Assembly: GCF_900103365.1 (NCBI RefSeq)
Contig: NZ_LT629703.1
Location: 2,852,001 to 2,916,000 of the forward strand
Length of the DNA: 64,000 bases
Source of the DNA: Afipia sp. GAS231
GTDB taxonomy: Bacteria; Pseudomonadota; Alphaproteobacteria; Rhizobiales; Xanthobacteraceae
Direction: 5' to 3'
The notes beneath the pieces were generated by a model, which saw only the letters and a program-made list of their open reading frames with translations, ran no database searches and was not told where the DNA came from. This document shows positions 1 through 64,000 of this stretch, piece after piece. A program made the translations under genes and the position numbers. Position 1 is the first letter of the stretch. Each line of letters starts with the position of its first letter.

Positions 1-1200
1 CTTTCGGCCGACAAGCGCGACGCCTTTGCGACTGACATCCGCGCCGAATACGCCAAGATTTCCGCGGCGCATTTCAGGGCGCAGGCCGACAAGAAGCGGC
101 TGAAGCTCGAGACCGCCCGCGCCAACGCGATGAAGATCGATTTCGCCAAGGCGCCGCCGACCAAGCCAAAATTTTTCGGCATCAAGAGTTTTGACGCCTA
201 CGACCTCGCCGAACTGGCCGAATACATCGACTGGACGCCGTTCTTCCAGACCTGGGAACTGACGGGGCGCTTTCCTGCCATCCTCGACGATCCAAAGGTC
301 GGCGAAGTCGCGCGCTCGCTCTACGACGACGCCCGCAAGATGCTCGATCGCATCGTCAAGGAGAAGTGGTTCACCGCGCGCGCCACGATCGGCTTCTGGC
401 CGGCCAATGCCGTCGGCGACGACATCGCTGTCTATGCCGACGATGGCCGCAAGCAGCAGATCGCGACCTTCCATACGCTGCGCCAGCAACTGGAGAAGCG
501 CGAAGGCCGCTTCAATTCCGCGCTGTCGGATTTCATCGCGCCGGCATCCTCCGGCGTGCCCGATTACATCGGCGCCTTCGTCGTTACCGCCGGGATCGGC
601 GAGGACGTCGTTGCCGATCGTTTCAAGAATGCCAATGACGATTACTCCTCGATCCTGTGCAAGGCGTTGGCCGATCGTCTCGCCGAAGCCTTTGCCGAGC
701 GCATGCATGCGCGGGTGCGGCGCGAGTTCTGGGGTTACGCGCCGGACGAGACCACGACGCCGGATCAACTGATCCTCGAACAATATGCCGGCATCCGCCC
801 CGCGCCCGGCTATCCCGCCCAGCCCGATCACACCGAGAAAGCGACGCTGTTCCGTTTGCTCGACGCCGAGAACACCGCCGGCGTCAAGCTGACCGAGAGC
901 TTTGCGATGTGGCCGGGCTCGTCGGTATCGGGACTTTATTTCAGCCATCCCGAGAGCTTCTATTTCGGTGTCGGCAAGATCGAGCGCGACCAGGTCGAGG
1001 ACTACGCCGCCCGCAAGGGCATGAGCGTCACCGAGACCGAGCGCTGGCTGGCGCCGGTGCTGAATTACATTCCCTCGCAGGAACCGCACCGCACGGAGAA
1101 GACCGCCCCGCTCGCCCCCGCCAACGACGTCGCTTCGCATCCGCCCGGTTGCACCTGCGCCGTGCACCTGGCCTGGCGCAAGAAGGCGGTGGGGGCGTAG
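1..1200 (+). CDS. metH: Cobalamin-dependent methionine synthase, C-terminal part (5' end outside window)
   Basis: Frame 1 is open from the first base to the TAG at 1198, so the start lies upstream of the window. The visible part is the C-terminal S-adenosylmethionine-binding reactivation domain (Met_synt_B12 family), which reductively remethylates cob(II)alamin. Recognisable segments are the FFxTWEL stretch after IDWTPF, TARATIGFWPAN, SGVPDYIGAFVV and the conserved GYPAQPDHTEK and ESFAMWPGSSVSGLYF blocks near the end. After the usual domain end there is an extra tail of about 40 residues rich in Pro and Ala that ends with a HPPGCTCAVH cluster. The cobalamin- and substrate-binding modules are not in view. 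It is followed by a palindromic repeat. Confidence 0.95.
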   Translation, partial: LSADKRDAFATDIRAEYAKISAAHFRAQADKKRLKLETARANAMKIDFAKAPPTKPKFFGIKSFDAYDLAELAEYIDWTPFFQTWELTGRFPAILDDPKVGEVARSLYDDARKMLDRIVKEKWFTARATIGFWPANAVGDDIAVYADDGRKQQIATFHTLRQQLEKREGRFNSALSDFIAPASSGVPDYIGAFVVTAGIGEDVVADRFKNANDDYSSILCKALADRLAEAFAERMHARVRREFWGYAPDETTTPDQLILEQYAGIRPAPGYPAQPDHTEKATLFRLLDAENTAGVKLTESFAMWPGSSVSGLYFSHPESFYFGVGKIERDQVEDYAARKGMSVTETERWLAPVLNYIPSQEPHRTEKTAPLAPANDVASHPPGCTCAVHLAWRKKAVGA

Positions 1201-1217
1201 GGACGCGCGGCTGCTTC

Positions 1218-1377
1218 CTTATCCCTCCCCCTTGTGGGGAGGGTCGGCGCGAAGCGACGGGGTGGGGTTAGCGCACGGCAGTGCGCGAAAATCTCATTTG
1301 CGGAGACACCCCCCACCCGTCATGTTGTTCGCTCTGCCCACAACATGCCACCCTCCCCACGAGGGGGAGGGATAAGA
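1218..1377. repeat. Intergenic palindromic repeat element
   Basis: The arm CTTATCCCTCCCCCTTGTGG at the left end is mirrored by CACGAGGGGGAGGGATAAG at the right end, with GTGGGG/CCCCAC blocks inside. This is a roughly 160-base inverted repeat filling the gap between metH and the next gene, of the kind scattered through Bradyrhizobium genomes. Confidence 0.7.
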
Positions 1378-1384
1378 GGCCCCC

Positions 1385-2050
1385 ATGAAATTCTTCTCCT
1401 TCTGGCGATCGCTGGCGAGTTTTCGCGTTCGCATCGCGCTCAACCTGAAGCAGGTCGCTGCCGACGTCGTGTTCGTCGACCTCGACACCAATGCGCATCG
1501 CGAGGCGGCATACCGCGAACTCAACCCGCAGATGGCGCTACCCTCGCTGGTGCTGGACGACGGCACCGTGCTGTTTCAGTCGCTCGCGATCCTCGAATAT
1601 CTCGAGGAGACGCATCCCGCGCCGGCGCTGCTGCCGGCCGACCAAAAAGGCCGCGCCCGCGTCCGTGGCCTCTCCCAGATCGTCGCCTGCGAAGGCCATC
1701 CGCTGCTGGTGCCGCGGGTGCGGCGCTATCTCGACCACGAACTGAACCTGCGCGACACCCAGCAAGCCGCGTGGCGCCGCCACTGGACGGTGGAGACGCT
1801 GGCGGCCCTGGAAGGCCATCTCGCCGGCGACAGGGCGACGGGGCGCTTCTGTCACGGCGATCAGCCTACCTTCGCCGACATCTGCATGGTCGGGCATGTG
1901 ACGGCGGCAGTGACGCAGCAGATCGATCTCGGCCCCTCTCCGACCGTGAAGCGGATTTTTGAGACCGCAATGGCGCTGCCGGAATTCGCCAAGGCCCATC
2001 CGTCGATGCAGCCGGACACGCCGGAGGCGATGCGGCCGAAGGCGAGTTAG
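1385..2050 (+). CDS. maiA: Zeta-class glutathione transferase / maleylacetoacetate isomerase-like
   Basis: A 221-residue protein with the two-domain GST layout: thioredoxin fold at about residues 1-80 (NPQMALPSLVLDDG, then QSLAILEYLEE) and all-helical domain at about 90-215 (HWTVETLAALE, FCHGDQPTFADICM). These signatures match maleylacetoacetate isomerase, which isomerises maleylacetoacetate to fumarylacetoacetate in tyrosine/homogentisate breakdown using glutathione. The N-terminal motif, normally R-S-S-C-S, reads R8-S-L-A-S12: the first serine is kept but the second serine and the cysteine are lost. No homogentisate-pathway neighbour is present, so the physiological substrate is inferred from family only. 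The length is typical. Confidence 0.8.
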   Translation: MKFFSFWRSLASFRVRIALNLKQVAADVVFVDLDTNAHREAAYRELNPQMALPSLVLDDGTVLFQSLAILEYLEETHPAPALLPADQKGRARVRGLSQIVACEGHPLLVPRVRRYLDHELNLRDTQQAAWRRHWTVETLAALEGHLAGDRATGRFCHGDQPTFADICMVGHVTAAVTQQIDLGPSPTVKRIFETAMALPEFAKAHPSMQPDTPEAMRPKAS

Positions 2051-2072
2051 CCGATTCGATTGCCAAGGAACC

Positions 2073-2148
2073 TGTAGCCCGGATGAGCGCAGCGATATCG
2101 GGGGTTGTGCCGGTGCGGCCCCGTATGTCGCTTCGCTCATCCGGGCCA
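2073..2148. repeat. Palindromic repeat (TAGCCCGGATGAGCG family)
   Basis: TAGCCCGGATGAGCGCAGCGA at the left is answered by CGCTTCGCTCATCCGGGCCA at the right. It is an inverted repeat in the gap between two convergent GST genes. Confidence 0.65.
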
Positions 2149-2160
2149 CGGAACTCATCG

Positions 2161-2247
2161 CCGTCATTGCGAGGAGCGAAGCGACGAAGCTATCCATCTT
2201 TCCTACTGCGGCACGATGGATTGCTTCGCTGCGCTCGCAATGACGGC
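2161..2247. repeat. Palindromic repeat (CGTCATTGCGAGC family)
   Basis: CCGTCATTGCGAGGAGCGAA at the left pairs with the right arm TTCGCTGCGCTCGCAATGACGG, with matching GC-rich and ATCCAT/ATGGAT blocks between. A second copy of the same family lies at 27501-27587. Confidence 0.75.
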
Positions 2248-2252
2248 GCGGC

Positions 2253-2879
2253 TCACCCCTTCGGCGGCGCCAGCGGCTGCACGATTTCCTGAAATTCCGG
2301 CAGCGCCTCGCAGCGCGCGGCGTGCGCCTGCAACGCCGGATAGCCTGTGCCGAACAACGAGGGATGCGCCTCGCCGGTAAAGCGTAGCGCGCACGCGACC
2401 GCGATGTCGGCGTGGCCGATGCGGTCGCCGAACCAGTATGGCGTGGTAACCGCCGCGCGCTCCTTTTCCAGCACCGCCAGCACGCCCGATATCTGCGCCT
2501 CGCAGCGCTCGACCCAGAGCGCGAGCTTTTCCTGCCGCAGCACGCGCTCATAGAGCAGGCTGACGCCCTTGTCGCCGAGCCCCATCGCCAGTGCGGCAAT
2601 CCGCTGCTGCCGCCACCGCGCCTCGCCATGCGGTGGGAACATCGCCTTCCCGGGCCCGACGCGATCGTCGAGATAATCCAGCATCATCGCGCTCTCGATC
2701 AGCGCCTCGCCGCTATCCAGCACCAGCGTCGGCACCCGCCGCAACGGATTATAGGGCGCGATCTTGTCGGCATCGCCGAAGGTCGACCACGGCCGGTGCT
2801 CGAACGGCAGCCGATACAGCAGCAACGCAATCGCGACGCGGCGAACGAAGGGGGAATCGTATTGGCCGATCAGGATCAT
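2253..2879 (-). CDS. Glutathione S-transferase family protein
   Basis: The start is placed at ATG 2879, giving MILIGQYDSPFVRRV as the first beta strand of a thioredoxin fold; the upstream in-frame stretch runs into a repeat and looks non-coding. The protein has 208 residues. Residues 1-80 form the GST N-domain with NPLRRVPTLVLDSGEALIES, the cis-proline and Glu-Ser glutathione-contact region. Residues 90-205 form the helical C-domain with the N-capping region GDRIGHADIAVACAL. It probably conjugates or handles glutathione adducts in the cytoplasm. It is convergent with the maiA-like gene but of a different GST subgroup, and no substrate can be named. Confidence 0.85.
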   Translation of the reverse strand: MILIGQYDSPFVRRVAIALLLYRLPFEHRPWSTFGDADKIAPYNPLRRVPTLVLDSGEALIESAMMLDYLDDRVGPGKAMFPPHGEARWRQQRIAALAMGLGDKGVSLLYERVLRQEKLALWVERCEAQISGVLAVLEKERAAVTTPYWFGDRIGHADIAVACALRFTGEAHPSLFGTGYPALQAHAARCEALPEFQEIVQPLAPPKG

Positions 2880-2896
2880 GTGGTGCACTTTCCGCT

Positions 2897-2987
2897 CGTC
2901 ATGCCCGCGCTCGACACGGGCATCCATCTACTTTGAACTACTGATATTGAAGCGTGATGGATGCCCGGATCAAGTCCGGGCATGACA
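2897..2987. repeat. Palindromic repeat (CGTCATGCCCGG family)
   Basis: CGTCATGCCCGCGCTCGAC at the left and the right arm ending GTCCGGGCATGAC are near-inverse copies, each flanked by GGATGC or GCATCC. Related copies are at 3999-4030, 6655-6739 and inside 23240-23352. Confidence 0.65.
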
Positions 2988-3084
2988 AAGTTTTCCGTTC
3001 CTCGCTTTGCTTACCTTCGACGTAATTGGATCGAGCCGTCGCGGGCCGCATGGTCCCGCCATCACTGGCGAGGAGACCATGCCG

Positions 3085-3981
3085 ATGCAACGGAGAGATT
3101 TACTGCTGACCGCCGCTGCGGCCGCGACCATGACGGCCCGCGCCGGAAGCGCTGCGGCGACCGCCGGAAAGCCGCCGACGAAAATCCGGACGCGCGACGG
3201 CACTGAGCTGTTTCATCTGGACTGGGGAAGCGGCACGCCCGTCATTTTCGTGCATGCCTGGGGGCTCTCCAGCAGAATGTGGGCATATCAGACCGCCTAT
3301 CTCAGCGACTACGGCATCCGCTGCATCGCGTTTGACCGGCGCGGACACGGTCGATCCGACATTCCAAGCGAAGGCTATGACCTGGATACGCTGGCCGACG
3401 ATCTCGCCACCGTGATCGAGCAGTTGGACCTTCACGACGCTGTCCTCGTCGGCATGTCGATGGGTGCCAACGAGATCCTGCACTATGTCGGCCGGCACGG
3501 AACCGGCCGCATTTCCAGGATTGCACTGCTGGCACCGACGACGCCGTTTGTCCTGCAGGCGGCGGATAATTCGCACGGCGCGCCCAGGGCGTATTTCGAG
3601 CAAAACTGGAATATCTGGTCGAACGACTTCCCCAAATGGGTGGAAGACAACAAGCTGCCCTTCTTCACGCCAGAAACTTCGCCGCAGATGATGGAGTGGG
3701 TCGCCGATATGCTGCGCGAAATGTCGGTGCCGGTCGCCATTGCGACCAACCGCGCCGTCATCTCGACCGACCTGAGGCCTGCGCTGGCGAAGATCGACCG
3801 GCCCGTGCTGATCCTGCATGGCGACAAAGATCAGTCCGCGCCGCTCGAATTCACGGGCCGACGCACCGCGGCCGGCATCAAGGGCGCCGTGCTGAAGGTC
3901 TACCCCGGCGGACCCCACGGCCTGTTCGTGACCCACATGAAGCAGGTGAATGCCGATCTGCTCGAGTTCATCAAGGGTTGA
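3085..3981 (+). CDS. Alpha/beta hydrolase with Tat-like signal peptide
   Basis: Two in-frame ATGs (3079 and 3085) are possible; 3085 sits nine bases after the AGGAG at 3071-3075 and is preferred. The N-terminus, MQRRDLLLTAAAAATM, carries an RR motif followed by an Ala-rich hydrophobic stretch, so Tat export is likely. The hydrolase domain shows HAWGLSSRMW (oxyanion region), the nucleophile elbow G-M-S125-M-G, the acid in HGDKDQSAP and the histidine in GGPHGLF, giving a complete Ser-Asp-His triad. This resembles the non-haem chloroperoxidase/arylesterase branch. The physiological ester is unknown. It stands alone, convergent with glpK. Confidence 0.85.
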   Translation: MQRRDLLLTAAAAATMTARAGSAAATAGKPPTKIRTRDGTELFHLDWGSGTPVIFVHAWGLSSRMWAYQTAYLSDYGIRCIAFDRRGHGRSDIPSEGYDLDTLADDLATVIEQLDLHDAVLVGMSMGANEILHYVGRHGTGRISRIALLAPTTPFVLQAADNSHGAPRAYFEQNWNIWSNDFPKWVEDNKLPFFTPETSPQMMEWVADMLREMSVPVAIATNRAVISTDLRPALAKIDRPVLILHGDKDQSAPLEFTGRRTAAGIKGAVLKVYPGGPHGLFVTHMKQVNADLLEFIKG

Positions 3982-3998
3982 TGAAAAGAAAGCAAGAC

Positions 3999-4030
3999 GT
4001 GGATCACCGGGTCAAGCCCGGTGATGACGG
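3999..4030. terminator. Hairpin between convergent hydrolase and glpK
   Basis: TCACCGGGTCAAGCCCGGTGA forms a stem of eight pairs (TCACCGGG/CCCGGTGA) around a short loop. It lies between the stops of two convergent genes and belongs to the CGTCATGCCCGG repeat family. No long T-run follows, so terminator function is an inference from position. Confidence 0.45.
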
Positions 4031-4058
4031 CTGAGTGTGCGAGACAGGCGAGAAGGAA

Positions 4059-5564
4059 CTACCCTTCCCCCTCGTCACTCGCCAGCACGCCCTTCACCGC
4101 CCGCGCCCAGCCCGCGAGCTTCCGCTCGCGCGTCGCCTGGCTCATCGCCGGCTTGAACCGATGCTCCAGCCGCCAGTTGTCGGCGAATTTTGCGGGCTCG
4201 GGATAGACGCCGGCCGCAAGCCCCGCGAGGTAGGCGGCGCCGAGCGCGGTGGTTTCCTGGATCATCGGGCGGTCGACCGGCGCGTCGAGTAGATCCGCCA
4301 GGCGCTGCATGGTCCAGTCGGAGGCGGTCATGCCGCCGTCGACGCGGAGCACGACGTTGGCAGCGTCGGCGGCCGGCCAGTCGGCGCGCATCGCGGCCCA
4401 GAGGTCGAAGGTCTGGTAGCAGACGCTTTCAAGCGCGGCATGCGCGAGTTCGGCGGGGCCGGTGTTGCGGGTGAGGCCGAACAGCGCGCCGCGGACGCGC
4501 GGATTCCAGTAGGGCGCCCCTAAGCCGACGAAGGCCGGCACCAGATAGACCGACTGCATCGAGTCGGACTTGTCGGCGAGTGGGCCGGTTTCGGATGCCT
4601 GCTTGATGATCCCCAACCCGTCGCGCAGCCATTGCACCGCGCTGCCGGCGACGAAGATCGAGCCTTCGAGCGCGTAGGTGCGTTTGCCGTTGAGCTGATA
4701 GGCGATCGTGGTCAAGAGCTTGTTCTTCGAGGCCACCGGCGTGGTGCCGGTGTTGAGCAGCGCGAAGCAGCCGGTGCCGTAGGTCGACTTCATCATGCCG
4801 GGCGTGAAGCAGGCCTGGCCGATGGTCGCGGCCTGCTGGTCGCCGGCGATGCCTGAGATTGCGATGGAGCCGCCGAACAGGCCGGCGTCGCTCTCGCCGA
4901 ATTTCGCGGAAGAATCCTTCACCTCGGGCAACATCGAGCGCGGCACGCGCAACAGTTTCAGGAGTTCGTCGTCCCACTCGCCGGTATGGATGTTGAACAG
5001 CAGCGTGCGCGAGGCGTTGGTGGCGTCGGTGGCGTGGACTTTTCCGGCGGTCAGCCGCCACAGCAGATAACAATCGACGGTGCCGAACATCAGCTCGCCG
5101 CGCTCGGCGCGGGCGCGCGCGCCGGGCACGTGGTCGAGCATCCACGCAACCTTGGTACCGGAGAAATAGGGATCGATAATCAGGCCGGTCTTGGCCGAAA
5201 TCGTAGGCTCATGGCCTTCACTCTTCAGTTTGGCGCAGACGTCGGCGGTGCGGCGATCCTGCCAGACGATGGCGCGGTGCACGGCCTGGCCGGTGGCGCG
5301 GTCCCACACCACGGTGGTCTCGCGCTGGTTGGTGATGCCGATCGCGGCGATGTCTTTCGCCTTCAGCCCGGCCTTCTCCAGCGCCTCGCGGCAGACCATG
5401 ACCGTCGAGGTCCAGATATCCTCCGGCTCGTGCTCGACCCAGCCGGAGGCCGGAAAATGCTGCGAGAATTCCCGCTGCGCGGTGGCGGCGACGGAAATAT
5501 CCGAGCGAAACACGATGGCGCGCGAGGATGTGGTGCCCTGATCGATGGCCAGCACAAAGGACAT
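4059..5564 (-). CDS. glpK: Glycerol kinase
   Basis: The ATP-dependent kinase forms sn-glycerol 3-phosphate in the cytoplasm. With ATG 5564 the protein has 501 residues, the usual size, and begins [19 protein letters not shown] with the phosphate-1 loop at residues 8-13; an upstream in-frame ATG at 5600 would add a poor 12-residue extension. FGGY-family features are present: [18 protein letters not shown], the catalytic-region [45 protein letters not shown] and the adenosine site [20 protein letters not shown] upstream could be the ribosome site. No glpF or glpD gene lies beside it, so it appears to be a stand-alone kinase gene. Confidence 0.96.
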
Positions 5565-5639
5565 GACGTTACTTCCCGGAACGGTTGTCGGTTGCGGCAA
5601 GGTGAGCGGATTGGGGGAAGAAGGTCAATATCCGGAGCA

Positions 5640-5835
5640 CAGTCCGCCCCCTCTCCCGCTTGCGGGGGAGGGTTGGGGTGGGGGTGCCTCCGCGGGTGCT
5701 GGTGTCCGCGACGTCGCACAAGCGTCGCAACTAACGAAGAGTGGGACTCGCGGAGGCTCCCCCACCCGCCTCGCTGCGCTCGGCACCCTAAGAGCGAGCT
5801 TCGCTCGTCTCGACCCCGCGCGCGGGAGAGGGAAG
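5640..5835. repeat. Long palindromic repeat (CCCCTCTCCCGC family)
   Basis: The left arm CCCCCTCTCCCGCTTGCGGG with GGTGGGGGTGCC is answered by GGCTCCCCCACCCGCC and GCGCGGGAGAGGG at the right. It contains the sub-palindrome AGCGAGCTTCGCTCG, which also occurs at 35740. It fills the gap between glpK and the SDR gene. Confidence 0.65.
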
Positions 5836-5839
5836 AAAG

Positions 5840-6622
5840 CTACGTCGCAGCTGTCGTCACGCCGCCGTCGACCACGATGGTCTGGCCGGTCATGAAGGTC
5901 GAGGCGTCGGAGCCGAGATAGGCGACGGCGCCGGCGATTTCGTCGGGTTCGCCGATGCGGCGCAGCGGCGTGCCGGCGGTGCGGCGCTTCAGATTGTCCG
6001 GGTCTTCCCACAGCGCCTTGGCGAAATCGGTCTTGACCAGGCCGGGCGCGACGCAGTTGACGCGAACGCCCTTGGGACCCCATTCGCCGGCGAGGCTGCG
6101 GCACAGCGCAAAATCGGCCGCCTTGGAAATTCCGTAGGCGCCGATCACGGTCGAGCCGCGCAGGCCGCCGATGGAAGAAATAATGACCACCGAGCCGTTG
6201 CCGCGCTCCGCCATCTGCGGAATCGCCAGCGCGCAGAGCCAGATGTTGCTCTTGACGTTACTGCCCATGATCTTGTCGAAGGCCTCGTCCTTGATGTCGA
6301 GCAGCGGGCCGTAATACGGGTTCACCGCGGCGTTGCAGACGAGAATGTCGATCTTGCCGTAGTGCTTGATCGAGCCATTGATCAGCGCCTCGACTTCCTC
6401 GCGACGCGAGATGTTGCAGGGAATGACGATGGCGTCGCCGCCCGACTTGTTGATGCCGTCGGCGACTTCCTTGCAGGCATCGGCCTTGCGGCTGGAGATC
6501 ACCACCTTGGCGCCGAGTTTTGCCAGCAGCTCAGCCGATGAGCGGCCGATGCCGCGGCTGGAGCCGGTGACGACGGCGACCTTGCCGGTGAGATCGAACG
6601 GGGTTCCCTTCACGATACGCAC
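5840..6622 (-). CDS. SDR-family oxidoreductase (last gene of pim-like operon)
   Basis: A 260-residue classical short-chain dehydrogenase/reductase. The cofactor motif TGSSRGIG is at residues 19-26, NAA at about 97-99, the catalytic Ser150, and Y163-G-I-S-K167. SSRK at about 43-46 suggests NADP preference. The C-terminal TGQTIVVDGGVTT is typical. It probably oxidises or reduces a hydroxyacyl or keto intermediate. It lies 143 bases downstream of two acyl-CoA dehydrogenases on the same strand, with a palindromic repeat in between, so it may be the distal gene of that catabolic operon. The exact substrate is unknown. Confidence 0.88.
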   Translation of the reverse strand: MRIVKGTPFDLTGKVAVVTGSSRGIGRSSAELLAKLGAKVVISSRKADACKEVADGINKSGGDAIVIPCNISRREEVEALINGSIKHYGKIDILVCNAAVNPYYGPLLDIKDEAFDKIMGSNVKSNIWLCALAIPQMAERGNGSVVIISSIGGLRGSTVIGAYGISKAADFALCRSLAGEWGPKGVRVNCVAPGLVKTDFAKALWEDPDNLKRRTAGTPLRRIGEPDEIAGAVAYLGSDASTFMTGQTIVVDGGVTTAAT

Positions 6623-6654
6623 TCCCTGTTTTTATTCGTTTGCGATTCTTCTTT

Positions 6655-6739
6655 CGTCATGGCCGGGCTTGACCCGGCCATCCACGAGTTACTTTGCCGC
6701 CTAAGACCTGGATGCCCGGCACAAGGCCGGGCATGACGA
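6655..6739. repeat. Palindromic repeat (CGTCATGCCCGG family)
   Basis: CGTCATGGCCGGGCTTGACC at the left mirrors GCCGGGCATGACG at the right; CGGCCATCC and GGATGCCCG blocks lie inside. It sits between the SDR and the acyl-CoA dehydrogenase gene. Confidence 0.65.
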
Positions 6740-6765
6740 CTATTGCGGAGATGCGGTCGGCTAAA

Positions 6766-7908
6766 TCACACCAGCCCGCCCGCGTCGGTGACGCGGCGGA
6801 GGTGGTAGTCGGTGTCGCCAAAGGTGTTTTCGATCATGGTTAGCCGCTTGAAGTAGTGGCCGATCTTGGCTTCCTGGGTCATGCCGATGCCGCCGTGAAG
6901 CTGGATCGACTGCTGGCCGACGAACTTCAGGGATTTGCCGACCTGCACCTTGGCAGCGGCGACCGCGGTCGCGCGTTCCCTGGCGCTGTCGAAATCGGCG
7001 GCCATGGTCGCGAACATCGACATGCTGCGGGCCTGTTCGCAGGCGACGAACATGTCGGCGGCGCGGTGCTGCAGGGTCTGGAAGGTGCCGATCGCGACGC
7101 CGAACTGCCTTCGCGTCTTGAGGTACTCGACCGTGCTCTTCAGCGATTCGTCCATCGCACCGACCGCCTCCGCGCACATCGCGGTGCGGGCTTCGTCGAC
7201 CACGCGCTCGATCAGGTCGAGACCGTTGGCGGGATCGCCGATCGCAGCGTCAGCACCGACCTCAACGCCGGTGAGCGTGATGTCGGCAGCATGCATGCCG
7301 TCCTGGGTCGGATAGCCTTTGCGGGTGACGCCCTTGGCATTCGCGGGCACGAGGAACACGCCGATGCCGCTCTTGTCACGTCGCGAACCGGCGGTACGCG
7401 CGGTCACGATCAATGTGTCGGCGTTCTCGCCGTTGAGCACGACGAACTTTTCGCCGTCGATGACCCAGCCACTGCCCTTCTTCTTCGCGGAGGTCGCGAC
7501 GTCAAACAGGTCGTAGCGCGAGTTCTTTTCGAGCTGCGCAAAGGCAAAGGTCTTGCTGCCGTCGATGATCCCGGGGATATGCGCCGCCTTCTGCTCGGCC
7601 GAACCGCCGTGGCGCAGAAAACCGCCGCCGACCACCACCGTCGCCAGATACGGCTCCAGCACCAGCGCCTTGCCGAGCGCTTCCATCACGATCATGGTTT
7701 CGACCGCGCCGGCGCCGAAGCCGCCATCGGCTTCCGCGAAGGGAAGTCCGAGCAGGCCCTGCTCGGCGAGCTTGCCCCAGACGGCCTTGCTCCAGCCGCC
7801 CTTCTCCTTCTGGTACTTCTTGCGCGCATCGAAATCGTAGGAGTCGTTCAGGAGACCGTCGATGCTTTCCTTGAGAAGGCGCTGCTCCTCGGACAAATCA
7901 AAATCCAT
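6766..7908 (-). CDS. Acyl-CoA dehydrogenase, PimD-like small subunit
   Basis: A 380-residue flavoprotein of the acyl-CoA dehydrogenase superfamily. MDFDLSEEQRLLKESIDGLL is the N-terminal helical domain, VIDGEKFVVLNGENADTLIV the middle beta domain, and GVAIGTFQTLQHRAADM plus QLHGGIGMTQE the C-terminal helical domain. The HGGIGMTQE motif is typical of one subunit class in heteromeric dehydrogenases. The middle-domain contact loops look degenerate, so it may pair with the next gene. It corresponds in position to pimD of the Rhodopseudomonas palustris pim operon, which desaturates dicarboxylyl-CoA esters. Substrate and complex are inferred from context. Confidence 0.88.
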   Translation of the reverse strand: MDFDLSEEQRLLKESIDGLLNDSYDFDARKKYQKEKGGWSKAVWGKLAEQGLLGLPFAEADGGFGAGAVETMIVMEALGKALVLEPYLATVVVGGGFLRHGGSAEQKAAHIPGIIDGSKTFAFAQLEKNSRYDLFDVATSAKKKGSGWVIDGEKFVVLNGENADTLIVTARTAGSRRDKSGIGVFLVPANAKGVTRKGYPTQDGMHAADITLTGVEVGADAAIGDPANGLDLIERVVDEARTAMCAEAVGAMDESLKSTVEYLKTRRQFGVAIGTFQTLQHRAADMFVACEQARSMSMFATMAADFDSARERATAVAAAKVQVGKSLKFVGQQSIQLHGGIGMTQEAKIGHYFKRLTMIENTFGDTDYHLRRVTDAGGLV

Positions 7909-7973
7909 GTTCTTTACTTTCTCCGGCTAACCAAATTCGTCGTGATGCCCGGGCGTCGCGCCCCATTTTCGAT

Positions 7974-8073
7974 TGTCATCCCCGCGTAGGCGGGGATCCA
8001 GTAGTCGCCGGCGTCTGCGTCAATCACATCGGCCGCGGCGTACTGGGTCCCCCGCTTTCGCGGGGGACGACAG
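7974..8073. repeat. Palindromic repeat (GTCATCCCCGCG family)
   Basis: GTCATCCCCGCGTAGGCGGG plus ATCCAGTA at the left pairs with TACTGGGTCCCCCGCTTTCG and GGGGGACGAC at the right. It lies between two co-directional acyl-CoA dehydrogenase genes. Confidence 0.65.
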
Positions 8074-8085
8074 GTGTGTGCCGGG

Positions 8086-9276
8086 TTACAGCCCCAGCAC
8101 CGCCTTGGTGATGATGTTGCGCTGGATCTCGTTGGAGCCGCCGTAGATCGAAACCTTGCGGTTGTTGAAATAGCTCGGCGCGATCTGCGCGGTCCAGTCC
8201 ATGGTCTCGTTGGAGCCGTCGTCGCCATGCTCGTCATAGGGCGCGGCGAACGGGCCGATCACTTCCATCAGAAGTTCGGTGGTGGTCTGCTGGATTTCCG
8301 AACCCTTGATCTTCAGGACCGAGGACGCCGGGTTGGGCTTGCCCTTGCCGTGCTTGCCCTCGTCGGCGACGACGCGGAGCTGCGTCAGTTCGAGCGCCTT
8401 CAACTCGATCTCGCAGGCCGCGAGCTTCTCGCGGAAACCCTGGTCTTCCAGCACCGGCTTGCCGTTGGACTCGACCTTGGAGGCGAGCTCCTTGATGCGG
8501 CGCAGCCGCTCCTTGGAAACGCCGACGCGGGCGATGCCGGTGCGCTCGTTGCCGAGCAGGAATTTGGCGTAATCCCAGCCCTTGTTCTCCTCACCGATCA
8601 GGTTCTCGACCGGCACCTCGACGTCGTCGAAGAACACCTCGTTGACCTCATGGCCGCCGTCGATGGTCTCGATCGGGCGCACGGTGACGCCCTTCGACTT
8701 CATGTCGAACACGATGAAGGAGATGCCCATCTGCTTCTTGGCGTTGTTGTCGGTACGGCAGAGGCAGAAGATCATGTCGGCGTGCTGCGCCAGCGTGGTC
8801 CAGGTTTTCTGGCCGTTGATGATGTACTTGTCGCCCTTGCGCTCGGCCTTGGTCTTCAGCGAGGCGAGGTCCGATCCGGAGCCGGGCTCCGAGAAGCCCT
8901 GGCACCACCAGTCGTCGACATTGGCGATGCGCGGCAGATATTCCTTCTTCTGCTTCTCGTTGCCGAAGGTGTAGATCACCGGGCCGACCATGCTGACGCC
9001 GAAAGCGAGCGGCGCCGGCGCCGGATGCATCTGCAGCTCTTCGTTGAAGATGTAGTGCTGCACCGAGGTCCAGCCGGTGCCGCCATATTCCTTCGGCCAG
9101 TGCGAGACGCCCCAGCCCTTCTTGTTCAGAATGCGCCACCAGGCGACCATTTCGTCCTTGGAGAGATGGCGGCCCTCCACCAGCTTCTGCCGTGTGGCCG
9201 GCGGCACGTTCTCCTTGAAGAAGGTGCGGACCTCCTCACGAAACGCCATTTCTTCCTTGCTGAAAGCGAGATCCAT
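8086..9276 (-). CDS. Acyl-CoA dehydrogenase, PimC-like large subunit
   Basis: A 396-residue acyl-CoA dehydrogenase. MDLAFSKEEMAFREEVRTFF begins the N-domain; HWPKEYGGTGWTSVQ and CQGFSEPGSGSDLASLKTKA carry the FAD/substrate loops; NGQKTWTTLAQHADMIF is the middle domain; FLLGNERTGIARVG and IYGGSNEIQRNII lie in the C-domain. Where medium-chain enzymes have the catalytic glutamate (Y-E-G), this protein has Y-G-G, so the base must lie elsewhere or come from a partner subunit. Upstream (on the minus strand) is the CoA ligase 32 bases away, making a ligase-dehydrogenase-dehydrogenase order as in the pim operon. It probably forms the 2,3-enoyl-CoA from a dicarboxylyl- or fatty acyl-CoA. Confidence 0.9.
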   Translation of the reverse strand: MDLAFSKEEMAFREEVRTFFKENVPPATRQKLVEGRHLSKDEMVAWWRILNKKGWGVSHWPKEYGGTGWTSVQHYIFNEELQMHPAPAPLAFGVSMVGPVIYTFGNEKQKKEYLPRIANVDDWWCQGFSEPGSGSDLASLKTKAERKGDKYIINGQKTWTTLAQHADMIFCLCRTDNNAKKQMGISFIVFDMKSKGVTVRPIETIDGGHEVNEVFFDDVEVPVENLIGEENKGWDYAKFLLGNERTGIARVGVSKERLRRIKELASKVESNGKPVLEDQGFREKLAACEIELKALELTQLRVVADEGKHGKGKPNPASSVLKIKGSEIQQTTTELLMEVIGPFAAPYDEHGDDGSNETMDWTAQIAPSYFNNRKVSIYGGSNEIQRNIITKAVLGL

Positions 9277-9308
9277 CGGATCCTCCTGTGAACGAGTTCA
9301 ATTCCAGA

Positions 9309-10984
9309 TTACGCGACGTCTTTTTTGCTGGCGGCCTGCGGCGACGGTTGCTGCAGGCGGAGTTCGTGGCGCGATAATTTACCGACCGGCGTGCGCGGCA
9401 ATTCCTCGACGAAATCGACCGCGACCGGCAATTCGTGCTTGCCGATCTTGCCGGTGAGAAACGCGCGCAGTTCTTCCAGCGTGAACGGCTTGGCGTCCGC
9501 GCGCAGCTTGATGAAAGCTTTCGCAGCCTCGCCGCGATAGTCGTCGGGGATGCCGATCACGATCACTTCCTGCACGCCCGGATGGGTGTAGATCGCCTGC
9601 TCGATCATCTGCGGATAGACGTTGAAGCCGCCGGAGATGATCATGTCCTTCTTGCGGTCGACCAAATAGAAGTAGCCGTCGCCGTCCATGTAGCCGATGT
9701 CGCCGGTGAGGAAGCGGTCGCCGACAAAGGCTTCCGCGGTTTCCTTCGGCCGGTTCCAGTAGCCTTTGGTCACGTTCGGACCGCGAATGCGGATTTCGCC
9801 GACTTCGCCGACCGGCACTACCTGCTTCGGATCATCGAGCGACACCACGTCCATCTCGATGCCGGGCAGCATCAAACCGATCGAGCCTGGTTTATCCGGA
9901 CCTTCCTTCGGGTGAGCGGTGCCGGGCGAGCAGGTCTCGGTCATGCCCCAGCCGCTCTTCAGCTTCATGCCGACCCTCTGCTCGAGGATCCGCGCGACCT
10001 CGACCGGCAGCGGCGCGCCGCCCGAGCCGACGCTGACCAGCGAGGACAGATCGCGCTTGTCGAGATCGGGCAGCGCCGCGATTGCGATCCACATCGTCGG
10101 CACGCCGGGAAACGCGGTGGCGCGCTTGACCTCAATGTCGCGCATCACCGCCTCGACGTCGAAGCGCTGGTGCAGCGAGATCAGGTGGCCGCGCCGGATC
10201 GACGACAGCAGCACCACCGTCAGCGCATAGATATGAAACAGCGGCAGCACGCAGATCACGCGCTCAATCGGGTTGTTGCGCTCGGCGCGCGCCGGCTTGC
10301 CCCAGACGTCGTAGACCGACACCGCTGACGTCAGATTGCCGTGGCTCAGCATCGCGCCTTTGGGCAGGCCCGTGGTGCCGCCGGTATATTGCAGCAGCGC
10401 GACGTCGTCGGCCGACATCGCGGGCCACGCGGCCGGCTTGGCCACACCGTCGGTGAACTGGCGATAGGTGATGATCTTGGGATTGTCCGGCAGCGCCGTC
10501 TGCGGCGTGTTGGCTTTGCCCCAATGATCGTCCTCGCAGACGATCAAACGATCGAGCAGGCCCTTGTCGAGGAACTTCAGCGCAGTCGGCAACAGCGCCG
10601 ACAGGTTGCTGGTGACGAGGATGCGCGCGCCGGAGTCCGAGAGCTTGTGCGACAGCGCGATCTCACCATCGAGCGGCGAGAGATGCACGATGCGGGCGCC
10701 GGCCTTCAGCGCGCCGAAGAAGTTGACGGGATGATCCGGCGAATTGCCCAAGAACAGCGCGACCGACGTGTTCTTGCCGTAGCCGGCGCGCAGGAACGCG
10801 CCCGCCGCCGTCTCCACCAGCACTTCCAGCTCGGTATAGCTGATCGGCCGCTCGCGGAACTCAAGCGCCGGCCGCGAACCGAACTCGGCGGCCGCTACCG
10901 ACAACAGGTCGGGCAGCGTGCCGCGCGTGATCGTATCGTCCCAACGAACGCCTTCCGGATAGAACTGCTCTCCGGGGTGGCTCA

Positions 10985-10985
<1 letters not shown>
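9309..10985 (-). CDS. Acyl-CoA ligase, PimA-like (AMP-binding family)
   Basis: A 558-residue member of the ANL superfamily that activates a carboxylic acid to its CoA thioester through an acyl-AMP. The P-loop LQYTGGTTGLPKGA, GWGMTETCSPG, LTGDIGYMDGDGYFYLVDR with the hinge aspartate, KDMIISGGFNVYP and the C-terminal GKLSRHEL with the catalytic lysine are all present. Its ATG shares its A with the TGA of the upstream gene, a sign of translational coupling. By order in the operon it matches PimA of R. palustris, which takes dicarboxylates and fatty acids. The chain preference here is not visible in the sequence. Confidence 0.92.
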
Positions 10986-13081
<2,096 letters not shown>

Positions 13082-13145
13082 GGGACTCTCCCTGGATCTT
13101 GTTCTTGGATTTGTTCCCAACTTGCGTTGAGTGGCTACGGTCGTC

Positions 13146-13164
13146 AATTTCGCACTGCGAAATT
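13146..13164. promoter_or_regulatory. Perfect 8+3+8 palindrome, candidate IclR operator
   Basis: AATTTCGCACTGCGAAATT reads as AATTTCGC-ACT-GCGAAATT. It lies in the 158-base divergent gap, about 65 bases upstream of the pimF-like GTG and 75 upstream of the IclR ATG. A TTGACG hexamer on the minus strand (13147-13142) overlaps its edge. Position and symmetry suggest binding of the divergent IclR protein; this is an inference. Confidence 0.55.
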
Positions 13165-13239
13165 TAATTCCACATCTTGACACGGAGGGTTATTTTGAAG
13201 CACGTCCCTTGTCAACGAGCTCCGCGCAGAAGCAGGTAA

Positions 13240-14106
13240 ATGAAGCGTCCAGGGAAGAAAGTGGCGACAGATCGCAGCTTCGTCGTCGCGCTTTCCCGCG
13301 GACTTGATGTGTTGCGCGCATTCCATCCCAACGACGGGCTTCTTGGCAATCAGGAGATCGCCGCCCGTACTAATTTGCCGAAGCCAACCATTTCCCGGCT
13401 GACCTACACCTTGACCAAGCTGGGCTATCTTACACCGGTTCCGCGGTTCGAAAAGTATCAGCTGGCGCCATCGGCCATGGCGCTGGGCTATGCCGCGCTG
13501 GCCAATCTCGGCGTTCGGCATTTGTCCGAACCCTACCGGGAAGAAGTGATGCGCGAGACCGGCGGCGCGGTCGCGGTCGGTGGGCGCGATCGCCACAGCA
13601 TGATCTATTTCGGACAGAGCCGTAACGGGCTGGCGCTCGGCGTCCAGCTCGACGTCGGTTCGCGGGTACCGATCGCGACCACCGCGATGGGCCGGGCCTA
13701 TATCTGGGCGCTGCCGCCGGACGAGCGTGCCTCTTTATTGCGCGAACTGCGCGACCATTACGGCAGCCGCTGGTCCCGGATGCGGGACGGCATCGAGCGC
13801 GCCGGCGAGATGGTGGCGCGTCACGGCTTCACGACCTCCGCCGGTGAGTGGCAGAACGACGTCGCCGCGGTCGGCGTGGCGCTGAAGCTGAATGACGGAA
13901 CCGGTCCGTATGCCTTCAATTGTGGCGCACCGGCATTCCGCTTTACGGAAGATCGGTTGGTCAACGATATTGGACCTCGCCTTGTCGCGATGGTAAGGAA
14001 CATCGAGGCAGCGCTGGGCGGCGCCGCCCCGCAATCAAAAAAAGATGAAAGCAAAAAGCTTAAACCAGGAGGGAAAGTTGCACGTTTGGCCGAGGGGATC
14101 AGATAG
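13240..14106 (+). CDS. IclR-family transcriptional regulator, PimR-like
   Basis: A 288-residue regulator. Residues about 14-75 are the winged helix-turn-helix (ALSRGLDVLRAFHPN, EIAARTNLPKPTISRLTYTL). The rest is the IclR effector domain (GGAVAVGGRDRHSMIYF, IATTAMGRAYIWALPP, SAGEWQNDVAAVGVAL). The C-terminal 25 residues are Lys-rich and probably disordered. It is divergent from the catabolic operon and upstream of the ABC transporter, so it likely senses a pathway substrate or CoA ester and controls both. A perfect palindrome in the shared promoter region is its probable site. Start M1 is preferred; a GTG at 13261 is an alternative. Confidence 0.88.
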   Translation: MKRPGKKVATDRSFVVALSRGLDVLRAFHPNDGLLGNQEIAARTNLPKPTISRLTYTLTKLGYLTPVPRFEKYQLAPSAMALGYAALANLGVRHLSEPYREEVMRETGGAVAVGGRDRHSMIYFGQSRNGLALGVQLDVGSRVPIATTAMGRAYIWALPPDERASLLRELRDHYGSRWSRMRDGIERAGEMVARHGFTTSAGEWQNDVAAVGVALKLNDGTGPYAFNCGAPAFRFTEDRLVNDIGPRLVAMVRNIEAALGGAAPQSKKDESKKLKPGGKVARLAEGIR

Positions 14107-14175
14107 CCATCATCGTGATCCGCGCAAAAGTTCGCGCGGACATTCCCGCACCGTGCTCAGCATGGGCGAGACGAG

Positions 14176-14973
14176 ATGACGCAGGCACAGCTCGCGCAGG
14201 GAAATGCTCCCCTGCTTGCGGTTCGCGACGTCAGCGTCGTGTTCGGCGGCATCATCGCGTTGAACGGCGTGTCGTTCGACATGCACAAGGGCGCCATCCT
14301 CGGCCTGATTGGTCCGAACGGCGCCGGCAAGACCACGCTGTTCAACTGCCTCTCCCGGCTCTACCAGCCGTCCTCCGGCGACATCCTGATGGAAGGCGCC
14401 AGCATCCTGACGCGCCCGCCGCACCGGATCGCCGAGATCGGCATCGGCCGCACGTTCCAGAACGTCGCGCTGTTTCCCAACCTGTCGGTGCTCGACAACG
14501 TTCGCGTCGGCACCCATGCGCGCACCTCCAGCGACATCATCTCGGATTCGCTGAAGCTGGCCTGGGTTCGTCGCGGCGAGGCCGACACCAACAAGAAGGT
14601 GCATGAGATCCTGGCCTATCTCGATCTCGAGAGCGTGGGCCACACCGTGGTTTCCGGCCTGCCGTTCGGCACCCAGAAGCGGGTCGAACTGGCGCGCGCG
14701 CTGGCGGCCGATCCCAAGATCCTGCTGCTCGACGAACCCGCCGGCGGCCTCAACCACGAGGAAGTCTATGTGCTGGGCGACCTGATCCGCCGGATCAGGG
14801 ACGAGCGCCACATGACCGTGCTCCTGGTCGAGCATCACATGGGTCTCGTGATGTCGATCGCCGACCACGTCGTCGCACTCAATTTCGGTAAAAAGCTTGC
14901 CGAAGGAACACCGGCCCAGGTCCAGGCCGACCCGGATGTCATCAAAGCCTATCTCGGGAGCAAGGACCAATGA
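14176..14973 (+). CDS. livG: Branched-chain-type ABC transporter ATP-binding protein
   Basis: A 265-residue ATPase of the LivG class that powers HAAT-family uptake. Walker A GPNGAGKT is at residues 46-53 and Walker B reads ILLLDEPAGGL. The Q-loop and switch His (LLVEHHMG) are present, and the C-terminal [10 protein letters not shown] motif is typical of LivG. The ABC signature is degenerate (LPFGTQKRVELARAL in place of LSxGQ). It is the first gene of the transporter operon and overlaps livF by four bases (ATGA). Given the neighbouring beta-oxidation genes, the cargo is more likely a dicarboxylate, fatty or aromatic acid than an amino acid. Confidence 0.92.
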   Translation: MTQAQLAQGNAPLLAVRDVSVVFGGIIALNGVSFDMHKGAILGLIGPNGAGKTTLFNCLSRLYQPSSGDILMEGASILTRPPHRIAEIGIGRTFQNVALFPNLSVLDNVRVGTHARTSSDIISDSLKLAWVRRGEADTNKKVHEILAYLDLESVGHTVVSGLPFGTQKRVELARALAADPKILLLDEPAGGLNHEEVYVLGDLIRRIRDERHMTVLLVEHHMGLVMSIADHVVALNFGKKLAEGTPAQVQADPDVIKAYLGSKDQ

Positions 14974-15683
14974 CCGCGATGCTCAACGTCAAGGATCTCC
15001 GCGCCTATTACGGGCAGGTCCAGGCGCTTCACGGCCTCTCGTTCTCGCTCAACGAGGGCAGCCTGACCACGCTCTTGGGCGCCAACGGCGCCGGCAAGAC
15101 CACCACCCTGCGGGCGATCTGCAACATGGTGCGCTCGACCGGCGCGATCGAATTCGACGGCAAGCCGCTCGGAGGCCGTTCGACCGAAAACGTCGTCCGT
15201 CTCGGCATTGCCCATGTGCCGCAGGGCCGCGGCACTTTCACCACCATGACGGTGGAAGAGAACCTGCAGCTCGGCGCCATCACCCGCACCGACAAGGCCA
15301 ACATCGTCTCCGACATCGAGCGCATGTACGCGCACTTCCCGGTGCTGAAGCAGCGCTACACCCAGCAGGCCGGCACGCTGTCGGGCGGCGAACAGCAGAT
15401 GCTCGCGGTCGCCCGCGCTTTGATGCTGCGTCCGCGGCTGATGCTGCTGGACGAGCCGTCGTTTGGCCTCGCGCCGCTGATCGTGCGCGACCTGTTCGGA
15501 ATTCTCGGCAAGATCAACCGCGAGGACAAGGTCACCATCCTGGTGGTGGAGCAGAACGCGCAATTGGCGCTGGAGCTCGCCGACCAGGCTTACGTGATCG
15601 AAACCGGGCGGATCGTGATGTCGGGCAATGCCAAGGACATCGCGAACAACGAAGACGTCCGTAAATCCTATCTCGGCTACTGA
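14970..15683 (+). CDS. livF: Branched-chain-type ABC transporter ATP-binding protein
   Basis: A 237-residue LivF-class ATPase: Walker A GANGAGKT at residues 37-44, signature TLSGGEQQMLAVARAL and Walker B LMLLDEPSFGLAP. It ends with the usual SYLGY tail. Its ATG overlaps the livG stop, so the two ATPase subunits are translationally coupled and would form the heterodimeric motor of the permease pair encoded next. Confidence 0.93.
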   Translation: MTAMLNVKDLRAYYGQVQALHGLSFSLNEGSLTTLLGANGAGKTTTLRAICNMVRSTGAIEFDGKPLGGRSTENVVRLGIAHVPQGRGTFTTMTVEENLQLGAITRTDKANIVSDIERMYAHFPVLKQRYTQQAGTLSGGEQQMLAVARALMLRPRLMLLDEPSFGLAPLIVRDLFGILGKINREDKVTILVVEQNAQLALELADQAYVIETGRIVMSGNAKDIANNEDVRKSYLGY

Positions 15684-15694
15684 GGAACGCGGCC

Positions 15695-16573
15695 ATGGAA
15701 CTCTTTACCAACCAAGTCCTGGCCGGCATCGCCACAGGCGCGATCTACGCCTGTATGGCGCTCGCCGTGGTGATGATCTATCAGGCGATCGACCATCTGA
15801 ATTTCGCCCAGGGCGAAATGGCGATGTTCTCGACCTTCATGTCGTGGCAGATGATGCAGTGGGGCATCCCCTATTGGGGCGCGTTCGTGCTGACCCTGGC
15901 GCTGTCGTTCGCCGGCGGCATCGCCATCGAGCGGCTGTTGTTCAAGCCGCTGGCGAAGGCGCCGGTCCTGACCAACGTCGCCGGCTTCATCGCGCTGTTC
16001 GCCATCGTCAACAGCGTCGCCGGCCTGATCTGGGACTTTACCATCAAGCAGTATCCAACGCCGTTCGGATCCTCGCCCTTCCTCGGCAGCCAACTGATCT
16101 CGACCCACCAGGCCGGCATGATCGGCGTCACCATCCTGCTGCTGATCCTGCTGTTCATCTTCTTCCAGTACACGCGGATCGGCCTTGCGATGCGGGCGGC
16201 GGCCTCGGTGCCTGAATCGGCCCGGCTGGTCGGTATCAACACCTCCTGGATGATCGCACTCGGCTGGGGCATGGCGACCGCGATCGGCGCGATCGCCGGC
16301 ATGCTGATTGCGCCGGTGGTGTTCCTCGAACCGAACATGATGGGCGGCGTGCTGATCTACGGATTTGCCGCGGCCGTGCTCGGCGGCCTGACTTCGCCGC
16401 TGGGCGCCGTGATCGGCGGCTTCCTGGTCGGCATCTTCGAGAATCTCGCCGGCACCTACATTCCCGGCGTCGGTAACGAGCTGAAACTGCCGATCGCGCT
16501 TGCGCTGATCATCGTCGTATTGGTCGTCAAACCGGCTGGGCTGCTTGGCCGGCCCATCGTGAAGCGAGTTTGA
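15695..16573 (+). CDS. livH: Branched-chain-type ABC transporter permease
   Basis: A 292-residue LivH-class inner-membrane permease with about eight hydrophobic segments. The N-terminus VLAGIATGAIYACMALAVVM and the conserved HLNFAQGEMAMF block are diagnostic, as is the GGVLIYGFAAAVLGGLTSP segment before the EAA-like loop. It forms the translocation pore with the next gene. It sits 11 bases after livF in the same operon. Confidence 0.93.
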   Translation: MELFTNQVLAGIATGAIYACMALAVVMIYQAIDHLNFAQGEMAMFSTFMSWQMMQWGIPYWGAFVLTLALSFAGGIAIERLLFKPLAKAPVLTNVAGFIALFAIVNSVAGLIWDFTIKQYPTPFGSSPFLGSQLISTHQAGMIGVTILLLILLFIFFQYTRIGLAMRAAASVPESARLVGINTSWMIALGWGMATAIGAIAGMLIAPVVFLEPNMMGGVLIYGFAAAVLGGLTSPLGAVIGGFLVGIFENLAGTYIPGVGNELKLPIALALIIVVLVVKPAGLLGRPIVKRV

Positions 16574-16575
16574 TC

Positions 16576-17589
16576 ATGAGCGCTGCTGAAGACATCGTCA
16601 CGGAAGCCCCGGCCGTCGAAGCCGTTCCGAAACGCGCCATGACGCTCGGCCTCGGCACCTCGCTGGTGGTGCTGGCCGCTTTGTGTCTCGCGCCGCTGTT
16701 CGTCAAGAACTTCATCATCTTCCAGATGACGATGCTCCTGATCTACGGACTTGCGGTGCTGGCGCTGAACATCCTGACCGGCGGGAGTGGCCAGTTCTCG
16801 CTCGGCCAGAGCGCGTTCTACGCGGTCGGCGCCTACACGTCGGCGATCCTGATGGAACACGCCAACATGAACTACGCGCTGACGCTGCCGATCGCAGGCA
16901 TCGTCTGCTTTGCCTTCGGATACCTGTTCGGCAAGCCGGCGTTGCGGCTTTCCGGCGTCTATCTCGCCTTGGCGACCTTCGCACTCGCCACCGCGATGCC
17001 GCAGCTCCTGAAACTCGGCTTCTTCGAGCACTGGACCGGCGGCGTGCAGGGCCTCGTCGTCACCAAGCCGGACGCGCCGTTCGGCCTGCCGATGTCGCAG
17101 GATATGTGGCTGTATTACTTCACGCTCGCGATCACGGTCGGGATCTATGTCGCTTCCGTAAATCTGCTGCGGTCGCGCTCCGGTCGCGCCTTCATGGCGA
17201 TCCGCGACAACGAGATCGCGGCATCCGCGATGGGCGTCGACGTGGCGCTGTACAAGACGCTGGCGTTCGGCGTTAGCGCGGGAATTACCGGCGTTGCCGG
17301 TGGTCTCGGCGCCATCGCCGTACAGTTCGTGGCGCCTGACGGCTACACCATCACGCTCGCGATCTCGCTGTTCCTCGGCATGGTCGTCGGCGGCGTCGGC
17401 TGGCTGCCGGGTTCGATCGTCGGTTCCGCCTTCATCATCTTCGTGCCGAACATCGCCGAAGGCGTTTCCAAGGGCCTTTCCGGCGCCGTGTTCGGCGTAC
17501 TGCTGTTCCTGGTGATCTTCCTGGTGCCGCACGGCGCCAGACAGGTCGCGATGGTAGCCCAGGGCCTGATCGGCAAGCTCAAGCGTTAA
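16576..17589 (+). CDS. livM: Branched-chain-type ABC transporter permease
   Basis: A 337-residue LivM-class permease from ATG 16576, two bases after the livH stop. Family features are YGLAVLALNILTGGSGQFSLG near residue 60, FMAIRDNEIAASAMGVDVALYK in the central cytoplasmic loop and a Gly-rich TM block GMVVGGVGWLPGSIVG. About ten hydrophobic segments are visible. It is the last gene of the transporter core; a hairpin without a T-run separates it from the first solute-binding protein gene. Confidence 0.92.
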   Translation: MSAAEDIVTEAPAVEAVPKRAMTLGLGTSLVVLAALCLAPLFVKNFIIFQMTMLLIYGLAVLALNILTGGSGQFSLGQSAFYAVGAYTSAILMEHANMNYALTLPIAGIVCFAFGYLFGKPALRLSGVYLALATFALATAMPQLLKLGFFEHWTGGVQGLVVTKPDAPFGLPMSQDMWLYYFTLAITVGIYVASVNLLRSRSGRAFMAIRDNEIAASAMGVDVALYKTLAFGVSAGITGVAGGLGAIAVQFVAPDGYTITLAISLFLGMVVGGVGWLPGSIVGSAFIIFVPNIAEGVSKGLSGAVFGVLLFLVIFLVPHGARQVAMVAQGLIGKLKR

Positions 17590-17600
17590 ATGGAAACCTG

Positions 17601-17637
17601 GAGCCTTTTCCGTTCCGATGGAATCGGAACGGGGCTC
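17601..17637 (+). terminator. Hairpin between livM and the first SBP gene
   Basis: CCGTTCCGAT and ATCGGAACGG form a ten-pair stem around GGA, extended outward by GAGCC/GGCTC. No T-tract follows, so it is more likely a partial terminator or mRNA-stabilising hairpin that sets the ratio of core to receptor. Confidence 0.5.
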
Positions 17638-17762
17638 CGGTCTCTTGTGTCTCTCTTGTCTTGAAGCATTCGTTCATGCCAACCAGTGCCTCCCGGCCCA
17701 AACCGGGGGGCATGTTTCGTTTGAGACACGACAATCAGTAAAACCCAACCTAAGGAGAAATA

Positions 17763-18998
17763 ATGCTTTCGACGTCACCAACAAGAATCGCCGCGTTCAC
17801 GACGGCGGTCATCGCTTTCGCTGCCATGAGCGGCAGCGCACTCGCCCAGAAGAAGTACGACACCGGCGCGTCAGATACCGAGATCAAGGTCGGCAACATC
17901 ATGCCGTACAGCGGCCCTGCCTCCGCCTATGGCGTGATCGGCAAGACCGAAGAAGCGTACTTCAAGATGATCAACGACAAGGGCGGCATCAACGGCCGCA
18001 AAATCAATTTCATTACCTATGATGACGGCTACAGCCCGCCGAAGGCCGTCGAGCAGGTTCGTAAATTGGTCGAGAGCGACGAAGTGCTCGTCGTGTTCAA
18101 TCCGCTCGGCACCCCGTCCAACACCGCGATCCAGAAGTACCTGAATTCCAAGAAGGTGCCGCAGCTGTTCGTGGCGACCGGCGCCACCAAGTGGAACGAC
18201 CCGAAGAACTTCCCCTGGACCATCGGCTGGCAGCCCGCCTACCAGAGCGAAGCGCAGATCTATGCGAAGTGGCTGACGAAAGAGAAGCCCGACGCCAAGA
18301 TCGCGATCCTCTATCAGAACGACGATTTCGGCAAAGACTACCTCAAAGGCACCAAGGACGGTTTTGGCGCCAAGGCCTCCTCCGTCATCATCATGGAAGA
18401 GAGCTATGAGGTTTCCGAGCCGAGCATCGACTCGCACATCGTCAAGATCAAGGCCGCCAACCCGGACGTGCTGCTGATCTACACGACGCCGAAGTTCGGC
18501 GCCCAGACCATCAAGAAGACCGCCGAACTCGGCTGGAAGCCGCTGCAGATCATCACCAACGTCTCGGCCTCGGTCGGCAGCGTGATGGCGCCGGCGGGCT
18601 TCGACAACGCCCAGGGCGTATTGTCGGCGGCCTACGCCAAGGACGGCGCCGATCCGCAATGGAGCAACGATCCCGGGATGAAGAAATGGGTCGAATTCCT
18701 CGAAAAGTACATGCCGGGCGCCGACAAGACCGACGCGAGCATCGTCTATGCCTATGGTGCGGCCCAGACCCTGGCGAAGACGCTTGAGATGTGCGGTGAC
18801 GACCTCACCCGCGCCAACGTCATGAAGCAGGCGGCCAGCCTGAAGGACTTCACGCCGGACACACTGCTGCCCGGCGTCAAGATCAACACCTCGGCCACCG
18901 ACTTCGCCCCGATCAGCCAGTTGCAGATGCAGCGGTTCAAGGGACAGAAGTGGGAATTGTTCGGCGAGACCATCAGCGGCGACATCGCATCCGAATAA
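17763..18998 (+). CDS. Periplasmic solute-binding protein 1 of six (LivK/Peripla_BP_6 type)
   Basis: A 411-residue exported receptor. A signal peptide of about 30 residues ends at SALA, and the mature chain starts QKKYDTGASDTEIKVG. The family hallmark IMPYSGPASAYGVIG follows, then GGINGRKINF, YSPPKAVEQ, NPLGTPSNTAIQKYL, PQLFVATGATKWNDP and YQNDDFGKDYLKG. It delivers a ligand to the LivH-M/F-G core just upstream. AAGGAG precedes the ATG by seven bases. A Rho-independent terminator follows. The ligand cannot be read from sequence; relatives next to pim genes bind dicarboxylic, fatty or aromatic acids. Confidence 0.92.
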   Translation: MLSTSPTRIAAFTTAVIAFAAMSGSALAQKKYDTGASDTEIKVGNIMPYSGPASAYGVIGKTEEAYFKMINDKGGINGRKINFITYDDGYSPPKAVEQVRKLVESDEVLVVFNPLGTPSNTAIQKYLNSKKVPQLFVATGATKWNDPKNFPWTIGWQPAYQSEAQIYAKWLTKEKPDAKIAILYQNDDFGKDYLKGTKDGFGAKASSVIIMEESYEVSEPSIDSHIVKIKAANPDVLLIYTTPKFGAQTIKKTAELGWKPLQIITNVSASVGSVMAPAGFDNAQGVLSAAYAKDGADPQWSNDPGMKKWVEFLEKYMPGADKTDASIVYAYGAAQTLAKTLEMCGDDLTRANVMKQAASLKDFTPDTLLPGVKINTSATDFAPISQLQMQRFKGQKWELFGETISGDIASE

Positions 18999-19089
18999 TG
19001 CTGCATTGCCGTTCAGGGCACAATTTCCGGGCCGACGCGAAGTGTTTGCCCGGATATCACGCCCGAATAGATGAACGGCCGGAACAGCT

Positions 19090-19125
19090 GCCCTCTGCGA
19101 CGCAAGCCGCAGAGGGCTTTTTATT
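19090..19125 (+). terminator. Rho-independent terminator after SBP 1
   Basis: GCCCTCTGCG pairs with CGCAGAGGGC across an eight-base loop and is followed by TTTTTATT. The CTGCG/CGCAG heart of the stem recurs in the terminators after SBP 3, 4 and 5. Confidence 0.85.
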
Positions 19126-19138
19126 GACCCGATGCCCG

Positions 19139-19158
19139 AAACGTATTCAATGCGGCAA
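19139..19158 (+). promoter_or_regulatory. Recurrent motif after terminator 1 (possible promoter element of SBP 2)
   Basis: AACGTATTCAATGCGGCAAA closely resembles AAGGTATTGAATGCCGCAA at 20490-20510. Partial matches occur at the same relative place before SBP 4 (21887-21905) and SBP 5 (23416-23440). The copies lie just downstream of each terminator and upstream of the next gene. Function is not established. Confidence 0.4.
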
Positions 19159-19181
19159 ACAACCGAAAACGGAACGTCGGA

Positions 19182-20402
19182 ATGACTGCTATCTATCGGC
19201 GATTGGGAGCAGCCGTACTCGCCCTGTTCACCGCGACCTGCGGCAGTGCCTTCGCCCAGAAGAAGTATGACCCCGGCGCGTCGGACACCGAAATCAGGAT
19301 CGGCAACATCATGCCGTACAGCGGACCGGCCTCCGCCTATGGCGTGATCGGCAAGACCGAAGAGGCCTATTTCAGGAAGATCAATGCCGAGGGCGGCATC
19401 AACGGCCGCAAGATCACCTTCATCAGCTACGACGACGGCTACTCACCGCCCAAGGCGGTCGAGCAGGCGCGCAAGCTGGTCGAGAGTGACGGGGTGCTGC
19501 TGATATTCAACTCGCTCGGCACGCCGTCCAACGTGGCGATCCAGAAGTACATGAACGACAAGCAGGTGCCGCAACTGTTCGTCGCCAGCGGCGCCACCAA
19601 GTGGAACAGCCCAAAAGAATTTCCGTGGACCATGGGCTGGCAGCCCTCCTACCAGAGCGAAGCACGCATCTACGCCAAGTACCTGATCAAGGAAAAACCC
19701 GACGCCAAGATTGGCGTGCTCTACCAGAACGACGATTTCGGCAAGGACTACCTCAAAGGCCTCAAGGATGGTCTCGGCGCCAAATCGTCGATGATCGTCG
19801 CCGAGCTAGGCTACGAGACCCTGGATCCGACGATCGACAACCAGGTCGTCAAGCTGAAGGCTTCCGGCGCTGACGTCTTCATCAGCATCACGACGCCGAA
19901 ATTCGCGGCGCAGGCGATCAAGCGGGCCGCCGAGTTCAACTGGAAGCCGCTGCAGATCGTCGCCAGCGTCTCGTCCTCGGTCGGCGGCGTGATGAAGCCG
20001 GCGGGTTTCGAGAATACGCAAGGCATCCTGTCGGCGGCCTACGACAAGGACGGCGCCGATCCGCAGTGGGACAACGATCCCGGCATGAAGAATTTTGCGA
20101 CCTTCCTCGCCAAATATTATCCCGAGGGCAACAAGAGTGACGGCGCTCTGATCTTTGGCTATGGGGCGGCGCAGACCATGGTGAAGGTGCTGCAGATGTG
20201 CGGCGATGACCTCACCCGCGCCAATGTCATGAAGCAGGCCGCAAGCCTGAAGGATTTCGTGCCCGACACGCTGCTTTCCGGCATCAAGATCAACACCTCA
20301 GCCACCGACTTCGCGCCGATCGAGCAACTTCAGTTGATGCGATTTAAAGGCGAGAAATGGGAGCTGTTCGGCGACATCATCGGCGGCACCCCCGGCCGCT
20401 GA
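19182..20402 (+). CDS. Periplasmic solute-binding protein 2 of six
   Basis: 406 residues, same architecture as its neighbours: signal peptide to about residue 26 (FAQ junction), mature start QKKYDPGASDTEIRIG. It is one of the more divergent members: NSLGTPSNVAIQKYMN, VASGATKWNSPK and AELGYETLDPTIDNQ differ from the consensus at segments that line the pocket in this fold. The ribosome site is weak (GGAACGTCGGA before the ATG), unlike the strong ones of SBP 1 and 4. It is bounded by terminators on both sides, so it is probably transcribed alone. Confidence 0.9.
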   Translation: MTAIYRRLGAAVLALFTATCGSAFAQKKYDPGASDTEIRIGNIMPYSGPASAYGVIGKTEEAYFRKINAEGGINGRKITFISYDDGYSPPKAVEQARKLVESDGVLLIFNSLGTPSNVAIQKYMNDKQVPQLFVASGATKWNSPKEFPWTMGWQPSYQSEARIYAKYLIKEKPDAKIGVLYQNDDFGKDYLKGLKDGLGAKSSMIVAELGYETLDPTIDNQVVKLKASGADVFISITTPKFAAQAIKRAAEFNWKPLQIVASVSSSVGGVMKPAGFENTQGILSAAYDKDGADPQWDNDPGMKNFATFLAKYYPEGNKSDGALIFGYGAAQTMVKVLQMCGDDLTRANVMKQAASLKDFVPDTLLSGIKINTSATDFAPIEQLQLMRFKGEKWELFGDIIGGTPGR

Positions 20403-20441
20403 ACGGCAGGGCTGCTGCCGGGCTGTGCGACTAAATGAGGT

Positions 20442-20475
20442 CCCCCCGCGACACCGTCGCGGGGGGCTTTTCGTT
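20442..20475 (+). terminator. Rho-independent terminator after SBP 2
   Basis: CCCCCCGCGAC pairs with GTCGCGGGGGG around a three-base ACC loop, followed by CTTTTCGTT. Confidence 0.85.
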
Positions 20476-20489
20476 GCTGGGAGCGGCCG

Positions 20490-20510
20490 AAAGGTATTGA
20501 ATGCCGCAAG
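20490..20510 (+). promoter_or_regulatory. Recurrent motif after terminator 2 (possible promoter element of SBP 3)
   Basis: AAAGGTATTGAATGCCGCAAG is the closest copy of the element at 19139-19158. It lies 65 bases before the SBP 3 start. Confidence 0.4.
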
Positions 20511-20574
20511 GAGCCGCCAAGCGCCCCAAATCAAAAAAAATCGACACATTCAACGTGATCCCAGGGAGATCAAA

Positions 20575-21804
20575 ATGCCTGCTATCCATGTGCGATTGGG
20601 GGCGCTTTCGGCTGCCCTCGCGATATTGGCCGCGACCAGCAGCGGCGCATCCGCGCAAAAGAAATACGACATCGGCGCATCAGACACCGAAATCAAGATC
20701 GGCAATATCATGCCCTATAGCGGACCGGCTTCCGCCTATGGCGTGATCGGCAAGACCGAGGAAGCCTATTTCCGCAAGATCAATGCCGAAGGCGGCATCA
20801 ACGGCCGCAAGATCACCTTCGTCAGCTACGACGACGCCTACTCGCCGCCGAAGACGGTGGAGCAGGCACGCAAGCTGGTCGAGAGCGACGAGGTACTGAT
20901 CGTCTTCAATCCGCTGGGCACGCCGCCGAATTCGGCGATCCAGAAATACATGAACCAGAAAAAGGTGCCGCAACTGTTCGTCGCCACCGGCGCCACCAAG
21001 TGGAACGATCCGAAGGAATTCCCCTGGACCATGGGCTGGCAGCCCAACTACCAGAGCGAAGCCCAGATCTATGCGAAGTACATCCTGAAGAACAAACCCG
21101 ATGCCAAGATCGCGGTGCTCTACCAGAACGACGATTACGGCAAGGACTATCTGAAGGGCTTCAAGGACGGGCTTGGCGCCAAGGCCGCCTCCTTGATCGT
21201 GATGGAGGAGAGCTACGAGGTCTCCGAACCGACGATCGACTCCCACATCGTCAAACTCAGGTCGACCGGCGCCGACGTGTTCTTCAACATCACGACGCCG
21301 AAATTCGCGGCGCAGGCGATCAAGAAGAACATGGAGATCGGCTGGAAACCGCTGCACTTCCTCAACAACGTCTCGGCCTCCGTCGGCAGCGTCATCAAGC
21401 CGGCCGGCTTCGAGAACGCACAGGACATCATTTCTTCGAACTACCTCAAGGATCCCACCGATCCGCAGTGGAAGACCGACAAGGGGATGATCGCCTGGAA
21501 CGAGTTCCTGGATAAGTATTATCCGGAAGCCAACCGCGCCGATGCCTCCGTGATGTACGCCTACACCGTCGCCCAGGGCCTCGTGCACGTGCTCAAGGCC
21601 TGCGGCGACGACCTGACCCGCGCCAACATCATGAAGCAGGCGGCCAGCATCAAGGAGCTCGAACTCGGCGGGCTGTTGCCCGGCATCAAGGTCAGCACGT
21701 CAGACACCGACTTCGCGCCGATCTCGCAATTGCAGTTGATGAAATTCAAGGGCGAGGGCTGGGATCTGTTTGGTGAAATCCTGAGCGGCGACGTCGGCGG
21801 CTGA
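20575..21804 (+). CDS. Periplasmic solute-binding protein 3 of six
   Basis: Start at ATG 20575, eight bases after AGGGAG; the reading frame extends upstream but that part is the terminator region. 409 residues, signal peptide MPAIHVRLGALSAALAIL ending at ASA. From QKKYDIGASD to KLVESDEVLIVFN it is almost the same as SBP 4, differing in a few residues and mostly synonymous bases, which points to recent duplication or gene conversion. The pocket-region variant is NPLGTPPNSAIQKYMN. The C-terminus ends FGEILSGDVGG, also shared with SBP 4. Confidence 0.92.
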   Translation: MPAIHVRLGALSAALAILAATSSGASAQKKYDIGASDTEIKIGNIMPYSGPASAYGVIGKTEEAYFRKINAEGGINGRKITFVSYDDAYSPPKTVEQARKLVESDEVLIVFNPLGTPPNSAIQKYMNQKKVPQLFVATGATKWNDPKEFPWTMGWQPNYQSEAQIYAKYILKNKPDAKIAVLYQNDDYGKDYLKGFKDGLGAKAASLIVMEESYEVSEPTIDSHIVKLRSTGADVFFNITTPKFAAQAIKKNMEIGWKPLHFLNNVSASVGSVIKPAGFENAQDIISSNYLKDPTDPQWKTDKGMIAWNEFLDKYYPEANRADASVMYAYTVAQGLVHVLKACGDDLTRANIMKQAASIKELELGGLLPGIKVSTSDTDFAPISQLQLMKFKGEGWDLFGEILSGDVGG

Positions 21805-21837
21805 GGCGTTCGTCTGCGAAATTCACCTGAGGCATTC

Positions 21838-21873
21838 GGGGCTCTCTGCGACAATTCGCAGGGAGCCCTTTGT
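21838..21873 (+). terminator. Rho-independent terminator after SBP 3
   Basis: GGGCTCTCTGCGA pairs with TCGCAGGGAGCCC (one T-G pair) around CAAT, followed by TTTGTT. Confidence 0.85.
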
Positions 21874-21886
21874 TGAGTACACCCCG

Positions 21887-21905
21887 GTATAATGGTATTC
21901 ACGAC
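21887..21905 (+). promoter_or_regulatory. Motif before SBP 4, contains TATAAT
   Basis: GGTATAATGGTATTCACGA includes a perfect TATAAT at 21888-21893 and resembles GGTAAAATGGTAATCAGCG before SBP 5 in 14 of 19 positions. It could be the -10 region of a promoter for SBP 4; no clear -35 was found in the preceding terminator. Confidence 0.4.
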
Positions 21906-21986
21906 TCCGGCGTCGCAAAAAGACTTCGATCCGAAAAGCCCTGACGCTCACGACAGAAAATGATCAAAAAACGGAGGAAGTCCTAA

Positions 21987-23219
21987 ATGCCCATTACCGC
22001 CCGACGGCTTGCGATCGGCTCAGTGGCCGGCTTCGCGCTGCTTGCTGCAACCAGCAGCGGCGCATTAGCGCAAAAGAAATACGACATCGGCGCGACCGAC
22101 ACCGAGATCAAGATCGGCAACATCATGCCCTATAGCGGACCGGCTTCCGCCTATGGCGTGATCGGCAAGACCGAGGAGGCCTATTTCCGCAAGATCAACG
22201 CCGAGGGCGGCATCAACGGCCGCAAGATCACCTTCGTCAGTTATGACGACGCCTACTCGCCGCCGAAGACGGTGGAGCAGGCGCGCAAGCTGGTAGAGAG
22301 CGACGAAGTCTTGATCGTCTTCAACTCGCTGGGCACCGCGATGAACTCGGCGATCCAGAAATATCTCAATACCAAGAAGGTGCCGCAGCTCTTTGTTGCG
22401 ACCGGCGCCACCAAGTGGAACGATCCGAAGGAGTTTCCCTGGACCATGGGCTGGCAGCCCAACTACCAGAGCGAAACCGTGATCTACGCGAAGTACATCC
22501 TGAAGAACAAGCCGGATGCGAAGATCGCGGTGCTCTATCAGAACGACGACTACGGCAAGGACTATCTCAAGGGATTGAAGGACGGCCTCGGCGCCAAGGC
22601 CGCCTCGATGATCGTCGCCGAGGAAAGCTACGAGACCTCGGAGCCGACGATCGACACCCATATCGTCAAGCTGAAATCCACAAATGCCGATATCTTCCTG
22701 AATGTCGCCAGCCCGAAATTCGCGGCGCAGGCGATCCGCAAGATGGCCGAGATCGGCTGGAAACCGATGCACTTCCTCAACAACGTCTCGGCCTCGATCG
22801 GCGGCGTCATCACGCCGGCAGGACCGGAAAACGCGCAAGACATCATCTCGTCGGCCTACCTCAAGGATCCGACCGACACGCAGTGGAAAGACGACAAGGG
22901 CATGAAGGCGTGGAACGAATTCCTGGACAAGTATTATCCGGAAGCCAACCGCACCGATGCCTCGGTGATGTACGCCTACACCGTGGCGCAAGGCCTCGTG
23001 CACGTGCTCAAGGCCTGCGGCGACGACCTGACCCGCGCCAACATCATGAAGCAGGCCGCTAGTATCAAGGATCTCGAGCTCGACGGCTTGCTGCCGGGCA
23101 TCAGGGTCAACACGTCAGGCACTGATTTCGCGCCGCTGTCGCAGGTGCAACTGGAGCGCTTCAAGGGCGGCACCTGGGAGCTGTTTGGTGAAATTCTGAG
23201 CGGCGACGTCGGCGGCTGA
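21987..23219 (+). CDS. Periplasmic solute-binding protein 4 of six
   Basis: 410 residues with a strong ribosome site (GGAGGAAG) before the ATG. The signal peptide ends at GALA; mature start QKKYDIGATDTEIKIG. The N-terminal lobe is near-identical to SBP 3, but the pocket loop reads NSLGTAMNSAIQKYLN and the second lobe has LNVASPKFAAQAIRKM, so ligand preference may have shifted after duplication. It ends FGEILSGDVGG. Confidence 0.92.
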   Translation: MPITARRLAIGSVAGFALLAATSSGALAQKKYDIGATDTEIKIGNIMPYSGPASAYGVIGKTEEAYFRKINAEGGINGRKITFVSYDDAYSPPKTVEQARKLVESDEVLIVFNSLGTAMNSAIQKYLNTKKVPQLFVATGATKWNDPKEFPWTMGWQPNYQSETVIYAKYILKNKPDAKIAVLYQNDDYGKDYLKGLKDGLGAKAASMIVAEESYETSEPTIDTHIVKLKSTNADIFLNVASPKFAAQAIRKMAEIGWKPMHFLNNVSASIGGVITPAGPENAQDIISSAYLKDPTDTQWKDDKGMKAWNEFLDKYYPEANRTDASVMYAYTVAQGLVHVLKACGDDLTRANIMKQAASIKDLELDGLLPGIRVNTSGTDFAPLSQVQLERFKGGTWELFGEILSGDVGG

Positions 23220-23239
23220 AGCGTTAACACTCTCTTGTT

Positions 23240-23352
23240 TGACGCGTTTTCTACCGCAGATGGGTCTACGCAATCTGCGCAAGCCTGATTGCCATGCGAA
23301 CCGGGGACCACCCCCGGATCAAGTCCGAGGGCATGCTTCGCTCGAAAACGCT
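23240..23352. repeat. Interrupted AGCGTTTTCGAGCGAAG-family repeat
   Basis: The outer arms GACGCGTTTTCT and GCTTCGCTCGAAAACGCT match the repeat found intact at 24755-24803 and 37559-37606. Between them about 80 bases are inserted, including a GATCAAGTCCGAGGGCATGC piece of the CGTCATGCCCGG family. It is a composite of two repeat families between SBP 4 and its terminator. Confidence 0.6.
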
Positions 23353-23370
23353 GTGCTCGACTAAAGGAGA

Positions 23371-23404
23371 AGCCCCTGCGGCTTTGTCGCAGGGGCTTTT
23401 TATT
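23371..23404 (+). terminator. Rho-independent terminator after SBP 4
   Basis: AGCCCCTGCG pairs with CGCAGGGGCT around GCTTTGT, followed by TTTTATTG. Confidence 0.87.
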
Positions 23405-23415
23405 GTGACCCATCG

Positions 23416-23440
23416 GGTAAAATGGTAATCAGCGCGCAAG
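23416..23440 (+). promoter_or_regulatory. Motif before SBP 5, like that before SBP 4
   Basis: GGGTAAAATGGTAATCAGCG follows terminator 4 and matches GGTATAATGGTATTCACG before SBP 4; TAAAAT could serve as a -10 box. It lies about 75-95 bases before the SBP 5 start. Confidence 0.35.
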
Positions 23441-23513
23441 TCACCAAGAGCTTTCGATCAAGAAAGCCATGACACATATCATTCCACCCTGTGGAAATCG
23501 AGGGAGAGACGTC

Positions 23514-24743
23514 ATGCCCGTTATCGCCAGACCATTGGCCGTAGCTTCGACCGCATTCGCCTTGTTCGCCGTATCCGCCAGCGGCGCGCTGGCGCAGAAA
23601 AAATACGACACCGGTGCGACCGATACCGAAATCAAGATCGGCAACATCATGCCCTACAGCGGACCCGCTTCCGCCTACGGCATCATCGGCAAGACCGAGG
23701 CCGCCTACTTCAAGAAGATCAACGATGCCGGCGGCATCAACGGCCGCAAGATCAACTTCGTCAGTTATGACGACGCCTACTCGCCGCCGAAGACGGTCGA
23801 ACAGGCCCGCAAGCTGGTCGAGAGCGACGAAGTGCTGTTCATCTTCAACTCGCTTGGAACGCCGTCGAACTCGGCGATCCAGAAGTACATGAACTCCAAG
23901 AAGGTGCCGCAACTGTTCGTCGCCACCGGCGCCACCAAGTGGAACGACCCGAAGGATTTCCCCTGGACCATGGGCTGGCAGCCCAACTACCAGAGCGAAA
24001 CCCAGATCTATGCAAAGTACATCCTGAAGAACAAGCCGGACGCCAAGATCGCGGTGCTGTTCCAGAACGACGACTACGGCAAGGACTATCTGAAAGGCCT
24101 GAAGGATGGCCTCGGCCCGAAAGCCGCCAGCATGATCGTCGCCGAGGAGAGCTTCGAAACTTCAGAGCCGACCATCGACAACCATATCGTCAAGCTGAAG
24201 TCGACCAATGCCGACGTGTTCATCGACATCGCGACGCCGAAATTCGCCGCACAGGCGATCAAGAAGGTCGCCGAGATCGGCTGGAAGCCGACGCACTTCC
24301 TCAACAACGTCTCGGCCTCCGTCGGTGCCGTGATCAAGCCGGCCGGTTATGAGAATGCGCAGGACATCATCTCGGCCGCCTACCTCAAGGACGCTTCCGA
24401 CAAGCAGTGGGACAACGATCCCGGCATGAAGGAATTCTACGCCTTCATGACCAAGGACTTTCCGGAAGGCGACAAGCTCGACGGCGGTACGGTCACGGGT
24501 TACGGCGTCGCCCAGACCCTGGTCCAGGTGCTGAAGCAGTGCGGCGACAACCTGACCCGCGAAAACGTCATGAAGCAGGCAGCGTCGCTGAAGGACTTCC
24601 GTACCGAAGTCCTGCTGCCCGGCATCAAGATCAACACCGGCCCGACCGATTTTGCTCCGATTTCCTCGCTTCAGCTGATGAGGTTCAAGGGCGAGCGTTG
24701 GGAGCTGTTCGGCGACGTCATCAACGCCGACGCCGGCGGCTAG
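23514..24743 (+). CDS. Periplasmic solute-binding protein 5 of six
   Basis: Start at ATG 23514, eight bases after GGGAGAG. 409 residues, signal MPVIARPLAVASTAFALF ending at GALA; mature start QKKYDTGATDTEIKIG. It shares the second-lobe LNNVSASVGAVIKPAG region with SBP 3 and 4, but diverges in the C-terminal lobe (YAFMTKDFPEGDKLDGGTVTGYG instead of the NEFLDKYYPEAN type). FQNDDYGKDYLKG replaces YQNDD. It is flanked by terminators 4 and 5. Confidence 0.92.
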   Translation: MPVIARPLAVASTAFALFAVSASGALAQKKYDTGATDTEIKIGNIMPYSGPASAYGIIGKTEAAYFKKINDAGGINGRKINFVSYDDAYSPPKTVEQARKLVESDEVLFIFNSLGTPSNSAIQKYMNSKKVPQLFVATGATKWNDPKDFPWTMGWQPNYQSETQIYAKYILKNKPDAKIAVLFQNDDYGKDYLKGLKDGLGPKAASMIVAEESFETSEPTIDNHIVKLKSTNADVFIDIATPKFAAQAIKKVAEIGWKPTHFLNNVSASVGAVIKPAGYENAQDIISAAYLKDASDKQWDNDPGMKEFYAFMTKDFPEGDKLDGGTVTGYGVAQTLVQVLKQCGDNLTRENVMKQAASLKDFRTEVLLPGIKINTGPTDFAPISSLQLMRFKGERWELFGDVINADAGG

Positions 24744-24754
24744 TCTTTATGTTT

Positions 24755-24803
24755 AGACGCGTTTTCTTTACGCGAACCGGCGTCCACTTCGCTCGAAAAC
24801 GCT
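24755..24803. repeat. AGCGTTTTCGAGCGAAG-family palindromic repeat
   Basis: GACGCGTTTTCTTTACGCGA at the left and CACTTCGCTCGAAAACGCT at the right; the same unit in reverse orientation is at 37559-37606. It is a small repeat common in rhizobial genomes. Confidence 0.7.
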
Positions 24804-24824
24804 ATTGAAACTGTTCTGGATTAA

Positions 24825-24858
24825 GCCCCCTGCGACAGTCTCGCAGGGGGCTTTTTCT
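24825..24858 (+). terminator. Rho-independent terminator after SBP 5
   Basis: GCCCCCTGCGA pairs with TCGCAGGGGGC around CAGTC, followed by TTTTTCTT. Confidence 0.88.
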
Positions 24859-24954
24859 TGCGCAGATTTGTTTCCCCTGTATCAATGCGAGGGAAGAAAC
24901 GACAGGCCCGCTCGACCCGAAAGGGCCGCCAAAAAACCGACAGGGAGTTCAGGG

Positions 24955-26184
24955 ATGACCAGCCCGATCAGCCGCCGCTTCGCCACCGTCCTTTTGGGTC
25001 TGTCGCTGACTGCAGCCACCGGCCATACGGCGTTCGCGCAGAAGAAATACGATACCGGCGCCAGCGACACCGAGATCAAGATCGGCAACATCGTTCCCTA
25101 TAGCGGCCCGGCCTCGGCCTATGGCGTGGTCGGCAAGGCGATGGGCGCGGTGTTCAAGAAGGTCAACGACGACGGCGGCATCAACAGCCGCAAGATCAAC
25201 TTCATTTCCTACGACGACGCCTACTCGCCACCCAAAGCCGTGGAGCAGGCGCGCAAGCTGATCGAGAGCGACGAGGTGCTGCTGCTGTTCGGCACGCTCG
25301 GCACCGCCTCGAACACCGCGATCCAGAAATACGTCAACGGCAAGAAGGTGCCGCAACTGTTCGTCGCCACCGGCGCCACCAAATGGAACGACCCGAAGAA
25401 TTTTCCCTGGACCATGGGCTGGCTGCCCTCCTACCAGAGCGAGTCGCGGATCTACGCAAAGTATCTCGCCAAGGAGAAGCCGGCGGCCAAGATCGCGGTA
25501 CTCTACCAGAACGACGACATGGGCAAGGACTACCTGAAAGGCCTCAAGGACGGTTTTGGCGCCGACGCGTCGCGCATCATCGCCGAGGAGAGCTACGAGG
25601 TGGCGGAGCCGACGGTCGATAACCACGTCGTGCGGCTGAAGTCCGCCAATCCCGATGTCATCATCTTCTTCACGACGCCGAAATTCGGCGCGCAGGCGAT
25701 CAAGAAGATCGGCGAGATGAACTGGAAGCCGGTCACGATCGTTTCCAATGTCTCAGCCTCGACCGCGACCGTGATGCGCCCCGCCGGCCTCGACAATTCG
25801 CAAGGCGTGATGTCAGCAGCCTATGCCAAGGACGTCAGCGACCCGCAATGGACCGGCGACGCCGGCATCAAGGCGTTCGACGAACTGCTCGCAAAGTACC
25901 TACCGGAGGTCAACCGCGTCGATGCGTCGGCGATGACCGGCTACAACATGGCGACCACCATGGTCGAGGTGCTGAAGCGCTGCGGCGACAACCTCACCCG
26001 CGAGAACGTCATGAAGCAGGCGGCCGGCCTCAAGCAATTGGCGCAAGGCGGCCTGCTGCCCGGCATCACGCTGACCACCGGCCCGGATGATTTCCAGCCG
26101 ATTGAACAGTTGCAGTTGATGCAGTTCAAGGGCGAGCGCTGGCAATTGTTCGGCGACGTCATCAGCGGCGAACTGAGCAACTGA
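24955..26184 (+). CDS. Periplasmic solute-binding protein 6 of six
   Basis: Start at ATG 24955 (CAGGGAG upstream). 409 residues, signal peptide to about residue 28 (TAFA), mature start QKKYDTGASDTEIKIG. It is the most divergent copy: VPYSGPASAYGVVGKAMGAVF replaces the MPYSGP...TEEAYF stretch, the pocket loop is GTLGTASNTAIQKYVN, and INSRKINF replaces INGRK. No terminator follows; the glycerate kinase gene starts 20 bases later, so unlike the other five this SBP gene probably shares a transcript with an enzyme. Confidence 0.9.
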   Translation: MTSPISRRFATVLLGLSLTAATGHTAFAQKKYDTGASDTEIKIGNIVPYSGPASAYGVVGKAMGAVFKKVNDDGGINSRKINFISYDDAYSPPKAVEQARKLIESDEVLLLFGTLGTASNTAIQKYVNGKKVPQLFVATGATKWNDPKNFPWTMGWLPSYQSESRIYAKYLAKEKPAAKIAVLYQNDDMGKDYLKGLKDGFGADASRIIAEESYEVAEPTVDNHVVRLKSANPDVIIFFTTPKFGAQAIKKIGEMNWKPVTIVSNVSASTATVMRPAGLDNSQGVMSAAYAKDVSDPQWTGDAGIKAFDELLAKYLPEVNRVDASAMTGYNMATTMVEVLKRCGDNLTRENVMKQAAGLKQLAQGGLLPGITLTTGPDDFQPIEQLQLMQFKGERWQLFGDVISGELSN

Positions 26185-26204
26185 TCCGGGCTCGCGGAGA
26201 TATC

Positions 26205-27488
26205 ATGACCGACCGACGTCCCCTCCTCCGCGCGATCTTTGACGCGGCGGTTGCTGCAGCCCATCCCGACGTCGTGCTGTCGGCGCATCTCCGCCCCGTC
26301 CCAAAGGGCCGCGTCATCTGCCTTGCCGCCGGCAAGGGTGCGGCCGCGATGGCTGCGGCGGCGGAGCGGCATTACCTCGACAAGCTCAAACTCGATCCGG
26401 CGCGCCTGATCGGTATTGCCACCACCCGCCACAGCCACGGCGTGCCGACGCGACGGATACGAGTCGTCGAGGCCGGCCATCCCGTGCCGGATGAAGCCGG
26501 CCTGAGAGCCGCCGACGACACGCTGCGGCTGGCGGCGGAAGCGACCGCGGACGACCTGCTGCTGGTGCTATTGTCCGGCGGCGGCTCCGCCAACTGGATC
26601 GCGCCGGTCGAGGGCGTGTCGTTCGCGCAAAAGCAGCAAGTCAACCGCGCGCTGCTGCGCTCGGGCGCGCCGATCGGCGAAATGAACGTGGTGCGAAAAC
26701 ATCTGTCGCGGGTCAAAGGCGGAAGGCTGGCGCGCGCCGGCCAGCGCGCCGCCGAAATCGTCACGCTGGCGATCTCCGATGTGCCGCATGACGATCCGTC
26801 CGCCATCGCGTCCGGCCCGACGGTGCCGGACCCGACCACGCTGGCGGATGCTCGCGCGCTGGTCGCGCGATATAACCTCGCGATCGATGATGCCGTTCGA
26901 CACGCGCTGAATGATCCGAACAACGAGAGCTGCAAGCCTGGCGATCCCGCTTTCGCCCGCGCGCAGTTCGAACTGATCGCGCGGCCGAAGGCCTCGCTCG
27001 ATGCCGCGGTCAAGATCGCCGGAGACGCGGGCTATGCGATCATCGAACTCGGCGCCGACCTCGAAGGCGAGGCCCGCGAGGTCGCCGCCGAACATGCGCG
27101 GCTGGCATTGAAGGCACGCAGCGAAGGCCGGCGGACCGCGATCCTGTCCGGCGGCGAGTTGACGGTGACCGTGCGCGGCAACGGCCGCGGCGGTCCCAAC
27201 CAGGAATATGCACTGGCGCTGGCCGATCTCTTGAAGGACACAACCGACATGGCCGCGCTGGCGGCCGATACCGACGGCGCCGATGGCGGCGCCGGCAGCG
27301 CCACCGATCCCGCAGGCGCGGTGATCGACCACAAGACATTTGCGAAAATGAAGTCGCTGGGACTGGATCCCAAGGCGTATCTCGCCAACAACGACGCGTC
27401 GGCGTTTTTCGAAGCCACCGGCGATTTGCTGCTGACCGGCCCGACGCTGACCAATGTGAATGACGTCAGGGTGATTTTGGTGGATTAG
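26205..27488 (+). CDS. Glycerate 2-kinase (GckA/TtuD, MOFRL family)
   Basis: A 427-residue glycerate kinase that phosphorylates D-glycerate to 2-phosphoglycerate; older annotation calls this family TtuD hydroxypyruvate reductase. The N-terminal DUF4147 region shows LAAGKGAAAMAAAAE, GHPVPDEAGLRAAD and LLSGGGSANWIAP, then VVRKHLSRVKGGRLA. The C-terminal MOFRL domain has LSGGELTVTVRGNGRGGPNQE and ADTDGADGGAGSATDPAGA. It is 20 bases downstream of SBP 6 and appears co-transcribed with it. Its link to the dicarboxylate-type transporter is unclear; it may use a glycolate/tartrate-derived product imported by SBP 6 or be there by chance. Confidence 0.9.
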   Translation: MTDRRPLLRAIFDAAVAAAHPDVVLSAHLRPVPKGRVICLAAGKGAAAMAAAAERHYLDKLKLDPARLIGIATTRHSHGVPTRRIRVVEAGHPVPDEAGLRAADDTLRLAAEATADDLLLVLLSGGGSANWIAPVEGVSFAQKQQVNRALLRSGAPIGEMNVVRKHLSRVKGGRLARAGQRAAEIVTLAISDVPHDDPSAIASGPTVPDPTTLADARALVARYNLAIDDAVRHALNDPNNESCKPGDPAFARAQFELIARPKASLDAAVKIAGDAGYAIIELGADLEGEAREVAAEHARLALKARSEGRRTAILSGGELTVTVRGNGRGGPNQEYALALADLLKDTTDMAALAADTDGADGGAGSATDPAGAVIDHKTFAKMKSLGLDPKAYLANNDASAFFEATGDLLLTGPTLTNVNDVRVILVD

Positions 27489-27500
27489 GCGAGCCCTCCG

Positions 27501-27587
27501 CCGTCATTGCGAGCGCAGCGAAGCAATCCATCTCGCAACGTAAAGAAAGAATGGATTGCTTCGTCGCTTCGCTCCTCGCAATGACGG
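27501..27587. repeat. Palindromic repeat (CGTCATTGCGAGC family)
   Basis: CGTCATTGCGAGCGCAGCGA plus AGCAATCCAT on the left, ATGGATTGCTTCG plus GCTCCTCGCAATGACGG on the right. It separates the convergent glycerate kinase and MarR genes and may act as a bidirectional terminator. Confidence 0.8.
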
Positions 27588-27608
27588 GTGGGGGCGCGCG
27601 CCCGCCCC

Positions 27609-28127
27609 TCAAAACTCCATCGCGATCTTCGACAACATGTCGAGCAGCGCGACGCGGCCGTCCAGACCGAGCAACTCGTTGAGCCGTGCCTCGTGCTTGG
27701 TCGCGACCAGTTTTTTGGCGCGCGCCAGCACAGCGCGGCCCTTGTCGGTCAAAACCAGGATGTGGGAGCGGCGGTCGTTGGTCGAACGCATCCGCGCGCA
27801 GAGATCGCGGCTCTCGAGCCCGTCCAGCATCGCCACGAAATTCGGCCTGAGGATGCCGAGCGTGTTGGCGATCTCGGTCTGGTTGCGGCCGGGATTCTTG
27901 TCGAGCAACAGCAGCACCGAGAATTGCGCCGGGGTCAGTTGCAGCGGCGCGACGCAGCGCAGAAAATCCTCGAACACCTTGAGCTGGGCGCGCTTGAGCG
28001 AATAGCCGAGCAGTTCGGACAGCTCACCCAGTTGCAGGACGGCATTGTCAGCGGCGCCGTCGAGCGCATCCTTGCCGCCCAGACGGGAAGCCTTGACGGC
28101 GTCGGCGCTCACCTTGGAAACTGTCAT
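27609..28127 (-). CDS. MarR-family transcriptional regulator, possibly CouR/HcaR-like
   Basis: Start at ATG 28127 (MTVSKVSADAVKAS); 172 residues. MarR winged helix at about residues 60-140: APLQLTPAQFSVLLLL, NQTEIANTLGILRPNFVAMLDGL, then the wing RMRSTNDRRSHILVLTDKG. Flanking helices form the dimer. It is divergent from a second branched-chain-type ABC transporter. Hydroxycinnamate loci of R. palustris (couR) and Agrobacterium (hcaR) carry MarR regulators that respond to aryl-CoA esters. The nearby feruloyl-CoA synthase cluster and the shared AT-rich site at 28187-28216 suggest the same role here, as inference. Confidence 0.85.
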   Translation of the reverse strand: MTVSKVSADAVKASRLGGKDALDGAADNAVLQLGELSELLGYSLKRAQLKVFEDFLRCVAPLQLTPAQFSVLLLLDKNPGRNQTEIANTLGILRPNFVAMLDGLESRDLCARMRSTNDRRSHILVLTDKGRAVLARAKKLVATKHEARLNELLGLDGRVALLDMLSKIAMEF

Positions 28128-28186
28128 CGCTCGCGGCTCGCAATCCCGATAAAAAGTCCCGCCGACGGTCCGGGCCTTGATGTTAT

Positions 28187-28216
28187 ATTTGATAATTGTT
28201 ATACGGTATATCAAAT
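28187..28216. promoter_or_regulatory. AT-rich inverted repeat, candidate MarR operator
   Basis: ATTTGATA (28187-28194) is matched by TATCAAAT (28209-28216). Inside, AATTGTTATACGGTATA (28194-28210) matches AATTGTTATATGATATA upstream of pobA in 15 of 17 positions. It sits between the divergent MarR and livH genes. Confidence 0.5.
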
Positions 28217-28304
28217 GCCGACGGCTTTCAACTGCCGATATCGGGGGACCGGCTGACCGCACAGGGTCGCGGCCGGCCCGACGCCTGAGGGGGAGCGCCA
28301 GGTC

Positions 28305-29345
28305 TTGAACACGACGATCATGCTGTTCCTGCTGCAGGACGGCATCACCAATGGCGCGATCTATGCGTTGCTCGGGCTAGCGCTGGTTCTGGTGTTCGCG
28401 GTCACCCGCGTCATCCTGATCCCGCAGGGCGAATTCGTCACCTATGGCGCGCTGAGCTACGCCATGCTGGCGACCGGCCAGGTGCCGGGCACGGCGCGGC
28501 TGGCGGTCGCGATGGGCGTGGTGGCGTTCGGGCTCGATCTGTTTGCCATCCGGCGATCGCTGCGCCTCAAACCGGTGGTGCGTGCGTTTGCGGTCAACAT
28601 CGTTTTTCCGGCGGCGATCCTGGCGCTGACTTACGCTTTGGCCAGCCCGAAAACCCCGATCGCGGTCAATATTGCGCTGGCGCTATTGATCGTCGCGGCG
28701 ATCGGGCTGTTTCTGTATCGCATCGCGTTCCAGCCGATCGCGCACACCTCGGTGCTGGTGCTGCTGATCGCCTCGGTCGGCTGCCACCTGGCGCTGCAGG
28801 GCCTGGGCCTGGTGTTCTTCGGCGCCGAAGGCCTGCGCGGACCGGCGCTGTCGAACGCGGCGTTGACCATCGGGCCGTTGCGTTTTACCGGCCAGAGCAT
28901 CGCGGTCTATGTCCTCACCATCGCCTTCATCGTCGGGCTGTGGCTGTTCTTCGGCTTCACGCTGATGGGCAAGGCGCTGCGCGCCACCGCCGTCAACCGG
29001 CTCGGTGCGCGTCTGGTCGGCATCCGCACCACGTTGTCGGGCCAGATCGCGTTCCTGCTTGCGTCGGTGATCGGCGCCATTTCAGGCATCCTGATCGTGC
29101 CGATCACGACGCTCTATTACGACACCGGTTTTCTCATTGGTCTTAAAGGCTTCATCGCCGCCATCATCGGCGGCTTGATCAGCTATCCGCTCACCGCGAT
29201 CGCCGCGCTGGTGGTCGGTTGCGTCGAAGCCTTCTCCTCGTTCTATGCCAGCAACTTCAAGGAGGTCATCGTCTTCACCCTGATCCTTCCCGTGCTGGTG
29301 CTGCGTTCGCTCGCAGCGCCCGCGGTCGAGGAAGAGAAGGATTGA
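28305..29345 (+). CDS. livH: Branched-chain-type ABC transporter permease (second system)
   Basis: A 346-residue LivH-class permease. The start is TTG 28305, nine bases after GAGGGGGAG; an ATG at 28320 is an alternative. LLQDGITNGAIYALLGLALV and VILIPQGEFVTYGAL correspond to the conserved LivH N-terminal half, and FLIGLKGFIAAIIGG is near the C-terminus. It is longer than the livH at 15695 through an extra hydrophobic block around residues 65-125. It is first in a three-gene transporter operon divergent from the MarR regulator, a typical arrangement for aromatic-acid uptake systems. Confidence 0.9.
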   Translation: MNTTIMLFLLQDGITNGAIYALLGLALVLVFAVTRVILIPQGEFVTYGALSYAMLATGQVPGTARLAVAMGVVAFGLDLFAIRRSLRLKPVVRAFAVNIVFPAAILALTYALASPKTPIAVNIALALLIVAAIGLFLYRIAFQPIAHTSVLVLLIASVGCHLALQGLGLVFFGAEGLRGPALSNAALTIGPLRFTGQSIAVYVLTIAFIVGLWLFFGFTLMGKALRATAVNRLGARLVGIRTTLSGQIAFLLASVIGAISGILIVPITTLYYDTGFLIGLKGFIAAIIGGLISYPLTAIAALVVGCVEAFSSFYASNFKEVIVFTLILPVLVLRSLAAPAVEEEKD

Positions 29346-29350
29346 CTGAT

Positions 29351-31120
29351 ATGACGCAGCGGCTCCCCCTCCTCATCTTCGCCCTCGTGATGGCGGCGAT
29401 CCCGTTCATTCCCGGCGTGCCGCCGTTCTGGATCGTGCTGCTGGACAATATCGGCCTCGCCTCGCTGGTGGCGATGGGCCTCGTACTCCTGACCGGCGTC
29501 GGCGGCCTTACCTCGTTCGGCCAGGCCGCTTTCTGCGGCTTCGGCGCCTACACCACGGCGGTGCTGACCACGACCTACGGCCTGTCGCCATGGCTGACGC
29601 TGCCGCTGTCGCTGCTGGTAAGCGGCATCGCGGCGGTGCTGCTCGGCATCGTCACGGTGCGGCTGTCCGGCCATTATCTACCGCTCGGCACCATCGCCTG
29701 GGGCATCGGGCTGTTCTACCTGTTCAGCAAGCTGGAATTCCTCGGCCGCAATGACGGCATTCAGGGCATTCCGCCGCTCTCGATCGGCTCGCTCCGGATG
29801 ATCGATCCCGGCACGATCTATTTCGCAATCTGGATCGCGGTGTTGGTCTCGGCGCTGCTGACGATGAATCTGCTGGACTCGCGCACCGGCCGCGCCATCC
29901 GCGCGCTGCGGCGCGGCCATATCGCGGGCGAAGCCTTCGGCGTGCAGACGCCGCGCGCCAAGCTGCTGGTGTTCATCTATGCGGCGGTGCTGGCGGGCCT
30001 GTCCGGCTGGCTCTACGCGCATTTCCAGCGCTCCGCCAACCCGACGCCGTTCGGCGCGCAAGCCGGCATCGAATATCTATTTATCGCGGTGGTCGGCGGC
30101 GCCGGCTATGTCTGGGGCGGCGTGCTCGGCGCCGGGATCGTGGTGATCCTGAAAGAGGTGTTGCAGAGCTACCTGCCGTATATTTTCGGCGGCCAGAGCC
30201 AGCTCGAGACCATCGTGTTCGGCATCCTCCTGGTCGGCCTGTTGCAGCTGGCGCCGACCGGCGTGTGGCCCTGGCTGATGGCGCGCCTGCCGCTCAAGCC
30301 GGCCCGCAAGATCGCCGATACCTCGCTCAAGCTCCCCGCCCGCGTGCGCGCAGCGTCAACAGCGTCGGTATTGCTGCACATCGAAAACGCGAGAAAACAG
30401 TTCGGCGGCGTGATTGCCGTCAACGACGTGTCGTTCGACGTCCGGTCCCGCGAGATCGTGGCCCTGATCGGTCCCAACGGCGCCGGCAAGAGCACGACGT
30501 TCAACCTGATCACGGGCGTGCTGACCACAACCGGCGGCGCGATCTCGGTGCTCGGCAAGAAGGTCGATAACGCCCCGCCCCAGGAAATCGTCAAGCTCGG
30601 CGTCTCCAGAACCTTTCAGCACGTCAAGCTGGTGCCCGACATGACCGTGCTGGAGAACGTCGCGATCGGCGCGCATCTGCGCGGGAAAGCCGGCGCGATC
30701 TCCAGCATGTTCCGGTTCGACCGCGCCGACGAAGCAAAATTGCTGGCGGAAGCCGCACGCCAGATCGAGCGCGTCGGCCTCGGCGACCAGATCGACCAGT
30801 TGGCAGGCAGCCTGTCGCTCGGCCAGCAACGCATCGTCGAGATCGCACGGGCTTTGTGCGTCGACCCGTTGCTGTTGCTGCTCGACGAACCCGCCGCCGG
30901 CCTGCGCCACATGGAAAAGCAGCGTCTTGCCGCCCTGCTCCGCCAACTGCGCGACGGCGGCATGTCGGTGCTTTTGGTGGAGCACGACATGGGCTTTGTG
31001 ATGGATCTCGCCGACCGCATCGTGGTGCTCGATTTCGGCACCAAGATCGCCGAAGGCGCGCCCGCCGCCATCAAGATCAATCCCGATGTGATCAAGGCCT
31101 ATCTCGGAGCGACCGCATGA
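29351..31120 (+). CDS. Fused ABC permease-ATPase (LivM-LivG)
   Basis: 589 residues from ATG 29351, six bases after the livH stop. Residues about 1-310 are a LivM-type membrane domain ([50 protein letters not shown]). After a short linker the ATPase begins near residue 340, with Walker A GPNGAGKS at about 374-381, signature [17 protein letters not shown] and Walker [12 protein letters not shown]. The C-terminal [10 protein letters not shown] is LivG-like. The fusion fixes the permease and one motor subunit in one chain; such fusions are known in this family. The reading frame is uninterrupted. Confidence 0.92.
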
Positions 31121-31848
31121 GCGCGCTGCTGTCGGTCGCCGACGTCCATGTTTCCTACGGCAAGGTCGAGGCGGTGCGCGCGGTGGCGCTCGACGTCGCC
31201 GAAAACGAGATCGTCACCATCATCGGCGCCAACGGCGCCGGCAAGACCACGCTGTTGAACGCCATCATGGGCATCCTGCCGCTGAAGGGCCAGGCGGCCT
31301 TTGCCGGCAACGACATGGCCCCGCTCGACATCGAGGACCGCGTCGCCGCGGGTCTCAGTCTGGTGCCCGAACATCGCGAGCTGTTCGGCACCATGAATGT
31401 CGAGGATAACCTGCAGCTCGGCGCCTTCCGCATCCCGAAGGCTGTGGCTTTGCGATCGTTCGAACGGGTCTACACGCTGTTTCCGCGGCTGAAGGAGCGG
31501 CGCAAGCAGCTCGCCGGCACGCTGTCCGGCGGCGAGCAGCAGATGCTGGCGATGGGCCGTGCGCTGATGGGCGCGCCAAAGCTGTTGATGCTGGACGAAC
31601 CCAGCCTTGGTCTGGCGCCGATCATCGTCGCCGATATCTTTCGGACTGTCAGCGAACTCAAGGCAAGCGGCGTCTCGGTGCTGCTGGTCGAGCAAAACGC
31701 CCAAGCCGCACTCAAAATCGCCGACCGCGCCTATGTGATGGAGCTCGGCGAGTTCATCCTGAACGGAACGGCAAAAGACATCGCCGCCAACAAGCGCGTC
31801 GCCGCGAGCTATCTCGGCTTTCAGCATGAGGGTGAGAGCGCGATCTAG
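31117..31848 (+). CDS. livF: Branched-chain-type ABC transporter ATP-binding protein (second system)
   Basis: 243 residues from ATG 31117, overlapping the previous stop by four bases. LivF motifs: Walker A GANGAGKT near residue 37, LVPEHRELFGTMNVEDNLQ, signature TLSGGEQQMLAMGRAL, Walker B LMLDEPSLGLAP and VEQNAQAALKIADRAYVM. It completes the transport complex with the fused LivM-LivG protein. No solute-binding protein is in this operon; the nearest unassigned one is at 35850-37001. Confidence 0.92.
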   Translation: MSALLSVADVHVSYGKVEAVRAVALDVAENEIVTIIGANGAGKTTLLNAIMGILPLKGQAAFAGNDMAPLDIEDRVAAGLSLVPEHRELFGTMNVEDNLQLGAFRIPKAVALRSFERVYTLFPRLKERRKQLAGTLSGGEQQMLAMGRALMGAPKLLMLDEPSLGLAPIIVADIFRTVSELKASGVSVLLVEQNAQAALKIADRAYVMELGEFILNGTAKDIAANKRVAASYLGFQHEGESAI

Positions 31849-31879
31849 GCTCGGGACCTGCTTGCACCGGTCATGGCGT

Positions 31880-32284
31880 TCAGGCGCTCGCTGACGGGTT
31901 CATCCATACCATCTCCCAAACATAGCCATCCGGGTCTTCGATGTGGCGGTTGTACATGAAGCCGAGGTCCTGCGCCGGGTTGGGATCGGCGCGACCGCCC
32001 GCCGCCACCGCGCGAGCCAGCGTTGCATCGACGGCATCGCGGTCAACGACCGTAAGGGCGAACAGTGCCTGGCTGTCGCGTCGCGCATCGCCGATCGGGC
32101 GTTTGGTGAATTCGCGATATTGGTCGTGGGTCAGCAGCATCACGCCGATCGCTTCCGTGAACATGAGCGACGTCGAAGTTTCACCGGAAAACTGGGGGTT
32201 CACCGTGCCACCAAGGGCGACATAGAACGCCGTCGACGCGGCGAGATCCCGCACAGGCAGGTTCACCAAAATCATCTGGGACAT
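31880..32284 (-). CDS. VOC-family (glyoxalase/bleomycin resistance-like) protein
   Basis: A 134-residue protein with the paired beta-alpha-beta-beta-beta modules of the vicinal oxygen chelate fold. MILVNLPVRDLAASTAFYVALG opens module one; FMYNRHIEDPDGYVWEMVWM, with the usual His, DPDG turn and Glu, closes module two. It probably binds a metal and a small electrophile or lactoyl-thiol type substrate; none can be named. It is divergent from a MarR gene with a perfect palindrome between them, so it is likely that regulator's target. Confidence 0.85.
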   Translation of the reverse strand: MSQMILVNLPVRDLAASTAFYVALGGTVNPQFSGETSTSLMFTEAIGVMLLTHDQYREFTKRPIGDARRDSQALFALTVVDRDAVDATLARAVAAGGRADPNPAQDLGFMYNRHIEDPDGYVWEMVWMNPSASA

Positions 32285-32350
32285 CGTCTTTCCTTCTAAA
32301 GTGTCTGGAGGCTACGCTATTGCCTCGCCAACCCAGCGATAGCTCAGATA

Positions 32351-32368
32351 TATCTTGATATCAAGATA
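32351..32368. promoter_or_regulatory. 18-base perfect palindrome, candidate MarR operator
   Basis: TATCTTGATATCAAGATA is fully self-complementary. It lies 23 bases before the MarR ATG and 67 before the VOC start, where binding would block both genes. TCTTGATATCAAGA-type sites are typical of MarR proteins. Confidence 0.65.
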
Positions 32369-32390
32369 CTTTATCGAAAGATAATCGACG

Positions 32391-32873
32391 ATGGATCGTG
32401 CCGAAACTGCCTCCAAACAATGGGCTCGCGAGCGCCCCGATATTCCGACGTTGCCGGTAGAAACCGTCGGTCGTCTGCTGGACGCCGCCGCGCGGGTGAT
32501 ACGCGATCACATGAATCCTTTGCTCGCAGAAGCGGGACTGCAGGTTGGTGAGTTTGATGTCCTCACGCCACTCAGGCGCTCCGGTGAGCCCTACATGCTT
32601 TCACCGACACAGCTCTACGAACTGGCGATGATCTCTTCTGGTGGCATGACCAACCGCCTGGATCGGTTGGAGCGCGCCGGGTTGGTTGAACGACGCCCCG
32701 ATCCCAACGACCGACGTGGCAGGCAAATTGCGCTAACGACTGCCGGCAAGCGTGCGATCGACGATTTGATTGGCCCAATGGCGGCGTTGGAGCAGCAATT
32801 GATTTCTGTGCTGACACCTGCGGAACAGAAAACTCTCAATGCTCTCCTCAGGAAATTGCTTACGGGCCTCTAG
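32391..32873 (+). CDS. MarR-family transcriptional regulator
   Basis: 160 residues. Dimerisation helices frame a winged helix at about residues 45-125: LAEAGLQVGEFDVLTPLRRSG, PTQLYELAMISSGGMTNRLDRLERAGLVERR and the wing DPNDRRGRQIALTTAGK. No cysteine suited to peroxide sensing is visible, so ligand control is more likely than oxidation. It is divergent from the VOC gene and probably autoregulated through the palindrome at 32351-32368. Confidence 0.9.
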   Translation: MDRAETASKQWARERPDIPTLPVETVGRLLDAAARVIRDHMNPLLAEAGLQVGEFDVLTPLRRSGEPYMLSPTQLYELAMISSGGMTNRLDRLERAGLVERRPDPNDRRGRQIALTTAGKRAIDDLIGPMAALEQQLISVLTPAEQKTLNALLRKLLTGL

Positions 32874-33036
32874 TCCGGTGCGACCCCTAACACATTCTTA
32901 AGCATAGTCTCGTTTTGGGCCGGCCCCCTCGGGTCGAAGAACTTCCTGAACACCTTCCGAACCCTAACCTTGCCGGAGAACCAGTCAGCTACCAGGGGTC
33001 AAACGCCCTGGAGACTGATGAGCCCAAGGTCAGACG

Positions 33037-35667
33037 ATGCGCGCCGACGATTGCCCTGCGGTTGAAACACCCGAGTTCTTGCTGGCAGCGCTCGAGCAGG
33101 CCGGCGATGCCGTCGTCATCGTCGATCACGATCACCGCGTGCGCCATTTCAATGCCGCGGCCGAGCGGATCTGGGGATTTTCCCGCGCAGAGGTGCTGGG
33201 CCGCGGTGCCGACCTGCTCGGGTTGCACGATCACCAGCTCCAGCACATTGCGGCGGCGGATCACGCGACCAGCGAACGGGTCAGGCGAAAGCGCGATTCC
33301 GAGATCACGATCCACCACCATGACGGCCGGCCCGTTCGCATCGCGCTGTCGGTATCGCGCGTCGCGATCAGTGGCCATGTCAGCACCATGGTTTTCGTCC
33401 GCGATCTCACCGTCGAGATGCTGCGGCGCGACAGGATGGCCCTGCTCAATCTGGTGGCCGACAGGACCAATCGCGCCGTCGTCGTCATCGATCGCAATCT
33501 CGCCATCGTCTACAGCAATGCCGCTTTCGCCGGTCTGTTCGGGCATTCTCCCGAAGACGCGATGGGGCAACAGATCAACCGGTTGCTCGCCGGCCAGCAT
33601 ACCGACACTCCGGCGCTGGCGCGGTTGCGACGCCGGATCGCCGCAGGCCACGAAGGCGAGGAGGAGATCCTCACCTACGACAAGAACGGCGATGAAATCT
33701 GGGTCTCGATATCCGCAAAGACGTTTCGCGACGAGCGGGGACGGATCAAGTACCTGTTCGCCCTGCTGACCGATATTACCGAGACCAAGCAATTGCGGTC
33801 GCTGCAGCAACTGATCATGAGCGCGTTAGCCGACGAAGTCCCGATCACGGAGATTTTCGACCGGCTTTGCCGCCGCGTCGAAATCATCGCGCCCGACGTC
33901 GTGTCTTCGGTATTGCACGTTGACGCCGACGGATTGGTCCATCCGATGGGTGGACCTAGCCTGCCGGCGGAGTATTCCCAGGCGCTGGACGGTATCGCCA
34001 TCGGGCCGGACATTGGTTCGTGCGGATCGGCGGCCTTCTTCGGTAAAGCGGTACTGGCCGACAATATCGACACCGATCCGCGCTGGCAGCCATTCAAGGC
34101 AATGCCGCTCGCGGCCGGCCTCAAAGCCTGCTGGTCGACCCCGATCAAGGCCAAGGACGGCCGCGTGATCGGAACCTTTGCGTTCTACTTCCGGGAATGC
34201 CGCGCGCCGAGCCGCTGGCATCAACGCATCGTCGACGCCTGCGTTCACCTCGGCGCGCTCGCAATCGAGCGCAAGGAGGCGCGGGCCCAGATCGCCCGGC
34301 TTGCCTACCACGATATGCTGACCGGCCTGCCGAACCGCGCGCAATTGCGTCAACTGGTCAACCAGGCGATCGAAGGCTGTCCCGACGGCAGTAATATCGC
34401 CCTGGTGTTTCTCGATCTCGATCATTTCAAGGACGTCAATGATACGCTCGGGCACTCGGCCGGCGACGCGTTGCTGGTCGAACTGACGCAGCGTCTGCGC
34501 TCCCGGCTTCAGCCCGGCGACATGCTGGGACGTTTGGGCGGCGACGAGTTCGTGATGGTGCTGCCGAATTGCGATCCGGCGAAGGCCTCGCTGATCGCCA
34601 CAAGCATTACCGAAGTCCTCGCCTCGCCGCTGCGGCTCGGCGACCGGCAGGTGCCGATTTCCGCCAGCATGGGCATCAGCATTTACCCTGATAACGCCGT
34701 CGACATCGACACGTTGATGCGACAGGCCGATGCGGCGATGTACAAGGCCAAGCAGGCCGGCCGCGCCACCCATCGCTTCTTCAGCGTCGACATGAACCGG
34801 CTCGACGAACAGCGGCTGATCCATATCGCCGCCCTGCGCAATGCCATCGCCAACGACGCGCTGAAATTGCACTACCAGCCGCAGACCCGAACGGTCGACG
34901 GCTCGATCTACGGCGCCGAGGCGCTGGCCCGTTGGCACGATCCGGTGCTTGGTGAGGTGCCGCCGCTGAAGTTCATCCGGCTGGCGGAAGAGTGCGGCCT
35001 GATCGAGCAGATCGGCATGTGGTCGATCCGCGAAGCCTGCCGGCAACTGGCCGCCTGGCGTCGGGCGGGGCTCGACGTGCCCTGCGTGTCGGTCAATCTG
35101 TCGCCCATCAATTTTCAGAACCGCGGCCTCGCGGCTGTCGTCGCCGAAACCCTCGCCGCCAACGGCCTGCCGCCGGAAGCACTGATGCTCGAGATCACCG
35201 AAAGCGTGCTGATGAACGAGCGCTCGGTGGCGATCGAAACCATGAATGCGATACGCGAACTCGGCGTCGGCCTGTCGCTGGACGATTTCGGCACCGGCTA
35301 TTCAAGCCTGAGCCGGCTGGCGCATCTGCCGATCCGCGAATTGAAGATCGACCGCAGTTTCATGCGCGACATCGAAAGCGACGCCAGCGCGTTGGCAGTC
35401 GCCAGCGCCGTAGTCCGATTCGGCCAGGCCCTGAAAATGACCGTGGTTGCGGAAGGCGTCGAAACCGAGGGCCAGCGCGACGTGCTGAAAACACTCGGCT
35501 GCGACGTCCTGCAGGGATATCTGTTCGCTCCCGCCCTGGCGCCCGAGGCGTTCGAACGCTGGCTGCTCAATCATTCGGTCGAGCAGGCCAGCACCATGCT
35601 CCGGCGCCTCAGCCAATCGCTGTCGCAGCCGCGTGAGGCGGCGCTGCCCGGCAAGCGATCGGCGTAG
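33037..35667 (+). CDS. PAS-PAS-GAF-GGDEF-EAL cyclic di-GMP signalling protein
   Basis: 876 residues without membrane segments. PAS domains lie at about residues 10-120 (VVIVDHDHRVRHFNAAAERI) and 135-255 (VVVIDRNLAIVYSNAAFAGLFG), then a GAF domain at 265-410 (GIAIGPDIGSCGSAAFFGKAV). The diguanylate cyclase domain has an intact GGDEF at 501-505; the upstream RxxD inhibitory site is lost (Gln in the Arg position). The EAL phosphodiesterase domain starts with EALARW at 628 and keeps ITES, DDFGTGYSSL and KIDRSF. Both activities are therefore possible. It is a cytoplasmic sensor, monocistronic, unrelated in position to the transport genes around it. Confidence 0.93.
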   Translation: MRADDCPAVETPEFLLAALEQAGDAVVIVDHDHRVRHFNAAAERIWGFSRAEVLGRGADLLGLHDHQLQHIAAADHATSERVRRKRDSEITIHHHDGRPVRIALSVSRVAISGHVSTMVFVRDLTVEMLRRDRMALLNLVADRTNRAVVVIDRNLAIVYSNAAFAGLFGHSPEDAMGQQINRLLAGQHTDTPALARLRRRIAAGHEGEEEILTYDKNGDEIWVSISAKTFRDERGRIKYLFALLTDITETKQLRSLQQLIMSALADEVPITEIFDRLCRRVEIIAPDVVSSVLHVDADGLVHPMGGPSLPAEYSQALDGIAIGPDIGSCGSAAFFGKAVLADNIDTDPRWQPFKAMPLAAGLKACWSTPIKAKDGRVIGTFAFYFRECRAPSRWHQRIVDACVHLGALAIERKEARAQIARLAYHDMLTGLPNRAQLRQLVNQAIEGCPDGSNIALVFLDLDHFKDVNDTLGHSAGDALLVELTQRLRSRLQPGDMLGRLGGDEFVMVLPNCDPAKASLIATSITEVLASPLRLGDRQVPISASMGISIYPDNAVDIDTLMRQADAAMYKAKQAGRATHRFFSVDMNRLDEQRLIHIAALRNAIANDALKLHYQPQTRTVDGSIYGAEALARWHDPVLGEVPPLKFIRLAEECGLIEQIGMWSIREACRQLAAWRRAGLDVPCVSVNLSPINFQNRGLAAVVAETLAANGLPPEALMLEITESVLMNERSVAIETMNAIRELGVGLSLDDFGTGYSSLSRLAHLPIRELKIDRSFMRDIESDASALAVASAVVRFGQALKMTVVAEGVETEGQRDVLKTLGCDVLQGYLFAPALAPEAFERWLLNHSVEQASTMLRRLSQSLSQPREAALPGKRSA

Positions 35668-35697
35668 CGCGGGTACTGTCGGTGCGGAGAGACTGTC

Positions 35698-35776
35698 ACC
35701 CCACCCCGCCGCTCATTGCATGAGCGTCGACCCACGAGCGAGCTTCGCTCGTCTCGACCCCTCCAGGGGAGGGTAA
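35698..35776. repeat. Fragment of CCCCTCTCCCGC-family repeat
   Basis: CCCACCCCGCCGCTCATTGC at the left and CCCCTCCAGGGGAGGGTAAG at the right, with the internal AGCGAGCTTCGCTCGT palindrome also found inside 5640-5835. Confidence 0.5.
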
Positions 35777-35805
35777 GAAAAAGCCGGCCCTCTAGAGAGC
35801 CGGCT
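35774..35805 (-). terminator. Rho-independent terminator of the LivK-type gene
   Basis: Read on the minus strand, AGCCGGCTCTCTAGAGGGCC forms a stem with AGCCGGC/GCCGGCT arms and is followed by TTTTTCTTACC. It lies 45 bases after the stop of the gene at 35850. Confidence 0.8.
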
Positions 35806-35849
35806 CTGGTGCTTAGCGGATTTAAGAAATCAGAACCTGCCGCGTCGTC

Positions 35850-37001
35850 TCACATCGCCGGGATGTACTTGCCGTCCTTCACGGTCAGCAGGATGCGCGA
35901 GCGATCGTCGAGGCCGTAGCGGTCTTTTTCGGTCCAGTTGTAGACGCCCTGGGTCGCGACGATTTCCTTTTCCGAGATGAAGGCCTGACGGATTCCCTCG
36001 CGGAATTCCGGCGTGCCGGGCTTGCCGGCCTTCAGCGCCACCGGAATGATGCGCTTGAGCACTTCGAAAGCGTCATAGGAATGACCCGCGAACTGGCTGC
36101 GGCTGTTGGGGCCATACTTGGCTTCATAGGCCGCATTGAGCGTGAGGCCCGGCTTCTTGGTCAGCGCGCTGTCGGCCTGGGTTTCCGGCGACATCACCGG
36201 ACCCGCCGACATGATCACGCCTTCCGCAGCCGCACCCGCGATGCGGATGAAGTCCATGCTGGCGGCGCCGTGGGTCTGGTAGATCAGGCCCTTGTAGCCG
36301 CGTTCGCGCAGCGCGGTCTGCGGTAATGCCGCGGCGGTGCCGGACGCGCCGACCAGGATCGCGTCGGGGTTGGCGGCGACGAGCTTTAGCACCTGGCCTG
36401 CGACCGAGGTATCCGGCCGCGCAAAACGCTCCTCGTCGATCATGGTCATGCCCATCGGCACGCCCTGCGCCTTGAAGTCGTTGACCCAGAGGTCGCCGTA
36501 GGAATCGGAGTAGCCGATATAGCCGATGGTCTTGATGTTGTGCGCCCGCATGTGCTCGTACAGCACCTTGCCCATGATCGGGATCGACTGCGGCAGGTCG
36601 ACCGACCACTTCATGCGCGCTTCGTTGATCGGGAACGGCGCCAGGCCGAAATGCGGAATGGCGGCCTCGTTGGCGACCGTCGACACCGCAATCGACGGCG
36701 GCGTGGTGCAGGAGCCCATGATGATGTCGGCCTTGGACTCGGTGACGAAGCGCCGCGCATTGGTGGTGGCCGCGGTCGGATCGCCGCCGTCATCCAGCAC
36801 GATCAGCTTGAGCGGCACGCCGCCGATTTCCTTCGGCACGAAATCCAGCGCGTTGCGCTCGGGGATGCCGAGCGCCGCAGCCGGACCGGTGGTCGAAATC
36901 GAAATGCCGATGGTGATTTCATTGGTCTGCGCCAGCGCCGGCGAACCGGGCAGTGCGAGTGCCGCCACGACGGCCGCGGCGGACAGAAGAGCCTTCTTCA
37001 T
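35850..37001 (-). CDS. Periplasmic solute-binding protein of ABC transporter (Peripla_BP_6)
   Basis: 383 residues. Signal peptide MKKALLSAAAVVAALALPG ends at PALA; the mature chain begins QTNEITIGISISTTGPAAAL. Both lobes of the LivK fold are recognisable: FVTESKADIIMGSCTTPPSIA, AAIPHFGLAPFP and YSDSYGDLWVNDFKAQG, then ALRERGYKGLIYQTHGAAS. It is unlike the six tandem SBPs (no QKKYD, no PYSGPASAYG). It lies downstream of the hydroxycinnamate genes and is the likely receptor for the transporter at 28305-31848, which lacks one. R. palustris cou loci have an equivalent p-coumarate-binding protein; ligand identity here is inferred. Confidence 0.9.
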   Translation of the reverse strand: MKKALLSAAAVVAALALPGSPALAQTNEITIGISISTTGPAAALGIPERNALDFVPKEIGGVPLKLIVLDDGGDPTAATTNARRFVTESKADIIMGSCTTPPSIAVSTVANEAAIPHFGLAPFPINEARMKWSVDLPQSIPIMGKVLYEHMRAHNIKTIGYIGYSDSYGDLWVNDFKAQGVPMGMTMIDEERFARPDTSVAGQVLKLVAANPDAILVGASGTAAALPQTALRERGYKGLIYQTHGAASMDFIRIAGAAAEGVIMSAGPVMSPETQADSALTKKPGLTLNAAYEAKYGPNSRSQFAGHSYDAFEVLKRIIPVALKAGKPGTPEFREGIRQAFISEKEIVATQGVYNWTEKDRYGLDDRSRILLTVKDGKYIPAM

Positions 37002-37120
37002 TCATTCCTCCCTTTGAGTGTCTTTTTATAGTGTAAAGCAAAATCCGGCAGGCAATTCAGCCCCTTCTTTAGGTCATGCGGGGGCTCGAGTCAGCCTAAT
37101 AAGTCAGCCCAATATAGCCC

Positions 37121-37540
37121 TCAGCCCCGCATGAACCGCTCGATGATCTCCTGCGGCATCGGCGCCGATTTCAGCTTCGCCGGATCGTCCGGGTGACGGC
37201 CGACCAGCACGCGGGTCTCGAACGCCTCGATCGCCAGCGCCTCGCCCTTGAACACCTTGTGGGTCACCTCGAAGCTGGAGCGCTTAAAACTCTCGATCCG
37301 GCTTTCGATCGTGATCCAGTCGCCATGGGTCGACGGGATATGGAATTTCGCCCGCGTATCCACCATGGGAATACCGACCAAGCCGTATTTGTGCACGAGA
37401 TCCTGCTTCGAATAACCGGCCGCTTCGAACAGGATCGAGGTCGAATCGTCGAACATCGCAAAGTAGCGCGGGTAGTAGACGATGTTGGCGGGGTCGCAAT
37501 CGCCCCACTGGATCTGCACGTCGCGGCGGTGAACGAACAT
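37121..37540 (-). CDS. 4-hydroxybenzoyl-CoA thioesterase family protein
   Basis: 139 residues from ATG 37540. Single hot-dog domain with the signature WGDCDPANIVYYPRYFAMFD, where the aspartate after G-D-C is the catalytic residue in the Pseudomonas 4-hydroxybenzoyl-CoA thioesterase. IPMVDTRAKFHIPSTHGDW and FETRVLVGRHPDDP follow. It would hydrolyse 4-hydroxybenzoyl-CoA or vanilloyl-CoA, releasing the aromatic acid that PobA can use. It lies downstream of the feruloyl-CoA synthase operon, separated by a repeat and a strong hairpin. Confidence 0.88.
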   Translation of the reverse strand: MFVHRRDVQIQWGDCDPANIVYYPRYFAMFDDSTSILFEAAGYSKQDLVHKYGLVGIPMVDTRAKFHIPSTHGDWITIESRIESFKRSSFEVTHKVFKGEALAIEAFETRVLVGRHPDDPAKLKSAPMPQEIIERFMRG

Positions 37541-37558
37541 GGATAGAACCCCTACCAT

Positions 37559-37606
37559 AGCGTTTTCGAGCGAAGTGGGTACCGGTTCGCGTGAAGAAAA
37601 CGCGTC
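37559..37606. repeat. AGCGTTTTCGAGCGAAG-family palindromic repeat
   Basis: AGCGTTTTCGAGCGAAGTGG at one end, GCGTGAAGAAAACGCGTC at the other, with GGTACCGG in the middle. It is the reverse of the copy at 24755-24803. Confidence 0.75.
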
Positions 37607-37624
37607 AAAAAATAAAGGAGCTAG

Positions 37625-37655
37625 AATTCGGTTCTGATTTAATCAGAACCGAATT
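37625..37655 (-). terminator. Perfect 15-pair hairpin after the 3-hydroxyacyl-CoA dehydrogenase gene
   Basis: AATTCGGTTCTGATT pairs fully with AATCAGAACCGAATT around one base. It begins directly beyond the TAA of the gene at 37656 and is followed on the minus strand, after CTAGCTCC, by TTTATTTTTTG. It probably ends the hydratase-synthase-dehydrogenase transcript. Confidence 0.7.
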
Positions 37656-38417
37656 TTAGCGCGGCGCCATGCGCAGCGCGGCATCGAGCCGCACCACCTC
37701 GCCGTTCAGGTACGGGTTGTCGATCATGTGCAGCGCCAATGAGGCGAATTCGTCAGCCTGGCCGAGCCGGCGCGGGAACGGAATCGCGGCGGCGAGCGAG
37801 TCCTGCGCCTCCTGCGGCAAATTGGCTAATAGCGGCGTGAGAAACAGGCCCGGCGCGATCGTCAGCACGCGGATGCCGAACTGCGCCAGTTCGCGCGCGA
37901 TCGGCAGCGTCATGGCGACGATGCCGCCCTTCGATGCGGAGTAGGCGGACTGGCCGATCTGGCCGTCATAGGCCGCGACCGAGGCGGTGGAAATCACCAC
38001 GCCGCGCTCGCCGGTCGACAACGGCTCCAGCTTCGACATCCCGGCCGTTGCCAACCGCAGCATGTTGAAGGAGCCGATCAAGTTGACCTTGATCACCCGG
38101 TCGAAATCGGCGAGCGCCATCGGGCCCTCCTTGCCGATCACCCGCTTGGCGACGCCGATGCCGGCGCAGTTCACCAGCACCCGCGCCGGGCCATGGGCTG
38201 AGGCTGCCTTGGCGATGGCGGCTTCGGCGGAAGCCGCATCGGAGACGTCGCAGATCACGGCCACGCCGCCGATCTCGGCGGCGACGGTTTCGGCCAGCTT
38301 GGCGTTGAGATCGCAGACCGCGACCTTGGCGCCCTGCGCCGCCAGCCGCCGCGCGGTGGCGGCACCCAATCCCGATGCACCACCGGTGACGATGGCGGCC
38401 TGATCCTTCAACTGCAT
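37656..38417 (-). CDS. 3-hydroxyacyl-CoA dehydrogenase, SDR type (HSD17B10-like)
   Basis: 253 residues. TGGASGLG at 11-18 with Asp36 in CDL (NAD preference), NCAG at about 83-86, Ser146, Y159-S-A-S-K163, and a C-terminal half (TIAPGLFLTPLLANLPQEAQ, FASLALHMIDNPYLNGEV) characteristic of type II 3-hydroxyacyl-CoA dehydrogenases. In the hydroxycinnamate pathway of Agrobacterium an equivalent enzyme oxidises the 3-hydroxy-3-aryl-propionyl-CoA to the beta-keto ester. It lies 30 bases after the feruloyl-CoA synthase gene on the same strand and is very probably in its operon. Confidence 0.9.
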   Translation of the reverse strand: MQLKDQAAIVTGGASGLGAATARRLAAQGAKVAVCDLNAKLAETVAAEIGGVAVICDVSDAASAEAAIAKAASAHGPARVLVNCAGIGVAKRVIGKEGPMALADFDRVIKVNLIGSFNMLRLATAGMSKLEPLSTGERGVVISTASVAAYDGQIGQSAYSASKGGIVAMTLPIARELAQFGIRVLTIAPGLFLTPLLANLPQEAQDSLAAAIPFPRRLGQADEFASLALHMIDNPYLNGEVVRLDAALRMAPR

Positions 38418-38447
38418 GGCGTTCTCCCTGACAATATCTGTTCGAAT

Positions 38448-40340
38448 TCAGTTCAGCACGATCACCTGCGCCGGTGGCGCCGGTGTATAAATCGTCTCGA
38501 TCAGGAGCTTGCGATTTTCCAGCACCGCGCGCTGGTTGATCGAGCCCTTGTCGGTGACTTCGCCGCGGTCGATCGACAGCGGCCGATCGAGCAACACCGC
38601 GCGCGTGATCCGGGTCGACGAGCCCGTGGCGTTTGCCAGCAATTTCTGGAAGCGCTCGCGGAAGGCCGTGCGGATCAGCGGGTCGGAGGCCGTCGCGGCG
38701 AGATCGTCCTGCGGTAAGGTCGGGTTGATCAGGCGGCAGCCATCGAGATCGAGCACCACCAGTGCCGAGATTTCGTCGTAGTTGATACCGGCGATGATGA
38801 CGTCGCGCACCAGCGGTGCGCAAGCCGCGACGAAGCGCGCCCGCAACGGGCCGACGCTGACCCAGGTGCCGGAAGCGAGCTTGAAATCCTCGGCAATGCG
38901 GCCGTCGAAATCGAAGCCGGCGTCGAAATCATCTGGATTAGCCGGCTTCAGCGCGTCGCCGAGTTTGTAAAAACCCTCCTCGTCAAACGCTTTCGCGGTA
39001 AGTTCGGGCTGGCGCCAGTAACCCGGCGTGACGTTCGGCCCCCTGGCGCGCACTTCCAGCTTGCCGTTGTTCGGCAGCAGTTTGGCGTCATTGCCTGATA
39101 CGGGAAGCCCGACATGTCCGGAGCGGCTGGTATCGGGACGCACCGACATGAAGAACGGCGAGGTTTCGGTGGCGCCAAGACCCGTCAGCATCGGCACGCG
39201 AAAACCGGTCTCGGCAACCGCGAGTTCGTCGAGGCTGTTCCAGATATGCGGCGACAGCGCCGCGCCCGAGAAGAACATCGCATGCAGGCGGCCGAAGAAC
39301 TTTGCGCGCAATGCCTGATCGTCGCGCAAGTAAGGCAGCAGCGATTCATAACCCTTGGGGACGTTGAAATAGACCGTCGGCGAAATCTCGCGCAAATTAC
39401 GCACGGTCTCTTCGATGCCGCCGGGCATCGGCTTGCCCTCGTCGAGATACATCGAACCGCCATTATAGAGCGTGAGCCCGATATTGTGGTTGCCGCCGAA
39501 CGTGTGATTCCACGGCAGCCAGTCGACGATCACGGGCGGCTCGTCCTTGAGGAACGCCAGCGTCTCGCGCAGCATCACCTGGTTGGCGCAGATCATCCGC
39601 TGGGTGTTGATGACGGCCTTGGGATTGCCTGTAGACCCTGACGTCAGCAGGAATTTGGCGATCGTACCCGGACCGATGGCATCATGCGTCGCGTCGAGGT
39701 CGGGATGAACTGGCGTCGCCAACAGATCGGCCAGCAGTGTCACGTCGCGACCGGCGACCGTGCCATACGCCGCCGCGATCTCGGTCCCGCCGGGGACGTT
39801 GGCCGCCAGCGCGTCGGAAAATTTCACGGCGTCGTCGGCGAACACCAGGCCCGGCGTCAGCAGCTTCATGAGATAGCCGAGCTTGCCGTAGTCCTTCGAC
39901 ACCAGAGAATAGGCCGGCGAAACCGGGCAGAAGGGAATGCCGGCATAGAGCGCGCCAAAGGCGATCAGCGCATGGTCGATCGAATTGCCCGACAGGATCA
40001 CGACCGGCTTTTCGGCCGAAAGCCCGCGCGCCAGCAGCGCCGAGGCGACGTGCCGCGATGACGCCAGCAACTCGGCATAGGTGATCTGGCGCCAGCCGTG
40101 CGCGGCGTTGCGCTCCGCCATGAAGATGCGGTTCGGTTCAGCCTTGGCCCAGTGATGCAGCCGGTCGGTGATGCGGAGCGGGTAGTCGCTGAGTTGAAGT
40201 TTTGGGCGCAGATAGATGGTGCCGTCGTCGCGGCGCTCGACCGTGACGTCGGGATTGCCGAATGAAATCGCGCGCAGCGGATGGGCGCTACCGGTCGCGG
40301 CGGATGGGCTGGGCTCTGATAGGTTTGTCTTGGCGCTCAT
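38448..40340 (-). CDS. fcs: Feruloyl-CoA synthase
   Basis: 630-residue ANL-family ligase that activates ferulate, p-coumarate or caffeate with ATP and CoA. The P-loop LLTSGSTGNPKA is at about 231-242. The Fcs-typical DWLPWNHTFGGNHN follows at about 275, then LGATETSPFF and the hinge region FYKLGDAL. GEVTDKGSINQRAV carries the C-terminal catalytic lysine. The insertions relative to ordinary fatty acyl ligases (for example LNPTL-containing C-terminal part) fit the synthase family length. It starts one base after the stop of the enoyl-CoA hydratase gene and is followed by the SDR dehydrogenase, the order known from hydroxycinnamate loci. Confidence 0.93.
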   Translation of the reverse strand: MSAKTNLSEPSPSAATGSAHPLRAISFGNPDVTVERRDDGTIYLRPKLQLSDYPLRITDRLHHWAKAEPNRIFMAERNAAHGWRQITYAELLASSRHVASALLARGLSAEKPVVILSGNSIDHALIAFGALYAGIPFCPVSPAYSLVSKDYGKLGYLMKLLTPGLVFADDAVKFSDALAANVPGGTEIAAAYGTVAGRDVTLLADLLATPVHPDLDATHDAIGPGTIAKFLLTSGSTGNPKAVINTQRMICANQVMLRETLAFLKDEPPVIVDWLPWNHTFGGNHNIGLTLYNGGSMYLDEGKPMPGGIEETVRNLREISPTVYFNVPKGYESLLPYLRDDQALRAKFFGRLHAMFFSGAALSPHIWNSLDELAVAETGFRVPMLTGLGATETSPFFMSVRPDTSRSGHVGLPVSGNDAKLLPNNGKLEVRARGPNVTPGYWRQPELTAKAFDEEGFYKLGDALKPANPDDFDAGFDFDGRIAEDFKLASGTWVSVGPLRARFVAACAPLVRDVIIAGINYDEISALVVLDLDGCRLINPTLPQDDLAATASDPLIRTAFRERFQKLLANATGSSTRITRAVLLDRPLSIDRGEVTDKGSINQRAVLENRKLLIETIYTPAPPAQVIVLN

Positions 40341-40341
40341 G

Positions 40342-41142
40342 TCAGGTCGGCTTTACCTTGGCGGTCTTGCGGTCGAGAAACGCACGGATACGCTGTTTTG
40401 CCTCCTTGTCGCTTTGGGCAACGGTCGCCATCAGCGATTCCATCAGCAGGCCGGTTTGCGGATTGGCCTCGGCGATCATCGGTAGCGCTTGCAGCACGGC
40501 GAAATTGGTCAGCGGCGCATTGGCCGCGACCCGCTCGGCCAGCTCCATTGCCTTCGGCAGCGCGCCGCCCGCTTCGGTGAGGTATTGCGAGAAACCATAG
40601 GCCGCGCCTTCGGTCGCGGAATAAACCCGCCCCGTCAGCATCATGTCAGTCATCCGCGCGACGCCGATCAGCCGCGGCAGCCGCACCGACCCGCCGCCGC
40701 CGACGAAGATGCCGCGCTGGCCTTCGGGCAGCGCGAAATAGGCCGAGGGTTCGGCGACCCGGATATGCGCGGCACAGGCCAGCTCCAGCCCGCCGCCGAT
40801 CACCGCACCCTTCAGCGCGGCAATGACCGGCACGCGGCTGTATTGAATGCGGTCGAACACCCGGTGCCACATCTGCGAGTGCCGCAAGCCCTCGGTGGCG
40901 TCCTGCTCGGTCAGTTCCGACAGATCGAGGCCGGAGGAGAAATGGTCGCCGATGCCGTGAATCACCACGGCGCCGACGCCGTCAGGGAGTTGAGTGAAGC
41001 AATCCTGGATCGCGAGGATGATGCCGTCGTTCAGCGCATTGCGCTTGGCCGGACGGTTGAGGCCAACCTTCAGCACCGTGCCCGACTGCTCGATCGTGAG
41101 CAGATCGGATTGACCCGCGGCGGCGGAGACGGCGTTTCCCAT
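40342..41142 (-). CDS. Enoyl-CoA hydratase family protein (hydroxycinnamoyl-CoA hydratase candidate)
   Basis: 266-residue crotonase. FSSGLDLSEL and LKGAVIGGGLELACAAH form the oxyanion hole and first catalytic Glu; ALPEGQRGIFVGGGGSVRLP has the second Glu, so hydration chemistry is expected. As first gene of the operon with feruloyl-CoA synthase it should hydrate p-coumaroyl- or feruloyl-CoA to the 3-hydroxy ester. A retro-aldol activity, as in feruloyl-CoA hydratase/lyase giving vanillin, cannot be excluded, but the adjacent dehydrogenase favours beta-oxidation. A 27-base palindrome stands 20 bases upstream of the start. Confidence 0.88.
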   Translation of the reverse strand: MGNAVSAAAGQSDLLTIEQSGTVLKVGLNRPAKRNALNDGIILAIQDCFTQLPDGVGAVVIHGIGDHFSSGLDLSELTEQDATEGLRHSQMWHRVFDRIQYSRVPVIAALKGAVIGGGLELACAAHIRVAEPSAYFALPEGQRGIFVGGGGSVRLPRLIGVARMTDMMLTGRVYSATEGAAYGFSQYLTEAGGALPKAMELAERVAANAPLTNFAVLQALPMIAEANPQTGLLMESLMATVAQSDKEAKQRIRAFLDRKTAKVKPT

Positions 41143-41162
41143 GGGCTTATTGCTTCCTGTCC

Positions 41163-41189
41163 AGAATAGTTATGTTTTATAACTATTCT
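41163..41189. promoter_or_regulatory. 27-base palindrome upstream of hydratase-fcs operon, candidate operator
   Basis: AGAATAGTTAT and ATAACTATTCT are perfect inverse arms around GTTTT. It lies 21-47 bases upstream of the hydratase start. It is AT-rich in a GC-rich genome and has the size of a MarR operator. Confidence 0.6.
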
Positions 41190-41218
41190 GAGAGGAGTCA
41201 ATGAGGCTAGCGGGGTTC

Positions 41219-41367
41219 TCGTGTCCCGGACGCGGTGCAGCGTTCTTCACGCTGCTCCGCAGAGCCGGGACCTATGGCGATGGACCCCGGACCAGCAGCG
41301 CACCGCATAGCGTGTCGAAGACGCGCGTAAACGCGCTTTTGGCGCTGCACTGCATCCGGGGAACGAA
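41219..41367. repeat. Palindromic repeat (GTGTCCCGGACGCGG family)
   Basis: TCGTGTCCCGGACGCGGTGC with CAGAGCCGGGACC on the left, GACCCCGGACCAGCAGCGC and GCGCTGCACTGCATCCGGGG on the right. It separates the TRAP/DUF3237 operon from the hydratase-fcs operon. Confidence 0.65.
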
Positions 41368-41387
41368 CACCTCAATTATTGCTGCGT

Positions 41388-41849
41388 TCACAGCACCTGA
41401 TGCACGTCGATCACGACGCGGTCGGCGTGGCGGGCGGCGGAGCCGATGAAGATGTTCTCCATCAGCCAGCGGTATTTCGCGTGCCCGGTCTCGAACCGCG
41501 GCACGGTGCGGAAATAGATCAGTTTTGGGTCGACCGGCTCGCCGCGCTTGAGTTTTTGCAGCAACTCTATTGGGCCGAAGCGCATGCCCTTGTTCTCGAC
41601 ATAGACCACCGCGCCGTCGTCGGTCTCGAAGGCGTACTTCGCCTCCAGCTCGATCAACTCGTTGGGACGGATGATCTGGAAGTCGGCGCCAAAGGGCAAA
41701 ACCTTGCCGCTGATTCCCTCGCCTTTGACCTCGCCGCCGGTAATCGGAATGATCCGGCGCACGCCGGTGCCGATGTCGCCAGCCGAGGTGACCTCGCCGA
41801 TCCTGGCCGTGATGGTGAAGACGTATTTGGTCTCCAGAACCGGCGTCAT
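41388..41849 (-). CDS. DUF3237 domain protein
   Basis: 153 residues, a complete DUF3237 domain: LETKYVFTITARIGEV start, GTGVRRIIPITGGEVKGEGI, VLPFGADFQIIRPN, ELEAKYAFETDDGAVVYVENKG and the end YRTVP-type segment FRTVPRFETGHAKYRWLMENIF. The family forms a beta-barrel and has no agreed function. Its ATG directly follows the dctM stop without a gap, so it is translated from the TRAP transporter mRNA. Members often occur beside aromatic or solvent catabolism genes. A role in processing or binding the imported aromatic acid is possible but unproven. Confidence 0.88.
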   Translation of the reverse strand: MTPVLETKYVFTITARIGEVTSAGDIGTGVRRIIPITGGEVKGEGISGKVLPFGADFQIIRPNELIELEAKYAFETDDGAVVYVENKGMRFGPIELLQKLKRGEPVDPKLIYFRTVPRFETGHAKYRWLMENIFIGSAARHADRVVIDVHQVL

Positions 41850-43175
41850 CTAGTGAACCCCGGCCATCATGCGTTGCGGCAACCACGTCGCCAGCAGCGG
41901 AAACGCGATCAGAATGACCAGCCGGACCAGATCCGTCGCCACGAACGGCAACACGCCGCGGAAGATCGTGGAGAACGACACGTCCTTGACCACGCTTTTG
42001 ATGACAAAGACATTCATTCCGACCGGCGGATGAATCAGGCCAAGTTCGACAGTCATCACGATGATCACGCCGAACCAGATCGGATCGAAACCGAGATGGG
42101 TCACCACCGGAAAAATGATGGGAACGGTGAGGATGATCATGGCCATGGCATCCATCAGACAGCCCAGCACCAGATACATCACCATGATCAGAGCGAGCAC
42201 GCCGTAGGCGCCGAGCCCGAGACCGGTGAGAAACTCGGTGACCTTCTGCGGGGTCTGCGTCACCGTGAGGAAATAGCCAAAGATCAACGCGCCGATCAGC
42301 ACCGTAAAGACCGCGGCCGCGGTTCGCGTCGCCTGCAGCAGCGAGGCCAGGATCTTTTCCCGGTCGAGCCGCCCGGTGACGATGCCGATCAGGAATGCAC
42401 CGGTCGCGCCGACACCGCCGGCTTCGGTCGGGGTGAAGCGCGGCAGGAACGGCAGGCCATACAACCCGCCGATGACGAAGACGAACAGCAGCACCGGGGC
42501 CCAGATGTTCTTCAGGCCCGCAAAGCGCTCACGCCAACTGGTTTGCGGACCGGTCGGCAGAAAACCCGGCCGGAAATAGCCGATCAGCGAGATCGTGATC
42601 ATGTACATCATCATCGCCAGCAGGCCGGGGATGATGCCGGCGATGAACAGCTTGCCGATGTCCTGCTCGGTGATGATGCCGTAGACGGCCAGCACCGTCG
42701 AAGGCGGCAGCATCGCGCCCAGCGTGCCACCGGCGGCGATCACCCCGGTGGCAAAGGATTGCGGATAGCCGAAGCGGCGCATCTCCGGATAGGCGACGGC
42801 CGAGAACGTCGCAGCCGTTGCCACCGAAGAACCGCAGATCGCGGCAAAGCCGGCGCAGGCCGCAACGGTCGCGATCCCGAGCCCGCCGCGCAAATGGCCG
42901 ACGAAACCGTTGGCGGCGCGGAACAGTTCACGGCTCATGCCGGAATTGCTGACGAGGGTGCCCATCAGCAGGAACATCGGAATGACGCCGAACGTATAGT
43001 CCGTCACGGTCCGCATCGAGGTCTGGCCGACCAGTTTTAGCGCCGGCGAGAAACCGACCAGATAGCCGAAGCCAGAGACGCCGACGAGGCCCATCGCCAT
43101 GCCGACCGGCACGCGCAGCAGCATCAGCGCGAACAGCGCGACAAATCCCAGGACAGCGACAGCGTCGGTGCTCAT
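41850..43175 (-). CDS. TRAP transporter large permease (DctM type)
   Basis: 441 residues, about twelve to thirteen hydrophobic helices, with GMAMGLVGVSGFGYLVGFSP, GTLGAMLPPSTVLAVYGI (conserved PPS loop) and DAMAMIILTVPIIFPVV. It is the sodium-driven transport subunit of a tripartite ATP-independent periplasmic transporter. It is third in the dctP-dctQ-dctM-DUF3237 operon, five bases after dctQ. Substrate is set by the SBP; the neighbours point to 4-hydroxybenzoate or a hydroxycinnamate. Confidence 0.93.
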   Translation of the reverse strand: MSTDAVAVLGFVALFALMLLRVPVGMAMGLVGVSGFGYLVGFSPALKLVGQTSMRTVTDYTFGVIPMFLLMGTLVSNSGMSRELFRAANGFVGHLRGGLGIATVAACAGFAAICGSSVATAATFSAVAYPEMRRFGYPQSFATGVIAAGGTLGAMLPPSTVLAVYGIITEQDIGKLFIAGIIPGLLAMMMYMITISLIGYFRPGFLPTGPQTSWRERFAGLKNIWAPVLLFVFVIGGLYGLPFLPRFTPTEAGGVGATGAFLIGIVTGRLDREKILASLLQATRTAAAVFTVLIGALIFGYFLTVTQTPQKVTEFLTGLGLGAYGVLALIMVMYLVLGCLMDAMAMIILTVPIIFPVVTHLGFDPIWFGVIIVMTVELGLIHPPVGMNVFVIKSVVKDVSFSTIFRGVLPFVATDLVRLVILIAFPLLATWLPQRMMAGVH

Positions 43176-43180
43176 GCCGT

Positions 43181-43690
43181 CTACTCCACGGGCTTGATCT
43201 TGGGATCGTGCATCTGATCCGGATGGAAAATCAGGCGGTAGGTGCGGATCGCAATCAGCAAAACCGCGGAGACGTCGCCGGCCCAGGCGATCGCGAAGAA
43301 CGGCCAGGTCGGCATGTGCATTTCGAAGGTCAGCACGTTGTCGTTATAGGTGCCACGCACCTTGTCGAACAATGTCCAGGTCTGCACCGTGACCACGAAC
43401 AGCAGCACCAGGGTCGCAAACACGTCGATCCAGCGCTGGTATTTCGTGCCGACATTGGCCCAGATCAGGTCGACGGTGATGTGGCCGCCGCGATAGCTGG
43501 TGGCGGCGATGCCCCAGAAGATCAGGATGCCGAGCAGCATGCGCCCGATATCGAAGGAGTCGGGAATCGCATAATTGAGGGTGTTGCGCAGGATGACGGC
43601 GATAAAAATATTCAGCGCGACGATGCCGACGAATCCGGCCGCGATCCATTCGATCGTATCGATAAAACGATCCATCGAGGCGCGATTCAT
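43181..43690 (-). CDS. TRAP transporter small permease (DctQ type)
   Basis: 169 residues with four hydrophobic helices: WIAAGFVGIVALNIFIAVIL, IGRMLLGILIFWGIAATSY with GGHITVDLI (the typical DctQ HIxVD motif), VFATLVLLFVVTVQTW, and a last helix around IAWAGDVSAVLLIA. It partners DctM in the membrane. It lies 80 bases after dctP and is immediately followed by dctM. Confidence 0.9.
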   Translation of the reverse strand: MNRASMDRFIDTIEWIAAGFVGIVALNIFIAVILRNTLNYAIPDSFDIGRMLLGILIFWGIAATSYRGGHITVDLIWANVGTKYQRWIDVFATLVLLFVVTVQTWTLFDKVRGTYNDNVLTFEMHMPTWPFFAIAWAGDVSAVLLIAIRTYRLIFHPDQMHDPKIKPVE

Positions 43691-43770
43691 GTCCGCTCCA
43701 AACGGCTGGCAGTGATCGGGAAATCGCGACGGCGGAAAACGCCCCGCCGTCGCTTGGGTGAACTGCGGTC

Positions 43771-44793
43771 CTACTGCGCCAGCGCGTTATATTTGGTCAG
43801 CGCGGCGCGAAGTTCGGCCATCGCCGCGTCCGGATCGACGCCGGTCTTCTTGACGCCCTCGCCCCAGGTCTTGACCAGCGGCTCGGACGCCTTCTTCCAC
43901 AGCGCGGTCTGCTCCGGCGTCAGCTTGTAGACCTCGTGGCCTTCCTGCGCCCTCACCTTCTCGATGCCGGCGTCCTCGAACTTGCCCCAGGGTTCGCCGA
44001 CGCGGCCGGCCGCCTCGGTGTTGCAATTGTCGTCGATCGCCTTTTTCTGGCGGTCGGACATCTGGTTGTACTTGTCCTTGTTCATCACGAAGGCGAACGT
44101 CGTGACGTAGAGCGGCGCGTCCATGTGATACTTCGTCACCTTGTCGATGCCGAACAGCACCAGCGATCCCCACGGGAAGGTGACGGCATCGGCAACGCCG
44201 CGCTCGATGATGTCGCGGACTTCCGGCGCCGAGGACTGCACGTTGGTGCCGCCAAGCTGGGTGATGAAATTCGCCATGGTGGCGTGCGCCGGGCGAACCT
44301 TCATGCCCTTGACGTCATCGGGCACGACAACCTTTTTCAGCCGCGAGTGAAATGACGACGGCGAATGGATGAAGGCGAGGCAGAACTTGACGTCCTTCAT
44401 CTCCTTCTCGGCGTACTTGCGATACCAGGCATCGAGCGCCATCGAACCACCCTTGGCGTCCGACATCAGGAACGGCAATTCGCCGGCGCCGATGATCGGA
44501 AACCGGCCGGGCTGATAGCCGGGATTGACGTAAGTGACGTCAGCGATGCCGTCGCGCGCCATGTCGTAATGGTCGAACGCCTTACCGAGTTGCTGGGCCG
44601 GGAACACCTTGGACTTGATGGTGCCGCCGGATTCCTTTTCGACCGCAGCGCCCCAGTCCTCCAGGGCCTTTTGCAGCGGATGCGACGCCGGCACCCAGTG
44701 CGACAGCTTGAGCTCGAAGGTCTTTTCCTGCGCCAACGCAGGCGTCACACTGGCGGCGAGCAGCAACGCCAAACACGCTTTCCTCATCGACAT
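43771..44793 (-). CDS. dctP: TRAP transporter solute-binding protein (DctP type)
   Basis: 340 residues from ATG 44793 (GGGAGAAT upstream). A signal peptide of about 21 residues (CLALLLAASVTPALA) precedes QEKTFELKLSHWVPASHPLQ. Features of the DctP family: ADVTYVNPGYQPGRFP, the arginine-bearing VKGMKVRPAHATM region that normally salt-bridges the ligand carboxylate, and VADAVTFPWGSLVLFG. It binds a carboxylic acid in the periplasm. It is divergent from pobA, which suggests 4-hydroxybenzoate or a precursor as ligand. Confidence 0.92.
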   Translation of the reverse strand: MSMRKACLALLLAASVTPALAQEKTFELKLSHWVPASHPLQKALEDWGAAVEKESGGTIKSKVFPAQQLGKAFDHYDMARDGIADVTYVNPGYQPGRFPIIGAGELPFLMSDAKGGSMALDAWYRKYAEKEMKDVKFCLAFIHSPSSFHSRLKKVVVPDDVKGMKVRPAHATMANFITQLGGTNVQSSAPEVRDIIERGVADAVTFPWGSLVLFGIDKVTKYHMDAPLYVTTFAFVMNKDKYNQMSDRQKKAIDDNCNTEAAGRVGEPWGKFEDAGIEKVRAQEGHEVYKLTPEQTALWKKASEPLVKTWGEGVKKTGVDPDAAMAELRAALTKYNALAQ

Positions 44794-44844
44794 ATTCTCC
44801 CTTGGTGGATGGAGCCGGGCTTCGAGGCGCCGATCTCATTAATT

Positions 44845-44854
44845 AACATGTTAT
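44845..44854. promoter_or_regulatory. TAACATGTTA palindrome upstream of dctP
   Basis: A ten-base perfect palindrome in an AT-rich patch (TTAATTAACATGTTATATAG), 52 bases before the dctP start in the 271-base gap divergent to pobA. It resembles the TGTTATAT part of the pobA site. Too short to be certain. Confidence 0.3.
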
Positions 44855-44908
44855 ATAGATTGCGCGGTTTTTCAAGCCGGACATTGCGCGCTGCGGCGGT
44901 CGCCGTAA

Positions 44909-46234
<1,326 letters not shown>

Positions 46235-46372
46235 AGAACGCCGTCATTGCGAGCCAAATGGTGAAACCATTTCAAACACCCGCCGAAATCCCGTTTAAAA
46301 CTTTGTAGGCGATGCGGTTCGCGCGCGAATGGCGTTTAGTGGCGAGAGATATCGTCAACACGCGAGCTGCAG

Positions 46373-46801
46373 ATGACTGCTACCGACATTCCCGCAGGCT
46401 TCGAGCCTCACCTGCGGAAGAGCCCGCTCACCGAACCCTGGGAGCCGCTTTATTCGAAGCGAACCGACAACGCCGTGATCATCGGATTGCGACTCGCAAG
46501 GCCGCATACCAACGGCCGCGGCCTGATTCACGGCGGGCTGATCGCAGCACTTGCCGACAACGCCATGGGCCATAGCTGCGCGCATAAAATGGGCGGTGTG
46601 TCGTCGCTGGTGACGATCGGGCTGGCGGTCGATTTCGTCGGTACCGCAGAGGTCGGGCAATGGCTTGCGGTCGAGAGCGACGTGATCAAGACCGGTAGCA
46701 CGATCTGCTTTGCCCAAAGCCTGATCAAAGCCGACGACGTCATCATTGCGCGCGCCAACGGAACGTTCCGCGTGGTGCCGAAGAAAGCGCCGTTGTCCTA
46801 G
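46373..46801 (+). CDS. PaaI-family hot-dog thioesterase
   Basis: 142 residues, single hot-dog fold: IIGLRLARPHTNGRGLIHGGLIAALADNAMGH carries the H-G-G motif and the following acidic residue (Asp in LADNA) typical of PaaI/YbgC-like acyl-CoA thioesterases; LVTIGLAVDFVGTAEVGQWL is the long strand pair. It hydrolyses an acyl-CoA not identifiable from sequence. It overlaps the 3' end of a convergent LysR gene by four bases and lies 138 bases after pobA, with a fragment of a CGTCATTGCGAGC repeat between. Confidence 0.87.
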   Translation: MTATDIPAGFEPHLRKSPLTEPWEPLYSKRTDNAVIIGLRLARPHTNGRGLIHGGLIAALADNAMGHSCAHKMGGVSSLVTIGLAVDFVGTAEVGQWLAVESDVIKTGSTICFAQSLIKADDVIIARANGTFRVVPKKAPLS

Positions 46802-47691
46802 CCGAAATGCCAATCGATCGTCTCGGCGACGAGATCGATGAAGGTGCGGACCTTGGCCGACAGCAGCCGCGAGGTCGGATAGACGATGTGGATCGGCACG
46901 GGCGGGAGTTCGAACTTTTCCAGCACGATTCCGAGCCGCTTCGCTCTAAGTGATGCGGCCGCCTGATAGGCCATCACCCGGGTCAACCCGCCGCCCTGCT
47001 CGGCATAATGGATCGCGGCATCGGAGCTGTTGCTGGAAAAGCGTGGCGTCACCGCGATGCGGATCTCCTGGCCACCCTCGACAAAGCGCCAGTCCGGACC
47101 CGCGGTCATCGCGCCGAACTGGATGATGTTGTGGGCGGCAATTTCCTGCGGCGTCTTCGGCTCGCCGCGCTGTTTGAGATAATCTTTGGAGGCCACGACG
47201 ATCCGCCGCATCTCGCCGACCTGACGCGCGACAAGCGTAGAATCCGGCAGATGGCCGATCCGGACCGCGAGATCGACGCCGTCTTCCACCAGATTGACCA
47301 TGCGGTCCGACAGCCGCAGGTCGGCCGCGACATCCGGATAGCGCGCCAGATAGGCCGACACGACCGGGCTGACGTGGAGGCGCCCGAAGCCGAGCGGCGC
47401 CGAAACCACCAGCCGGCCGCCAGGCCTGGTTCGTTCGCCCTCGGCAGCACTTTCGGCCTCCTCGACATCGGCCAAAATCCGGCGGGCGCGCTCCAGATAG
47501 CGGCTGCCGGCGTCGGTCAGCGTCACCGAGCGCGTGGTCCGCTGCAACAGCCGCGCGCCGAGCCGCTCCTCCAACGCGGCAATCAACCGCGTCAGGCCGG
47601 AAGGCGACAGGCCGAGTTTGCGCGCCGCGGGGGCGAACCCCTGCAGGTCGGCGACGGCCACAAAGGCCTGCATCGCGTCGATCCGGTCCAT
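46798..47691 (-). CDS. LysR-family transcriptional regulator
   Basis: 297 residues. Winged helix at 1-60 (MDRIDAMQAFVAVADLQGF, AARKLGLSPSGLTRLIAALE, LLQRTTRSVTLTDAG); two-lobed effector domain from about 90 (GRLVVSAPLGFGRLHVSPVV, DLRLSDRMVNLVEDGVDLAVRIG). It belongs to the DsdC/CrgA-like subgroup that often represses a divergent gene. It is divergent from the PPOX-family gene, with a 121-base AT-rich gap between them, which is its likely target. Confidence 0.92.
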   Translation of the reverse strand: MDRIDAMQAFVAVADLQGFAPAARKLGLSPSGLTRLIAALEERLGARLLQRTTRSVTLTDAGSRYLERARRILADVEEAESAAEGERTRPGGRLVVSAPLGFGRLHVSPVVSAYLARYPDVAADLRLSDRMVNLVEDGVDLAVRIGHLPDSTLVARQVGEMRRIVVASKDYLKQRGEPKTPQEIAAHNIIQFGAMTAGPDWRFVEGGQEIRIAVTPRFSSNSSDAAIHYAEQGGGLTRVMAYQAAASLRAKRLGIVLEKFELPPVPIHIVYPTSRLLSAKVRTFIDLVAETIDWHFG

Positions 47692-47812
47692 CGATTATTT
47701 CATATATTGCAACAGTGAAGTGTCAATACGTCAGATTGTTTAAATTACGGGAAAGTCCATCTTCAGGACCAAGACGACCGCTTGGCGCGGCCTGAATTTT
47801 CAGGAGGCTCGG

Positions 47813-48466
47813 ATGTCAGACGTTTACGCTTCTTCCAACCAGACCTTTTCCAGCGACGTCGCCTTCACCCCGGCGGTGAAAGCGATCCAGACCCGCAAGG
47901 GATCGCGCGACGGCTACGCCCAGGTCGAACAGAGTGGTGGCTGGCGCACCGAGATCGATGAAAAGCTGGCGGGCTTCCTGGCCGAAACCAACAGCTTTTA
48001 TTTGGCGACCGCCACGGCCGATGGCCAGCCCTATATTCAGCACCGCGGCGGGCCGAAGGGCTTCGTCAAGATCATCGACAAGAACACGATTGCGTTCGCG
48101 GATTACAGCGGCAACCGGCAGTACATCACGCAAGGCAATCTGTCAGAGAATCCGAAGGCGCATATCTTCGTGATGGACTATACGCATCGCCGTCGCGTCA
48201 AGATCTGGGGTGAAGCTCGCGTCGTCGACGACGATCCGGCGCTGACGGCAGCCTTGATGCCGAAGGGCTACAAGGCACGGCCCGAGCAAGTCATTCTGTT
48301 CAGGATTTCGGCCTGGGACACCAACTGCCCGCAGCACATTCCGCAGAAGTTCGATGCCGGGGACGTGGCGCAGGCGCTCGCCGCGCGCGATGGCAGAATT
48401 GCAGAACTGGAAGCGGAATTGGCGGCATTGAAGAACCGGTCTGGGCCAGCTGATCGTGCGATGTGA
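47813..48466 (+). CDS. Pyridoxamine 5'-phosphate oxidase family (FMN-binding split barrel) protein
   Basis: 217 residues; split-barrel core at about 45-180: FLAETNSFYLATATADGQPYIQHRGGPKGFVKI, FADYSGNRQYITQGNL and HIFVMDYTHRRRVKIWGEARVV. A C-terminal coiled segment (ARDGRIAELEAELAALK) follows. Such proteins bind FMN and reduce or bind small molecules; they are not the PLP-synthesis enzyme. GGAG stands eight bases before the ATG. The gene is divergent from a LysR regulator, a pairing common in proteobacteria. Confidence 0.85.
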   Translation: MSDVYASSNQTFSSDVAFTPAVKAIQTRKGSRDGYAQVEQSGGWRTEIDEKLAGFLAETNSFYLATATADGQPYIQHRGGPKGFVKIIDKNTIAFADYSGNRQYITQGNLSENPKAHIFVMDYTHRRRVKIWGEARVVDDDPALTAALMPKGYKARPEQVILFRISAWDTNCPQHIPQKFDAGDVAQALAARDGRIAELEAELAALKNRSGPADRAM

Positions 48467-48596
48467 GTACGAACAGAACCTTCGTTGTGTTTCTTCTTGT
48501 GCCATCGAGGAACCCAATGGCTGCCTCGTCCCGATCGGTGTCGTCAGAATGAATTGGGAAGACGATCGGGATGAGCGTTCCCTTGCCTGGCCGAGC

Positions 48597-48633
48597 GCGC
48601 CGGCATCGCTGCGCGCTCGCACGATGCCGGCGC
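48597..48633. terminator. Hairpin between convergent PPOX and amidase genes
   Basis: GCGCCGGCATCG and CGATGCCGGCGC form a perfect 12-pair stem around 13 bases. It lies between two convergent stops, with no T-run on either side, and may act bidirectionally. Confidence 0.5.
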
Positions 48634-48643
48634 TCCGTAGTCG

Positions 48644-49969
48644 TCAGAGGTTCGGATGCAGGTTCCGTACGGCGCTGATGCTTTCGAGCAGCGAAGCCAG
48701 GTGCAGGATGGTAGACTCCGCCTGCCACTTGCCGACGACCTGCACGTTAATCGGCAGCCCTTCCTTGCTCGTACCGAACCGCATCGACAGGCCGGGCAAG
48801 CCGGTGACATTGAGCGGCACGGTCGCGCCCTGGAGGTAGGTAGCGTCCACGGTCTGGCCGTCGATGATGAACTCCTCGACGCCATGCTTGTGGGCCGGGA
48901 TCGGCAGCACGTGGGTAATCAGCGCGTCGTAGCGCGAGAAGTAGTCGGCATAGCCGTCGCGCAGCCGCTCGACCGCCTGCTCGGCGTCGATATAGTCCTT
49001 CATCGACGTGTCAGGCAGCGAGAGCATGGTCTTGGCCATCTTGTACATTTCGTTCTCATGGCCGGCCGTCGCCTCGGCGAAGGCGGGCTTCATCTCCATC
49101 ACATGGAGGCGGTTGAACACGTCGAGGGGAAAATCGCGCTCCAGCGCCGGGATGCGCACCTGCTCGACAAATACGCCGATGTCCTTTAGCGCCTCGGCCG
49201 CGGCCTTGACGGTCGCCGCCACCTCGGGATCGACTGGCCCGAAGCCGGGTCCGACCATCCAGCCCACCCGGAGCTGGCGGTAGGGCTGGCGGCCGATGCC
49301 CGCATCGAACCGGACAGTGCTGGTGGCAAACGCGTCCTGGCCGTCAGGCCCGACCAGTTGCGAGAAGGCGAGCGCGATGTCGCGAACCGAGCGCGCCATC
49401 GGCCCGACATGCCAGAAGCGGCGCGGCGCGCGCGGCCAGATGCCGGTCATGGGCACGCGGCCATGGGTCGCCTTCATTGAGGTAATGCCGGTTTGTGCGG
49501 CCGGCCCGCGCACGGAGATGGCGAGATCAGTGCCGAGACCGATCGGCGACATGCCCGCCGCGATAGCCGCCGATTCACCGCCGCTCGAACCGCCCGGCGT
49601 GCGGGTCACGTCCCAGGGATTGTTCGACCGGCCGGACAGCAAATTATCGCTCTCGATCCAGTAGGAGAATTCGGGAAGGTTGGTCTTCGCCAGCAGGATG
49701 CCGCCTGCCTTCTTCATGCGCGCGACGCTCGTCGCGTCGACGTCGGGAACGCGCCCCTTAAAGATCGGAGAGCCACGCTGGGTCGCAACATCAGCAGTGT
49801 CGATCGAGTCTTTCACCGTAAAGGGTACGCCGTGCAGCGGGCCGAGTTCGTCGCCCGCCAACACCGCGGCCTCCGCCGCCTTTGCAGCTTTGAGCGCACC
49901 GTCCGCGAGCAGGACGATCGCGTTGATCTTGGGGTTCACCGCCGCGATGCGATCCAGGTGCGCCTGCAC
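48644..49969 (-). CDS. Amidase (amidase-signature family), start uncertain
   Basis: 441 residues from GTG 49969. The catalytic triad of the family is visible: Lys in GVPFTVKDSIDTAD, cis-Ser in TPGGSSGGE and nucleophile Ser in GTDLAISVRGPA. The substrate amide is unknown. The open frame runs further upstream and encodes 27 residues that look like a normal amidase N-terminus (TKEIIFSDATKLAELI...), beginning at an ATA codon (50050) where relatives have ATG; no ATG, GTG or TTG exists before the preceding stop. Either a rare start is used or the N-terminal helix is lost. It is divergent from a TetR gene. Confidence 0.85.
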   Translation of the reverse strand: MQAHLDRIAAVNPKINAIVLLADGALKAAKAAEAAVLAGDELGPLHGVPFTVKDSIDTADVATQRGSPIFKGRVPDVDATSVARMKKAGGILLAKTNLPEFSYWIESDNLLSGRSNNPWDVTRTPGGSSGGESAAIAAGMSPIGLGTDLAISVRGPAAQTGITSMKATHGRVPMTGIWPRAPRRFWHVGPMARSVRDIALAFSQLVGPDGQDAFATSTVRFDAGIGRQPYRQLRVGWMVGPGFGPVDPEVAATVKAAAEALKDIGVFVEQVRIPALERDFPLDVFNRLHVMEMKPAFAEATAGHENEMYKMAKTMLSLPDTSMKDYIDAEQAVERLRDGYADYFSRYDALITHVLPIPAHKHGVEEFIIDGQTVDATYLQGATVPLNVTGLPGLSMRFGTSKEGLPINVQVVGKWQAESTILHLASLLESISAVRNLHPNL

Positions 49970-50081
49970 GACCTCGACCGGCGAGACCGCCTTGGTGCGG
50001 ATCAGTTCGGCCAGCTTGGTCGCGTCGGAAAAAATGATCTCTTTGGTTATGGCTGTATACCTGTCTGGTTATGAGGCAGTG

Positions 50082-50099
50082 CTACCTGCCACTTGGTAG
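50082..50099. promoter_or_regulatory. Operator-like repeat 1 of the amidase/TetR promoter
   Basis: CTACCTGCCACTTGGTAG: arms CTACC/GGTAG. It shares CACTTGGTAG and the spacing with repeat 2 at 50135-50156. Confidence 0.55.
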
Positions 50100-50134
50100 G
50101 CTTGACATAGGCCTTTATTTCCCTCGATCAAGTC

Positions 50135-50156
50135 CTATCTATCACTTGGTAGATAG
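50135..50156. promoter_or_regulatory. Operator-like repeat 2 of the amidase/TetR promoter
   Basis: CTATCTA and TAGATAG are perfect arms around TCACTTGG. It lies 43 bases before the TetR start, while repeat 1 is nearer the amidase. The pair suggests two TetR dimers controlling both directions. Confidence 0.6.
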
Positions 50157-50198
50157 TTCCCGGCGAAATGGTTCCCGGCGAGGGTGTAAGGCACTGAA

Positions 50199-50762
50199 AT
50201 GAGTGTAAGTTCCAAGGAAGCGATCCTGGCGGCGGCCAGACGGACCGCACAGGCGCATGGCTATAGCGGCCTGAATTTCCGCGAACTCGCGGACCAAGTC
50301 GGCATCAAGGCCGCGAGTATCTACCATCATTTCCCGAGCAAGGCTGATCTCGGCGTAGCGGTCGCGCGGCGCTATTGGGAGGACACAGCGGCTGAACTCG
50401 ACTCCATGTTGGCCGAAACCTCGGATCCATTCCGCTGCCTGCAGCAGTATCCCGATATTTTTCGCAAATCGCTCGAGAGTGACAATCGCATGTGCCTCTG
50501 CAGCTTCATGGCTGCCGAATATGATGACCTGCCGGAAGCAGTGAAGAAGGAGGTCCAGGCCTTTGCCGATGTCAATGTCGCGTGGCTGACCAGGATGTTG
50601 TCCGCTGCGGCCGTGGTCAATTCCGGGGAAAGCGAACAGCGGGCTCGCGCAATCTTCGCCGCTGTCGCCGGCGCCCAGCTCATAGCGAGGAGCCGCTCGG
50701 ATATCTCGCTCTACGACGCGTTGATCGATAGCTATCGCGTGGCGGGCCTCCTGCCGGCATAG
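50199..50762 (+). CDS. TetR/AcrR-family transcriptional regulator
   Basis: 187 residues. N-terminal helix-turn-helix at about 8-55: ILAAARRTAQAHGYSGLNFRELADQVGIKAASIYHHFPSKADLG, a textbook TetR signature. The C-terminal ligand domain holds a Cys pair (NRMCLCSFMAAE). It is divergent from the amidase gene, with two matching palindromic sites between them, so local repression lifted by a ligand is probable. The effector is unknown. Confidence 0.92.
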   Translation: MSVSSKEAILAAARRTAQAHGYSGLNFRELADQVGIKAASIYHHFPSKADLGVAVARRYWEDTAAELDSMLAETSDPFRCLQQYPDIFRKSLESDNRMCLCSFMAAEYDDLPEAVKKEVQAFADVNVAWLTRMLSAAAVVNSGESEQRARAIFAAVAGAQLIARSRSDISLYDALIDSYRVAGLLPA

Positions 50763-50818
50763 AGCCGACGCGCGGCACGGCAAGCCCGGTTCTGATTACC
50801 AGACCGTGCTCGCGCTCG

Positions 50819-51547
50819 TCAGGCGGCTTCCTGCAGCGGCGCCCAGGCGAATTCCGGATAGTATTGCAGCATCATCCGGTCGACATAGGCGGTAAGGTTC
50901 GCGAACCGTTCGGTCCGCTGCCGCAATGGCGACTCGAAGAATGGCGTCAAAATTCCGGCGAGCGCACCGAACGCGGTGGCGTCGGTGCCGCACGGCGTAT
51001 CGCCCATCAAATACGGTTTGTCGCCAAGCTGCACCGACAGAGCAAACAGCGAACGGACCGCGAGGTCGACGTCCTCTTCCGGCGCGTGGCGGCCGAGGCC
51101 GCTGAGCAGATAGTTCTCGGCGACGCGAAACTGCGCGTCCTCGCGCAGCTTTTCGCGCTGATGCGCCGGCACGGCATCGAAGAAATGCGCCGGTCCCTTG
51201 GCGAAGTTCTCGGCGTCGACCCAGCGCGCGCCGACCAGCGCCCAATAGATGTGATGTTCGATCATCCGCTCGAACGCCCAGGCCTGCGCGCGTGCCTGCA
51301 GGCTGAGCGGCGCGTCGAAATCGAAACCGTATTTGCCCTCGAGATGCGCCCGGATGAAGGTGGAATCGGCGATGGTCTCGGCGTCGTCGACGATATAGGG
51401 CAGTTGCCCCTTGGGAGAGGCCGGCGGCCTTGCCTTCTCCTTGCGATAGGCCAGACCGGCCATTTTGAGCTGGACTTCGGTCTTGCTGACAAAGGGGCTG
51501 ATTTCCGGCAGGCCGAACCCGGCGCCGAAGCCATAAAGCGTAATCAT
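50819..51547 (-). CDS. Glutathione S-transferase family protein (GST_N_4/metaxin-like)
   Basis: 242 residues from ATG 51547. MITLYGFGAGFGLPEISPFV begins a thioredoxin-like domain, followed by GQLPYIVDDAETIADSTFI and a helical C-domain with EHHIYWALVGARWV and KPYLMGDTPCGTDATAFGALAG. The pattern fits the Faxc/metaxin-like GST group rather than classical detoxifying GSTs. A 22-base operator-like palindrome lies 47 bases upstream and matches one in front of the WYL regulator, so WYL control is likely. Confidence 0.88.
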   Translation of the reverse strand: MITLYGFGAGFGLPEISPFVSKTEVQLKMAGLAYRKEKARPPASPKGQLPYIVDDAETIADSTFIRAHLEGKYGFDFDAPLSLQARAQAWAFERMIEHHIYWALVGARWVDAENFAKGPAHFFDAVPAHQREKLREDAQFRVAENYLLSGLGRHAPEEDVDLAVRSLFALSVQLGDKPYLMGDTPCGTDATAFGALAGILTPFFESPLRQRTERFANLTAYVDRMMLQYYPEFAWAPLQEAA

Positions 51548-51581
51548 GCTGGTCTCCCGAACTTTCAAAACGTGCCTGACC

Positions 51582-51854
51582 CTAGCGACCCCCTGCTGCC
51601 ACCATGGTGTCAGCAGCATCGAGCCGCCGCGCGAGGCAGCGCTTGCCGCGGCGGATTCGGCAGACCAACAGGGCCAACTGCCCTTGCGCGAGGCCGCACA
51701 TTGCTGTGAATGAACGCAACACCAGTTCCAGCATCGCCCAGCGCAGGTCTGATGTCGTAGCGTGGATGGAAACCAGATGCTCCAGTGCGAAATACTGAGC
51801 ATCCAGGAGGGGATAGCGGCTTCTCCGGAAGCCGAATTCGCTGAAAATCGTCAT
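51582..51854 (-). CDS. Possible small protein, unrecognised
   Basis: An open frame of 90 codons from ATG 51854 (AAGGGA eight bases upstream), beginning MTIFSEFGFRRSRYPLLDAQ. The protein is rich in Leu and Arg, has a hydrophobic central part (WAMLELVLRSFTAMCGLAQG) and no recognised domain. Its last codons run through the operator-like palindrome at 51594-51615, which argues against strong coding constraint. It occupies most of the 424-base gap between the GST and the WYL regulator. It may be a real but poorly conserved gene, a remnant or chance. Confidence 0.3.
   Translation of the reverse strand: MTIFSEFGFRRSRYPLLDAQYFALEHLVSIHATTSDLRWAMLELVLRSFTAMCGLAQGQLALLVCRIRRGKRCLARRLDAADTMVAAGGR
51594..51615. 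promoter_or_regulatory. Operator-like palindrome upstream of GST (WYL site 1)
   Basis: TGCTGCCACCATGGTGTCAG with CA following: imperfect palindrome (TGCTG.CA....TG.CAGCA). It is identical in 20 of 22 positions to 51902-51923. Confidence 0.6.
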
Positions 51855-51901
51855 GGACAAATTCCCTTCAGTTGAGATGTTGTCCTTATCTACGCGACCC
51901 C

Positions 51902-51923
51902 TGCTGCCAACATGCTGTCAGCA
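51902..51923. promoter_or_regulatory. Operator-like palindrome upstream of WYL regulator (WYL site 2)
   Basis: TGCTGCCAACATGCTGTCAG with CA following, 49 bases before the regulator start. Both copies are preceded by CGACCCC. TGCTGACA-type palindromes are frequent in front of WYL/YafY regulators. Confidence 0.6.
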
Positions 51924-51971
51924 TCGGCCGGGTGCCCAAAGAAAAGAGACCTCCAGGAAAAGAGAGCTGCC

Positions 51972-52670
51972 ATGAGGCGTGCCGACCGGCTGTTTCAGAT
52001 CATTCAGGTGCTCCGGCGCACCCGAAAACCGCTGACGGCGGATGCGATCGCGGCCGAGCTGGAAACCTCGAAGCGGACGATCTACCGCGACATCGCCACC
52101 CTGATCGAACAGCGGGTGCCGATCCGCGGCGAAGCCGGCATGGGCTACATCCTGGAGAAGGGATTCGACCTGCCGCCGCTGATGCTGACGCCCGACGAAA
52201 TCGAGGCGGCCGTGCTCGGCGCGCAATGGGTGGCGGGACACGCCGATCCCGTACTCGCCCGCGCCGCCCAGGACCTGATGGCGAAGATCGCCGACACCGT
52301 CCCGGAACGCTTAAGGCCGTTCGTGCTCGAACCCGCCAGCCGCGCCCGTCCGGTCTGGAACAGGGAGCCCGACCGCATCGACATGGTGCGGACGCGGTCG
52401 AATATCCACGAAGGCAAGAAGATCACCCTGAACTATCGCGACGAGCACGGGCGCGAGAGCCAGCGCACGATCTGGCCGATCGCGATCGGCTATCACGAGG
52501 CGGTGCGGATTCTGGCGGCGTGGTGCGAACTGCGCAAGGACTTCCGCAGTTTCCGCACCGACCGCGTCATCGACGCGGTGTACCATGACGACAAGTATCC
52601 GGAGCGCCGCGACCTCTTGCGGGCGAAATGGCGCCGAAGCCTGGTCTGGGAAGCGCCCAAAGATACCTGA
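51972..52670 (+). CDS. WYL-domain transcriptional regulator (YafY family)
   Basis: 232 residues from ATG 51972. N-terminal HTH_11 domain: RADRLFQIIQVLRRTRKPLTADAIAAELETSKRTIYRDI. Central EGKKITLNYRDEHGRESQRTIWPIAIGYHE is the WYL domain, where the usual W-Y-L triplet is replaced by IGYHEA, and FRSFRTDRVIDAVYHDDKY closes it. It senses a nucleotide or other small ligand through the WYL fold in studied relatives. Two nearly identical 22-base palindromes imply autoregulation and control of the GST gene. Confidence 0.92.
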   Translation: MRRADRLFQIIQVLRRTRKPLTADAIAAELETSKRTIYRDIATLIEQRVPIRGEAGMGYILEKGFDLPPLMLTPDEIEAAVLGAQWVAGHADPVLARAAQDLMAKIADTVPERLRPFVLEPASRARPVWNREPDRIDMVRTRSNIHEGKKITLNYRDEHGRESQRTIWPIAIGYHEAVRILAAWCELRKDFRSFRTDRVIDAVYHDDKYPERRDLLRAKWRRSLVWEAPKDT

Positions 52671-52721
52671 CGGTGGATAGCTGACGGTCGCCTTGCGGCC
52701 TGCGTTCAGCTAGAAGAAGCC

Positions 52722-53042
52722 ATGGATCACATCGGCCCCGCCAACGACAACGAGAGTCCCTGCCAGAGCTGCGGCGCCTGCTGCAGCTATTCGGAAAACT
52801 GGCCGCGCTTCACCGTTGAAGATGACGCGGCGCTGGATTTGATTCCGCCAGAATTCGTCAATGGGCGGCTGTCGGGCATGCGCTGCGACGGCAACCGCTG
52901 CTCGGCGCTGTCAGGCAAGGTCGGCGAGGCAACCGCGTGCACGATCTATGCGGTGCGGCCCGAGGTATGCCGGACCTGCATGCCCGGCGATCCCGAATGC
53001 GCGATGGCGCGGAAGCGGCATGGGTTGCCGGTGCTGGCGTGA
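52722..53042 (+). CDS. YkgJ-family cysteine-cluster protein
   Basis: 106 residues with the family pattern CQSCGACCSYS near residue 14, then CDGNRCSAL, GEATACTIYAVRPEVCRTCMPGDPEC: about ten cysteines arranged as in YkgJ (CxxCxxCC ... Y.RP..CR). The family is predicted to bind zinc or an iron-sulfur cluster; its role is unknown. The start ATG follows AGAAGAAGCC. It stands alone 51 bases after the WYL gene on the same strand, without proof of co-transcription. Confidence 0.88.
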   Translation: MDHIGPANDNESPCQSCGACCSYSENWPRFTVEDDAALDLIPPEFVNGRLSGMRCDGNRCSALSGKVGEATACTIYAVRPEVCRTCMPGDPECAMARKRHGLPVLA

Positions 53043-53049
53043 ATGACAC

Positions 53050-53190
53050 CGTCGTACCGGCGAACGCCGATGTGCAATTGCACATCGGGGGACCCATACC
53101 GCGTGATTTATCGATAAGGCAGGATGGCTGACGTCTTCTGCTATTACAACGGCCGGTGGCTATGGGTCCCTGCGTTCGAAGGGACGACAG
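53050..53190. repeat. Palindromic repeat (GTCGTCCCTGCG family)
   Basis: GTCGTACCGGCGAACGCCGA plus GGGACCCATACC at the left, GGTGGCTATGGGTCCCTGCG and AGGGACGAC at the right. It fills the gap between the convergent YkgJ and 53198 genes. Confidence 0.6.
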
Positions 53191-53197
53191 CGGTGCG

Positions 53198-53602
53198 TTA
53201 GGCCGTTACCTTTTCCATTTCATCTTCGTCGTCGATCTCATCCTCGATCGGCGCAAAGGTCGAAAGCGGCTTGGTCGACAGCGTGATCGGCTTGCGGTGG
53301 CCGTAGGACGACGAGGGCGTGGAACGTGCGGCCGGTTCGCGCGACAGCGCATAAAGGGTGGAACCGACACGGCCGCCCAACTGGATCAGTTCGCGCTCGG
53401 TGCAACTTGCCGCGATGGCTACGGCCAGCGCGTGCAGATGGCTGCGACGGTAGCAGAACAGTGCCAGCATGGCGCGGACTTCCGAACTCACGCTGTCGAC
53501 CAGCATCGGCAGGCCGTTGGCGTTGGCGCGGTACATCTCGCCGAGCAGTTCATCCCGGACCGGACAAAAATCGTTCTCGAATGCGTCACGGCTTGAAAAC
53601 AT
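53198..53602 (-). CDS. Hypothetical protein, unrecognised
   Basis: 134 residues from ATG 53602, with GGGAGAA eight bases upstream. No domain is recognised. The N-terminal part (FENDFCPVRDELLGEMYRAN, SSEVRAMLALFCYRRSHLHALAVAIAASC) looks helical and well folded. The C-terminal 45 residues are Ser/Pro-rich and end in a strongly acidic IEDEIDDEDEMEKV, likely disordered. It is cytoplasmic, without signal or membrane segments. Good ribosome site and codon use support a real gene. Confidence 0.7.
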   Translation of the reverse strand: MFSSRDAFENDFCPVRDELLGEMYRANANGLPMLVDSVSSEVRAMLALFCYRRSHLHALAVAIAASCTERELIQLGGRVGSTLYALSREPAARSTPSSSYGHRKPITLSTKPLSTFAPIEDEIDDEDEMEKVTA

Positions 53603-53695
53603 GAAGGTTCTCCCTATGCGGAAGATGCATTGCAATTCTCTAATGAAAGGTTAACCAAGGGAGGCAGTAGTGTCCCGGGGCACTTGCCAGTTGTG

Positions 53696-53729
53696 GGCGA
53701 ATCGGGAGCGGCCGTGGCCGTGATTCGCC
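53696..53729. terminator. Hairpin in the gap 53603-53827
   Basis: GGCGAATC and GATTCGCC pair across 18 bases. It lies downstream of the DUF3307 gene on the minus strand. There is no T-run. The rest of this 225-base gap shows no gene apart from the 23-base repeats at its end. Confidence 0.3.
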
Positions 53730-53790
53730 TGGGAGCGCGCGGGGGTCTGATCCAGGCTGATCTGCCCTTGCCGGACGGCAGTCAGCTCGG

Positions 53791-53859
53791 CGCCATGAAG
53801 GCTGTTAGCTCCACGCCATGAAGGCGTTCAGTTCGACGCCATGAAGATCGACAGGCCGA
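53791..53859. repeat. Three tandem 23-base repeats overlapping the DUF3307 stop
   Basis: CGCCATGAAG recurs at 53791, 53814 and 53837, a period of exactly 23. On the minus strand each unit reads ATGGCG followed by nine bases ending in an in-frame stop, so the last codons and stop of DUF3307 (Met-Ala-Ser-Asn) are in effect copied twice downstream. Confidence 0.6.
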
Positions 53860-54235
53860 ATCCGGTGAGGTGGTGCAGCGCCTGGTCGACGCCGATCAGC
53901 GTCCAGAACCACGGATGCTCCTGCTCCTGCGTGACGCCGAACGACGAGGCGCAGATTCCCTTGAGCCGGTCGACCGTGATGTGAATGGCGAAGTCGATCA
54001 GGGCAACGAACCAGAACCGCGGCGCGACGATCAGGATCAACATCATCGACACGGCGAGGTGCACGAGACAATGCGCCAGCAGCGGCAGCGCCCAGCCGGT
54101 CTTTTGATCCTTGCCGATCGCCATCCAGGAATTTTGCAGAACGAAATCGGCGATGACGTGCTTCACGGTGAGAAGCAACATCCATCCAACCAGCGCACCA
54201 ACCGGGACCGACGACGACATCGAAGGAAACAACAA
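53828..54235 (-). CDS. DUF3307 membrane protein
   Basis: 135 residues with three to four hydrophobic segments: ALVGWMLLLTVKHVIADFVLQ, LLAHCLVHLAVSMMLILIV and FWFVALIDFAIHITVDRLKG. Conserved polar residues in the membrane (KHxxADFxLQ, HxxxH, DxxxHxxxD) are the DUF3307 hallmark and may bind metal. Function unknown. An internal ATG at 54220 is an alternative start. The extreme C-terminus is encoded by the first unit of a 23-base tandem repeat. Confidence 0.85.
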   Translation of the reverse strand: MLFPSMSSSVPVGALVGWMLLLTVKHVIADFVLQNSWMAIGKDQKTGWALPLLAHCLVHLAVSMMLILIVAPRFWFVALIDFAIHITVDRLKGICASSFGVTQEQEHPWFWTLIGVDQALHHLTGFGLSIFMASN

Positions 54236-54605
54236 AGCTGACGCCCTTTTGCTGGGACTGACGAGGTGGCGAGAAACCGTGATCTAGGCAGTCAGCGAAA
54301 TTGTCTTCTTAAACCCGGACCTTCCGAAACGTTGCCGGTATTTATGACATCTCCCGGAGCGGAATGCACCTGTGGGTAGTTCAAAAATCGTATGGTGTGG
54401 CTGAACTGCGATACCGCAGGGAGTGCCGTCCTCGCGGTAAGGTTACCCGCCGGGGCGGTTTGCATTCCGTCGGAAGCGCGATATCATCGGCCCACAGGCA
54501 AAATTGTCGTTCTTTTCTAGGTATTTACGAATTCATTAGGACGGCCTGCGACGCCGGTTTATCGGCGAGAGGTCCCCTATCGGGTATGAGCCTTCGGGTA
54601 CGAGC
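54236..54605. other. 370-base gap without a gene
   Basis: It holds the divergent promoter region of DUF3307 and the TAXI-type gene. No convincing reading frame is present. The middle part (54360-54520) has several complementary segments, listed separately as a possible structured RNA. Confidence 0.6.
54360..54520 (+). ncRNA. Possible structured RNA with crossing long-range pairings
   Basis: CGGAATGCA (54360-54368) is complementary to TGCATTCCG (54461-54469). The directly adjoining CCTGTGGG (54369-54376) is complementary to CCCACAGG (54491-54498). The two pairings cross, as in a pseudoknot. Between them lie a strong hairpin TACCGC-AGG...CCT-C-GCGGTA (54412-54439) and a smaller one GTTCA...TGAAC (54378-54406). 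A T-rich stretch (TCGTTCTTTTC) follows. A weak TATTTA at 54339 could be a -10 box. No known RNA family is recognised; it could be an sRNA or a 5' leader of the TAXI gene, or chance. Confidence 0.25.
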
Positions 54606-56048
54606 ATGAGCGCTGAAGCCCCCACGCCGCAACCGGAAATGCCACGCCGACGTTCGCGGGTGGTGAAAAGCAATCGTTCGCAGATCGTGCTGTTTTCGAT
54701 CCTGACGTTGATTCTGACCGCGGTCACGGTTTGGGGCGGCCGAACCTGGCTGCGGAATTCCGAGACGCTGGTGTTTGCCGTCGGCGAGGCCAACGGCCCC
54801 GAGGCGCGCTTCGCGGCCAAACTGGCGGCGCTCCTGAAGAGCAATACGTCGCGGCTGCGGCTCAAGATCATGCCCCACGGCGACAACGCCAAGGCGCTGG
54901 CGTCGTTCGACCGCAAGGAAGCCAACCTTGCGATCCTGCGCACCGACGCAAAAGTCCCGTCGCGCGCCCGCGCGGTCGCGATCCTCGACCACGACGTGCT
55001 GCTGATGCTCAGTCCTGGCGACAAGAAGATCAAGACCGTCGCCGATCTGAAGAAAAAGAAGATCGCTGTGATGGCCGACAGCGAGAGCAGCGCGGCCCTG
55101 GTCCGCAATATCCTCGAGCTTTCCGACAGCCCTGACGCCGCGGCGCGGGTGCAGTTGGCGCCGCCGGGCTCAACGCTGGAAAAGCTGTTCGCATCCGGCA
55201 ACGGCGCCGTGGTCGTGGTCGCGCATGCCTCGCAGATCATGAAGGACAAAAGCTACGAACAATTTGCCAAGCGCGGCGGCTTCACCCTGAACGCGATCGA
55301 CGCGGCGAAAGCGCTGGCCCGGAAATACCCGGCGCTGTCGGAGGAGACGCTGTCGACCGGCATGCTGTCTGCAGCACCAGCGATCCCGGACGACGATCTC
55401 ACCACCATCGGGCTGGAATGGCTGCTGGTGGCGCAGTCGAAATTGTCGACCACGACCATGAGCGACCTCGCCCGCCTGATCTACGAAAACAAGGCCGATC
55501 TGGCGCTGAGCGACGGTTTCGCCAGCAAGATCGAACCGGCGGTGACCGACAAGGATGCCTTTATCGCAGCCCATGCCGGAGCCGCCGAATATATCAACGA
55601 CGATACCAAGTCGTTCATGGATCGCTACAGCGACATGATGTACCTGGGCGCGGCAGCGCTGAGCGTCATCGGCTCGATCTTTGCCGGCATCTACACCAAG
55701 GTGACGCGGGTGGCGCCCGAGAAGGCCAGCGAACTCGCAACCGCCATTCTCGATATTGGCGAGCGGATGGAATACGCCAAGACGCTCGACGGGCTTGACG
55801 AGCTGCAGGACGAACTCGAGGCGATCCTGCGCGGCGCTGTGATAGGCCTGCGCGACGGCACCATTTCCAGCGACGGGCTGGAGACCTTCAAGCTCGGCTA
55901 TGAATTCGTCCGCGACGAGATCGGTATGCGCCGCGAGCATCTCAAGCGGCACACCCCGCAGAACCCTGGCGCGGCGCAAAGTCCTGCACCGAACCCCGTC
56001 GCACATGACGACAATGTCGTAGTCGTGAAGACCGCGCAGAGCGCGTAA
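54606..56048 (+). CDS. Membrane-anchored TAXI-family TRAP solute-binding-like protein
   Basis: 480 residues. An N-terminal membrane anchor at about 26-46 (IVLFSILTLILTAVTVWGG) is followed by a two-lobe TAXI domain (LVFAVGEANGPEARFAAKLA, NLAILRTDA, VLLMLSPGDKKIKTVADLKKKKIAVM, YEQFAKRGGF). A second membrane segment near 346-365 (MYLGAAALSVIGSIFAGIYT) leads to a cytoplasmic C-terminal region of about 115 residues with a helical part (LDIGERMEYAKTLDGLDELQDELEAIL). No TRAP permease gene is nearby. The layout resembles a ligand sensor rather than a transport receptor; its partner is unknown. Confidence 0.85.
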   Translation: MSAEAPTPQPEMPRRRSRVVKSNRSQIVLFSILTLILTAVTVWGGRTWLRNSETLVFAVGEANGPEARFAAKLAALLKSNTSRLRLKIMPHGDNAKALASFDRKEANLAILRTDAKVPSRARAVAILDHDVLLMLSPGDKKIKTVADLKKKKIAVMADSESSAALVRNILELSDSPDAAARVQLAPPGSTLEKLFASGNGAVVVVAHASQIMKDKSYEQFAKRGGFTLNAIDAAKALARKYPALSEETLSTGMLSAAPAIPDDDLTTIGLEWLLVAQSKLSTTTMSDLARLIYENKADLALSDGFASKIEPAVTDKDAFIAAHAGAAEYINDDTKSFMDRYSDMMYLGAAALSVIGSIFAGIYTKVTRVAPEKASELATAILDIGERMEYAKTLDGLDELQDELEAILRGAVIGLRDGTISSDGLETFKLGYEFVRDEIGMRREHLKRHTPQNPGAAQSPAPNPVAHDDNVVVVKTAQSA

Positions 56049-56052
56049 GCTT

Positions 56053-56913
56053 TCACGCCGCGTTCGGCTCGGCCGATACCCGCGCCCTGATCTCGGCGAT
56101 CTTGCGCTTGAGCGCTACCTGCCGCGGATCGGGCAACACCGCGGCGCGCGCTTCCGTCACCGCGTTAGCGAGATCGGCCAGATCAAGCACGCCATCGAAG
56201 GTCGGCTTGGCGAGGCCGTCGATGATGGCGCTCCAGTCCGCCAGGCCCTGGCGATAGGAATCGCCATATCCGGTGATCATGTCAGCAGTCTGCACGATGG
56301 CGGGCGCGGCAGCAGGTTGCTTGGTCAGGCTGCGGTCGATCATGTGCAGCCAGCGTTCCACCCAGGCCCGCTCCTTGGGGTAACGCACCGAAAACAATCG
56401 CCACCGCCGCAGCCCCGCCTCGATCTTCAGGCGGCGAATGCCCCATCGGCTTGCCGTGCTGAAGCGGATCGACACCGGCAGGCGCAGCCAGCCGAGCCAT
56501 TCGAGCGTATCGAGCACGGGTTCGGCGACAATGGCGGGAAGTGCACCGACCAATTCGTCGATCCGGAATTTCCTGACCTCGTTGATCGGCGGCGAATTTT
56601 CGAACGTCGCGAGCGTGAGCTGCGCGATCCGGATCGGGTCTTCGTAGCTCATGCGCGCCGCCATCAACCGCGCGACCTCGGCGAAGACGGCATCATCGAA
56701 ACCGCGCCGGCCGACGAACCGCTTCAACCGGTCGACATAGAGCTGGGCGTAGCTCGTGCCCTGATAGTCGACCAGCACGTGGATGGCGTCGCTGGCGACC
56801 GGCACCACGGCTTCCGGCAATCCCTCCGGCAGCAATGGCGTCGGGGCATCGTCGTCGCCGATGACATCGGCGAGCAGGTAACGCAACGACGACAGGATAC
56901 CGCGGTCCGACAC
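56053..56913 (-). CDS. DUF6537-like protein (resembles C-terminal part of indolepyruvate ferredoxin oxidoreductase)
   Basis: 286 residues. The segment LVDYQGTSYAQLYVDRLKRF and the later RYPKERAWVERWLHMIDRSL...ADMITGYGDSYRQGLADW resemble the helical C-terminal region (DUF6537) found in indolepyruvate:ferredoxin oxidoreductases, here without any pyrophosphate- or iron-sulfur-binding domain. It is soluble. It lies 18 bases downstream of the start-side neighbour at 56932 on the same strand and is probably co-transcribed with that cyclic-nucleotide-binding protein. It is convergent with the TAXI gene. Family assignment is by resemblance only. Confidence 0.6.
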   Translation of the reverse strand: MSDRGILSSLRYLLADVIGDDDAPTPLLPEGLPEAVVPVASDAIHVLVDYQGTSYAQLYVDRLKRFVGRRGFDDAVFAEVARLMAARMSYEDPIRIAQLTLATFENSPPINEVRKFRIDELVGALPAIVAEPVLDTLEWLGWLRLPVSIRFSTASRWGIRRLKIEAGLRRWRLFSVRYPKERAWVERWLHMIDRSLTKQPAAAPAIVQTADMITGYGDSYRQGLADWSAIIDGLAKPTFDGVLDLADLANAVTEARAAVLPDPRQVALKRKIAEIRARVSAEPNAA

Positions 56914-56931
56914 GCTCCCTACTCCCGGCCT

Positions 56932-57594
56932 CTAGGCGGGCTTCGGCGCGGACGCGGCCGTCAGCTGGGTCAGTTGCTTCTGCAGCGTTTCGAGGTTCTG
57001 AAACAATCGCGCGCTGGAGAGACGAAGAAAATAGAAGCCGAACGCCGGGTTCTGCACGTAGAGCTCCTCGACTTTGCTGTAGCTGACGCTCAGCACGAGG
57101 CCGGCCTCGATGCATTCCAGCGACTGGGTACGCACCTTCGACGGCGACAGCATGCCGAGTTCGCCGACGATGGCGCCGACCGGAAATACGATGCCGGACT
57201 CGACCAGCTTGAATTTGCCGCTGACGATGTAGAGCATCTCCTCGGCCTTCTCGTCCTTGTAGAACAGCATTTCGCCGGCGGTACAGTTGCGCTCGGTCAT
57301 GAACGGTTTCAGCCAGTCCATCGACAGGTCGCTGTTGACGGACTTCTTCACGTCGCGCACCAGCTGCAGCATCTGGTGCAGGCGATACGAGTTGACGAAG
57401 CACATCACCGACTGCACCAGCATGACCAGGTAATTATGCGCAGGGATGGCCGTCAGGAAGAGAACGACGTTGGCGAGAATGCCGAAGATCCGTAAGGGGA
57501 TCATGGTCCGCATCGTGGTAGTGGCGACCACGAAGATCGACGCGAACAGCGCGCCGGCGGTTCCCGCATGTTCTGCCAGATGAGACGTATCCAT
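56932..57594 (-). CDS. Membrane protein with cyclic-nucleotide-binding domain (Popeye-like layout)
   Basis: 220 residues from ATG 57594. Three short hydrophobic segments (GALFASIFVVATTTM, LRIFGILANVVLFLTA, YLVMLVQSVMCFVNSYRL) are followed from about residue 85 by a cNMP-binding fold: MTERNCTAGEMLFYKDEKAEEMLYIVSG, VGELGMLSPSKVRTQSLECIEAG. The phosphate cassette keeps G-E-L and an Arg. This three-helix-plus-cNMP layout is like that of Popeye proteins. It probably senses cAMP or cGMP at the membrane. It is divergent from a cNMP-gated channel gene, which makes a common signalling role plausible. Confidence 0.82.
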   Translation of the reverse strand: MDTSHLAEHAGTAGALFASIFVVATTTMRTMIPLRIFGILANVVLFLTAIPAHNYLVMLVQSVMCFVNSYRLHQMLQLVRDVKKSVNSDLSMDWLKPFMTERNCTAGEMLFYKDEKAEEMLYIVSGKFKLVESGIVFPVGAIVGELGMLSPSKVRTQSLECIEAGLVLSVSYSKVEELYVQNPAFGFYFLRLSSARLFQNLETLQKQLTQLTAASAPKPA

Positions 57595-57921
57595 TGGAGC
57601 CAACCAATTGTTTGGGAAGTGAACGGTTCGCGATTCTGTTGCGGTGCCCGCTATCGTAATGTCAGCAGGCCGTTTTTGATATACGAGGAAAAGCTGCGTT
57701 TTATCGGGATTTTCGTCAAACCCGGGCAAAATTCGGCTCCCAGGGAGATACCAAGGCGCGGCCAAGCCGTCCCAGGCAATCCCACGCCCGGCGGCGATAA
57801 ACGCTGTTTAGCCGATGTCGTTGACGGCCTCCCCGGAGGCGGGCACGTTGCGCGGACTGGTCACGCCGTGGCATGACCGCTACCACGCTTTTTCAGCACC
57901 GATCAGGCGCCCTCTTATCCT
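57595..57921. other. 327-base divergent gap without a gene
   Basis: It separates the Popeye-like gene from the K+ channel gene and must hold both promoters. No clear promoter, repeat or reading frame is seen. A small inverted repeat TAAAC-GCT-GTTTA lies at 57798-57810. Confidence 0.5.
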
Positions 57922-59034
57922 ATGCCCAAACGGCTCGTTCTTTCGGCTCTGACGCTTTTCGCCGCCCAGACGGCTGGCCGCAACATGACCAAGGCGGCCT
58001 ATGTCGCTGTGACGGTCGGCGTCGGCGTCATGGTCCTGCTCACGGTCGCGCCCGCCTACGAGGCGGCGCATCTTTGGGTCGACGCCGTGCTGTGGGCATG
58101 CTGGGTCTACTTCGTGTTCGAATGGGTGGTGCGGCTGCGCCACGCGCGGGCGTTGCAGCGCGGCTGGGGTTATACGCTCTCGGTCCGCGGGCTGGTGGAT
58201 GCCGCCGCCGTGATCGCGGTGCCGCTGGCGCTGGCTTGCGGCGTGGAGCCGCGGACGGCATGGCTGCTCGCGATACTCTGGGTGCTCAAGGTGGTCCCGG
58301 GCGTTCCGGGCTTGCGGCAATTGCGCCGGGTGCTGGTGATCGAATCCGGCTCGCTGCTGAGCGTGCTGGTGATTTTTCTGATGGTGCTGTTTCTGGCATC
58401 GGTCGCGGTCTATTTCTTCGAACGCGACGTCCAACCGGGCACCTTCGGCAGCGTGCCCGCAGCACTCTGGTGGGCGGTCGCAACCCTGACCACGACCGGC
58501 TATGGCGACGTGGTGCCGATCACGCTGCCCGGCCGCCTGGTCGCGGCACTGGTGATGATCTGCGGCCTCGGCGTGTTCGGGCTCTGGACCGGTATTCTCG
58601 CCACCGGCTTTGCCGCCGAAACCCGCCGCGACAACTTCCTCAAGACCTGGGAGTCCGTCAGCAAGGTGCCGTTCTTCGCCGCGCTTGGCCCGGCTGCAAT
58701 CGCCGATGTCACCCACATGCTGCGCACCATGGACCTGCCGCCGCGCACCATGATCATCCGCAAGGGCCAGCAGGGCGACTGCATGTATTTCATCGCCGCC
58801 GGCGAGGTCGAGGTCGATTTGCCCGGCAAGAAGGTGAGGCTGAGCGAGGGCGCGTTCTTCGGCGAGATGGCGCTGCTCGGCAACAACCTGCGCTCGGCCA
58901 ACATCACCACCACGCGGCTGTCCAAACTGCTGGTGCTCGACCTCGTCGATTTCCGCCTGCTGATGGCGCGGCACCCCGATCTGGCCCAGACCATCGATGC
59001 CGAGGCCAACCGGCGCGCACTCGAAAACAAGTAA
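57922..59034 (+). CDS. Cyclic nucleotide-gated potassium channel, MlotiK1 type
   Basis: 370 residues. Six membrane segments: S1-S4 within about 25-140, the pore loop AALWWAVATLTTTGYGD with filter TGYGD at 192-196, and S6 (GRLVAALVMICGLGVFGLWTGILATGF). The C-terminal cNMP domain (about 250-365) has AFFGEMALLGNNLRSANITT, where Glu and Arg324 contact the cyclic nucleotide. It matches MloK1 of Mesorhizobium loti in length and in segments such as ERDVQPGTFGSVP. It would pass K+ on cAMP binding. An internal ATG at 57985 is an alternative start. The hydratase-like gene follows 36 bases later. Confidence 0.93.
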   Translation: MPKRLVLSALTLFAAQTAGRNMTKAAYVAVTVGVGVMVLLTVAPAYEAAHLWVDAVLWACWVYFVFEWVVRLRHARALQRGWGYTLSVRGLVDAAAVIAVPLALACGVEPRTAWLLAILWVLKVVPGVPGLRQLRRVLVIESGSLLSVLVIFLMVLFLASVAVYFFERDVQPGTFGSVPAALWWAVATLTTTGYGDVVPITLPGRLVAALVMICGLGVFGLWTGILATGFAAETRRDNFLKTWESVSKVPFFAALGPAAIADVTHMLRTMDLPPRTMIIRKGQQGDCMYFIAAGEVEVDLPGKKVRLSEGAFFGEMALLGNNLRSANITTTRLSKLLVLDLVDFRLLMARHPDLAQTIDAEANRRALENK

Positions 59035-59070
59035 GCCGAAAAACAAGTAACAAGAAAAACGGAGAACGAG

Positions 59071-59856
59071 ATGTCCGATAGTGTCGAGGCGGCGAGCGCG
59101 CCGCTTCTCGAAATCAACGGCGCACGCGCCACCATCCGCCTCAACCGGCCGAAACATCTGAACCGGTTGCAGACCGAGGATCTCGGCGACCTGATGAAGC
59201 TGTTCGACCGGATCGAGGCCGATCCCGCCATCCGTGTGCTGGTGCTGACCGGCACCGGCCGCGCCTTCAGCGCCGGCTATGACCTCAACTCGGTCGCCGA
59301 CCGCGCCACCAGCGCCAGGGAAGAACAGAGCGCGGGCTCCGCGTTCGAAGTCGTGGTCAACCGGCTGGAGGATCTCGGCGTGCCGACCATCTGCCGGCTC
59401 AACGGCGGCGTCTATGGCGGCTCGACCGATCTGGCGCTGGCCTGCGACTTCCGCATCGGCATCGACAGCGCCGAAATGTTCATGCCGGCCGCGCGGCTCG
59501 GCCTGCACTACTACAGAAGCGGCCTTCAGCGCTACGTCACGCGGCTCGGCGTCGACAACGCCAAGAAACTGTTTCTGACCGCGCAGAAGATCACCGCACC
59601 CGAAATGCTGCGGATCGGCTACCTCACCGCGATGGTGCCGGTGGAAGCGCTCGACGAGGAGGTCGACCGCCTCGCCGCCATTCTCGCCGGCAACGCGCCG
59701 CAGGCGATGCGCGGCATGAAGCGCGCCATCAACGAATTTGCCCGCGGCAAGCTCGACGAGGAAGCCTGTGACCGCCGCCACCGCGAAAGCATGCGCGGCG
59801 CCGAGATCAAGGAAGGTATCAAGGCCTTTGCGGAAAAGCGCCCGCCGCGATTCTAG
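59071..59856 (+). CDS. Crotonase-family protein lacking one catalytic glutamate
   Basis: 261 residues. The fold is intact (IRLNRPKHLNRLQTEDL, GTGRAFSAGYDLNSVA, LNGGVYGGSTDLALACDFRIG). The first catalytic Glu is replaced by Asp (GGSTDLA) and the second by Ala (MFMPAARLGLHYYRSGL), so ordinary enoyl-CoA hydration is doubtful; isomerase, hydrolase or other crotonase chemistry is possible. GGAGAACGAG precedes the ATG. It is close enough to the channel gene to share a transcript, though a functional link is not obvious. Confidence 0.85.
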   Translation: MSDSVEAASAPLLEINGARATIRLNRPKHLNRLQTEDLGDLMKLFDRIEADPAIRVLVLTGTGRAFSAGYDLNSVADRATSAREEQSAGSAFEVVVNRLEDLGVPTICRLNGGVYGGSTDLALACDFRIGIDSAEMFMPAARLGLHYYRSGLQRYVTRLGVDNAKKLFLTAQKITAPEMLRIGYLTAMVPVEALDEEVDRLAAILAGNAPQAMRGMKRAINEFARGKLDEEACDRRHRESMRGAEIKEGIKAFAEKRPPRF

Positions 59857-59978
59857 TTCCCCACGAAACACTCCTGAAACACGATTCTCCAGATCGGGTG
59901 TGAACGCGGGGCGCGGTGGCCCCGACTGATGGGCAGGGACGAAACAACGGCCTCGCGCCACCAAACTGGAGAATTAAG

Positions 59979-60221
59979 ATGCTTCGCAAGGTTACCCTCG
60001 GACTGATCGCCGCCGCCTCCCTCAGTGCGGCTGCTCTGGCTCCCTCCGCCGCTTCCGCGCATGGTTTTCATGGCGGCTGGGGACATCACGGCTGGGGCTA
60101 TGGCGGTTTCGGCTTCGGCGGCATTTACGTCAACACCGGTGTCAGCGACTGCTATCAGCAGCAGTACATTCAGACCCGTCACGGCATGCGCCTGCGCACC
60201 GTCAATGTCTGCGCTTACTGA
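59979..60221 (+). CDS. Small secreted Gly/His-rich protein
   Basis: 80 residues from ATG 59979 with GGAGAA seven bases upstream. A signal peptide of about 27 residues (LGLIAAASLSAAALAPSA, cut after SASA) is followed by HGFHGGWGHHGWGYGGFGFGG and a conserved-looking end with two Cys (VSDCYQQQYIQTRHGMRL...NVCAY). It is periplasmic or surface-located; the His cluster could bind metal. Rhizobiales have many such small proteins of unknown role. A strong terminator follows. Confidence 0.75.
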   Translation: MLRKVTLGLIAAASLSAAALAPSAASAHGFHGGWGHHGWGYGGFGFGGIYVNTGVSDCYQQQYIQTRHGMRLRTVNVCAY

Positions 60222-60240
60222 TCGCGCCTGAACGACACGC

Positions 60241-60274
60241 AAAACCCCGATCGCGCCCTGCGATCGGGGTTTTA
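60241..60274 (+). terminator. Rho-independent terminator of the Gly/His-rich protein gene
   Basis: AAAACCCCGATCGC pairs with GCGATCGGGGTTTT around GCCCT, a 14-pair stem that ends in T-rich sequence. Confidence 0.88.
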
Positions 60275-60512
60275 CGTGCGCGCGGTGGTGTGTACCCGGC
60301 GACGGCCCCTGTCAGCTGGTTTTTGGGCGAACGGCTGATCACGCTCAAGCAGCGTCAGCGATTAGCCGTGACCAATATCCAATATATTCGCTCGCTGCTT
60401 CGTGATGGCCGCAACAGGAATATTCGAGAGAGCATCGTGATCTCCTGCACGATGACGCTCAGCGCGAAACATTTCTTTCGCGAAGAAATGCGTCCTAACA
60501 GGAGAGCCGACC

Positions 60513-60716
60513 ATGCGAACGACAATCCTTACCCTTCTTGGCGTGGCGTTGATGGCTACCGCGACGTTCCAGGTCGCCTCGGCGAGGGAACACCACCACG
60601 TCCGCAAAGCCGAACGCGTGACCGCATCCCGTAGCCAGCCCGTGCGCAGTTCAAATGCCGATCTCTGGCCGGCCCAGTGGGGCGAGCCGGACTGGCATCG
60701 CTATCCCGGCCAATAA
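60513..60716 (+). CDS. Small secreted protein, unrecognised
   Basis: 67 residues; AGGAGAG lies eight bases before the ATG. Signal peptide MRTTILTLLGVALMATATF ends after VASA; the mature part is a 43-residue His/Arg/Ser-rich chain (REHHHVRKAERVTASRS) ending with LWPAQWGEPDWHRYPGQ. No family is recognised. The 5' leader contains the inverted repeat CATTTCTT...AAGAAATG at 60470-60490. The remaining gap since the terminator shows no other gene. Confidence 0.65.
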   Translation: MRTTILTLLGVALMATATFQVASAREHHHVRKAERVTASRSQPVRSSNADLWPAQWGEPDWHRYPGQ

Positions 60717-60761
60717 CGGCGCTGGACTGGCCTCGCGACATCGAAAACGCCATCGCGTGTT

Positions 60762-61478
60762 TTATTTGTCGACGAAGGTCACGGTCTCCGCCACGCTCGC
60801 CCGCGAGGTGCGGTAGCTGTTGACCTTGTGCGCGTTGTCGGCGAAGCCGAACGAAATGCCGCAGACCACCTTGCGGTCATCAGCCAGCTTGAAATGCCGC
60901 CGGATCAACCCGGAGTGACGCGCCAGCGCGGCCTGCGGAATGGTGCCGAGCCCGAGCGCCTGCGCCGCCAGCATGAAGTTGCCGACATAGGCGCCGCAAT
61001 CGATTGCACCGTAGATGCCGAGCGGCTCGTCGGTGTGGATAACGGCGACATGCGGCGCGCCAAAGAAATTGTAATTCTCCAGCGCCTGTTTGGCGTAAGC
61101 CATCTTGTCACCGCGCACGATGCCCAGCGTGTTGTAGAGCTGAAAGCCGCTTTCGCGGCGGCGTTCGAGATAAGGCCCGAGATATTCGCGCGGCGGCGTG
61201 AAGTCGTGGTCGTCCTTGGCGCCGGACGCGGCCTCGGCATAGATCGCTTTACGAAATCTTTCCTTGGCCTCGCCGCTGGCGATCAACACCTGCCAGGGCT
61301 GGCTGTTGCACCACGACGCGGTGCGCTGCGCCGCGACGAGAACGCGCTCGATGGTCTTTGATGGCACCGGCTGCGGCAGAAACGCGCGAACCGAATAGCG
61401 TTCTCCCAACAGCTCTTCGAGCACGCCGATGCGATCTTCGGTCGCGTACCTGGTCTTTGCCGCAGCGTCCATGGTCAT
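60762..61478 (-). CDS. Nitroreductase family protein
   Basis: 238 residues. FMN-dependent nitroreductase fold: LLGERYSVRAFLPQPVP (Arg-Ser-x-Arg FMN contact), RTASWCNSQPWQVLIASGEA, and AIDCGAYVGNFMLAAQALGLGTIPQAALA, then KVVCGISFGFADNAHKVN. It reduces nitro, quinone or enone groups with NAD(P)H. Its ATG overlaps the stop of the upstream acyl-CoA dehydrogenase by four bases, so the two are translationally coupled. Confidence 0.9.
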   Translation of the reverse strand: MTMDAAAKTRYATEDRIGVLEELLGERYSVRAFLPQPVPSKTIERVLVAAQRTASWCNSQPWQVLIASGEAKERFRKAIYAEAASGAKDDHDFTPPREYLGPYLERRRESGFQLYNTLGIVRGDKMAYAKQALENYNFFGAPHVAVIHTDEPLGIYGAIDCGAYVGNFMLAAQALGLGTIPQAALARHSGLIRRHFKLADDRKVVCGISFGFADNAHKVNSYRTSRASVAETVTFVDK

Positions 61479-62719
61479 CGCCCCTTGGTCGGGATCTTGT
61501 TGAACGGCACGTCCTTGTCGACCCGGATATCGCCGGGCAGGCCCAGCACGCGCTCGGCAATGATGTTGCGCAGGATTTCGTCGGTACCGCCGGCGATGCG
61601 CATCGACGGCGAACTGAGCAACATCTGCTGGAACTGGCCGTGCGCCACTTCCTCGTCCGCGCCGGTCAGCGCGCCGGCTGCCCCCTCCAGGTCCATCGCG
61701 TAGCTTGCGATGTCCTGCAGCATCGTGCCCGAGACCAGCTTGCCGATGGAATTTTCCGGACCCGGCCGCTCGCCCTTGGAGAGCGACGAGATCGCGCGAT
61801 AGCTGGTATATTTCAACCCGCTCGCCTTCACCGCCCAGCTTGCGAGCTTGGAGCGGGTGGCGCGGTCGTCGATGGCGGGGCCGTCTTCCGTCATCAGGCT
61901 GGAGCAGAACTCGAACATTTCAGGAAAACCGGTCGCAAGCCGCGAGCCGATCGACATGCGCTCGTTCATCAGCGTCGTCAGCGACACGTTCCAGCCGTCG
62001 CCGACCGCACCGAGGCGCTGATGATCGGGAATCACGACGTCGGTGAAATAGACCTCGTTGAATTCCTGCATGCCGTTGGCCTGCTTGATCGGCCGCACCT
62101 CGACGCCCGGGCTCTTCATGTCGAGGAAGAACATCGTCAGGCCCTTGTGCTTCGGCACATTGGGGTCGGTGCGCGTGATCAGCAGACCGTAATCCGAATA
62201 GTGCGCGCCGGAGGTCCAGATCTTCTGGCCGTTGACGACCCAGTTGTCGCCTTTCTTCTCGGCGCGGGTACGAAGCCCCGCGACGTCGGAGCCGCCGGCC
62301 GGCTCGGAGAACAACTGGCACCAGATATGTTCACCGGAAGCGAGCTTCGGCAGATAGTGGCGTTTGTGCTCCTCACTGCCGAACGCCATCACGGTCGGAC
62401 CGCACATGCCTTCGCCGATCTGGAACGGTTGCGTCAGCTTGCCGTAGACGCCCTCTTCCTGCTGCCAGATCACCTTCTCGATCGGGGTGGCGCCGCGGCC
62501 GCCATATTCCTTCGGCCAGTGCAGGCAGGCCCAGCCGCCTTCGGCCTTCTTCTTCTGCCAGGCCTTGCCGACGTCGACGATCTCTTCCTTCTCGAGCCGG
62601 ATGCGGCCGAGTGAGGATTTGGAAAGCTCGGCCTCATATTTTTTCGGCGCGTTGGCCTCGACCCATTTGCGGGCGAGGCTACGGAATTCGGCTTCCTGCG
62701 GGGTGTCGTCGAAGTTCAT
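61475..62719 (-). CDS. Acyl-CoA dehydrogenase family protein (copy A)
   Basis: 414 residues: HWPKEYGGRGATPIEKVIWQ, CQLFSEPAGGSDVAGLRTRA (flavin loop), NGQKIWTSGAHYSDYGLLIT (middle domain), LMNERMSIGS and AGGTDEILRNIIAERVLGLP (C-domain). As in many long FadE-type proteins the Y-E-G glutamate is replaced (A-G-G). It is closely related over its whole length to the next gene upstream; both end with PGDIRVDKDVPFNKIPTKGR. It is translationally coupled to the nitroreductase. Substrate unknown. Confidence 0.9.
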   Translation of the reverse strand: MNFDDTPQEAEFRSLARKWVEANAPKKYEAELSKSSLGRIRLEKEEIVDVGKAWQKKKAEGGWACLHWPKEYGGRGATPIEKVIWQQEEGVYGKLTQPFQIGEGMCGPTVMAFGSEEHKRHYLPKLASGEHIWCQLFSEPAGGSDVAGLRTRAEKKGDNWVVNGQKIWTSGAHYSDYGLLITRTDPNVPKHKGLTMFFLDMKSPGVEVRPIKQANGMQEFNEVYFTDVVIPDHQRLGAVGDGWNVSLTTLMNERMSIGSRLATGFPEMFEFCSSLMTEDGPAIDDRATRSKLASWAVKASGLKYTSYRAISSLSKGERPGPENSIGKLVSGTMLQDIASYAMDLEGAAGALTGADEEVAHGQFQQMLLSSPSMRIAGGTDEILRNIIAERVLGLPGDIRVDKDVPFNKIPTKGR

Positions 62720-62736
62720 GGCGGCTTCCTCTTTCT

Positions 62737-62827
62737 GTCATTCCGGGGCGCGCATCGCGCGAACCCGGAATCTCGATTTACAACCTCTAGATTCCGGGTC
62801 TGCGCCTGCGGCGCATCCCGGAATGAC
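62737..62827. repeat. Palindromic repeat (GTCATTCCGGGGCGCGC family)
   Basis: GTCATTCCGGGGCGCGCATC plus GAACCCGGAATCT at the left, AGATTCCGGGTCTGCG and GCATCCCGGAATGAC at the right; it separates two acyl-CoA dehydrogenase paralogues. Confidence 0.7.
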
Positions 62828-62834
62828 GATCTTG

Positions 62835-64000
62835 TTACGCGCGTCCCTTGGTCGGAATCTTGTTGAACGGCACGTCCTTGTCGACCCGGATATCTCCGGG
62901 CAGGCCAAGCACGCGCTCGGCGATGATATTGCGCATGATTTCGTCGGTACCGCCCTCGACGCGGGTACCCGGCGCACGCAGCAGCATCGCCTGGAATTTT
63001 CCGGCGACTTCGGCGTCTTCCGGCCCGCTCAGCACGCCTGCGGCGCCCTGCAGATCGAGCGCGTACATCGCCACGTCCTGAATCATCGAACCCGCCACCA
63101 GCTTGCCGATGGAGTTTTCCGGACCCGGACGGTCGCCCTTCGACAGCGCCGAGATCGCGCGCATCGAGGTATATTTCAACCCGCTCGCCTTTACCGCCCA
63201 GTTCGCCAGCTTGGAACGGACGCCAGGATCTTCGATCGCGGGACCATCCTCCAGCATCAGGCTGTTGCAGAACTCGAACAGCTCCGGAAAGCCGGTCGAG
63301 ACACCGGCGCCGATCGACATGCGCTCGTTCATCAGCGTGGTCAGCGACACGTTCCAGCCGTCATTGACGGCGCCGAGCCGCTGCGAATCCGGGATCTTCA
63401 CGTCGGTGAAATAGACCTCGTTGAAGTCGGAATGTCCGCTGGCCTGCTTGATCGGCCGCACCTCGACACCAGGGCTCTTCATGTCCAGGAAGAACATGGT
63501 GAGGCCCTTGTGCTTGGCAACGGTCGGATCGGTGCGCGTCAGCAGGATGCCGTAATCCGAATAGTGCGCGCCCGAGGTCCAGATCTTCTGGCCGTTGATG
63601 ATCCAGTCGTCGCCCTTCTTCTCGGCGCGCGTGCGCAAGCCGGCAACGTCGGAACCGCCAGCGGGTTCGGAGAACAACTGGCACCAGACCTTTTCGCCCG
63701 ACGCCAGCGGCGGCAGATATTTGCGCTTCTGCTCTTCGCCGGCGAACGCCATCATGGTCGGTCCGCACATGCCATGGCCGATGATGAAGACGCCGGAGAG
63801 CTTGCCGAACGGTCCCTCTTCCTGCTGCCAAATCACGCGTTCGATCGGCGACGATCCACGGCCGCCATATTCCTTCGGCCAGTGCAGACAGGCCCAGCCG
63901 GCGTCAGCCTTCTTCTTCTGCCAGACTTTTGCGACTTCGAGAATGTTGACGTCCTTGAGTGCGGAGCGACCGAGCGAGGATTTGCGTAGTTCATCCTCAT
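62835..64000 (-). CDS. Acyl-CoA dehydrogenase family protein (copy B, 5' end outside window)
   Basis: The frame stays open to the last base, so the start lies beyond 64000. The visible 388 codons match copy A: HWPKEYGGRGSSPIERVIWQ, FSEPAGGSDVAGLRTRAEKK, NGQKIWTSGAHYSDYGILLT, EGGTDEIMRNIIAERVLGLP and the same C-terminal PFNKIPTKGR. Differences cluster in the first C-domain part (SSLMTEDG versus NSLMLEDG) and around VLSGPEDAEVAGKFQ. It is a tandem duplicate or a two-subunit pair with copy A. Confidence 0.9.
   Translation of the reverse strand, partial: EDELRKSSLGRSALKDVNILEVAKVWQKKKADAGWACLHWPKEYGGRGSSPIERVIWQQEEGPFGKLSGVFIIGHGMCGPTMMAFAGEEQKRKYLPPLASGEKVWCQLFSEPAGGSDVAGLRTRAEKKGDDWIINGQKIWTSGAHYSDYGILLTRTDPTVAKHKGLTMFFLDMKSPGVEVRPIKQASGHSDFNEVYFTDVKIPDSQRLGAVNDGWNVSLTTLMNERMSIGAGVSTGFPELFEFCNSLMLEDGPAIEDPGVRSKLANWAVKASGLKYTSMRAISALSKGDRPGPENSIGKLVAGSMIQDVAMYALDLQGAAGVLSGPEDAEVAGKFQAMLLRAPGTRVEGGTDEIMRNIIAERVLGLPGDIRVDKDVPFNKIPTKGRA

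Follow-up and report, generated by a model that had tools for sequence, protein, structure and literature searches.

What does a single ABC importer core do with six paralogous receptor genes in a row? The question arises in a window of 64,000 nucleotides (the whole stretch of DNA analysed here), which sits in a 7.58 Mb single-contig genome and whose array has its nearest named relatives mostly in Bradyrhizobium. A reading of this DNA from sequence only had proposed that a receptor repertoire widens the substrate range of one transporter. We arrive at a fuller version of that proposal, to which we give a probability of roughly 0.7: the six genes, S1-S6, would encode exported receptors of the single LivGFHM-type importer of the pim locus, with overlapping but different acid preferences, arising from old tandem duplications and open to separate transcription.

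Six intact receptor genes follow one livGFHM-type core

Profile searches located one livG-F-H-M set ahead of the array (14176-17589), in agreement with the sequence-only reading. This core and the receptors adjoin pim genes, with the PimA and PimC models both scoring over cut-off. The name pimF is taken from the position of that gene in the pim operon.

8086..9276, minus strand: pimC, pimeloyl-CoA dehydrogenase large subunit (TIGR03204, 879.9 bits, cut-off 623.85)
9309..10985, minus strand: pimA, dicarboxylate-CoA ligase (TIGR03205, 1093 bits, cut-off 705.6)
10985..13183, minus strand: pimF-like fused enoyl-CoA hydratase/3-hydroxyacyl-CoA dehydrogenase (FadB/FadJ models below their cut-offs; start codon uncertain)
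13240..14106, plus strand: IclR-family regulator, PcaR/PobR-like (TIGR02431, 104.9 bits, under the cut-off of 284.75)
14176..14973, plus strand: livG-type ATPase (PRK11300/LivG, 266.5 bits, under the cut-off of 362)
14970..15683, plus strand: livF-type ATPase (PF00005, 106.9 bits)
15695..16573, plus strand: livH-type permease (PF02653, 107.5 bits; PRK10740/LivH, 112.8 bits, under the cut-off of 379)
16570..17589, plus strand: livM-type permease (PF02653, 104.2 bits)
17763..18998, plus strand: S1, solute-binding protein, 411 aa (PF13458, 200.8 bits; lineage shared with the middle receptors from two g57 arrays)
19182..20402, plus strand: S2, solute-binding protein, 406 aa (PF13458, 196.9 bits)
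20575..21804, plus strand: S3, solute-binding protein, 409 aa (PF13458, 183.2 bits; AlphaFold2 model pLDDT 90.6)
21987..23219, plus strand: S4, solute-binding protein, duplicate partner of S3, 410 aa (PF13458, 182.4 bits)
23514..24743, plus strand: S5, solute-binding protein, 409 aa (PF13458, 178.1 bits)
24955..26184, plus strand: S6, solute-binding protein, 409 aa (PF13458, 195.1 bits)
26205..27488, plus strand: glycerate 2-kinase-like gene closing the array (NF041176, 183.4 bits, under the cut-off of 550)

The core appears to be single-copy, the sole match of the pim livH at E<=1e-60 among 20 candidates scored in the genome being itself. All six receptor frames are open and PF13458 (Peripla_BP_6) covers nearly the full length of each (178-201 bits, cut-off 31.7), so that the six intact genes of 406-411 residues first read from the letters are upheld. 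The receptors have the two-lobed type-I periplasmic binding protein fold. A putative export signal, consisting of an N-terminal hydrophobic stretch with Ala-x-Ala ahead of QKKYD, is present in every receptor, and QKKYD itself is indeed the mature start common to all six. The loop letters quoted in the earlier reading are also correct, but the loops are not six different ones: S2 and S5 have NSLGTPSN in common, leaving five distinct loops.

Mature S1-S6 share between 65% (S4/S6) and 88% (S3/S4) pairwise identity, and their effective codon numbers (33-39) are similar to those of the core genes (32-37). Measured against the nearest ortholog (from the relative L015 for S4, from genome G188 for the rest), dN/dS was 0.05-0.16 for each receptor, indicating purifying selection on all six. 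By profile, S1-S6 are classed as type-I solute-binding proteins of liv-type (HAAT) ABC importers. E. coli has two paralogous receptors, LivJ and LivK, for one core, LivHMGF. Our locus is alike in having paralogous receptors of the same fold per core, but the E. coli ligands are amino acids, and the curated NCBIfam LivK model gave only 58-62 bits in the three receptors scored here (S1 57.6, S3 61.7, S6 60.0) versus a cut-off of 477, which none of them reached.

A terminator-like hairpin precedes every receptor

In all six gaps upstream of receptors, livM-S1 included, a strong hairpin is followed by T-rich sequence.

17598..17640, plus strand: hairpin in the livM-S1 gap (-28.9 kcal/mol; T-rich tail less typical)
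19090..19117, plus strand: intrinsic-terminator-like hairpin 3' of S1 (-20.7 kcal/mol)
19143..19152, plus strand: GTATTCAATG element past the S1 hairpin, candidate promoter part, read from sequence
20439..20468, plus strand: intrinsic-terminator-like hairpin 3' of S2 (-25.1 kcal/mol)
20494..20503, plus strand: GTATTGAATG element past the S2 hairpin, candidate promoter part, read from sequence
21838..21869, plus strand: intrinsic-terminator-like hairpin 3' of S3 (-26.7 kcal/mol)
23369..23399, plus strand: intrinsic-terminator-like hairpin 3' of S4 (-25.7 kcal/mol)
24823..24853, plus strand: intrinsic-terminator-like hairpin 3' of S5 (-26.0 kcal/mol)

Forty mononucleotide shuffles of each gap reached minima of -9.7 to -18.3 kcal/mol; for the livM-S1 gap the mean was -3.3 and the minimum -13.4 kcal/mol. 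The gap between S6 and the kinase-like gene is only 20 bases long, and no hairpin was found there. Across the window and its relatives, hairpins of -15 kcal/mol or stronger occupy 240 of 269 receptor-receptor gaps and 17 of 26 livM-receptor gaps, against 1 of 88 shuffled gaps, in a survey that took gaps of 60-600 bases (45 of 340 lay outside these limits) and kept near-identical genomes in. Because hairpins precede every receptor here and fill 240 of the 269 gaps, each receptor appears to form a transcription unit of its own. The strong terminator-like hairpin ahead of every receptor is new in this analysis, although such arrays may have been described before, notably in subscription journals outside the open-licence literature searched. 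A single operon for core and receptors is not favoured, since all six gaps ahead of receptors carry such hairpins.

Past the hairpins, mostly 22-26 bases downstream, recurs an element KGTATTSAATR. Requiring at least 9 of 11 matches, we counted it in 150 of 260 sequences versus 45 of 780 mononucleotide shuffles, the pattern having been derived from the very sequences in which this enrichment was counted; it occurs in none of 21 S5-S6 gaps. The element may be part of a promoter, and we call it only a candidate because a sigma-70 promoter scan past the hairpins found nothing.

Six receptors lie at the upper end of a clade-wide range

Counting receptors at the syntenic locus, a check suggested by the sequence-only reading, bore out its remark that six in a row is unusual. 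With S3 as query we retrieved 80 named loci (the best 80 of 568) and called an array complete when it ran unbroken from livM to the kinase gene. The 66 complete arrays hold two (11), three (12), four (30) or five (13) receptors, and none of the 66 holds six; the remaining 14 loci are incomplete or broken and stand outside this count. L041, L050 and L079, where S1 is broken into pieces, were omitted from complete-array counts. Twenty same-genus genomes, chosen among those with matches, carry two (2), three (7), four (7) or five (4) receptors. A further 20 of 38 strong-match genomes yielded ten bounded arrays, five with two receptors, four with three and one with five, the last in G188, which is of the same genus as the source. 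Among the other ten of these 20 genomes, which include another genus, g55, a second six-receptor array lies between livM and a Cou-like cluster at L140 (genome G190, genus g55), and at the other extreme the core locus of G116 (L200) holds one receptor, L148 of that genome being an unlinked one. Thus, across the clade, the core is followed by one to six receptors. Within the genus, 48 of 49 genomes (own included) have a receptor match at E<=1e-190, G043 being the sole one in which none was found. We regard the array as a large form of a known transporter locus specific to the clade, with six at the upper end, and judged by these gene counts it is not peculiar to this strain.

Receptor lineages are old

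We placed the receptors in a quick tree with SH-aLRT support only, in which the fork joining the S3 and S4 types is tentative. G188, the closest relative by receptors, has S1, S2, S3, S5 and S6, with the S4 counterpart absent; the metagenome-assembled relative L015 has S1, S2, S4, S5 and S6, the contig stopping at this point. As S4 groups with an L015 receptor in the tree, the S3/S4 pair would predate the split from G188, with copies lost or missed elsewhere. The idea that S4 is a very recent, strain-only copy was rejected on this grouping and on silent divergence, which is 0.50 for S3/S4 versus 0.33 for S3 and its G188 ortholog. The six receptors of L140 come from partly different lineages than S1-S6, and the six-receptor state was therefore probably reached twice. 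Several receptor lineages, as placed in the tree, predate the genera compared.

We also considered whether gene conversion chiefly accounts for the similarity of the N-lobes and rejected this, its effect being weak at most. Using 35 genomes, left from 47 once near-identical ones were removed, we compared silent differences over the first 40 codons: for three neighbouring pairs the value within genomes is 0.02-0.03 under the between-genome value (2, 0 and 0 of 200 shuffles as low). For three non-neighbouring pairs the drop is absent or slight (145, 155 and 12 of 200 shuffles as low). Some later bins also stood out, namely codons 80-160 of S3/S5, together with some non-neighbour pairs.

Likely ligands and a lineage-fixed pocket difference

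In R. palustris, three such receptors (RPA3723-RPA3725) lie beside pimFABCDE; in the parts of PMC3223731 consulted, RPA3723 and RPA3724 differ in their thermal-shift profiles with fatty and dicarboxylic acids, and RPA3725, which shares 71% identity with RPA3724 and 60% with RPA3723, bound nothing in the screen. Three three-receptor arrays from g57, probably Rhodopseudomonas, show matching identities: 71-75% between second and third receptors, 58-61% between first and second, and 59-63% between first and third. For the two of these arrays included in the tree, the second receptor groups with S1 and the third with S5, and neither array has a member in the S2, S3/S4 or S6 lineages. Based on this grouping and these identities, we infer that S1 belongs to the lineage of RPA3724, a binder, and S5 to that of RPA3725, for which no ligand was found.

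Comparison of pocket residues, also suggested by the sequence-only reading, gave a mixed outcome. Only three alignment columns are invariant inside each of five lineages while taking at least three different residues across them; one of these columns aligns with Tyr150 of leucine-binding protein (F/F/Y/Y/Y/M). Most aligned pocket positions are, on the other hand, the same in all six receptors. At the position aligned with Glu226 of leucine-binding protein, the acidic residue for the amino group, all six have Val, with an alignment posterior of only about 0.4 there. Our search of the open-licence full-text literature found no paper on the pocket residues of leucine-binding protein. The three lineage-fixed columns, one at a putative pocket position, are new here. 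A separate observation speaks against one distinct ligand per receptor: RPA3725, to whose lineage S5 probably belongs, bound nothing, and many pocket positions are identical.

The paralogs might instead bind the same ligands and chiefly raise receptor abundance or buffer loss, which we consider unlikely. High N-lobe identity, the weak silent-site similarity of neighbours in the first 40 codons, the shared pocket positions and an array that varies in size while the locus itself is kept would all fit such redundancy, but the receptor lineages are old and separate, the pocket difference is fixed by lineage, and RPA3723 and RPA3724 differ in profile (PMC3223731, in the parts consulted).

A second core lies downstream

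Another liv-type core (28305-31848) starts 2.1 kb downstream of S6, inside a CouPSTU-like cluster, with a CouP-like receptor nearby (35850-37001; E 2e-193 to 4jb0, R. palustris CouP). That part of the array serves this core instead of the pim core is very improbable in our estimation. In G102 and G134 a five-receptor block does adjoin it, apart from the pim core, but the second core has a CouP-like receptor of its own, and among 119 family genomes Cou-type LivH (E<=1e-60) is absent from 15 of the 53 with receptors of the S1-S6 kind (present in 38) and present in 20 without them. As described in the parts of PMC3610893 consulted, CouPSTU of R. palustris is likewise an ABC system that brings in plant-derived acids by way of a liv-type receptor, but has the single, phenylpropenoid-binding CouP where the array here has six receptors.

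Seventeen relatives are encoded away from the array

Of 72 PF13458 matches in the genome, we used 71, dropping one below cut-off. Twenty-three of the 71 form the S1-S6 subfamily (at least 400 bits), comprising S1-S6 and 17 unlinked receptors. Sixteen of the 23, all of them unlinked, lack a PF02653 permease within 10 kb; the seventeenth unlinked receptor has a permease 8.3 kb away, at a core with another receptor beside it. When we looked three called genes to either side of the unlinked receptors, no LivG/F/H/M-like gene turned up around 16 of the 17 (L186, an unlinked receptor missed by the gene caller, has its neighbours outside that count). These observations raise the tentative possibility that the 17 unlinked relatives, too, deliver to the one pim core, which would then be a single importer with about 23 receptors. 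Permease-distant receptors are, however, common in this genome (19 of its other 48 solute-binding proteins also lack a PF02653 permease within 10 kb), and the unlinked relatives, which share 45-71% identity with whichever of S1-S6 matches best, may dock elsewhere. The 30 neighbours scanned include two AMP-binding ligases, two acyl-CoA dehydrogenases and one thiolase, which favour the shared core, along with two alcohol dehydrogenases and two hydantoinase subunits, but also many genes unrelated to acid catabolism. Other receptor-less liv-type cores were considered as homes for the unlinked receptors and rejected: the four permease clusters without a solute-binding protein within 10 kb have ATPases of 511-645 aa, presumably as long as the double ATPases that power importers of sugars or nucleosides.

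Subfamily receptors (E<=1e-120) occur in 53 of the 119 family genomes; as no more than 15 candidates were scored in each genome, the receptor counts are minima. Pim-type LivH (E<=1e-60) accompanies them in all 53, with a single match in 44 genomes and two matches in 9, versus 38 with Cou-type LivH. This complete overlap is in part to be expected, because a receptor usually lies next to the core. Three further genomes have pim-type LivH but no receptors and 63 have neither, and PimA (E<=1e-200) was found in 38 of the 53 receptor genomes and in none of the others. In G134 (two contigs, another genus), 3.09 Mb of one contig separates the core, which retains two receptors, from the five-receptor block; no core genes were found in the ~17 kb upstream of that block. 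Core and receptor block are on different contigs in G102, G154 and G180, and, by match lists alone, in G170.

We take the Bra importer of Rhizobium to be of the same class as the pim LivGFHM importer. There, too, a receptor encoded away from the core, BraC3, works with the Bra membrane core, but it is one extra receptor in a system for branched-chain amino acids and alanine, whereas here six are adjacent and up to 17 unlinked (PMC2978685, in the parts consulted). Taken together, gene context and co-occurrence are compatible with a single-copy hub importer in which the six individually terminated receptors and up to 17 unlinked ones, several beside catabolic genes, would each be expressed for their own pathway and all dock on LivHM, a model that we judge somewhat short of an even chance.

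Discussion

The proposal that a receptor repertoire broadens one transporter's range remains the best supported, by the RPA3723/RPA3724 profiles (PMC3223731, in the parts consulted), old lineages, purifying selection and the pocket difference. It is incomplete in that the receptors are separated by hairpins and do not look like a plain operon extension, their number runs from one to six clade-wide, and the genome encodes 17 more relatives away from the array, so that 'one core, six receptors' may understate the system. In the mechanism we favour, S1-S6 would each capture medium- and long-chain fatty and dicarboxylic acids with overlapping yet different preferences and pass them to the common LivGFHM-type permease, and the imported acids would be activated by PimA and enter pim beta-oxidation. 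Old tandem duplications would have expanded the set, S3/S4 being the closest pair, and the hairpin ahead of each receptor would allow transcription, probably from separate promoters, apart from the core and from the other receptors.

The RPA3723-RPA3725 locus of R. palustris shares with this one the pim neighbourhood, the kind of solute-binding protein and several receptors per core, but has three receptors rather than six, and the parts of PMC3223731 consulted do not mention the inter-receptor hairpins present here. What merits testing here is the individual termination of the receptors and the core's possible role as a hub.

These results offer a testable model in which soil bacteria may broaden nutrient uptake by adding receptors, not transporters, and the clade provides a natural series of receptor numbers along with natural cases in which most receptors lie far from the core. 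If one core does serve the unlinked relatives, there would be a place for the many permease-distant receptors of large rhizobial genomes, and uptake range would be wider than the number of ABC importers suggests.

Receptor arrays and the neighbouring cluster

Downstream of the array, a CouPSTU-like cluster spans 27609-41142 of the window, with livH2, livF2 and acyl-CoA synthetase and hydratase genes among its members, together with:

27609-28262, MarR regulator
29219-31120, livM-livG fusion
32391-32873, second MarR regulator
33037-35667, DosP-like GGDEF/EAL gene, enclosed by the cluster
35850-37001, CouP-like receptor

In four relatives (genomes G134, G102, G180 and G154; loci L196-L199, L141 and L142) the receptor array is divided: the pim core keeps two receptors and the remainder is located elsewhere, with those of G134 and G102 adjoining the Cou-like core. 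Our own genome, G000, carries another tandem pair of subfamily receptors at 3378121-3380786 (locus L183), with no PF02653 permease found within 370 kb. A Peptidase_C14 (caspase-domain) gene (L184:8034-9395) adjoins an unlinked receptor gene.

At three relatives' loci (L041, L050 and L079), S1 is seemingly interrupted, with at least two open frames; either pseudogene formation or a fault in the assembly might account for this.

Relatives also have another short element, GACACAT, ahead of their S3 and S5 genes. Across the 260 sequences behind terminator-like hairpins it was present in 82, as compared to 7 of 260 shuffled sequences, and its occurrences chiefly precede S3-type receptors.
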